Origin: a virus
Length of the DNA stretch: 34,086 bases
Reading direction: 5' to 3' (one strand)
Virus record (IMG/VR): IMGVR_UViG_3300025411_000752
Location: 1-34,086 of that record
In this document: in pieces, positions 1 through 34,086 of the stretch
How the letters are laid out: each line of letters opens with the position of its first letter
How positions within the stretch are numbered: position 1 is the stretch's first letter
Made by a program: the position numbers and the translations under genes
The notes under the pieces: model-generated
What the model was told of the DNA's origin: nothing
The model's database searches: none
Seen by the model: the letters and a program-made list of their open reading frames with translations, nothing else

Positions 1-1
1 T

Positions 2-600
2 AGTTATATCTCAAATACATTTGACAATACAAACAATACTCCGTCAACTGATACTACCGATTGGAGTGTACTAACACAAAATTATTTGTTAATGGGTGAC
101 TGGGCATATAATGTTGCTTATCAAGTAGGAGATGTTGTTCGTAAAGGCGGAGAAGTATTTGTAGCAATACAAGATAATTCAGCTCAAGACCCTACCAGTT
201 TTAGTTATACTACTAACTATAACTCAACAGGTAGTAGCGGAACCACGCTAGTAGTTACTTCATCATTAGGAATTGTATTAGGAATGACAGTGGTTGGTAA
301 CGGTTTTGCTAGCGGACAATATGTTACTAAAATTATTAATAGTACAACTGTATTATTAAGTTCTCCGCCCGATACAGCTTTAGTTAACGCACAAAATTTA
401 ACATTTTCAGGTGTAAGTCCTTACTGGAGTGAACTATCTCCAGGTGTTCGCTGGAGAAGTTTTTGGTCAGCTGGTACACAATATACTATCGGTGACCTTG
501 CCTTGTATAAAAATTATACATATCGTTGTATTACAACACATGTCGGTAGCGTATTAAATCGACCAGATGTAGATACAAATAGTAGTTTCTGGGTAGTATA
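2..600 (+). repeat. CBM-like Trp modules of first adhesin
   Basis: Two full modules and the tail of a third are visible. Each reads roughly W(x5-8)Y..GD.V...G..Y.(A/C), then ends in (Y/F/D)W. The spacing resembles small carbohydrate-binding (CBM5/12-like) modules. The linker of the first full module carries an extra beta insert (about 225-415) with a 'LGMTVVGNG..SGQYVT.I' pattern that is common in phage fibres. Sugar binding is inferred, not shown. Confidence 0.55.
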
Positions 601-3600
601 TACTAGACATGCTACACGCAATGCATTAGTCAAACAAGGTGATATTGTTACATATAGTAACGGTGCTACAACCAATATACCAATTGGTACAAACACGTAT
701 TTGTTAAAATCTAACGGAACACAATCTAATTATTCAACTATTTTAATAACACCGAATGTTTATTATGTTGCTCCTAATGGTGTTGATAGTCTTACCGCAG
801 GTACTTCTTGGGATCAACCTTGGAAGACTATTAAGTATGCATGTAACTTTTTATTAAAAGGTACATTAAATCCAAATGCATCAACTTTGTTAACTTCTAA
901 TAAAGAATTTATTGTTCAAGAAGTTTATAATTATTTACAATACACATACAGTACAAATGTTAGTTCGTCTACAGGTATATTATTCACTTGTGCTTCAACT
1001 AGCAATTTTGTAGTTGGCATGCCAATTGCATTTGGCGGATCAGTGTTTGGCGGCGTGACAACTAATACACAATACTTTGTTCAAAATATTGTTAACCCAA
1101 CAACATTCTCAATTAGTACTACATTAGGCGGCTCTGCTGTAGCATTAAGTAACGCCAGCGGTGCTATGCCGGCCTATTATTATAATCCAACAAAAACACA
1201 ACGCGATGCTAGATTAATTATCGATTCAATAAATTATGATCTAGTAAGGGGCGGGAATAGCCAAACAGTTGCGGCTACATTGGCTTTTTTTGCTTACGGT
1301 AGTTCAACAACTTATATTAATACAAATGTAGCCACTCAGATACAGTATTTTATCGCTGCTTTAAATTATGCATATACCCTTATCCCAAGTGCTATAAATC
1401 AAGGTCAGCCAGCACGAAATTATCAGGCGTTGAATAATGTTGCAAGTCCAGCATCACAAATTGTAAATTTTTCTGTTACAGCTGAATCTGGTTCGCTATC
1501 TACCATACAATCTTTGTTGTCAATAATTATTACAGCACTGACTAATCAAAGTACCGCATCTGTTCCTACATCAAATTCAGGTATTAGTGCTACAATTTAT
1601 ATTAAGTCTGGTACGTATAACGAAACATTACCTATTACTGTTCCTGAAAATGTAGCATTAGTAGGTGATGAATTGCGCGGCACGGTGGTAAGTCCAAATG
1701 TTATTATTAACACTTATGTGACTTATACCAATGGCAATACCAATTTAATTACAGCTAGTACAACTAATGGATTGTATGATCAATGTCCTATACAATTCTC
1801 TGGAACAACATTTGGTAATTTAGCAACCGCCACTACTTATTATGTGATTGGTTCAACTATTTCCGGAAATCAATTTGCTATTAGTATTACACCGGGCGGT
1901 GGCCCATTACAACAACAAACAGCGGTTGGATCAGTAAGCATGTTTGGCGGTGATGCTATACAAAACATGTTCTTGATGCGTAACGGTACTGGTCTACGAA
2001 ACATGACTCTACAAGGCTTATTGGGAACATTAAGTATTGCTGATTCAAACGGCATTCAACAAACTACCGGTGGTGCTTATTCTAGTCTAGATCCAGGTGC
2101 TGGACCTAATGACACTACCACATGGATTTTCCGTCGTAGTCCGTATTGTCAGAACGTTACACTATTTGGATCTGGTTGTGTCGGCATGAAAATTGACGGT
2201 AGTTTACACAACGGTGGAAATAAATCCATGGTGGCTAACGACTATACTACATTGATACAAGACGGTATTGGGGTATGGTGTACCAATAGTGATGCAAAAA
2301 CTGAATTAGTATCCGTGTTTGCCTATTATAGCTATGCAGGATATTACGCTCAGAACGGAGGACGTATTCGTGCTACCAATGGTAATACTTCGTATGGAAC
2401 ATATGGTGTTATTGCTGAAGGATACGACTCAACAGAAATTCCAATTTCTGGTAATGTATATAACCTGAGCGGACAAGCCAGTGCTAGTGTAGTTAGTGCG
2501 TTTACTAATAGTGGAGCAATACAAAAATTACAATATTCAGATGCTGGTGTGAACTATACACAAACTTCTACAAATTTATTGCAAAATAGTAATAACTTTG
2601 GAACAGGTTGGTCAAACGATGGTAATGTTTCATTCAGTCAAAATCCTACATCTCCGTTTGGAGTTACTGATGCATGGACCTTAACTGGAACAAATTCTGT
2701 TGCAAATCAAGGCTACTTATATCAAACCATATCAGTTAATCCACAAGGTGCCACTTATACAGGATTGAGCGCAAGTAATTTAAGCGGTAGTGGTAGTAAT
2801 GCTACTTTTAACGTTACAGTTACAAGTACAGCTTATGTTGTAACAGCAAACTTTGGTGGTAGCGGATATGCGACGACCAACCAGTTAAGAATTTACGGTA
2901 GTGTATTTGGAGGTATAACTGGTGTAAATGATTTAACTATTACTGTTACTGGTTTATCTGGTAGTAGTATTTTAAACGTTACTGGAGCAGGAGTAGTTCC
3001 AGCTGGTAGCGCATTAAATTATACATTTAGTTTATATGTACAACAGGGTACAGCATCTAGTATAGATATACAAGGTGTGTTTTCTGGTAGCAATAATTCT
3101 GGTGGCGGCATAAACTATAATTTTGGATCTGGAGCAATTACAACAACAACTAGCGGTGTAGGAACAGCTCCTACGCTGTACGGAGTTAATACTATAACAA
3201 ACGGTTGGTATCGCATTTGGTTTGCTTTGAACGATACAACTGGTTTGAATACATCTTTAACTTATAATATCTATCCAAGAAGTATATCTGGAACTAGCGG
3301 ATACACTATATGTTACGGACCGCAATTAGAAATAAATTCAAGCCCAAGTTTTTATTTAGAAACATCTACTGGAACTTATACAGCCTATGCTAACTATAAA
3401 ATAGTAGGTGCAGGTGCAGGTGCAAACTTGTTAGGTGATGAACTTCGTTCAAATGCTGTGTTCTCAACCCGTGTTACTGATCCAGGATCTGGAGCTGGAG
3501 GTGCAGGATATAAAACAGCTAGTAACAATGCGCAAGGCGGAGCTGGTACATATATCATTCTTTCAGGCGCTGATACTGGAACAAGTAGTCAATATACTGG

Positions 3601-6600
3601 ATTACGAATATTTCTTAATAGTGGAACAGGTGCTGGACAATATGGTTACATTTCTAGCTACAATGCAAACACCAAGTATGCATATATATTAAAAGAAACA
3701 TTTGTTCCTGTAACTGTAACAGCTTCGACTGGTAGCGGAACTAATACATTGACATTGGGTTCTGGAGATGTAAACACATTATATGCCAATCAACCAATAC
3801 AATTTATTCCTACAATTAATACAACAACAGTTACTGCAACAAACCAAGCATCTACAATCGCATCAGTAACTATAGGCGGAACAACTAGTACAATAACTGT
3901 CAATAGCACAGCACAAATGTATTATAACCAACCAATACAATTTTCAGGAAATGTGTTTGGTGGCGTAGTAACCGGATACACATACTATGTTTATGCTGTT
4001 ATTGATAGCCAGACAATTCAAATTAGCCAACAACTATATGGCAACCTGTGGCCTCTTACCAACGGCACTGGATCCATGACAGTTACTTATTCTGCTGGAA
4101 CTAGCTATTTGTATGGATTAAATGCCACAACTTCAATGAGTGTGAATCTTGCAATACAGTTTGTTGGATCAACATTGGGCGGAGTAACAACTGGTACAAC
4201 ATATTATGTTCAAGAAATACTTGATTCAAATACATTTACTATTTCAAATAGTTTAGTAACGGTTACAGCTAGTACTACAACTGTATCTACAGATGGTACA
4301 AGACCTAATCAAATTACTGTTGATAATGCTAGTAATCTTGTGAGTTTAAATCCAATTATATTCACAGGCTCGACATTTGGTAATATAGTAGCAGGACAAA
4401 AATACTGGATCAGTTATGTTCCTGATACAACTCACTTAACAGTGACTAGTAATATTATTGTGCAAACAGCTACTAACACAGCTATTACGTCAAACTTGAT
4501 TACAGTTGGTTCGACAGCAGGATTTATACCAGGAAATCCAATCAGATTTACAGGTAACGTATTTGGTGGCGCCAATTTAAAAGTAGATACAACTTACTAT
4601 ATTTTAGTTGTTAACGATGCATTTACATTTACAATTAGTACACAGCCAAATGGTTCTGCTATTAATTTATCCACAGCCGTTGGATCGATGACAGTTAGAA
4701 CAGCAGGAACCACCGTAGCACTTACCACAGCTAGTGGCACAATGACTGGTACTACTACAGCAGGAAAAACTACACTAACAGCTGGATCGGGCACCATGGT
4801 TGCTCAGTTCTCCACACCAATATTTGGTGGAGTAACAGCTGGTACAACTTATTATATCATGACTATTACTCCTGGTAGCCCTAATACTATACAGATTACG
4901 GCTAGTTCTGGAAGCCAAAGTCCAGTATCGTTGACAACAACTACTGGATCCATGCAATTTGGTACAGTTGGTTGGGACCATGTGAATTCAGGAACTCCTG
5001 CGGCGGCTAACTTGGATACATCGACATTATATTATATTGAACCTCGTGTTACATATAGTGCTCCAGGATTTAATCAGTCAGCTGTTTACGGATTACCGGC
5101 ATTAAGCGGAATAACTTATGCAGGTTTTGCGGCAGGTGACGGTTATTTCATGTGTGTTGCTGCGTCAGGAACAACTATTGGATTATCTTCAGACGGCGGT
5201 ACTTGGACACCGTTAACATTGCCAACTACAGGAACCTGGACTGGTATTGCTTACGGAAATAAAACTTGGTTTATTATTTCAAATACAACAACTGGTTTAT
5301 GGTCGAATAGTAATGGCTATAGTTGGCATACTGCATCATTACCAAGTGCTTCTTGGAATAAGATTGCGTACGGAAATAACTCGTTTGTAATTATGGCAAG
5401 CGGTACTAGTTCAGCTGTTGCATATAGCAATAACAGAGGAGCCACTTGGTCTAGCGGGACTGGTTTAAGTTCTGCAGCCTGGACTGGACTTGCGTTTGGT
5501 GCTGGCACATTTGTAGCGGTAGCATCTGCTAGTCAGACTGTTGCTTACAGCACCAATAACGGAGCAACGTGGACTACATTAACTTCTGCATTACCAACAT
5601 CAGCTAGCTGGACAGCAGTATCTTATGGAAACGGAAGATTTGTTGCTATTTCAAGCGGATCAGTTTCGGCATATAGCTTCGATGGTATAACTTGGTATAG
5701 TTCTAGTTTGTCAATTGGCGCATCACGTTTAGTCTATGGTCAAGGTGTATTCCTTGCTTTAGGATCTACCACAGCATACACCAGTGAAGATGGTATCAAC
5801 TGGGTAACTAGAAGTGTAACTGGCGATACATATAGTGCATTGGGATTTGGATTTAATTCTTCTGGACAAGGTATATTTGTTACAGCAGGTTATAACTCTG
5901 TTAACAGTTCTATAATTGGAAGTCAGATACAAGCAGGTGGCCGAGCAAGAGCTCGTGCAACTGTGGCCAGCGGAACTATTACATCTGTTAATGTATGGGA
6001 TCCTGGATCAAATTATACCAGCACTCCAACAGTGACTGTTACAGATCCAAATGTAACAACGTTTGTTGTTTTAAGTGCTAATACAGGAAATGGTTCATTA
6101 GGTAGTCCAACATTATTAAACACTGGATTGTCTTACGCATTTAGTACAACTGCTATTACCATTTGGGGTAGCGGTTATGCTAACGAATATCAAACAGGTT
6201 ATAATGTTGTTTGTAATAATATTACGGCATTACCAACACCAGGGTGTGATGTGATCTTTAACGGAAACAGTACAATTTATAAATGTACTAGTGCTACACC
6301 TTTATACGGAACTGTGGCACCGTATTTGACATGTTCAATTGCACTAAGTCCTAGTATGAGTACAGCATTAAGTCCAGCTAATGGCACTAGTGTAATTATT
6401 AGAACTAAGTATAGTCAGTGTCGCTTAACCAACCATGACTTTTTAAATATTGGACTGGGTGACCAAGTGTTATCTAACTACCCTGGATTACCAACTACAA
6501 CATCGGTGCAACCTCAAAATCAAACTATTGAAGTAAACAACGGTCGTGTATTCTATACAAGTACTGACCAAGATGGTAACTTCAAAGTTGGTAATCTATT

Positions 6601-7027
6601 TGGAGTTCAGCAAAGTACAGGTATTGTTACATTAAGTGCAAGTCAGTTTGGACTTACTGGTTTGAGCCAGTTGTCACTAGGCGGTATTAGTGTTGGTAGT
6701 TCAAGTGTTGTTATTACACAGTTTAGTACAGATCCTACATTCTCAGCTAATAGTGATAATATTATTTCAACACAAAAGGCTATCAAATCTTATGTAACAA
6801 GTCAATTAAGTCAAGGTGGTAGTAATACTACAACCGGCCAGTTGACAGCAGGCACTGTAGTAGTTGGAGGACCAAATCTTATTACTAGTTCTATTCCGCA
6901 GGGAATTTCAGGATCCACTGTTAAGATTAACGTAAAGGTGAATATAGTTGGATCTAACGGAGCAGTAGACGGCAATCTTGCAGCATTGAATTTCTTTATA
7001 AAAAATGCTTCAAGAAAGACACGTTAA
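2..7027 (+). CDS. Giant tail adhesin / virion structural protein, 5'-truncated by window
   Basis: The frame is open from base 2, so the gene begins upstream of the window. The first codons already read as the end of a repeat module (..TDWSVL), which makes the TTG at 86 an unlikely start. Order of parts: CBM-like modules (W..Y..GDVV..GG..Y) to about nt 600; the start of a pectin-lyase-like beta-helix (YYVAPNG, nt 760); one alpha-helical module with a TQRDARLIID motif; the beta-helix again (KSGTYNETLPI near 1610, then 1945-2450); FGGV modules; a seven-unit propeller-like region (about 5100-5905); and a C-terminal cap with DQDGNFKVGN and STDPTF motifs. The composition is rich in Thr, Ser, Asn, Gly and Tyr with almost no Cys or Lys, as expected for a secreted or virion fibrous protein. 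It is probably a receptor- or glycan-binding fibre of the tail or baseplate. Family resemblance to cyanophage/pelagiphage adhesins is from recognition of motifs; the exact position in the virion is unknown. Confidence 0.8.
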   Translation, partial: SYISNTFDNTNNTPSTDTTDWSVLTQNYLLMGDWAYNVAYQVGDVVRKGGEVFVAIQDNSAQDPTSFSYTTNYNSTGSSGTTLVVTSSLGIVLGMTVVGNGFASGQYVTKIINSTTVLLSSPPDTALVNAQNLTFSGVSPYWSELSPGVRWRSFWSAGTQYTIGDLALYKNYTYRCITTHVGSVLNRPDVDTNSSFWVVYTRHATRNALVKQGDIVTYSNGATTNIPIGTNTYLLKSNGTQSNYSTILITPNVYYVAPNGVDSLTAGTSWDQPWKTIKYACNFLLKGTLNPNASTLLTSNKEFIVQEVYNYLQYTYSTNVSSSTGILFTCASTSNFVVGMPIAFGGSVFGGVTTNTQYFVQNIVNPTTFSISTTLGGSAVALSNASGAMPAYYYNPTKTQRDARLIIDSINYDLVRGGNSQTVAATLAFFAYGSSTTYINTNVATQIQYFIAALNYAYTLIPSAINQGQPARNYQALNNVASPASQIVNFSVTAESGSLSTIQSLLSIIITALTNQSTASVPTSNSGISATIYIKSGTYNETLPITVPENVALVGDELRGTVVSPNVIINTYVTYTNGNTNLITASTTNGLYDQCPIQFSGTTFGNLATATTYYVIGSTISGNQFAISITPGGGPLQQQTAVGSVSMFGGDAIQNMFLMRNGTGLRNMTLQGLLGTLSIADSNGIQQTTGGAYSSLDPGAGPNDTTTWIFRRSPYCQNVTLFGSGCVGMKIDGSLHNGGNKSMVANDYTTLIQDGIGVWCTNSDAKTELVSVFAYYSYAGYYAQNGGRIRATNGNTSYGTYGVIAEGYDSTEIPISGNVYNLSGQASASVVSAFTNSGAIQKLQYSDAGVNYTQTSTNLLQNSNNFGTGWSNDGNVSFSQNPTSPFGVTDAWTLTGTNSVANQGYLYQTISVNPQGATYTGLSASNLSGSGSNATFNVTVTSTAYVVTANFGGSGYATTNQLRIYGSVFGGITGVNDLTITVTGLSGSSILNVTGAGVVPAGSALNYTFSLYVQQGTASSIDIQGVFSGSNNSGGGINYNFGSGAITTTTSGVGTAPTLYGVNTITNGWYRIWFALNDTTGLNTSLTYNIYPRSISGTSGYTICYGPQLEINSSPSFYLETSTGTYTAYANYKIVGAGAGANLLGDELRSNAVFSTRVTDPGSGAGGAGYKTASNNAQGGAGTYIILSGADTGTSSQYTGLRIFLNSGTGAGQYGYISSYNANTKYAYILKETFVPVTVTASTGSGTNTLTLGSGDVNTLYANQPIQFIPTINTTTVTATNQASTIASVTIGGTTSTITVNSTAQMYYNQPIQFSGNVFGGVVTGYTYYVYAVIDSQTIQISQQLYGNLWPLTNGTGSMTVTYSAGTSYLYGLNATTSMSVNLAIQFVGSTLGGVTTGTTYYVQEILDSNTFTISNSLVTVTASTTTVSTDGTRPNQITVDNASNLVSLNPIIFTGSTFGNIVAGQKYWISYVPDTTHLTVTSNIIVQTATNTAITSNLITVGSTAGFIPGNPIRFTGNVFGGANLKVDTTYYILVVNDAFTFTISTQPNGSAINLSTAVGSMTVRTAGTTVALTTASGTMTGTTTAGKTTLTAGSGTMVAQFSTPIFGGVTAGTTYYIMTITPGSPNTIQITASSGSQSPVSLTTTTGSMQFGTVGWDHVNSGTPAAANLDTSTLYYIEPRVTYSAPGFNQSAVYGLPALSGITYAGFAAGDGYFMCVAASGTTIGLSSDGGTWTPLTLPTTGTWTGIAYGNKTWFIISNTTTGLWSNSNGYSWHTASLPSASWNKIAYGNNSFVIMASGTSSAVAYSNNRGATWSSGTGLSSAAWTGLAFGAGTFVAVASASQTVAYSTNNGATWTTLTSALPTSASWTAVSYGNGRFVAISSGSVSAYSFDGITWYSSSLSIGASRLVYGQGVFLALGSTTAYTSEDGINWVTRSVTGDTYSALGFGFNSSGQGIFVTAGYNSVNSSIIGSQIQAGGRARARATVASGTITSVNVWDPGSNYTSTPTVTVTDPNVTTFVVLSANTGNGSLGSPTLLNTGLSYAFSTTAITIWGSGYANEYQTGYNVVCNNITALPTPGCDVIFNGNSTIYKCTSATPLYGTVAPYLTCSIALSPSMSTALSPANGTSVIIRTKYSQCRLTNHDFLNIGLGDQVLSNYPGLPTTTSVQPQNQTIEVNNGRVFYTSTDQDGNFKVGNLFGVQQSTGIVTLSASQFGLTGLSQLSLGGISVGSSSVVITQFSTDPTFSANSDNIISTQKAIKSYVTSQLSQGGSNTTTGQLTAGTVVVGGPNLITSSIPQGISGSTVKINVKVNIVGSNGAVDGNLAALNFFIKNASRKTR
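990..4965 (+). repeat. Seven dispersed FGGV/TTYYV beta modules in first adhesin
   Basis: Protein-level repeats of about 55-75 residues follow the pattern (S/N)(T/A)..(L/M)....PI.F.G..FGG(V/N)..(G/T)TTYYV..(V/I)...TF.IS....G....LT...GSM. Approximate positions are 990-1170, 1750-1940, 3862-4095, 4105-4260, 4273-4460, 4475-4700 and 4765-4965. The last five are near-tandem. The fifth lacks the GSM end, and the seventh has lost much of its first half. The DNA copies are diverged, so this is an old protein repeat and not a recent tandem duplication. Confidence 0.75.
5100..5905 (+). repeat. Seven-unit propeller-like repeat in first adhesin
   Basis: Seven units of about 35-45 residues follow the pattern W..(I/L)(A/S)YGNG.FVAI.......AYS.(D/N)G.TW. 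The second half resembles an Asp-box (S.D.G.TW) as in sialidase and BNR propellers. The unit count fits a seven-bladed beta-propeller. No sialidase catalytic arginine triad or other active site is evident, so a binding role is more likely than catalysis. Confidence 0.6.
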
Positions 7028-7034
7028 ACAAAAT

Positions 7035-7042
7035 GATAAATA
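7035..7042 (+). promoter_or_regulatory. Candidate T4-type late promoter
   Basis: GATAAATA lies in the 35-base gap before the second giant adhesin and differs in one base from the T4 late -10 element TATAAATA. It sits 28 bases upstream of the start codon, leaving room for a short leader with an AGGA ribosome site (7050-7053). One site in AT-rich DNA is weak evidence. Confidence 0.3.
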
Positions 7043-7062
7043 CTATCACAGGATGATATAAA

Positions 7063-10000
7063 ATGGCAGAATTTAAATTAGGTAGAATTAAGTTTGTATA
7101 CCAAGGAAATTGGGCATCAAATACTTCATATGTAGTCGATGACGTAGTTACTGTTGGCGGAAAAACTTACATCTGTATTTTAAGCAATACAAGTTCAAGT
7201 AATTTTTCTAATGATTTGAACAATATTACACCATACTGGCAATTAATGGCAGATGGAACGTTATGGCGTGGAACTTGGGCAAATAATACTGCTTATAATA
7301 TTGGCGATTTGGCACAGTATGGCGGAACAATTTATCTATGTAACGTTGCTCATACTAGTGTAACTTCTACTTTAACACTTACTGCTACATCATTTACAGT
7401 TAATGCGGGAACAGCCACATTGGGCTATGCCGCACAACCTGGTACACCTTTTGTTCCAGGACAGACTATTACATTGTCAGGATTCAGTCCTACAACTACT
7501 ACTAGTCCATCAAACAATATTAATACAACATTTACAGTTTTAACATGTACTACAACTCAATTGACATTTGCATTGAGTGGCACATATTCTAACGTAACAC
7601 TAGGTACAGTAGCAGGAACCGGAGCTCTTGAATCAGAAATAAATGATTGGACAGTATTTGGAACTAACATTAACTGGTCAAACGCTTGGGCCACAAGTAC
7701 TCGTTATAAAGTAAATGACTTAGTTTACTATGGCGGATACACTTATGTTTGTAATACCGCACACGTATCTGCATCAACAATATCTTCTGGACTCGAATCT
7801 AATCAAAGTTACTGGTCTACATTTAATGCTGGTATTTTTTATCAAGGTGCATGGACTACCGGTACTCGTTATAAAGTAAATGACATTGTTACTTACGGTG
7901 CAGACGTTTGGATCTGTACAACATATCATACATCTAGTGGATCTACATTAGATGCTACCAAATTTACAATTTTAGTAAACGGTTTCCAATTTGTAAACAG
8001 CTGGAGTAATGCAACCGCATACAAAGCAGGTGACGTAGTAACTTATGGTGGATATAGCTATACCGCTATTCAGAACAATACTGGTCAAACACCGTCAACC
8101 GCAACAACTTATTGGCAAGTGTTTACAACAGGGTTTGTATACCAAGGAGCATGGAGCGGATCAAACTCTTACTTAATTGGTAACGTAGTTAGTTATGGTG
8201 GATATACTTATGTTGCAGTTGCAGATAATGCAAACTCATCTATTACAATCACAGCAACTACAGTATCAACAGATCCTACTAGACCAAATCAAATTACTAC
8301 ATCAAGTACAAGTAATTTAGTAGCAAATTTACCAATCATTTTTAGTGGAACTACTTTTGGCAATATTGTGTCTTCAACAACTTATTATGTAAGTTCAGTA
8401 GTAGATGCTACACATTTCACAATTAGTGCAACAGCTGGCGGTCCAGTATTTGCTCTTACCACAGCTACTGGTTCAGCAACTGGCGCCACACAAACACAAC
8501 CGCCACTTAGTGCATATTGGGGTTTGTTAAATTCAGGTGTTCGTTGGACTAACAATTCACAAACATTTACATCTGTTAGTGGTACAAACATTTCTAGTTT
8601 AGGAACAGGTGCATCGTTTGATGTTACTGTAAACAAAACAATTTACACAGTAATTCCGCACAGCGGATCTGCTGGTAGCGGTTACGTTACTGGCGATACT
8701 ATTAAAATTTTAGGAACAAACGTTGGCGGCCTGAGCCCAGTTAACGATGTCACTTTAACTGTAACAGCTTCTGGCGGTGCTATTACATCATTAGTAGCAA
8801 CAGGTGTTGCTGTTACATGGAGTACAGGTGTTACTTATGTTTTAGGCGATGTTGTATTATTTGGAGCTAACAACTACATTTGTATTCAATCACATGTAGC
8901 AACAACCGGAAGCCGTCCAGATAACGATACTACCGCAACGTATTGGAATTTATTCACTGCAGGTTCTGAACCTGCAACATTGACCACAGCAGGTGACATG
9001 TTCTATTATGGACTAAATGGTCCAACACGTTTACCAATTGGTACTAACGGCCAAATTTTACGTTCAACAAACGGATACCCTACATGGGCAACTTACGGTA
9101 TTATCAACAACGTTGTGTATGTTGGACCTACTGGTACAGACAGTCCTGCCCCAGGTTACGGTTTAACAATTGACAGCCCATGGGCATCGATTCGTTATGC
9201 TTGCCAACAAGTTGAAAATGGATATTTAAATCCTAATGCTACTCAGTTACTTGCTAAGAATAAACAATTTTTCTTAAAAGAAGTTAATAACTATGTTCAG
9301 TATACATATACTGTTACAGTTTCAGCAGCAAGTACAACTGTATTCACAGCTGGATCAACAACATCATTATATGTTGGTATGCCAATTAGTTTTACAGGAA
9401 CAGTTGGCGGAGTAACTGCTGGTACAACTTACTATGTTCAAGCAATTGGTAGCACAACTACATTTGCAATCTCAGCAACATTTGGTGGAAATGCATTGCC
9501 ATTAACAGCTGGATCAGGTTCGATGACTGGTACTTATGTTTATAGTGCAAGCAAAACTGAAAGAGATGCAGGCATTGTTATCGATGGAGTAATATTTGAT
9601 GTAAGCCACGGTGGAACATTAAACAGTACTACGGCTGCTAATGCATATTTTTCAAATGGTTCATTAATCTCTGGAGTTAACTCTTACGATATTATTCCGT
9701 TTGTTGCTTCATTAACTTATTTAGGTACTAAATTATTCCCTGCAATTTTATCTAATACAGCTCCGTCAAGTAACTATCAAACACTAAACAGTATTAGTTC
9801 AGGTAATCAAGCAAAACAAATTATCGATTCAACATTAACAGCAGAAAGTGGATCGACTACTTTAGCTGGCAATTTAGTTGCTATCACATACAATGCATTA
9901 AATGCACAAACTAGTACTGTTATTGCTACAGCTATTGTGCCTGATACAACAATTTATGTTAAAACAGGAACATACAACGAAATATTACCAATCAGTATTC

Positions 10001-13000
10001 CAAGAAATACAGCAATCGTTGGAGATGAATTGCGTAGTACAGTAATTCAACCAGCACCTGCAATTCCTAATTTAGTAAATGATAAACCTAAATCAATCTT
10101 AGCTTTGAATCATACTAAGGCATTGTTGAGTAATTTAATTTCAAATACTACAATTACACCGACTACTGGAAATACACAAACACAAGTTACTACATTACCA
10201 GCCGGCGATCAAGGATCTCAAACCGCTGTTAATAGTGTTTTAACAAATGCTGCGTTAATCCAAGATATGATAAGCAACGGCTTACCACAAGCTCCTGCAT
10301 TTGTATTGCCTCAACCTACTGGTTACAATACATCATTCTTGTCAACATACGGCAACGGCGTAACACAAATTGTTAACAATTATTTGTTCATTAAAGCAGA
10401 AATCGCTGCTTATTTAAATACCAATTATAATACAATTTGGACTAGTACCGCATTTACTACTGGCGGATATCAAGCAGAAACTATCAGAGACGTTAGTTTT
10501 ATATTAGACGGACTACAGTACGATTTAACCTACGGCGGTAATGTACAAAGTAATATCAACGGTAGTTCATATTATTCTCTAGGTTATAGTCAAGTTCAAA
10601 CAGCATATACTCAAATTTTTAATGCAGCCTTGACTCGTTTAAAAACTATTATTGGACAAATTGTTCAAGGTCAATCAGTATCTGCAACTTCTGGTAATAG
10701 TGTAACTCAGTATACTACAGCACCATACGGTAATTCAACAGCCGCAAGTGCTGCACAAGGTTTGATACAAAATATTTTAAACTGGATTGCAAACGGTTAC
10801 GGAGATACAACTGTATATCCAACAGTTGCTATTGCTCTAGCAAGTAGTCAACTACAAACATCGTTTAACTTGTTACAAGCAAGAGCTAGTGAAATTGCAG
10901 CAGATGCTCAAGCATGGGTTAAAAAGTATTATCAATCAAGTAATATTAGTACTTCATTAACTAATCGTGATGCTGGATATATTGTTCAAGCACTATCATA
11001 CGATTTAGTATTTGGCAGCAACTTCAATAGTATTGCGGCAGGTAGAGGTTTCAACAGATTAAACACTAGTGCCCAAGCATTATTAGCAAATACAAATAAT
11101 GAATTATCAGCAACACTGGGTGCAATTCAATTTATTGCTAACAAAGCAAAACAATATGCGGCAGGTGGTTCAGCAATCCAAGCAACAGCTACAATCAATG
11201 ATGTAATATCATTAATTAATGGACAAGCTACAACTACATTAACTACCGCAACAACAAGCACAAACGTATTAACTGTGTCTAGTACATCAGGTATGTATGT
11301 TGGCCAGCCAATTCAGTTTACTGGATTGCCAGCTAATATTACTACAACAGCCACAGCTACTACAACAAGTACTAACGTAATTACACTAGGAGCTACAGCA
11401 AGTAGTTTAGGTATTGTTGCTGGACAACAAATTTATTTTACAGGTTCTGTATTTGGTAATATTGTACAAAACCAAATGTATTATGTTTTAAGTCCAAGCG
11501 GAAGCACTATTCAAGTTAGTTTAACATACGGTGGAAGTGCTGTAGCTTTAGTAACAGCTTCGGGTACAATGTCAGTTGTTGTTAACAATGCTGGAGGTTT
11601 GTGGAATAACAATGTCTATTGGATCAACACTATTCCAGGTACTACAACTTTAACTATTACAAGTAGCTATGCAAGCGGAACAGCTTATACTATTACTAAT
11701 ACAAAAACTGGTATGACTGCTAGTGCAGTAGCTGGCGATTCTTCTAATATTTTAACAAATGGTTCTGTAACTTATAATGACACATTAACTACAATTAATG
11801 GAGCAGAAATACTACGTGCTAATAAAAACTTTATAGCTTATGAAGCAGCTGCATATATCAGTGCAAGTTATGGTGGAGGTTCTGGTGCTGTAACAACTAC
11901 TGCCTCTACAGGTAATTTAGTTACAACATCTAGTGCTCATAACTTTGTAGCAGGCGATCCTGTAGTATTCAGTGCTGTTACAGTAACAACTACAGCAACT
12001 TCTAGTATTGCAAGCACAGACGGCAGTCGTCCAAATCAAATTGTTGTAGGAACTACAACAGGAGTTGTTGCTGGCATGCCAATTAGCTTTGCTGGAACAA
12101 ACTTTGGCGGTATAAATTTAAGTACTACTTACTATGTTAAAACAGTAGTTGATAGTACACACATTACCATTAGCGCAACTTATAACGGAACGGTACTGAC
12201 TCTTACAACTGGTACTGGTTCAATGACAGCAACCATTGGCGGAATATTTGGTGGATTGACAGCAGGCGTTGAATATTATGTATTGTCTGCAGGTCTTACA
12301 CCAACATCATTTGCTGTTACGGCAACTCAAGGAAGTACAACACCAGTTACTCTTTCACCTGCAAATGGAGTTGCTACAGTTAACTATTATTATAATTTAA
12401 CTAAATGTATTCGTGATACTTCAGAGTACATTAACGCATTGATTTATGATTTAAATTACCCAGGTAATTACAAATCATTACGTGCAGCAACATTGTACAA
12501 TAATGCAGTGAGTGGATCAACTACAAGTAACATGTTCTTTGCTAGAAACGGATCTGGTTTAAGAAACTGTACCATGAACGGATTGACAGGAACATTGACA
12601 GCAGCTAATAGTTACGGTACAAAACGACCAACAGCAGGTGCGTATGTTTCATTAGATCCAGGATTTGGACCAAACGATACTAACGTATGGATCAACAGCC
12701 GAAGCCATTACAGTCAAAACTGTACTATGTTTGGTACAGCTTGTACTGGTGCTAAAATTGATTCAGCACTGCATAGCGGTGGTAATAAGTCTATGGTTAA
12801 GAATGACTTTACCACAATTTTAAGTGACGGTATTGGTGTATGGTGTACAGGTTCTGGATCATTAACAGAATTAGTTTCAGTGTTCAACTACTACGGCTAT
12901 GCTGGTTATCTAGCAGAGCTAGGTGGACGTATTCGTGCTACCAACGGTAATAGTTCATACGGTACGTATGGTGTTATTGCTGAAGGCACAGATACTTTTG

Positions 13001-16000
13001 AAACTCCAATTTATGCAAACTTAAACAATCATAATGCTCAAGCATATATTACTAACGTAGTAACAGATGCAGTTAACAACGTATTACGTATTGAGTACGA
13101 AAATGCTGGTAACGGTTACACAAACTATCTACCAGGTATTAGTGGATCAGGTTATAATGCCGCAGCAATTGGAGATGAATTTAGAGATTCCGCTGTATTT
13201 GAAACACGTTTAATTGATAACGGTGACGGTACAAGCACAAGCGTAGGCGGAACAAGTTATGTAGCAGCAACTAACACTGGACAAAACGGCGGTGTTGGTT
13301 ACTTTACAATTGCCAACACCGACCAAGCATTAAGCACAGCGTATGTTGGTATGAGAATACAACTAACAGCTGGTACAGGTGTTGGTCAGTATGCTAATAT
13401 TTTAACTTATAGCAACGGAACTAAAACTGCTCAAATTTACAAAGATAGTTTTGCTACATTAACAATAACAGCAACAACACAAGGTACTCCTAGTACTGTT
13501 ACAGTGGCAAGTACAGCAACATTATATACCAATATGCCATTCTATGTAGCAACTACAGTGGGCGGTTTGTCGGCAGGTACAGTTTACTATGTTCAATCAG
13601 TAGCAAGTACGACAACATTTACAGTAGCGTTGACAAGCGGTGGAGCAGCGTTAACTACCGCAATAACAACTACTACAAGCCAGTCAGTAGCATTGTATGC
13701 AGCAGGTTGGGATCATGTTGTTCCAGGAACACCTATTACTAATGCATTAGATTTAACAAGTACATATATTATTGAACCTCGTATTAACTATACTGGTCCA
13801 GGATTTGTTTCAAACGCTAGAACACTTCCATCAAGTACAACATGGCAAGCTGTTACATACGGTGCAGGTTATTTCTTAGCTGTGCCAAGTACTGGTACTG
13901 GTACCGCAACTAGCACTGATGGTAAAACATGGACAGCTGGCGGTTTATTACCAAGCAGTCAATCATGGGTAGATGCTGTTTACGGCGGCGGACAGCTAGC
14001 AACAGCAACAGCAGTTGTTGGCGGCTTAGGCGGAACTGGTGCAACATTTACAGCCACTTTAGGTACTGGTTTATTATCAGGACAAGTTGTAGGTATCACA
14101 GTTGTTACTAGCGGTTTAGGTTATACTACACCTCCGACTATTGTAATCAGCGGAACAGGTTCTGGTTGCGTAGCTGTAGCTCAAGTATTGAACGGATCCG
14201 TAACTAATGTTACAGTTACAGTTCCAGGATCAAATTATACAGTTGCTCCTACTGTAACAGCGGTTACTAGTACTGTTACAAGTATCACAGCAAATACTTG
14301 GGGTAGAAATTATTTCTCAGTTCCAACAATTACAATAAGTGCTCCATTTACTGCAACATTATGGACAGCAAGCGGAATTGCTACTAGTGGTACGTATTAC
14401 TACTACAATAATGCTGGTGTTACTAACTATTATTTGGCAACTAGTAATGGTACATTTACCACTACAGGACCAACATTTACAAGTGGTTCAACAACTAACG
14501 GTACTGTAAGTTTAACTTATTCAGGTACACTAGCAGTAGCTACAGCTACATTAAGCAATAATGGTGTAAATGCATTTACTATAACTAACGGTGGGTATGG
14601 TTATACAACAACTCCAACTGTAAGTATTACAGATACTGGAGCTAACTACGTTGTTATTTCTGGTGCAAGTAATAATACAGCATATCAACTTACAGGATCA
14701 TTGGGTTCAGCATGGACAGCAGGTCCATCAACTGGTAAGACAAACTTGTATTCTATTGCTTATGGTAATGGTATCTATATAGCAGTTGGTGGTGCAAGTG
14801 GAACACCTAGCGCAGTTTCAAGTACTAACCCAGGAAACGGTGGATCTTGGATTGACCGTTCAGGCGTAATTACTGGACTATCGAGTAATTATTATTCAGC
14901 TGTTGCTTATGGTAATGGTTATTTTGTGGCCGTACAATATGGCGGAACAGTAACTTCGACAACTACAAACGGTACAAGTTGGACTACTGGAGGTGTACTT
15001 CCAAGTTCAGCCAACTGGGTCAGCATTGCTTACGGTAATGGTCGTTTTGTAACTATTGCTACTGGTAGTAACAGTGTAGCATACAGTTATGATAAAGGCG
15101 TCACATGGATTGCTAGCCCAGCAGGATTGCCATCGAGTCAAAGTTGGACTAAAGTAACCTACGGCGAAGGTTTATTTGTTGCTATAGCCAGCGGTACAAC
15201 TGTATGTGCTACAAGCCCAGATGGTGTGACTTGGACAGTTCAGGCAATGCCAGGAAGCAGTAGTAACTGGAAAGGAATTGCATTTGGAAATACATCTTTA
15301 ACAGCTGCAGGTCCAGTGCCAATTTATGCAGCGGTTTCGGCAACATCTGGAACTACAGCCGCAAGTATCCAAACAGGTGCTACACCTTTAGGAAGAATGA
15401 AAGTTACAGCAGGTGCTATTGCAGAAGTTAGAATGATAGAACCTGGTTCTGGATTCAGCAAAGGAGTTGTGACAGCAACTACTAGTTCTACTAACGTTAT
15501 AACAGTTGATAACACAATTCTATTGTCTAATAATCAACCGGTGATATTCACTGGAGCAAGTACCGGTGGATTAGCAGCTAATACATATTATTATGTAATT
15601 GGATCAAGTATTACAGCTAGTAGTTTCCAAGTAGCAGCAACAAGTGGTAGTTCTACACCTGTTACATTATCAACTGCAACTGGCTTAACTGGTACTTTCA
15701 GAGCAAGTCCAATCGCAACAGTAACTGAACCAAACCACGTTAAGACAGCATCGTTAGCAGTACGCACAAATGATGGTGCAATAGCAAATCCAAGTTTCAG
15801 TAATAGAGGTACAGCTAATACATCGGCTACAGCTTCGGTTCAAGGTGACGGATATGCAGACTTGTATCAACCTAGTTCGTTTATCGCTGTATCTAATTTA
15901 TACTCATCACCGACAGCAGGTGCTAACGTAGTATTCAGTACTATTCCAAATACTTGGTATAAACTAGTAAGTGTAACTAACGTATTAGGTCTGGCAGGAA

Positions 16001-16656
16001 ACTACACAGCTACATTCCAAATTAACCCAGCGTTAACTGTAGCTCTTGCTCCTCCGCATAATACATTGATTACAACCACACTAAAATATAGTCAGGTACG
16101 TTTAACAGGACACGACTTCTTGTATATTGGTACTGGTAATCAAACTCAGACTAATTATCCAAACGTTAATCCGGCTACCGCTATCCAAGCTAATCAAACT
16201 AATAGTTCGGGCGGTGGTCGTGTGTTCTTCACGAGTACCGACCAAGACGGTAACTTCAACGTGGGTAATTTGTTTGGAGTTCAGCAAGCAACTGGTACAG
16301 CTACATTGAACGCTAGTGCGTTTAACTTGTCAGGACTACAATCCTTACAATTAGGTAGTGTAGCAGTTGGTGTTGGAAGTGCTGTGATCACACAGTTTAG
16401 TACTGATCCGTACTTCACAGCTAATAGTGATAGCATTGTTCCAACACAAAAAGCTATCAAATCTTACATTACATCACAAATTGGTGGTGGTGCAAGTAGT
16501 TTGAACGTAAATACACTAACGGCTGGTATCATTTATATTGCTGGTAACACAATATCAACAACTAGCGGTGCAAGTATTAACGTTAAAGCAAAGATGAATT
16601 TTACAGGTGGTATTGATGGTGCTCCGGTTGCACTAGCATATTTCAACCAAAAATAA
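7063..16656 (+). CDS. Giant modular tail adhesin (about 3200 residues)
   Basis: This is a full-length paralogue of the preceding gene with the same architecture, but expanded. The ATG is preceded by AGGA. Parts in order: seven CBM-like Trp modules (7090-8960); the start of a pectin-lyase-like beta-helix (VYVGPTGTDS near 9115); the first helical module (about 9256-9900); a beta-helix segment (about 9945-10050); three further helical modules (10375-12480); the beta-helix proper (12525-13010); a propeller-like region (13845-15340) interrupted by a large insertion; and the C-terminal cap (STDQDGNFNVGN near 16225, then STDPYF). At least eight FGGV modules are scattered through it. No signal peptide is seen, as expected for a virion protein. 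It likely forms a long trimeric tail or baseplate fibre binding host surface glycans. Trimerisation and target are inferred. Confidence 0.82.
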   Translation: MAEFKLGRIKFVYQGNWASNTSYVVDDVVTVGGKTYICILSNTSSSNFSNDLNNITPYWQLMADGTLWRGTWANNTAYNIGDLAQYGGTIYLCNVAHTSVTSTLTLTATSFTVNAGTATLGYAAQPGTPFVPGQTITLSGFSPTTTTSPSNNINTTFTVLTCTTTQLTFALSGTYSNVTLGTVAGTGALESEINDWTVFGTNINWSNAWATSTRYKVNDLVYYGGYTYVCNTAHVSASTISSGLESNQSYWSTFNAGIFYQGAWTTGTRYKVNDIVTYGADVWICTTYHTSSGSTLDATKFTILVNGFQFVNSWSNATAYKAGDVVTYGGYSYTAIQNNTGQTPSTATTYWQVFTTGFVYQGAWSGSNSYLIGNVVSYGGYTYVAVADNANSSITITATTVSTDPTRPNQITTSSTSNLVANLPIIFSGTTFGNIVSSTTYYVSSVVDATHFTISATAGGPVFALTTATGSATGATQTQPPLSAYWGLLNSGVRWTNNSQTFTSVSGTNISSLGTGASFDVTVNKTIYTVIPHSGSAGSGYVTGDTIKILGTNVGGLSPVNDVTLTVTASGGAITSLVATGVAVTWSTGVTYVLGDVVLFGANNYICIQSHVATTGSRPDNDTTATYWNLFTAGSEPATLTTAGDMFYYGLNGPTRLPIGTNGQILRSTNGYPTWATYGIINNVVYVGPTGTDSPAPGYGLTIDSPWASIRYACQQVENGYLNPNATQLLAKNKQFFLKEVNNYVQYTYTVTVSAASTTVFTAGSTTSLYVGMPISFTGTVGGVTAGTTYYVQAIGSTTTFAISATFGGNALPLTAGSGSMTGTYVYSASKTERDAGIVIDGVIFDVSHGGTLNSTTAANAYFSNGSLISGVNSYDIIPFVASLTYLGTKLFPAILSNTAPSSNYQTLNSISSGNQAKQIIDSTLTAESGSTTLAGNLVAITYNALNAQTSTVIATAIVPDTTIYVKTGTYNEILPISIPRNTAIVGDELRSTVIQPAPAIPNLVNDKPKSILALNHTKALLSNLISNTTITPTTGNTQTQVTTLPAGDQGSQTAVNSVLTNAALIQDMISNGLPQAPAFVLPQPTGYNTSFLSTYGNGVTQIVNNYLFIKAEIAAYLNTNYNTIWTSTAFTTGGYQAETIRDVSFILDGLQYDLTYGGNVQSNINGSSYYSLGYSQVQTAYTQIFNAALTRLKTIIGQIVQGQSVSATSGNSVTQYTTAPYGNSTAASAAQGLIQNILNWIANGYGDTTVYPTVAIALASSQLQTSFNLLQARASEIAADAQAWVKKYYQSSNISTSLTNRDAGYIVQALSYDLVFGSNFNSIAAGRGFNRLNTSAQALLANTNNELSATLGAIQFIANKAKQYAAGGSAIQATATINDVISLINGQATTTLTTATTSTNVLTVSSTSGMYVGQPIQFTGLPANITTTATATTTSTNVITLGATASSLGIVAGQQIYFTGSVFGNIVQNQMYYVLSPSGSTIQVSLTYGGSAVALVTASGTMSVVVNNAGGLWNNNVYWINTIPGTTTLTITSSYASGTAYTITNTKTGMTASAVAGDSSNILTNGSVTYNDTLTTINGAEILRANKNFIAYEAAAYISASYGGGSGAVTTTASTGNLVTTSSAHNFVAGDPVVFSAVTVTTTATSSIASTDGSRPNQIVVGTTTGVVAGMPISFAGTNFGGINLSTTYYVKTVVDSTHITISATYNGTVLTLTTGTGSMTATIGGIFGGLTAGVEYYVLSAGLTPTSFAVTATQGSTTPVTLSPANGVATVNYYYNLTKCIRDTSEYINALIYDLNYPGNYKSLRAATLYNNAVSGSTTSNMFFARNGSGLRNCTMNGLTGTLTAANSYGTKRPTAGAYVSLDPGFGPNDTNVWINSRSHYSQNCTMFGTACTGAKIDSALHSGGNKSMVKNDFTTILSDGIGVWCTGSGSLTELVSVFNYYGYAGYLAELGGRIRATNGNSSYGTYGVIAEGTDTFETPIYANLNNHNAQAYITNVVTDAVNNVLRIEYENAGNGYTNYLPGISGSGYNAAAIGDEFRDSAVFETRLIDNGDGTSTSVGGTSYVAATNTGQNGGVGYFTIANTDQALSTAYVGMRIQLTAGTGVGQYANILTYSNGTKTAQIYKDSFATLTITATTQGTPSTVTVASTATLYTNMPFYVATTVGGLSAGTVYYVQSVASTTTFTVALTSGGAALTTAITTTTSQSVALYAAGWDHVVPGTPITNALDLTSTYIIEPRINYTGPGFVSNARTLPSSTTWQAVTYGAGYFLAVPSTGTGTATSTDGKTWTAGGLLPSSQSWVDAVYGGGQLATATAVVGGLGGTGATFTATLGTGLLSGQVVGITVVTSGLGYTTPPTIVISGTGSGCVAVAQVLNGSVTNVTVTVPGSNYTVAPTVTAVTSTVTSITANTWGRNYFSVPTITISAPFTATLWTASGIATSGTYYYYNNAGVTNYYLATSNGTFTTTGPTFTSGSTTNGTVSLTYSGTLAVATATLSNNGVNAFTITNGGYGYTTTPTVSITDTGANYVVISGASNNTAYQLTGSLGSAWTAGPSTGKTNLYSIAYGNGIYIAVGGASGTPSAVSSTNPGNGGSWIDRSGVITGLSSNYYSAVAYGNGYFVAVQYGGTVTSTTTNGTSWTTGGVLPSSANWVSIAYGNGRFVTIATGSNSVAYSYDKGVTWIASPAGLPSSQSWTKVTYGEGLFVAIASGTTVCATSPDGVTWTVQAMPGSSSNWKGIAFGNTSLTAAGPVPIYAAVSATSGTTAASIQTGATPLGRMKVTAGAIAEVRMIEPGSGFSKGVVTATTSSTNVITVDNTILLSNNQPVIFTGASTGGLAANTYYYVIGSSITASSFQVAATSGSSTPVTLSTATGLTGTFRASPIATVTEPNHVKTASLAVRTNDGAIANPSFSNRGTANTSATASVQGDGYADLYQPSSFIAVSNLYSSPTAGANVVFSTIPNTWYKLVSVTNVLGLAGNYTATFQINPALTVALAPPHNTLITTTLKYSQVRLTGHDFLYIGTGNQTQTNYPNVNPATAIQANQTNSSGGGRVFFTSTDQDGNFNVGNLFGVQQATGTATLNASAFNLSGLQSLQLGSVAVGVGSAVITQFSTDPYFTANSDSIVPTQKAIKSYITSQIGGGASSLNVNTLTAGIIYIAGNTISTTSGASINVKAKMNFTGGIDGAPVALAYFNQK
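7090..8960 (+). repeat. Seven CBM-like Trp modules of second adhesin
   Basis: Seven successive modules of about 60-90 residues follow W......Y..(G/N)D(V/L)V.YGG..Y.C....H..., ending in (Y/D)W...(F/L). Aromatic residues recur at the same places, as in chitin- or cellulose-binding CBM5/12-like modules. Extra beta inserts interrupt some: 7350-7625 after the second, an FGGV module (8245-8490) in the sixth, and another segment before the seventh. Confidence 0.6.
9256..12480 (+). repeat. Four helical 'RD..YI.DAL.YDL.YGGN' modules
   Basis: Four predicted alpha-helical modules each have an (N)K.F...E...Y(I/V/L)...Y opening helix, then RD(A/V/T)....(I/L)..(L/V).(Y/F)D(L/V).(Y/H/F)G(G/S)N. The RD dipeptides fall near 9562, 10487, 10966 and 12412. 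The first adhesin has one copy (about 895-1540). In the first and fourth copies FGGV modules are inserted between the opening helix and the RD helix; the second and third have a short linker there. The motif is familiar from cyanophage structural proteins; its function is unknown. Confidence 0.6.
13845..15340 (+). repeat. Interrupted seven-unit propeller-like repeat
   Basis: The units match those of the first adhesin (YGNGRFV, AYS.D.GVTW). Unit 2 begins WVDAVYGGGQL and appears to resume at YVVISGASNNTAYQ, about 210 residues later (roughly 14000-14637). The intervening segment carries its own repeats of the form GLGYTTPPT(I/V).I...G. Counting the split unit as one gives seven, equal to the uninterrupted paralogue. 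Confidence 0.55.
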
Positions 16657-16671
16657 TAAGGAAAATTAAAA

Positions 16672-17004
16672 ATGGCAACAGGTCGATTTACAACACCCCA
16701 GGCTTCGATACAGCTTGGAACAACAAATACTACATTGTACATAGTACCCGCTGGTTACTATAGTGTATTCAATGTTTCATTGACAAATACTGGTACAACA
16801 GCGGTGACAATTCAATTAGCACTTTCGGCAACTAGTACACCAGGTACAAGTGACTGGATCGAATTTGGTACAACTATTGCTCCAAAAGGAGTTTTTGAGC
16901 GTACCGGTCTAGTAGCAAATGCTGGTTTATATGTAGTAGGCTTGTCTAGTACGGCTGCACAAGTTAACGCAACTGTGTACGGTATCGAAACTTCAACATC
17001 ATAA
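16672..17004 (+). CDS. Small beta-rich structural protein (110 residues)
   Basis: I do not recognise the family with certainty. The protein is short, rich in Thr, Val, Ala and Gly, with one Trp and no Cys, and alternates in a way that suggests a single all-beta domain. Phrases such as YIVPAGYYSVFNVSLTNTG and FGTTIAPKGVFERTG resemble small phage head- or tail-decorating or fibre-associated proteins. A TAAGGA ribosome site (16657-16662) overlaps the stop region of the giant adhesin, and the gene ends in tandem stops TAA-TAG. Its place between adhesin and fibre genes suggests a fibre accessory or attachment protein. No catalytic motif is visible. Confidence 0.65.
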   Translation: MATGRFTTPQASIQLGTTNTTLYIVPAGYYSVFNVSLTNTGTTAVTIQLALSATSTPGTSDWIEFGTTIAPKGVFERTGLVANAGLYVVGLSSTAAQVNATVYGIETSTS

Positions 17005-17024
17005 TAGTATAAGAGAGATAACAT

Positions 17025-18158
17025 ATGGGACGATATAATACGGTAATAGCGACGTCAACCGCTATCGCAGGCACATATACAATGCCAGCACCTTTTGCTG
17101 GTATTCAAGAACTTGGAGGTACAGCACCCTATACGGTTACAATGCCTAGCCCTGTGTTATTTCCAGGTACTACACAAACTTTTTACAATACAACAAGCGG
17201 CGTAGTAACATTGTCATTGAGCGGTGTAACTCCTGCAGGTAACATTATAGGACCAGCAACTAACAATACATCTGTTCAAACTTATGCTATGCCTACTGGT
17301 GCAATTTTTACAGTTTACTCAGATGGTGTAAATTGGTTAAGTATAAACAATGACAGCGGTGGTCCATTCTATGCTACTACAGGTAGTTTTAGTGGAGTGT
17401 TGACCGCTACTGGCGGCATTTCAGCTACTACAGGTGGCAACAATCAAACTTTTAGTACAACTGGTAGTGCTACAATCAGTTTAAGTTCGGGCGGTATTGG
17501 TAGTATTGCCAACATGACCATTGGTAGTAGTAGCCCTCAATCGGGTGCATTTACATCTTTAAGTGCCAGCAGTGCTGTAACACTAACTGGCGGTGGTGCT
17601 GCAACAGCTTATAATACATCGGGTGCAGCGTTATTAGTAACAGGTGGTGCTGGTATTAGCGGTGCTTTGTATACAAACAGTACAGCACAATTTGCCAATA
17701 CATTAACTGTAACTTCAGGCGGAGCAAGTATTACAGGAAGTGTATCATTACCAACTTCTAGCGGTACTACACTTACTGTAAGTTCAACAGCCCAAGGTTC
17801 AAATGCCAGTACTGGTAACGCATTGCAAGTTGCAGGTGGTGTAGGTATTCAAGGAACATTATATACTGTAGGTTTAACAGAAACATCTAGTATAGCATTT
17901 AAAGAAAATGTTATGCCAATTGGTAATGTATTAGATCGAGTAATGAACCTAGTTGGTGTCACTTATGATCGTAAAGAAGGTCGTAAAAACGAAGCTGGTT
18001 TAATTGCTGAAGAAGTTTATAAAGTTATTCCAGAAATTGTTAGCACTGACAAAGAAGGCAAACCTTACGGTATTCAATATACAAAATTATCAGTATATTT
18101 GTTAGAAGCTATTAAATCATTGAAACAAGAAATCAATGAATTAAAGGGATCAAAGTAA
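17025..18158 (+). CDS. Tail fibre with C-terminal Peptidase_S74 chaperone
   Basis: Residues about 1-110 form a beta domain, about 115-285 a low-complexity Ser/Thr/Gly/Ala fibre shaft (repeated GGAGISG, TLTVSS and similar), and about 286-377 an intramolecular chaperone. In S74 (endosialidase-type) chaperones a Ser-Lys dyad five residues apart cleaves the chaperone off after trimerisation. Here Ser288 and Lys293 (SSIAFKEN) occupy those positions, followed by the diagnostic AGLIAEEVYKVIPE and a C-terminal coiled-coil helix. The usual Asp after the Ser is replaced by Ser289, so cleavage may be slower. AGAGAG precedes the start codon. It likely matures as a trimeric fibre tip. Confidence 0.85.
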   Translation: MGRYNTVIATSTAIAGTYTMPAPFAGIQELGGTAPYTVTMPSPVLFPGTTQTFYNTTSGVVTLSLSGVTPAGNIIGPATNNTSVQTYAMPTGAIFTVYSDGVNWLSINNDSGGPFYATTGSFSGVLTATGGISATTGGNNQTFSTTGSATISLSSGGIGSIANMTIGSSSPQSGAFTSLSASSAVTLTGGGAATAYNTSGAALLVTGGAGISGALYTNSTAQFANTLTVTSGGASITGSVSLPTSSGTTLTVSSTAQGSNASTGNALQVAGGVGIQGTLYTVGLTETSSIAFKENVMPIGNVLDRVMNLVGVTYDRKEGRKNEAGLIAEEVYKVIPEIVSTDKEGKPYGIQYTKLSVYLLEAIKSLKQEINELKGSK

Positions 18159-18159
18159 C

Positions 18160-19191
18160 ATGGCAAATTTGCAAAGCACTACGGCTACCTCGTTAACAAT
18201 TAACAGTAACACAGTTTGGACCACAAATAATACAACTGGTCAAAACTCAGGTGTTAGTGCCGACTTGATTGGCGGTTATGACATAAGATATATTTCTTCG
18301 TGGAATAGTTTTAATAACGGTGTTTGGCAAAATATAAATAGTTTCAGTTTGGGCGGATCTACAAGTAACTGGTACCCTATGATTATCGATGGTGCTAGAA
18401 ATGCTGACGGTACTAACGGTCTTGACATCAGACGTTTAAGTGTTCACCAAGATGGAAGTAGTTACGGTGCATTTTTTGGTACTATTCGTTATCGTGCAGG
18501 AACTACTAACTTCTGGGAAGTTACAGAAAACTGGGGTTCAGGAACTTACTATCCATTTTTAGCAAACGTACAATGTTCTACTACAGATACTAAGGTAGCT
18601 GTATGGTTGCGTGGCGGACTAAGTTATTACTATAGATTCCATAGTGCTGAATCTTTTACAGATAATAGTGCTACAGTTCCTAAGAGTTTTAGTGGCGGCA
18701 CTGTTACCAGTGTTGCTAGTAGTAGTATTCCTAGTTCAAGTCATTATTATCAACATAATATATGTAGTCAAGGTTACAACTTAGGACAAAGCGGTTATGG
18801 TTGGGGAACAGTATGGAGTGTTAACACAATCAGTACTAGTTCTGACCTTAGATTAAAAGAAAGTTTTGACGTTAGTTTTGGTTTAGAATTTGTTATGTTA
18901 CTAAAACCCAAGAGCTTTACTTGGAAAGCACATCCGCATTGGGATGAACCTGTAGTTAACAGCATTGATACAAGACGTCATCATGGATTTGTAGCTCAAG
19001 AAGTTAAAGAAGCAATGGATCAATTAGGCATAACAGAAGATGAATTTGGTGGGTTAGATACACGAAATCCAGATTTCTATTATGTTAGATATCAAGAATT
19101 TGTTCCAATTTGCACACAAGCTATACAAGAACAACTAGCAGATCTAGCCGATGCTGAAGCACGAGTAGCAAGATTGGAGGCAATGGTATAA
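18160..19191 (+). CDS. S74 tail fibre paralogue 1
   Basis: First of three tandem homologues. Residues 1-45 carry the LQST..T and GVSADLIGGYD anchor motif. Residues about 65-220 form a receptor-type beta domain with DIRRL.VHQ, FWEVTENWG, YYPFLANV and LRGGLSYYYRF motifs, all shared with the next two genes. Residues about 225-343 are an S74 chaperone with Ser228-Asp229 and Lys233 (SSDLRLKE), the HHGFVAQEVKEAMDQLGI helix and a C-terminal coiled coil. The Ser-Lys dyad is intact, so autocleavage before Ser228 is expected. An AAGGGA site lies inside the end of the previous gene and only one base separates the two. It probably sets host range together with its paralogues. Confidence 0.85.
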   Translation: MANLQSTTATSLTINSNTVWTTNNTTGQNSGVSADLIGGYDIRYISSWNSFNNGVWQNINSFSLGGSTSNWYPMIIDGARNADGTNGLDIRRLSVHQDGSSYGAFFGTIRYRAGTTNFWEVTENWGSGTYYPFLANVQCSTTDTKVAVWLRGGLSYYYRFHSAESFTDNSATVPKSFSGGTVTSVASSSIPSSSHYYQHNICSQGYNLGQSGYGWGTVWSVNTISTSSDLRLKESFDVSFGLEFVMLLKPKSFTWKAHPHWDEPVVNSIDTRRHHGFVAQEVKEAMDQLGITEDEFGGLDTRNPDFYYVRYQEFVPICTQAIQEQLADLADAEARVARLEAMV

Positions 19192-20225
19192 TGGCATCAT
19201 TACAAAGTACAGCCGTAACAGGATCACTTACCGCAGGCGGATATGGTGTTTGGTATCATGGAAACGATGGCACTGGAACGGGTCTTAACGCAAACGATAT
19301 TTGGGGATATGACCTAAGATACTTAGACGCAAATCGTCGATTAACTTACGTAGATTTAACAAGTGGTAGTACTGGTACATTTTATCCTATGACATTTGCT
19401 TCGGCAGGTGTTGCTCCTGCTAACAATACAAATTCCAATCAATGGGGTTCTGGTGTTAGCGCACTACATATTCGTCGTACAAACGTTCACCAAGAAGGTG
19501 GAGGTTACGGTAGTTTATTTGGACGCTTGCGTTATCGTTCTTCACAGTGGGGACATCATCAGTCTTTCTGGGAACTAACGGAAAACTGGGGCAATGGAAG
19601 CTATTACCCTTTTATAGCGGGAGCAGCACTACAAGGCGAAACAAGTTATGCTTGTATTTTCCTTAGAGGAGGTTTAAGTTATTGGTATAGATTTGATAGT
19701 CCAGACCAATGGGAAAATTCTTCAGTGGCAACAACAAAGCCATTTCCTAACTACAATAATACAACACTAACTGTAAGTTCAGTGACTACATCTAGTATTC
19801 CAAGCAATGCTAGATACTATGCACAAGGTGTTAGTGTCAAAAGCGGATACAATTTTGGGGATTCAAACTTTAGATGGAACGTAGTATATGCAACAGCAAC
19901 TAATGCTAGCTCTGATGCAAGAATAAAAGAAAATATTGGAGTAGTATTAGGAACAGAATTTTTAAGTTTATTGAAACCTGTAAGTTATGTTCGAATAGGA
20001 GATGCTGATCAACGCAGAGCTCATGGGTTTGTAGCACAGGAAGTCAAAGAAGCTATGGATCAATTGGGTATTCCGCTGTTTGGCGGATATGATGATGCTA
20101 GTCCAGATAAGTTAGCATTGCGTTACAGTGAATTTATATCAACATTAATTAAAACTCTACAAGAAAAACGCGAAAGAGTTGTAGCTCTTACAGCTAAAAT
20201 TACAGCATTAGAGGGTAAGGCATAA
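19191..20225 (+). CDS. S74 tail fibre paralogue 2
   Basis: It shares the anchor (MASLQST, GLNANDIWGYD), receptor domain (LHIRRTNVHQ, FWELTENWG, YYPFIAG, LRGGLSYWYRF) and S74 chaperone with its neighbours. Catalytic Ser241-Asp242 and Lys246 (SSDARIKE) are present, followed by HGFVAQEVKEAMDQLGI. The insertion after residue 70 (NNTNSNQWGS) and the loops around 110-125 differ from paralogue 1, as expected for receptor-contacting loops. Its ATG overlaps the upstream stop in TAATG, with GGAGG (19176-19180) as ribosome site, so the fibres are translated in sequence. Confidence 0.85.
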   Translation: MASLQSTAVTGSLTAGGYGVWYHGNDGTGTGLNANDIWGYDLRYLDANRRLTYVDLTSGSTGTFYPMTFASAGVAPANNTNSNQWGSGVSALHIRRTNVHQEGGGYGSLFGRLRYRSSQWGHHQSFWELTENWGNGSYYPFIAGAALQGETSYACIFLRGGLSYWYRFDSPDQWENSSVATTKPFPNYNNTTLTVSSVTTSSIPSNARYYAQGVSVKSGYNFGDSNFRWNVVYATATNASSDARIKENIGVVLGTEFLSLLKPVSYVRIGDADQRRAHGFVAQEVKEAMDQLGIPLFGGYDDASPDKLALRYSEFISTLIKTLQEKRERVVALTAKITALEGKA

Positions 20226-21325
20226 TGGCATCGTTAAAATCAACTAATATAGCAACCAGTGCAACTGTTGGCGGCGGGGCAGTTTGGCACACAGGTAATC
20301 AAGGCAGTACAAGCGGAGCAGATACAGGTTTAAATGCTGGACAAATTTGGGGTTGGAATGACTACGAGTTTGACATTCCATCTAGGACCACTGCACTTAC
20401 ATTAGGTGGCAACACTAGTAACTATTATCCAATTATATTTGCACAAAATGCATGGGATGCTGGAAGTTATGGAACGCCTCTTATTATGGATATCCGTCGT
20501 ACAGATGCTGACCAAACAGCTGACGGTGCAGGCACCGGTACATTCTTCATGAAGTTGAAGTACAGAGCAACTAACTGGGGATTCCATCAGAATCACTGGG
20601 AAATTTTAGAAAACTATGCCAGCCCAACCGCAACACAATATCCATTTGTTGCTAACGTAGCACAACCTGGAACCAGTGCCTGGCTGGGCGTATGGATGAA
20701 AGGCGGTTTGCACTATCACTTTGCGTTTGGTACGCAAGCAGCTGTATTTGATAGTAACTGCACTACGTCACGAAACAAAGGTGTAGGTAACGGATCTGGC
20801 AGTTATTTAAACGGTGATAGTTTCTGTTGGGAAAACCCAACACTAACTGGTGGTGGTGTAGGTTATCAAACTACATTAAGTGTTCCTAGTTATGCTACCT
20901 ACTTCCAACAAGATTTGTGTTCAAAAGGTTATGACTTAGGACAAAGTAGTTTCCGTGCAAGTAACGTATATGTAACTAGTACTAGCATAAGTTCTGACGA
21001 AAGAGTTAAAGACAATTTCGGTGTTACATTTGGAACAGAATTTATAGAATTATTAAAACCAGTTAGCTATACATTTAAAGGCGACTGGGACGATGGTAAA
21101 TTACACTATGGTCTACTAGCACAAGATGTTAAAGATGCTATGGATCAGTTAGGAATTACAGAAGACGAATTTGCTGGATACGATGGAAGAAATCCTGATA
21201 TGTTAAGCCTGTTGTATGATGAATTCATTCCTATTATTGTAAAAACCATCCAAGAAGAAGAAAATATTATGACAAATTTAAAAACAAGAATATCAGCATT
21301 GGAGGCAAAACATGGCGGTGTATAA
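20225..21325 (+). CDS. S74 tail fibre paralogue 3
   Basis: Third and longest of the tandem fibres. The anchor, receptor domain (MDIRRTDADQ, HWEILENYA, QYPFVANV, MKGGLHYHFAF) and S74 domain are recognisable. Ser257-Asp258 and Lys262 (SSDERVKD) keep the self-cleavage dyad. The receptor domain is the most divergent of the three: it replaces Tyr/Trp positions with His/Phe and adds a Gly/Asn/Ser loop around 183-200. The start overlaps the previous stop in TAATG. The chaperone helix again reads AQDVKDAMDQLGITEDEF, so the C-termini diverge far less than the receptor domains. Confidence 0.85.
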   Translation: MASLKSTNIATSATVGGGAVWHTGNQGSTSGADTGLNAGQIWGWNDYEFDIPSRTTALTLGGNTSNYYPIIFAQNAWDAGSYGTPLIMDIRRTDADQTADGAGTGTFFMKLKYRATNWGFHQNHWEILENYASPTATQYPFVANVAQPGTSAWLGVWMKGGLHYHFAFGTQAAVFDSNCTTSRNKGVGNGSGSYLNGDSFCWENPTLTGGGVGYQTTLSVPSYATYFQQDLCSKGYDLGQSSFRASNVYVTSTSISSDERVKDNFGVTFGTEFIELLKPVSYTFKGDWDDGKLHYGLLAQDVKDAMDQLGITEDEFAGYDGRNPDMLSLLYDEFIPIIVKTIQEEENIMTNLKTRISALEAKHGGV

Positions 21326-21608
21326 TCTTATAAAATCTGCAGATTCAAGCAGTGTTACTATTTTAAATAACGGTATTGAAGTAAGTCTCTACACAGATGT
21401 TTTTGATACTGGCACAGATATTCATGGCTGGGGCGGCTGGAAAGGCTCTCCTGATCAAATCGCATTTGCATTATGCTATGATTATACTAAAGATTTAGAA
21501 AAATCCAAAGCAGCTTATCCTACCTTAGCTCAACTCATAATCAACGCGGCACCTTTTGAATTAAACATAAGTACTGGGTCTATAGATTTTGCACTTAGCC
21601 AGATTTAA
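21312..21608 (+). CDS. 98-residue protein of unknown function
   Basis: The start overlaps the last 14 bases of the third fibre gene and is well supported by GGAGG at 21301-21305, six bases before the ATG. The centre reads GWGGWKGSPDQIAFALCYDYT, a Gly-rich turn leading into a helix. This is similar in spirit to the G.GP.QLALA segment of DUF6166-type proteins, but that resemblance is from memory and weak. The rest is an N-terminal beta region (VTILNNGIEVSLYTDVF) and a C-terminal helix plus strand. There is no signal peptide or membrane segment. Position suggests a fibre-associated or late accessory protein; no function is assigned. Confidence 0.65.
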   Translation: MAVYNLIKSADSSSVTILNNGIEVSLYTDVFDTGTDIHGWGGWKGSPDQIAFALCYDYTKDLEKSKAAYPTLAQLIINAAPFELNISTGSIDFALSQI

Positions 21609-21613
21609 TCCCG

Positions 21614-21635
21614 TTAAGTGCTATCTAGCACTTAA
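21614..21635 (+). terminator. Perfect 9-bp stem-loop, possible terminator or attenuator
   Basis: TTAAGTGCT, loop ATCT, AGCACTTAA form a perfect inverted repeat six bases after the stop of the 98-residue gene. A run of six T follows at 21643-21648, but seven bases beyond the stem, so it is not a classical rho-independent terminator. The T run also lies between the GAGGA ribosome site (21638-21642) and the next start codon. The hairpin separates virion genes from the enzyme block and could terminate, attenuate or mark an RNA-processing site. Confidence 0.5.
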
Positions 21636-21637
21636 TT

Positions 21638-21642
21638 GAGGA
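21638..21642 (+). promoter_or_regulatory. Ribosome binding site of first enzyme-block gene
   Basis: GAGGA lies six T residues before the ATG at 21649. It sits just after the stem-loop, so folding or read-through of the hairpin could affect translation of the first gene of the + strand enzyme run. Confidence 0.5.
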
Positions 21643-21648
21643 TTTTTT

Positions 21649-22335
21649 ATGTCTGTGAAAATTGGTTGGTTTGTAAACAGTGAACCAGCATGGAACGAGT
21701 TGGTATATCAACAACCCGAACCGTTAGCATTGAATCAAGATCATTCTGCTCAATATGTTCGTTGTCCTGCTACAGCACATTATTGTAAAAATACGTTTAT
21801 AATTAGATCAGGTTACGATCTACATCTACGTTTTGATAAAAATACCAAAACGATCAAATATATCGACGGCAGTCTCGATCCTAGTTATGTAAAAGAATTA
21901 CTAGTTCAATTTCACCCCAACGAGTGGCGCAACCCGCACACTCCTATTTTTCAACTACATTTAGATAATGGATTTGTTGCAGACGAACCTGTCTGGATGG
22001 AAGTTTTTCCAGCATTTTATCAAGCTCCTAAGATTCCGGGACATATAATTCCAGGAACATTTGATATCTATAGTTGGCAACGTATGCTTAGTTATAGTTT
22101 TGAATGGATGAATCCTGACGAAGACTATCACATTAGTCGAGGTGATCCACTGTATAGTGTTAGATTCAGATCAAGGGATCCGGGAGATAGTTTTAAAATC
22201 GAAACAATTAAAATGGACGACCGATTAAAAAACGATATTGGAAAATGTCAAGGTGTTAAGTTTGCTTTAAAAAATTATAGCTGGCGCCTAATGGCCTTAA
22301 ATAGAACACTACGCCCAAGGAGATACATTAAATGA
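21649..22335 (+). CDS. Protein of unknown function heading the + strand enzyme block
   Basis: A soluble 228-residue protein, rich in Trp, Tyr, His and Pro, with no signal peptide or membrane helix. Visible features are YVRCPATAHYCKNTFIIRS near residue 37, a PHTPIFQLHL strand near 96, and IIPGTFDIYSWQRMLSYSFEW near 137, followed by ISRGDPLYSVRF. The pattern of C-P, then Q.H, then a FDI..W.R and a RG.PL..VRF strand resembles DUF6065-type proteins, which I recall only loosely. The next gene starts within its stop codon (ATGA overlap), tying it to the oxygenase and halogenase run. It may be a partner or substrate-recognition factor for the enzymes, but no catalytic motif is evident. Confidence 0.65.
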   Translation: MSVKIGWFVNSEPAWNELVYQQPEPLALNQDHSAQYVRCPATAHYCKNTFIIRSGYDLHLRFDKNTKTIKYIDGSLDPSYVKELLVQFHPNEWRNPHTPIFQLHLDNGFVADEPVWMEVFPAFYQAPKIPGHIIPGTFDIYSWQRMLSYSFEWMNPDEDYHISRGDPLYSVRFRSRDPGDSFKIETIKMDDRLKNDIGKCQGVKFALKNYSWRLMALNRTLRPRRYIK

Positions 22336-23108
22336 ATATGGAATTAATCGACATTTATCCTGTTAAAATTGCTACTTATGATCTAAAGCAATTATTAACA
22401 GTTGATGAATTTATTTCACTACAAGACGCAATTGAAAATACAAGTGCAGATACACACGAACGTTTGAAAAAACCACAAAGCCCGCCAGCAACAACTGACA
22501 GTACTTTGTTTTTAAATGAAAATCATTCTGCTCTTATGAAAGTTAAAAAAGATTTTCATGAAAGTTGTATTGCACTTCATGAAGCAAAGTTTCCAAATTT
22601 AGCTGGAAAGTTTCATGTTTACGATAGTATTTGTAAAGGTATTGTTATTAACTCAATGACAACAATGCAAGATACTATGAGCAACTATCCATGGCACTAT
22701 ACTGGAATTGCTGTTATTAGAGCTCCTGAAACTTTACCCGAAGGACAAGGGGATATTGTGTTTGTTGATCCACTACCTGTTAGTGAAAAAGGCGACCAAC
22801 ATGGTGTAATTGCAAAACGCGGCAATATGACTATATTTCCATCATGGTTGAAATATCGTTTTAGACCAATTGCGTATCAAGAAACTGAATACGATACTGT
22901 CATGATACTAGTTATGAATAGTTTTGTTGTTCATGAAAGATTAGAAGACTATGCAGCTAAAGAACGTGCGGCCTATAAAGGCGAACCAACAGAAGCTCCA
23001 CTATTCCAATTAGGGCCAACAGGTGATCGCGGAGAAACTGAAATTGATATTAAACCTCCTACAGATAGTTCACTTCCATCTGAGGGGATAGATATTGGCC
23101 GTTTCTGA
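22332..23108 (+). CDS. Degenerate 2OG-Fe(II) oxygenase-fold protein
   Basis: The fold phrases of the 2OG-FeII_Oxy_5 / TIGR02466-type family are present: IYPVKIATYDL at the start, WHYTGIAVIRAPE at the place of the H.H..SG.YY motif, GQGDIVFVDPLP, and RGNMTIFPSWLKYRF at the place of FPSWL.H. The catalytic residues are not. The distal His is Tyr175, the first His of the metal pair is missing (only His122 in YPWHYT), and the Arg expected to bind 2-oxoglutarate in the last strand is absent (YDTVMILVMN). A tail of about 55 residues, Pro/Glu-rich and probably disordered, follows. It is likely a non-catalytic paralogue, perhaps a scaffold or regulator of the active enzymes. Translation is coupled on both sides (ATGA, then TGATG). 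Confidence 0.65.
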   Translation: MNMELIDIYPVKIATYDLKQLLTVDEFISLQDAIENTSADTHERLKKPQSPPATTDSTLFLNENHSALMKVKKDFHESCIALHEAKFPNLAGKFHVYDSICKGIVINSMTTMQDTMSNYPWHYTGIAVIRAPETLPEGQGDIVFVDPLPVSEKGDQHGVIAKRGNMTIFPSWLKYRFRPIAYQETEYDTVMILVMNSFVVHERLEDYAAKERAAYKGEPTEAPLFQLGPTGDRGETEIDIKPPTDSSLPSEGIDIGRF

Positions 23109-23668
23109 TGAAACACATTGTAGTTGACAACATCGTACCTTTACCTTTGCAAGATCAATACGAATATGCTTGCCAAGGGTTTAGCTGGAATTATCTTATA
23201 TCTACATATAAAGGTACAAATCCAGGTTCTAAGGAAACTGAAGAAATATACGATGTTGGCCAACTAGTTTACCCTATTCATTTTAGAGATTATACGACTA
23301 GCTTTTACTCTCAATTAGATCCGTTAATATCGGCTATATCAAAGATTAAACCTTTATATAAAGATTTGCTAAAAATAAAAGCCAATCTGTTGTGGAGAAC
23401 TAGAGATTCCAATAACCGTTGGAATACACCACATACTGATATAGATAGTGTTGCCAATAAGGATGACATTTTTTGGTCATGTGTGTATTATGTAAATGAC
23501 TCGGACGGTGATACTTGTTTATTTTACGAAAACGAAGTAGTACGAGTATCACCTAAAAAAGGCCGAGCTGTATTATTTCCTTCTAGTTTGTTACATGCAG
23601 GATCTAATCCTACTGTAAGCCAGCAACGTGTGGTCTTTAATATAGTATGGAAAACAACACATGATTAA
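23108..23668 (+). CDS. 2OG-Fe(II) oxygenase (HxD type)
   Basis: A 186-residue double-stranded beta-helix enzyme expected to couple 2-oxoglutarate decarboxylation to hydroxylation or another oxidation of an unknown substrate. The iron triad is His109-x-Asp111 (TPHTDID) and His163 (FPSSLLHAGSN), and Arg174 (QQRVVFNIVW) is placed to bind 2-oxoglutarate. GDTCLFYENE and KKGRAVLFPS are the usual core strands. Its nearest relative in the window appears to be the enzyme at 29313-29867, which ends in the same (L/F)N.VWK. The first base of its ATG is the last base of the upstream stop, and its end overlaps the following halogenase by eight bases, so the two may be co-translated partners. Confidence 0.85.
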   Translation: MKHIVVDNIVPLPLQDQYEYACQGFSWNYLISTYKGTNPGSKETEEIYDVGQLVYPIHFRDYTTSFYSQLDPLISAISKIKPLYKDLLKIKANLLWRTRDSNNRWNTPHTDIDSVANKDDIFWSCVYYVNDSDGDTCLFYENEVVRVSPKKGRAVLFPSSLLHAGSNPTVSQQRVVFNIVWKTTHD

Positions 23669-25169
23669 AAAAATTGTTATTGTCGGAGGCGGAACAGCAG
23701 GCTGGATTGTAGCTAACTGTATGCAATCATTTACTTTAGACGATATGGAAATTAGTCTATTAGAAAGTGATAAATTACCTACAGTTGGAGTCGGTGAAGG
23801 AACTAGTAGCCACTTTTGGGCATTTTTAAATCGTTGGTGTCCTTGGTTAAATGAAGCAGAATTTATTCGAGAAACAAATGCTACATTTAAAATAGGCAGC
23901 AGATTCGAAGACTGGACACATCCAGGTAGTGTATATACAACTCCTAACGATAATATCGGACATCCTATGGAGTCTAATAACTATTGGCCTCCAGATTTTG
24001 ATGCTATGCGAGCTTATGCTGTCTTGCACGGGTTATCAACAAACCCTAGTATTCAAAGTAAATTGATGGACACATTAAAAAGTCCTTATTTTTCAGGACA
24101 AAGCACTGGACATAGTTACCACTTTGACGCTGCCTTAGCACTAAAATATTTTCATAGTAAAGCAGAAGCTGCAAATATTAAAAGAATTATCGGAACAGTA
24201 GTAGATGCAGATGTAGAAGAATCTGGTCTAGTCAAATGTTTGAATTTAGATGATGGCAGAAAAGTCTATGCTGATATGTTTATCGACTGTACAGGCTTTT
24301 TAAGATTATTTCCTAAGATATTTAATATTAAATTTATTAGTTGGAAGGAACATATCCTCGTAGATCGCGCCATTAACTTTCCTATCCCAATTAAAGAAAC
24401 TGAAAAAATACCTACACATACACTAAGCAAAGCCATGCCAAACGGTTGGCTATGGCGAGTACCTACTTTTACCAGATATGGATCTGGTTACATTTATAGT
24501 AGTGATCACATTACAACTGATCAAGCATTTGATACACTACAAAAAGACTTTGGTGCAGATAGATATCTACAAGAAATTAAGTTTGATACAGGATATTTAG
24601 AAAAAGGATGGGTCAATAATGTTTTATTCAGCGGATTGTGTGCTGGATTTGTTGAACCTATGGAAGCAACTAGCTTGCACAGTAGTATATGTAACCTATT
24701 AGTGTTCATGAAAGACTATTTTAGACCCGACATGGATTTACTTGATACAAATTTACATAAACGCTACAACGAAAATTACTGGAAACCCTATTGGGAAAGT
24801 GTACGAGATTGGATATTACTACACTACATGGGCGGAAGAGAAGATACTGAATTCTGGCGCACAGTGAAGAATATGAAATTGCCTGATAGTCTTGAAAGTA
24901 AAATGCAACTATGGAAATTTAGACTACCAAGAATTATTGAAACTAGCCACATGGATCAAGTGTGGCAACATACACTAGTATACGGTGTGTTAGACGGTTT
25001 AAAATTGTTAGACAAAAATCTAGCAAAAAAAGAATTAGCCTACTACGATTTAGAACATATAGGTAAAGAGATTTACGAAAAATATAATAATTTAGCAAAT
25101 AAATTATATCTAGGAGCAAAGGATCACAGGAGACATTTAACTGAGATTAGAAACGGGGCCAGTACATGA
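23661..25169 (+). CDS. Flavin-dependent (tryptophan-type) halogenase 1
   Basis: A 502-residue member of the Trp_halogenase family (PF04820). These enzymes use FADH2, O2 and halide to make HOX, which a Lys relays to an aromatic substrate. Visible: FAD-binding GGGTAGW (9-15), VGVGEGTS (42-49), the catalytic Lys at Lys77 (NATFKIGSRFEDW), the halogenase signature GWLWRVP (262-268, consensus WxWxIP) and FVEPMEATS (330-338) with Glu335 at the place of PrnA Glu346; Ala336 replaces the following Ser. The length is close to typical (about 500-540). No flavin reductase is encoded nearby, so host reduced flavin must be used. It overlaps the next halogenase by four bases. The substrate is unknown: free tryptophan, another small aromatic, or a peptide. 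Confidence 0.9.
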   Translation: MIKKIVIVGGGTAGWIVANCMQSFTLDDMEISLLESDKLPTVGVGEGTSSHFWAFLNRWCPWLNEAEFIRETNATFKIGSRFEDWTHPGSVYTTPNDNIGHPMESNNYWPPDFDAMRAYAVLHGLSTNPSIQSKLMDTLKSPYFSGQSTGHSYHFDAALALKYFHSKAEAANIKRIIGTVVDADVEESGLVKCLNLDDGRKVYADMFIDCTGFLRLFPKIFNIKFISWKEHILVDRAINFPIPIKETEKIPTHTLSKAMPNGWLWRVPTFTRYGSGYIYSSDHITTDQAFDTLQKDFGADRYLQEIKFDTGYLEKGWVNNVLFSGLCAGFVEPMEATSLHSSICNLLVFMKDYFRPDMDLLDTNLHKRYNENYWKPYWESVRDWILLHYMGGREDTEFWRTVKNMKLPDSLESKMQLWKFRLPRIIETSHMDQVWQHTLVYGVLDGLKLLDKNLAKKELAYYDLEHIGKEIYEKYNNLANKLYLGAKDHRRHLTEIRNGAST

Positions 25170-26611
25170 AGAAATTTTTTATAGCAGGTGGTGGAACAGC
25201 AGGGTGGGTAGTAGCTAGTATGTTAGCTGCACTTTATAAAGGTTGTGATATTACTTTGGTAGAAAGTCAAGATATTGGCACTATTGGTGTTGGTGAAAGT
25301 ACAACTCCTGCTATATTAGATTTTTTAAATCTCAGCGGAATTAATCTAATTGATTTTATAAATTATACCGACAGCACTATTAAAGTTGGAATTAATTTTG
25401 AAAATTGGACAGGCACTGATAACAAATATTTTCACGGTAATAGAGATTATCTACACAGCTTTGATCTTACTAAACAAAATGATTTCTGGGGAGTAAGTTA
25501 CTTACACGATTTTTTAGAAGACGAACACAAGTACAGTAATTATGTAAGAGATAATCTAGTTCCTTTTAATCGTAAAGGATATCAAGTTGGCGCCCATGCT
25601 CTTCATATCAATGCCAACAAATTAGTAGAATATTTGCGTAAATTCTTACAAGGAAAAGTAACTGTAAAAGAAGGGTTGATTACAGAAGTTAAAAAAGACG
25701 AACAAGGAATCTCTAGTGTAAAATTAGAAAGCGGTGAGGTATTTTCTGCAGATGTTTATTTTGATTGTACTGGATTCAAGCGTGTAATACATCAACATGT
25801 CGATTCAAAATGGCATAGTCTTAAAGATTTGCTACCAGTAAATAGGGCTATCCCAAGTCCATTTGATTGGAACGATCCTATGAATACTACACACTCTAGT
25901 GCATTGTCATCTGGATGGGTATGGCAAGTTCCGTTAAGCAATCGTGTAGGTTCAGGATACGTATACAGTGAAGAGTTTAGCAAGGACCCAGAAGCAGAAT
26001 TTGTAGAATATATTAAACAAAAATATAATCGAGTTGTAGAACCTACACGTACAATTAAATTCGAAGCAGGGTATGTAAAGAACCCTTGGTCAAAAAATGT
26101 GGTATGTGTCGGTTTAAGTAGCGGGTTTGTAGAACCATTAGAAAGCACAAGCATACACATGATGTTTCATCAGATTATGTGTTTTTCTCAACTATATGAT
26201 GGCTTAATTAGTGCTAACATCAATAATGTTTACAATAGTTATATGATAGACATGTACGATGATACAGCTAGCTTTGTTAAAATGCACTATCTTGGCGGTA
26301 GAAATGATACTGAATTTTGGAAGTATATGCAGAATTCAAAAAATACTCCTAGGCTAGACAACTTATTATCTATATGGAATAATCATTTCCCAACAGCAGA
26401 TCATATTGGACAAAATAAAGACCGTGTAGTCGGTTATAGATTGTTTGCATTACCTGCCTGGATACAAGTATTAGTTGGGATGAAAATTATTGACAAGTCT
26501 TTGATTAAAAAATATATCGATTTTAATCAAATACCTAAGAGTGAAGTAGTAGAAGAACAGTTAGTTACACAACGAGAGTTCTTAAAGGCTATACAAAATC
26601 GGGCCCAATAA
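25166..26611 (+). CDS. Flavin-dependent (tryptophan-type) halogenase 2
   Basis: A 481-residue PF04820 protein with every key element: GGGTAGW (8-14), IGVGESTTP (40-48), Lys73 (DSTIKVGINFENW), GWVWQVP (250-256) and FVEPLESTS (321-329) with Glu326-Ser327 as in PrnA. It is clearly diverged from halogenase 1 in the substrate-side region (about 85-145, 205-245), so the two are unlikely to share a substrate. The start ATG lies in the stop of halogenase 1 (ATGA overlap). The 3' end overlaps the convergent hydroxylase gene by 23 bases, with no terminator between the two opposing runs. Confidence 0.9.
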   Translation: MKKFFIAGGGTAGWVVASMLAALYKGCDITLVESQDIGTIGVGESTTPAILDFLNLSGINLIDFINYTDSTIKVGINFENWTGTDNKYFHGNRDYLHSFDLTKQNDFWGVSYLHDFLEDEHKYSNYVRDNLVPFNRKGYQVGAHALHINANKLVEYLRKFLQGKVTVKEGLITEVKKDEQGISSVKLESGEVFSADVYFDCTGFKRVIHQHVDSKWHSLKDLLPVNRAIPSPFDWNDPMNTTHSSALSSGWVWQVPLSNRVGSGYVYSEEFSKDPEAEFVEYIKQKYNRVVEPTRTIKFEAGYVKNPWSKNVVCVGLSSGFVEPLESTSIHMMFHQIMCFSQLYDGLISANINNVYNSYMIDMYDDTASFVKMHYLGGRNDTEFWKYMQNSKNTPRLDNLLSIWNNHFPTADHIGQNKDRVVGYRLFALPAWIQVLVGMKIIDKSLIKKYIDFNQIPKSEVVEEQLVTQREFLKAIQNRAQ

Positions 26612-27200
26612 CCCAGCCAACTAAAGACTTTCTTACACCTTTAGTAACAGGAGTTACGCTATGAGGTAAGAACGAAGGGAAGAACACAATCTCATTTTGT
26701 TTTAATCTAACAATATTACCAGGATTGGAATCGTGAAATACTAAATTTCCACCTTCAAATTCACTAGGATCATTTAGTTGGATACTGAAAGATAACTTTC
26801 TGCATCTACCGTTTTCTCCTTTAAGAGTTGCATCGGTATGCATGTCGTAAAATCCTTGATCTTCCGAACGATATATAGAATACTGTAGTGTTTGAATATG
26901 TGTTAGTGCAAACTTATAATAGCCAGCATTAACTTCATTTACAGCATCGGATAATCTTTTATAGATGTTGTCAAATGTAGGAGTTTCTTCTAAGAATACG
27001 ATATCTGTTCTGCGAAGTCGACTATTTCTAGATCCACCGTTTTCTTTTATCTTAGCAGAAATTATTTGCTCAGGATGTTGAGATATATAATTTTCTATAA
27101 AATTGTGTTGCTCTTGAGTAAAAATATCTCTTGATACAACACACCATGCATCTTTAGTTTTAGATGGATGTTCTAAAGCCCACATATCACTTATTGCCAA
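26589..27200 (-). CDS. PKHD / prolyl-4-hydroxylase-like 2OG-Fe(II) oxygenase
   Basis: 203 residues. Core motifs are His121-x-Asp123 (FYDMHTDAT), RKLSFSIQLNDP..FEGGNLVF, and FFPSFLPHSVTPVTKGVRKSL with His180 and Arg190, the pattern of PKHD-type hydroxylases and P4H-domain enzymes. It probably hydroxylates a protein side chain or a small molecule; which one cannot be told. The frame opens at a TTG with AGGA shortly upstream. An ATG five codons in (27185) lies one base after the stop of the upstream methyltransferase and is an alternative start. It is the last gene of the - strand run and converges on halogenase 2. Confidence 0.85.
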   Translation of the reverse strand: MAISDMWALEHPSKTKDAWCVVSRDIFTQEQHNFIENYISQHPEQIISAKIKENGGSRNSRLRRTDIVFLEETPTFDNIYKRLSDAVNEVNAGYYKFALTHIQTLQYSIYRSEDQGFYDMHTDATLKGENGRCRKLSFSIQLNDPSEFEGGNLVFHDSNPGNIVRLKQNEIVFFPSFLPHSVTPVTKGVRKSLVGWVIGPDFV

Positions 27201-28107
27201 AAGATCCTGGTAGATTCTTTGGAATGTTTACACTAGTTCTAAAACTCATTAAGTTTTCGTCGATTATAAAACCAAGTTCTAGCTCAGTTTTTTCTTCCAT
27301 AATTGTATATTGGTTAAATCTTAAAAAACTATTACCCCAGTGACGTTCAATCGAAGGACGATACAAATTTAAACGAGAGCCGTTAGATACTATATAAGGC
27401 TTGACCCATATACTATCGATTCTAGTAGATTTTTTGAATACGTTACGTTGTTCTAATATACCTTCGGGGTAATTGTAAAAATCCCAAGGACCAAAATTAA
27501 GCCAATCATTATGGTCGTCTGGTATTACATCCTCGACAATAGTTTGCCCAGTTTGCATTGCTTCTTCAAATGTAGAACCTAAAGAATGTATATAGTTTAT
27601 AGAATCAACATTGTCGCTATCATAAAATTTAAATTCAAATCCAAAACTATCAGGTACTAGTTTACCATCAGGCTTGAGCCATTTTTTAACATCGTTTAAT
27701 GTATGCAGACACATTTCGTCTAATAAAAATGGTCCAAAAATTTCATGAATAATTACATCTACCTGTTCAGGCAACTCTAGTGCCCAACTGGCAGATTCTA
27801 TAATTTCAAGATTATCTAATTTTTCTTCGTCTTTTAATTTTTGCAATACTTGTACGGCTACTGGATTTGCTTCGACAGCATACACTTTACTAGCGCCTGC
27901 TCGGATAGCATACAAAGATAGTAAACCTAATCCTGCACCGATATCTAACACAACTTTTCCCTTGCAAGAATGTTTGATAGACTTTTCGTAGAATAAATTT
28001 CTAGTCTTATCTGTCATTAATCCTCGATACGAGCCAACACCTGTGTAATAGGCTTGTATTTGCCCCATTCTAAAATTTTGAAAATCTTCTAGTTGTTCTT
28101 TATTCAT
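27187..28107 (-). CDS. PRMT-like SAM-dependent arginine methyltransferase
   Basis: 306 residues with the layout of a class I protein arginine methyltransferase. An N-terminal helix AYYTGVGSYRGLMTDKTR (19-36) matches the PRMT YF..Y......ML.D..R motif. Motif I is VLDIGAGLGLLS (53-64), with the ribose-binding acid Glu79 in VYAVEAN. A double-Glu loop, HEIFGPFLLDE (121-131), places Glu122 and Glu131 nine residues apart as in PRMTs, where they hold the arginine guanidinium. IERHWGNSFLRF near 253-264 sits where PRMTs have the THW loop. KPDGKLVP is also PRMT-like. The eukaryotic dimerisation arm is not obvious. It likely methylates Arg in a phage or host protein. It overlaps both neighbours, all of them oxygenases. 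Confidence 0.75.
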   Translation of the reverse strand: MNKEQLEDFQNFRMGQIQAYYTGVGSYRGLMTDKTRNLFYEKSIKHSCKGKVVLDIGAGLGLLSLYAIRAGASKVYAVEANPVAVQVLQKLKDEEKLDNLEIIESASWALELPEQVDVIIHEIFGPFLLDEMCLHTLNDVKKWLKPDGKLVPDSFGFEFKFYDSDNVDSINYIHSLGSTFEEAMQTGQTIVEDVIPDDHNDWLNFGPWDFYNYPEGILEQRNVFKKSTRIDSIWVKPYIVSNGSRLNLYRPSIERHWGNSFLRFNQYTIMEEKTELELGFIIDENLMSFRTSVNIPKNLPGSFGNK

Positions 28108-28715
28108 TTTAAGTCCACATTAAAAGCGATACATCTTCGTTCGCCGTCACCCTTGAAAGGATAAACTGTATGCATTATATATGCCGGAAATATGTACATA
28201 TCCCCTACTCTTGGACAAATTGCTCTTGGGCCAAGATTTTGTAAACTAGGAACATGAAAATTGCCAAATATAAAATGCAAACAACCATCCAAGCCGTTAT
28301 TACCATTTTTTTGTATAGTGTTGTATGAGTCTTGAATTTGTTTTGGAACTTTAAGATATAAAATACCACTGAGTAATGCATCGTGTGTATGTACTGGATT
28401 ATAGTCACCGGCATATTGACTAACAATCCAAGATTTTCTAACTTCTAAATGCCTAGCTTCTATGTTTCTAAAAAATGGATCATAACTAGATTTTAAATAA
28501 TCCACAACATATGGTAGTACATCAAACGATTCTGAAAACTCAAATTCTCGTTGTTCGCCTTCTTGTATTAGCCCAGCTAAAATAGGGCTCATGTCTGCAC
28601 CTGTTTTAAGGTATTCGTCAGACTCTTTTAATAAACTATCTATTTCAGTTTGTTTTAATTTGGCCTTTAAAATATCTAAGGACCAAAGTTTACTAATCTC
28701 AGCAAATCTAGCCAT
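28104..28715 (-). CDS. 2OG-Fe(II) oxygenase (HxH type, TIGR02466-like)
   Basis: 203 residues. It carries His109-x-His111-Asp112 (NPVHTHDALLSGILYLKVP), a core strand CLHFIFG, GDMYIFPAYIMHTVYPF with the distal His182, and ERRCIAFNV with Arg193 for 2-oxoglutarate. The HxH..SG.LY pattern is that of the 2OG-FeII_Oxy_5 group. The helical N-terminal 100 residues are unusually long for the other HxH enzymes here and may bind substrate. AAGGAA stands before the ATG. It overlaps the methyltransferase in ATGA and the upstream oxygenase by eight bases. Confidence 0.82.
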   Translation of the reverse strand: MARFAEISKLWSLDILKAKLKQTEIDSLLKESDEYLKTGADMSPILAGLIQEGEQREFEFSESFDVLPYVVDYLKSSYDPFFRNIEARHLEVRKSWIVSQYAGDYNPVHTHDALLSGILYLKVPKQIQDSYNTIQKNGNNGLDGCLHFIFGNFHVPSLQNLGPRAICPRVGDMYIFPAYIMHTVYPFKGDGERRCIAFNVDLK

Positions 28716-29328
28716 TTAATAATTCCTTTTTAATTAATTGCTTTAAGGACGAACGCATAGTATTGAAACTAATTGTAATTCTTTCTTTAGTTTTGTTTCT
28801 TTCTGTATAATGTAATAACCAGCTAGGAAATAATACTAGCATTCCGGGCTGACATGGAAATTCTATTTGTCCAGCGCCGTATGTTGTTTCTTTAGCTAGT
28901 ATGTCGTTCATTTTAAAAGGGCGAAGCGGAGTTTCAAAAAACAAACTACAACTACCAGATTCTGCATATGGGTAAAATGCTCCGCTTATAACACTACCTT
29001 CATGTCTGTGAGGAGTTACTTTACCATCTTGTCCAATGATATTAAACCAACTATCAGTGACCACACAAGTCTCTAACCCAGTTTTATCAGTATAAGTATC
29101 TAGGGCAATTTGTACGTCTGTAAAAAAATCAGATAATTCAGGAACATTTTTTAAATTCTGGTCAGCACCGCCGTAACTAGATTGGCCGTTTACGACTAAT
29201 ACATGCTCACGAGTATTCATAGACCGTATTGTATTAACTAGTGTTGAATTGGTATGTTTGGTAAAATCAAAACCTATAACAATAGTTGGAAATAATTCGT
29301 AAACTTTATGATTTATTTTCTTTTCCAT
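28708..29328 (-). CDS. 2OG-Fe(II) oxygenase (HxH type, TIGR02466-like)
   Basis: 206 residues. It opens with YELFPTIVIGFDF, the usual N-terminal signature of this group. The metal region is TPHRHEGSVISGAFYP (His107, His109, Glu110), followed by LFFETPLRPF, GMLVLFPSWLLHYTER (His173) and ERITISFN (Arg183). All expected catalytic positions are present, unlike the related degenerate protein at 22332-23108, whose FPSWL segment aligns well with it. The substrate is unknown. It overlaps the preceding oxygenase by 16 bases. Confidence 0.85.
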   Translation of the reverse strand: MEKKINHKVYELFPTIVIGFDFTKHTNSTLVNTIRSMNTREHVLVVNGQSSYGGADQNLKNVPELSDFFTDVQIALDTYTDKTGLETCVVTDSWFNIIGQDGKVTPHRHEGSVISGAFYPYAESGSCSLFFETPLRPFKMNDILAKETTYGAGQIEFPCQPGMLVLFPSWLLHYTERNKTKERITISFNTMRSSLKQLIKKELLNG

Positions 29329-29867
29329 ACTGTATTCAATGTTAACCTATATTGATCGGCTTCTAATGGCGGTTGTGTACCTACATGCGGAATAATACTA
29401 TCAAACATAGCAACTCTTCCGGGAACAAAATCCGATACAAATTCAATATCAGATAAATCATTAGTTCTCCATACTGTGGGACAGTGCCAGTTTACATTCC
29501 AAGAGACATTTAAATAATAAAGAACACTAACAAAGCCTTCAGTTCTTGAATCGCTATGATAGCGAAGTCGATCAATTGGTGTTGCTAAATTCATCCATGA
29601 CCTGCTAAACTCGTAGTCTTTTAGCTGATCAGTAACGACTTTCATACCGGGTAAACTAAACAATCCAAATGATTTTAAACTTTCTTCGGTCCATAGAGAT
29701 TTAATTAAAAAACTGGCTTTTTGATCTGTTAGTAGTGTATCAAAACCGGTCGAAATCATAAACGGAATTTGTCTTATTTGCTCAAACAAACTGCAACGTT
29801 CGTGATAACTTAATAAATTATCATAAAGTTTAATGCTATGTCCAGATTGTGTAGTATGTTCTTTCAT
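29313..29867 (-). CDS. 2OG-Fe(II) oxygenase (HxD type)
   Basis: 184 residues with His104-x-Asp106 (RYHSDSRTEG), VSVLYYLN, WHCPTVWRTND, PGRVAMFDSIIPHVGT (His161) and DQYRLTLNTVW (Arg174). It is a complete 2OG-Fe(II) triad plus the co-substrate Arg. The FDS..PH phrase differs from the FPS.L.H of its neighbours and suggests a phytanoyl-hydroxylase or P4H-like subgroup. It ends in NTVWK like the + strand oxygenase at 23108-23668, so these two may be paralogues split between the two runs. It overlaps the upstream gene by four bases. No Shine-Dalgarno sequence is seen, so translation is probably coupled. Confidence 0.82.
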   Translation of the reverse strand: MKEHTTQSGHSIKLYDNLLSYHERCSLFEQIRQIPFMISTGFDTLLTDQKASFLIKSLWTEESLKSFGLFSLPGMKVVTDQLKDYEFSRSWMNLATPIDRLRYHSDSRTEGFVSVLYYLNVSWNVNWHCPTVWRTNDLSDIEFVSDFVPGRVAMFDSIIPHVGTQPPLEADQYRLTLNTVWKRK

Positions 29868-30439
29868 ATAAAATTAAAAGCAATTGATATTCTAGCATCA
29901 TTTTTATCAGTTGTCAAGTTCTGTCCTACACTATGACGAACCCAACTAGGAAATATTACCAATTTTGATTCTTCTGGCTCTAGCATCAATGCCTGAGCGG
30001 TATATTCATTTTCTTGTTCAAAAAATTGGAGGAAAAATTCACTATCGTCTTGTCTTTCTAAAATAAGATCACCACAATTTACAGGACATTTTACATAATA
30101 GGTACAACTAAAAAATGACAAAGTATGATTGTGAGATATATTATAATTGTTTCGATTGTTTACATTGAACCAATAATTAGATAACTTAGGAATCCTGCTA
30201 TTTCCAAATTTTTCATATATAACTTTTAATCTGCCTTGTATTTCAGCAATTAGTTTTTCGGTAACAGGTCCAACAGGTTTAGATAACGGGCGACTTTGCC
30301 ACCCTCCATTATTGCTTACTTGTATAGGTGTATTTTTTTCAGAATAAATTTTTCTGCATTCTTCAATCAACTGAGCATTGTCTATATTTGTAATATAGTC
30401 TTCGTATATTTCTGTTGGGAATAAAAATGCACTTTTCAT
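29864..30439 (-). CDS. 2OG-Fe(II) oxygenase (HxH type, TIGR02466-like)
   Basis: 191 residues. FLFPTEIYEDYI marks the N-terminus. WFNVNNRNNYNISHNHTLSF carries His103-x-His105, followed by CTYYVKCP, GDLILER, SKLVIFPSWVRHSVGQN (His169) and ARISIAFNFI (Arg183), which ends the protein. It is a standard member of the HxH group and the shortest of those in the window. Its start overlaps the stop of halogenase 3 (ATGA), placing it immediately downstream of that enzyme in the same transcript. A functional pairing of halogenase and oxygenase, as also on the + strand, is plausible but unproven. Confidence 0.85.
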   Translation of the reverse strand: MKSAFLFPTEIYEDYITNIDNAQLIEECRKIYSEKNTPIQVSNNGGWQSRPLSKPVGPVTEKLIAEIQGRLKVIYEKFGNSRIPKLSNYWFNVNNRNNYNISHNHTLSFFSCTYYVKCPVNCGDLILERQDDSEFFLQFFEQENEYTAQALMLEPEESKLVIFPSWVRHSVGQNLTTDKNDARISIAFNFI

Positions 30440-31881
30440 CGTAATATACTATCAATAAATTTTCTATGATCTACAGCCCTAGTGAGATCTTGTGCCCTAC
30501 GCTGTCTAATAGAGTAGGATTCTTGCCTAGCACGTTCTAATAAATTTCTTTGTGTTAATATTTTCTTTATTTTATCTCTATTGCATTTTTTAAGACCTAC
30601 TGCAACTCTTGTAAAATTTCCAAAACTAAACATTACACCTAAACTATCATAAAATGTTAAAAAATCCATTTGAGCTTTTTCATCTAGATCTGCAACTATG
30701 CTTGGAGTATTATTGGTCATATAACGCCAAAACTCGCTATCTGTTCTCTTTGTAGTATAACAGAATCTCAAATACAAGTATACATTTTCATAAAATTCTT
30801 GCATAATTTTATTGTAATTAATTCTATCTAAACTACAATAACCTAAACTGTTTAAATGTACAAACTGCCTAACTTGCTCAACTGTGTGATGTATGTTTGT
30901 TGCTTCTAATGGTTCTGTGAATCCGCTTGCTAGTCCAACAGCAATACAATTTCCAACCCATTGATCCTTCCAGTATCCGCTTTTAAAAGATAGTACACGG
31001 CTAGTGTTGGTTAAATCTTTTTGATAAGTTTGTTTAGTCCACTGAGAAAATTTACTAAATGCTTCATCGTCGGATGTAAATTCGCTAGAATACAAATAAC
31101 CTGCTCCCCAACGATTGCTTAACGGTACTTGTAGTATCCACCCATCTGCGCTTGCTTCTGACGTTGTATAAGGAGGTTGTTTTGTAAATTCATATTCAAC
31201 TGGATTAGGAATACAGCGGTCGATTGGCAACCAATCACTTTTGTCAACCCACTCTGTATTCATGTGTTTCATCAGTACAGTTTGAAATCCGCTAGCATCT
31301 ATATAAAAATCAGCTGATAATTTACGCCCGTCATTTAGTACTATATGATCTATATTTTCATTATTCTTTACTACTGAGTCTACAACACCGTCTGTAATAG
31401 TTAATTCATTTCGAAATTTATTTTCAATATAACGACTAAACAATACAGCATCTATATGTAGTGCTTGTCCTGCATTTGGATCTCCAGGAATTAATCCATT
31501 GTCCATATATGCGGCATTATACGAAGTATCTGAATCATACTGGTTGTGTGCAATGTCATAAGCAGCTACTAAATTGTAGTAACTGTCTTGATACTGGCTA
31601 AAATTATGATAATAATGTTTACCATCATTTAACCAATTTTTAAATTTAAGTCCTAATTTAACAGTGGCATTAACATTTTTAATTAGTTCTTCTCTTGTAA
31701 TTCCTACAAGATCTAAATATTCATAAATTACAGGAGTAAGACTTTCCCCAACACCAATTCCAGGTTTGCTGTGGTCATATACTAGTGTAACATCTACATT
31801 AGATTTCCAATATTTTTTAATATAAGTGGCGGCCATAATACCTGCGGTACCCCCACCTACAACTAAAATTTTATAAGTCAT
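30436..31881 (-). CDS. Flavin-dependent halogenase 3 (altered WxWxIP motif)
   Basis: 481 residues, PF04820 family. GGGTAGI (9-15) binds FAD, IGVGESLTP (42-50) follows, Lys75 (NATVKLGLKFKNW) is the expected catalytic Lys, and FTEPLEATN (321-329) carries Glu326. The signature normally reading WxWxIP is GWILQVP (247-253), so the second Trp is Leu250. Ala follows Glu326 instead of Ser, as in halogenase 1. WxWxIP is regarded as a marker separating halogenases from related monooxygenases, so the chemistry of this copy is less certain. It lies between two 2OG oxygenases with four-base overlaps on each side. Confidence 0.85.
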   Translation of the reverse strand: MTYKILVVGGGTAGIMAATYIKKYWKSNVDVTLVYDHSKPGIGVGESLTPVIYEYLDLVGITREELIKNVNATVKLGLKFKNWLNDGKHYYHNFSQYQDSYYNLVAAYDIAHNQYDSDTSYNAAYMDNGLIPGDPNAGQALHIDAVLFSRYIENKFRNELTITDGVVDSVVKNNENIDHIVLNDGRKLSADFYIDASGFQTVLMKHMNTEWVDKSDWLPIDRCIPNPVEYEFTKQPPYTTSEASADGWILQVPLSNRWGAGYLYSSEFTSDDEAFSKFSQWTKQTYQKDLTNTSRVLSFKSGYWKDQWVGNCIAVGLASGFTEPLEATNIHHTVEQVRQFVHLNSLGYCSLDRINYNKIMQEFYENVYLYLRFCYTTKRTDSEFWRYMTNNTPSIVADLDEKAQMDFLTFYDSLGVMFSFGNFTRVAVGLKKCNRDKIKKILTQRNLLERARQESYSIRQRRAQDLTRAVDHRKFIDSILR

Positions 31882-32474
31882 TTAGTTAAAGCAAACCACG
31901 AAGACAATATATACTTGGTGTCTTTAAGTGGAGGATTGCCCCTGTGTGTATGCGTAAACGAACTAGGAAATATAACAACAGTCCCTTGACGAGGAGGAAT
32001 TCTCACACTTTGATGAATGAATTCTGTTTCGCCACCGTCATTGATGTCGTTCAAATAGATAATAATACTTAAAAGTCGATTGGCTTCTTGTATACTGTTT
32101 TGTTCATGATGCCACATATGATAACCTTGACCAGGTTTTGTACGCTGTATCTTAAATGGCAATATTTGTAAATTTTTAGCAAGATGACTAACACCATTTA
32201 CCGTGTCTGCATACATGGCAATACATTTAGTTACCGCTTGTATTGCAGGACCAGCTAACTGTCCATTAGTCAACATTCGATTAGTGTCTAGTTCTTCTCC
32301 TAGATAGTATTGTTGATCGTCCTTGGCACTGATAGGAACTTGGTCTACTTCTTGTCTGTTAATAGTTAAATCGTAACCATTTAAATATTCAAAGTAAGAA
32401 CAAACTTTATTACAATACTCTTTTGATAGCTCATTAGGAAAAACTCCAATTAAATTTTCTATAGTCGATGTCAT
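31878..32474 (-). CDS. 2OG-Fe(II) oxygenase, prolyl-4-hydroxylase-like (HxE)
   Basis: 198 residues. YHMWHHEQNS supplies a His122-x-Glu124 pair. RLLSIIIYLNDINDGGETEF is the P4H-type core, and VVIFPSSFTHTHRGNPP gives the distal His175 (or His177). KYILSSWF ends the domain, with Lys187 where others have the 2OG-binding Arg. Glu in place of the usual Asp occurs in some 2OG enzymes, so activity is plausible. It belongs to the same broad group as the PKHD-like enzyme at 26589-27200. It overlaps halogenase 3 in ATGA and follows the next oxygenase with the same four-base overlap. Confidence 0.82.
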   Translation of the reverse strand: MTSTIENLIGVFPNELSKEYCNKVCSYFEYLNGYDLTINRQEVDQVPISAKDDQQYYLGEELDTNRMLTNGQLAGPAIQAVTKCIAMYADTVNGVSHLAKNLQILPFKIQRTKPGQGYHMWHHEQNSIQEANRLLSIIIYLNDINDGGETEFIHQSVRIPPRQGTVVIFPSSFTHTHRGNPPLKDTKYILSSWFALTK

Positions 32475-33088
32475 TCGTTATCCTCGTAATGCGAACTAAC
32501 GCTATTTTTTCCAAGATTACGAACATTAAAATTATAAGCAACACTGATTCGTTCGTCGTCAGTTAAATTATTAGGCGTAGTACCATGTATTGTACTACTT
32601 CTAAACACAATACACAACCCCTCTTCCGGATCTATGCAAGTTTGGGTACTATTATCCACAGTTGGCCCAGCATGATCCGGATCAATTGAATGCATTTGAG
32701 GGCATGGATGCATAAACATCAGTTGTCCACTACCTTTTGGTGCTCGGGGATAGTATACAGCACTGATGAAACTGTTTGAATGGCCATGTGGAGGATGAGT
32801 AGTAGCTGTGGCTGTACTAATGTTGGCCCAACTATCCGCAATATACAGCTCATTAAACTCTATATCGTATCCACATTCTTTTACAAAATCAAATACAGCA
32901 CTTTTTACAAAATAATTTACTTTTTCAAATTCTTTAAATTTATGAACACCTGTTTTAGTTTGAAAAAAGTTAGAGCTACTAGTTAATAATTTGTCTTTGA
33001 CAACTTCTTTAACATCAGCATGTATGGAAAAATCTAGATTATTATAAAACCCTACGGTAGTAGGGAACATACGAACAATTTCTTTCAT
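32471..33088 (-). CDS. 2OG-Fe(II) oxygenase (HxH type, TIGR02466-like)
   Basis: 205 residues. VRMFPTTVGFYNN is the family's N-terminal signature. THPPHGHSNSFISAVYYPRAP holds His101-x-His103, GQLMFMHPCP is the core strand, GLCIVFRSSTIHGTTPNN has the distal His168, and ERISVAYNF has Arg180. FRSS replaces the usual FPSW. A GGAG ribosome site five bases before the ATG (33094-33097) is one of the clearest in the - strand run. Its start overlaps the stop of the Nudix gene in ATGA. Confidence 0.85.
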   Translation of the reverse strand: MKEIVRMFPTTVGFYNNLDFSIHADVKEVVKDKLLTSSSNFFQTKTGVHKFKEFEKVNYFVKSAVFDFVKECGYDIEFNELYIADSWANISTATATTHPPHGHSNSFISAVYYPRAPKGSGQLMFMHPCPQMHSIDPDHAGPTVDNSTQTCIDPEEGLCIVFRSSTIHGTTPNNLTDDERISVAYNFNVRNLGKNSVSSHYEDNE

Positions 33089-33534
33089 ATCAACTCCACT
33101 AAGTCGAATACAGTTTGAAGTTTTGTACGTATTGTTTTGCTCGAAAAGCTATTACGCAGACCTTGGTGTAAGGGTTTAGGCGCACGGTCGATAGTTGCCC
33201 ATGCCCAAGCAATGTGTTCATCACTTAGTTCAGGAACAAATTCTTTTTCTATAACACAGAGATAGGTATGAAAGTTAAACACTTTATCATTTGATACAAA
33301 TGTTTCTAACGGAATTGTTTTTAAGATTTTTGGTATTGTACCAATTTCCTCAGCAATTTCTCGTTGTAAGCCCTGCCATGGAGTTTCGCCAGTGATATTA
33401 GTACCACCAACTAAACCCCAAGTTCCTTCATGCTTGCCATGTGCTTTTTGTAACAGTAAGAATCTTCGTGTAGATTTGGCGTAGAACAATGCTCCGCTAC
33501 AAACTATCGATTCTTTTACAAGACTAGACTCCAT
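33085..33534 (-). CDS. Nudix hydrolase
   Basis: 149 residues. The Nudix box G-x5-E-x7-REUxEExGU is almost exact from Gly44 to Thr66 (GGTNITGE, then REIAEEIGT), with metal-binding Glu59, Glu62 and Glu63; only the last hydrophobic position is Thr. GTWGLVGG before the box and the FVSNDKVFNFHTYLCVIE strands after it are typical. The substrate (NDP-sugar, ADP-ribose, dNTP, RNA cap or other nucleoside diphosphate) cannot be read from the sequence. It is the first enzyme gene of the - strand run, and its start lies 19 bases inside the end of the upstream structural gene. Confidence 0.88.
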   Translation of the reverse strand: MESSLVKESIVCSGALFYAKSTRRFLLLQKAHGKHEGTWGLVGGTNITGETPWQGLQREIAEEIGTIPKILKTIPLETFVSNDKVFNFHTYLCVIEKEFVPELSDEHIAWAWATIDRAPKPLHQGLRNSFSSKTIRTKLQTVFDLVELI

Positions 33535-34085
33535 TGACCTGATGTATATACACCCTCAAAACTCTTTGCCCAGGAAACTCCGTTCCACAGGTATTGTACT
33601 CCAGTGTATATATTCGTTTGCCACACTAAGGTGTCTTTGTCTTGGTTTGCGTGGAAAACTACAGTCCATGTTTCCCCTGTCCACTCGATGATGTCGTTTA
33701 CTTCTGCTACGAAATCATGTCCATAGATGTCCTGCCATGCACTAGCACCTTTGCCTGGTGCATTGTGTGTACTACCTATTTCGTCAATTATCAAGTATCG
33801 TGTGCCCACAGCAATAGGCTGATCTGTATCTTGTTTTTGAGGACGTTTTGGATTAAATGATTGTGGATTTATAATAGCATCAAATGTGCCAGGACTATTA
33901 GGTCTATAGCAATGTGATAAATCGTAACCTAATTCGTGATCTAGTAAACCCGCACTATCAATTCCTGTGTTAGATGTAAGTGTATCAGGATTCCATTGAA
34001 CATGCATGATTGTATAGTTCAACGGATCGATAGCCACAGTACCTACAATTTGACTACCATTTGCTTGTGTTAAAAATAGTCTACT
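33516..34085 (-). CDS. Probable virion structural protein, C-terminal part
   Basis: The frame is open to the window edge. Residues upstream of the first in-window GTG (34037) continue as ordinary protein (LFLTQANGSQIVGTVAID), so the real start lies outside. The visible part includes DAIINPQSFNPKRPQ, AVGTRYLIIDEIG and, at the end, paired Trp repeats (DIIEWTGETWTVVFHAN, QYLWNGVSWAKSFEGVY) closing in GQWSLVL. Such W(N/T)G..W..SFEGVY...W.L endings recur in structural proteins of T4-like cyanophages, from memory. It suggests that the - strand enzyme block was added after, or is transcribed behind, a virion gene. Confidence 0.6.
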   Translation of the reverse strand, partial: SRLFLTQANGSQIVGTVAIDPLNYTIMHVQWNPDTLTSNTGIDSAGLLDHELGYDLSHCYRPNSPGTFDAIINPQSFNPKRPQKQDTDQPIAVGTRYLIIDEIGSTHNAPGKGASAWQDIYGHDFVAEVNDIIEWTGETWTVVFHANQDKDTLVWQTNIYTGVQYLWNGVSWAKSFEGVYTSGQWSLVL

Positions 34086-34086
34086 T

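Follow-up and report, generated by a model that had tools for sequence, protein, structure and literature searches.

A candidate oxidative tailoring island at the junction of fibre and neck genes in a T4-like phage

What might a T4-like phage do with a block of consecutive genes for halogenases and oxygenases set among its virion genes? The window analysed here, positions 1 to 34,086 of the virus record IMGVR_UViG_3300025411_000752, carries such an island at 21649–33534, and a preliminary description had taken it for a dedicated system for the covalent modification of proteins. The 15 consecutive ORFs attributed to the island were recovered, with adjoining genes overlapping by 1–23 bases inside the block. 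They comprise three flavin halogenases, eight 2OG-oxygenase-family proteins, a relative of these lacking the metal triad, a PRMT-like enzyme, a protein with a predicted dUTPase-like fold, and a Nudix hydrolase.

Virion genes flank the island on both sides, as had been stated. To the left, on the plus strand, lie two giant adhesin/fibre-like proteins, one of 2341 aa (2..7027, open at the window edge, with its start on L018, and labelled by likeness to the second) and one of 3197 aa (7063..16656), which has relatives in other island loci. They are followed by four tail-fibre genes with Peptidase_S74 chaperone ends (Pfam PF13884; 17025–18158, 18160–19191, 19191–20225, and 20225–21325), the last of which matches tail spike/fibre PHROGs. 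To the right, on the minus strand, is the 3' part of gp15, the tail sheath stabilizer (33516..34085; phrog_11196 and phrog_227), and gp14 and gp13 come next on L016 (phrog_11591 and phrog_211). The island is located at the convergent junction between the fibre genes and the gp14-gp15-Nudix genes of a T4-like phage whose capsid protein is closest to those of jumbo phages. In the cultured relative Paride, the same junction holds one 202-aa gene instead of an island; in Phosso, the region behind gp15 carries NAD genes as cargo. The description of the neighbouring adhesins and fibres as rich in Trp and Tyr was partly right: Trp accounts for 2.6–3.2% of residues in three of the four S74 proteins, but the giant adhesins have 5.6% Tyr and only 1.3% Trp. 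The Trp content of gp15 is 2.7%.

A single 98-aa gene of no known family separates the S74 fibres from the island, the plus half of which starts 40 bases after the gene next to the fibres, while the minus half overlaps Nudix and gp15. Since the two halves each prolong a series of virion genes, late production of the island enzymes, alongside the fibres and neck proteins, is probable. A sigma-70 promoter scan gave 47 hits against 60.2 in shuffles. Eight T4-late-like ATAAATA boxes were found on three stretches, seven of them 12–121 bases upstream of a gene start (five at no more than 40) and none inside the island; they were given no weight because the counts were below those in shuffles.

Profile searches upheld the three halogenases. 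By family, the proteins encoded at 23661..25169 (plus strand; PF04820, E = 9e-97), 25166..26611 (plus strand; 3e-96), and 30436..31881 (minus strand; 7e-90) are assigned to the flavin-dependent halogenases, with PF04820 scores of 302.6–325.3 bits against a curated cut-off of 21. All three keep the GxGxxG nucleotide motif and the catalytic Lys and Glu (Lys73 and Glu326 in the second). At the position of the flavin halogenase motif known as WxWxIP, two of them have WLWRVP and WVWQVP and the third has WILQVP. Among the matches listed, the catalytic Lys was present in all 177 halogenases of at least 420 aa, and the Glu in 165 of the 177, a retention that is biased because this residue sits inside one of the halogenase (HAL) search patterns; the set leaves out L001–L015, L019, L041, L045, L204, identical proteins, and ORFs below 420 aa. 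The roles of both residues are described in the part of PMC8407142 that was consulted. On the halogenase tree, the 30436 protein is the sister of the S-SRM01 halogenase (100/100) and the 25166 protein joins this pair at 93/89, while the 23661 protein is placed elsewhere, at an open fork. Given these separate positions and identities of 31–33%, recent tandem copying of the three genes was rejected.

The claim of eight intact 2OG oxygenases held as to family, seven passing the Pfam 2OG cut-off and the eighth being recognised by phrog_274; half of the eight carry HxH in place of HxD. The HxD/E...H pattern occurs in the proteins encoded at 23108..23668 (plus strand; HTD109...H163, R174; PF13640, 1e-8), 26589..27200 (minus strand, TTG start; HTD121...H180, R190; PF13640, 3e-16), 29313..29867 (minus strand; HSD104...H161), and 31878..32474 (minus strand; HHE122...H175 or H177; PF13640, 2e-14). 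The 29313 protein has no Pfam hit and matches phrog_274 at 2e-10 and a local PF13759-type profile, not seeded with this protein, at 3e-7 to 5e-7. The HxH...H pattern occurs in four PF13759 oxygenase-family proteins, all on the minus strand, at 28104..28715 (HTH; 7e-18), 28708..29328 (HRH; 3e-17), 29864..30439 (HNH; 8e-21, and PDB 3bvc at 3e-6), and 32471..33088 (HGH; 1e-18); the aligned stretches of the solved relatives 3bvc and 2rg4 also read HxH...H. Profile matches place all eight in the 2OG-Fe(II) oxygenase superfamily, and their dependence on 2OG is predicted. Two of them are under purifying selection, with dN/dS of 0.009 for 31878–32474 compared with L019 and 0.037 for 32471–33088.

The ninth member of this group, encoded at 22332..23108 on the plus strand (phrog_81, E = 4e-5), had been called a degenerate oxygenase. 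The triad is indeed absent, no H-x-D/E/H...H motif being found, but mere decay was rejected: the homologue in L042 (36% identity), read from the alignment, has no such motif either. As both proteins share this state, 22332 looks like a conserved non-canonical family member. Its AF2 model (pLDDT 34) was unusable.

The PRMT-like enzyme of the preliminary description, encoded at 27187..28107 on the minus strand, was recovered with CARM1 as the best PDB match (7e-21), and the best 60 of its 71 PDB matches are all arginine methyltransferases. Its Pfam scores are 39.3 bits for PrmA and 38.8 bits for PRMT5. Two PRMT motifs are named the double-E loop and the THW loop. Both glutamates of the former align to CARM1 and are kept in the L042 homologue (50% identity), while RHW and HHW were read at the THW position. 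The SAM-binding core is closest to that of PRMTs, and arginine methylation is predicted. Among the matches listed, the L042 island was the only other one with this gene. To our knowledge, known PRMT-family enzymes act on proteins, and no other gene of the island points as well to a protein substrate.

The first gene of the island (21649..22335, plus strand; phrog_17480) encodes its signature protein. A dUTPase-like fold is predicted from an AF2 model with pLDDT 73, which matched dUTPase 2y8c_B with a VIA Z-score of 9.0 (2.7 A over 113 residues) and, in Foldseek, gave E = 9e-4 and TM 0.33. Among the matches listed, an iterated profile collected 34 ORFs of this family in 30 loci outside the window copies, including the gene behind VirX1 in Syn10 (L023:13562) and an S-CREM1 gene annotated as triphosphate nucleotidohydrolase. 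The Nudix hydrolase (33085..33534, minus strand; PF00293, 5e-16) had been counted in the tailoring set, and this assignment was rejected. Among the matches listed, Nudix comes next after gp15 at 38 of the 41 loci that offer 4 kb or more, and its start precedes the gp15 end in 55 of 70; it belongs to the neck operon as the usual gp15 partner and is not specific to the island.

Whether the island has counterparts at the same place in other phages was examined with an anchor blind to halogenases, using 79 gp15 loci (the best 80 among the matches listed, minus L204). The 412 kb facing away from gp14 held 31 halogenases and 70 oxygenases, whereas the 358 kb on the gp14 side held 0 and 8. The nrdB control yielded 0 halogenases and 17 oxygenases in 845 kb (80 loci from S-PM2-like phages, which are another group). 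Proteins of the window, Syn10, and S-SRM01 served to build the profiles for both enzyme families, and those for oxygenases were iterated on the loci themselves. Also among the matches listed, oxygenases were present in 12 of 13 loci with a halogenase and in 8 of 28 without one (Fisher p 1.7e-4). The gp15-anchored counts and this co-occurrence bear out a concentration beyond chance. Inside single genomes the clustering was modest, 47 oxygenases lying within 8 kb against 21.1 expected (W19, which is P-SSM5 and of the same species as W03, was left out of this count).

These data also bear on the possibility that the enzymes are ordinary auxiliary metabolic genes in a cargo hot spot, the oxygenases lowering 2-oxoglutarate or repairing DNA. 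Such roles are proposed for cyanophages in the consulted part of PMC3037559, and other cargo occurs behind gp15 elsewhere, as in Phosso. However, this would leave unexplained both the co-occurrence of halogenases with oxygenases and the existence of islands with as many as five halogenases (L062 and L063), and we consider it very improbable.

A second set was anchored on halogenases (the best 80 among the matches listed; 78 after leaving out L041 and L045, copies of the window phage, with profile counts made on all 80); it has five contigs in common with the gp15 set (L049/L223, L047/L234, L094/L240, L084/L266, and L112/L271). Neck/Nudix and fibre hits were both in view in 10 of these 78 loci, and a halogenase lay strictly between them in 9 of the 10, as did 23 of their 25 halogenases. 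In 36 of the 78 loci, neither a neck nor a fibre hit was seen in the fetched stretch, some stretches being short. Some phage halogenases have psbA, hli, tRNA, or recombination genes close by. No fibre family was tied to halogenase presence in the locus comparison, in which islands fill the fetched flank.

Alternatively, the island enzymes might act on a small molecule or on a host envelope glycan such as capsule or LPS, giving a halogenated, hydroxylated product that blocks competitors or superinfection. The 92 other ORFs of 29 island loci (27 contigs) include 10 tail-fibre assembly chaperones (PF16778) and five carbamoyltransferases, and neither NRPS nor PKS appears in the 25 commonest of their 48 families. 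At island-free loci the junction holds a few sugar, sulfotransferase, carbamoyl, and methyl enzymes (1–5 of 88 ORFs each), and loci without halogenases carry a few PfkB, cytidylyltransferase, epimerase, sulfotransferase, and FkbM genes. (The island-free scan used 88 of the 127 ORFs listed, after removal by eye of long ones and of several at contig ends or on short contigs; from a further set, 81 of 166 listed ORFs were taken.) Together with the island carbamoyltransferases, these genes fit glycan or metabolite chemistry equally well. The same chemistry is the published reading of the S-SSM6a cluster, given in the consulted part of Iyer et al. 2021 (PMC7824862) as secondary metabolite synthesis or capsule decoration, and S-SSM7 has a like set about 5 kb before gp13. 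In the window, however, no NRPS, PKS, or DNA methylase model scored above cut-off among the 15 island proteins, as the preliminary description had held. No carbamoyltransferase, HAD, sugar, sugar-nucleotide, glycosyltransferase, amino-acid-activating, or transport gene was found among them either, and the sole methyltransferase is PRMT-like. A small-molecule or glycan target for this island seems rather unlikely, though it is the chief rival.

Host proteins could also be the targets, with proteins of translation, receptors, or regulators being modified for cell takeover or a superinfection block. Bacterial 2OG enzymes can hydroxylate ribosomal proteins, PRMTs have broad targets, and several different oxygenases could mean several targets. 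Nevertheless, a role in virion assembly agrees better than early takeover with the continuity with virion genes and with the position next to neck and fibre genes, and host targets are improbable.

What stands of a dedicated protein-modification system is a dense group of oxidative tailoring genes that adjoins virion genes without a break and lies at a recurrent place; the protein substrate is one that we infer. Similar blocks recur between fibre and neck genes in many related viruses, which suggests that these phages chemically complete the proteins with which they attach, or another target on the cell surface, at a late stage of infection. We propose that the island is an exchangeable tailoring block, plastic in content, at the junction of the fibre operon and the gp14-gp15-Nudix operon, made late with the virion proteins and most likely acting on the phage's own newly made fibres or adhesins, a reading we consider possible if somewhat short of probable. 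Halogenases would modify exposed Trp or Tyr, oxygenases would hydroxylate side chains, and the PRMT-like enzyme would methylate Arg, marks that may change receptor binding, stability, or recognition. More tentatively still, such cassettes could act as multi-enzyme oxidative lines placing several covalent marks on fibres or adhesins, whereby virion surface chemistry would evolve and VirX1 and its kin would find their natural substrates.

Many aquatic phages carry halogenases and 2OG oxygenases, which the consulted parts of the literature present as genes for host metabolism, DNA repair, or antibiotics, with no shown substrate; in the portions of the open-access literature seen, halogenase/oxygenase islands are not linked in print. 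The recurrent neck–fibre place, obtained with a blind anchor and a control, offers a sharp, testable hypothesis and takes in VirX1, an enzyme whose structure is known and which is active in vitro. Halogenation or hydroxylation of fibres, if it occurs, would give adsorption and host range a chemical layer invisible to genome annotation.

Bacterial relatives of the halogenases (Caulobacter, Sphingomonas, Alteromonadales; best 80 loci among the matches listed) have a different setting. At least two halogenases were found in 40 of the 80 loci and an oxygenase in 8 (phage-trained profiles, 6 kb flanks), and the longest neighbour was a TonB receptor barrel, not a fibre, in 28 of 40 sampled, with GH3 or GH9 enzymes in 4 of the 40; this setting would favour small-molecule or glycan chemistry. 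Like the window phage, S-SSM6a and S-SSM7 combine a halogenase with 2OG enzymes in a large T4-like phage; their cluster has carbamoyltransferases, sugar genes, and HemK-like genes, none of which the window has, whereas the window has three halogenases, eight oxygenases, and the PRMT-like enzyme. In the cyanophages Syn9/Syn10, VirX1 belongs to an island that follows a phrog_529 tail fibre; the identity of the Syn10 ORF with VirX1, an active, solved halogenase (6QGM; described in the consulted part of PMC8407142), was confirmed. As in the window, two halogenases follow the tail-fibre genes, then come a relative of 21649 with the dUTPase fold and a series of ORFs, 12 of which were scanned and 8 of these matched the 2OG PHROGs 81, 61, or 274; unlike in Syn9/Syn10, the window halogenases fall outside the VirX1 clade, and a PRMT relative is present in the window, while none was found in Syn9/Syn10. 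The gene order in L042 (IMGVR_UViG_3300010885_014443) is that of the window: an S74 fibre, homologues of 21649 and 22332, two halogenases, an oxygenase, PRMT, Nudix, and gp15, with one further oxygenase and two halogenases in L042 compared with eight and three in the window.

Each of the 15 open reading frames at 21649–33534 shares 1 to 23 bases with those next to it. Their products are three flavin halogenases, eight 2OG-Fe(II) oxygenase-family proteins, one oxygenase relative lacking the metal triad (22332; genes are named by their start coordinates), a PRMT-like methyltransferase, the 21649 protein, and a Nudix hydrolase. This confirmed the block of tailoring genes proposed in the preliminary description, as well as its location between virion genes: it is flanked by two giant adhesins and four fibres with Peptidase_S74 chaperones on one side, and by the T4-like neck genes gp15, gp14, and gp13 on the other. 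The plus-strand half begins 40 bases behind a 98-aa gene, itself located behind the fibres, and the minus-strand half comes after the Nudix gene, which overlaps gp15. Contigs of 62 kb, identical to the window in the overlap, extend it in both directions. The major capsid protein shares 72.7% identity with its counterpart in the jumbo phage Phosso and 68% with those of the PA5oct group, and gp15 is likewise nearest to Phosso/PA5oct-type jumbo phages; these protein similarities place the window phage among the T4-like relatives of jumbo phages.

Of the eight oxygenases, seven passed a Pfam cut-off and 29313 was assigned via phrog_274. The eight proteins described earlier as intact oxygenases therefore belong to the family, but the canonical predicted metal motif HxD/E...H occurs in only four of them; the other four, all matching PF13759, carry HxH...H, also present in aligned stretches of the solved relatives 3bvc and 2rg4. 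The phrog_274 label 'DNA endonuclease V', attached to 2OG-oxygenase-like proteins in the window (23108–23668 and 29313–29867) and in Syn10 (L023:18406–18924 and 19529–20113), is likely a misannotation. Against the 91–92% identical relatives in locus L019, dN/dS was 0.037 for oxygenase 32471 (dN 0.0186, dS 0.495) and 0.009 for oxygenase 31878 (dN 0.0043, dS 0.484). The three window halogenases are mutually diverged, and 30436 groups with S-SRM01 at 100/100 on the tree. Among 177 halogenases of at least 420 aa, the catalytic lysine is kept in all and the glutamate in 165, the latter figure being biased since one search pattern contains that glutamate. Gln occupies this position in eight, and it replaces the expected Glu in the lone halogenases of S-PM2 (L033), Syn1 (L034), and Sf-CH3 (L028), so that some of these may be unable to halogenate. 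For the PRMT-like protein, all of the best 60 of 71 PDB matches were arginine methyltransferases, and both glutamates of the CARM1 double-E loop were aligned.

The Nudix hydrolase, previously counted in the tailoring island, was rejected as a member of it: of 41 loci having at least 4 kb downstream, 38 have a Nudix gene right after gp15, and the Nudix start precedes the gp15 end in 55 of 70 loci where both were found. In the cultured phage Paride, the corresponding stretch runs from a virion structural gene through the gp15 relative and Nudix to a single 202-aa gene, followed by a convergent 1008-aa ORF. Profile searches of the stretches retrieved from Paride, Phosso, and Atu_ph07 found no halogenase or oxygenase; behind gp15, Phosso carries NAD-related genes in place of the island (L292:13481–20020).

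An IMG/VR scan with 14 aligned halogenases yielded a best 80 loci, including two copies of the window phage; 38 contain at least two halogenases, and oxygenases are present in 51, with three or more in 25 of them. L062 and L063 each encode five halogenases and nine oxygenases, and L077 four and twelve. In L042 (IMGVR_UViG_3300010885_014443), the window block recurs in diverged form and the PRMT-like gene occupies the equivalent place; this gene was found in no further island among the loci listed. A second scan was anchored on gp15, so that loci were not chosen by halogenase. In 79 loci among the best listed, the side away from gp14 contained 31 halogenases and 70 oxygenases in 412 kb, versus 0 and 8 in 358 kb on the other side; halogenases occurred on the former side in 16 loci and on the latter in none. 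Eighty nrdB loci of S-PM2-like phages, a background rather than matched control, had 0 halogenases and 17 oxygenases in 845 kb. Among the 41 loci with at least 4 kb, an oxygenase was present in 12 of 13 with a halogenase versus 8 of 28 without (p 1.7e-4). As to whether the block always lies beside fibres in relatives, in the 10 of 78 listed halogenase loci with both neck/Nudix and fibre matches in view, 23 of 25 halogenases, from nine loci, lie strictly between them. Counting against a constant location, the fetched stretches of the remainder showed neck only (18), fibre only (14), or neither (36).

For the 21649 protein, structure prediction gave a dUTPase-like fold (VIA Z 9.0, 2.7 Å across 113 residues; Foldseek gave only E 9e-4, TM 0.33). 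An iterated profile revealed 34 relatives in 30 loci besides the window copies, including the gene immediately behind VirX1 in Syn10 and genes behind the halogenases of S-RIM44 and P-TIM40, which makes this family a signature of such islands. The S-CREM1 relative is annotated as a triphosphate nucleotidohydrolase.

Among isolates, the source of VirX1 is Syn10 (identity confirmed against 6QGM; Syn9 has an identical VirX1). There, two halogenases come after tail-fibre genes, and of 12 ORFs scanned in the run that follows, 8 match PHROGs 81, 61, or 274. Similar arrangements occur in S-RIM44, P-RSM6, P-TIM40, S-CREM1, and Sf-CH11, all with Pfam 2OG matches, and in S-WAM1 and S-SZBM1. HTVC008M has four oxygenase-annotated genes between fibre-like genes and the neck, while its halogenase adjoins terminase. 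Halogenases lie elsewhere in S-PM2, Syn1, and S-MbCM6 (near psbA, hli, talC, or tRNA genes) and in S-B64 (adjoining a recombination endonuclease). In 18 genomes, 47 oxygenases were located within 8 kb of a halogenase versus 21.1 expected (p 0.0005; 2000 rotations, two Pfam profiles), although related phages are not independent. A collagen-like gene lies near the S-CREM1 (L037) halogenase, and a divergent halogenase of Actinomycetia phage DSL-LC01 (L036) is located one gene behind two collagen-annotated genes. In Campylobacter phage CP21 (L121), a halogenase-like gene lies outside fibre context, between a gp30-like ligase gene and gp18, and an unannotated 23 kb phage contig from human faeces (L039, MT835646) has two halogenases.

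The other island ORFs were sampled as 92 from 29 loci (27 contigs). Twenty match phrog_2954/3531, labelled ferrochelatase (e.g., L023:20110–20652), ten the tail-fibre assembly chaperone PF16778, and five carbamoyltransferase; no NRPS or PKS was among the 25 families listed of 48. The first half of the phrog_3531 profile matches the 'ferrochelatase' family, and the second half 2OG proteins. At halogenase-free loci, the same spot contains, besides fibres, a few sugar, sulfotransferase, carbamoyl, radical-SAM, and methyl enzymes (each 1–5 of 88 ORFs), which suggests a hot spot where decorating enzymes collect alongside other cargo.

The island enzymes are encoded as tails of two virion-gene runs, in a location that recurs in other phages, would probably be made late, and include a member of a protein-methylating family. 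Read most simply, they would tailor fibre or adhesin proteins late in infection, with both the timing and the substrate presumed. The covalent protein-modification system proposed initially is partly supported: the tailoring set beside virion genes and its recurring place agree with it, while its protein substrate stays conjectural. The main rival, secondary metabolite or capsule decoration, was published by Iyer et al. (PMC7824862) for a related cyanophage cluster, whose sugar and carbamoyl genes, as described there, are missing from the window, so that this reading is less probable here.

Halogenases and oxygenases are also described in cyanophage papers (PMC9964418, PMC9602691, PMC3037559, PMC2984593, PMC9146016), the relevant passages of which relate the former to antibiotic or cell protection and the latter to nitrogen metabolism, DNA repair, or host reprogramming; no link of the two to fibres was found in these passages. 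The genomic context of the bacterial halogenase relatives is different: in 28 of 40 loci sampled, a TonB-receptor barrel is present in the longest neighbour, and an oxygenase was detected, with phage-trained profiles, in 8 of 80 listed loci.
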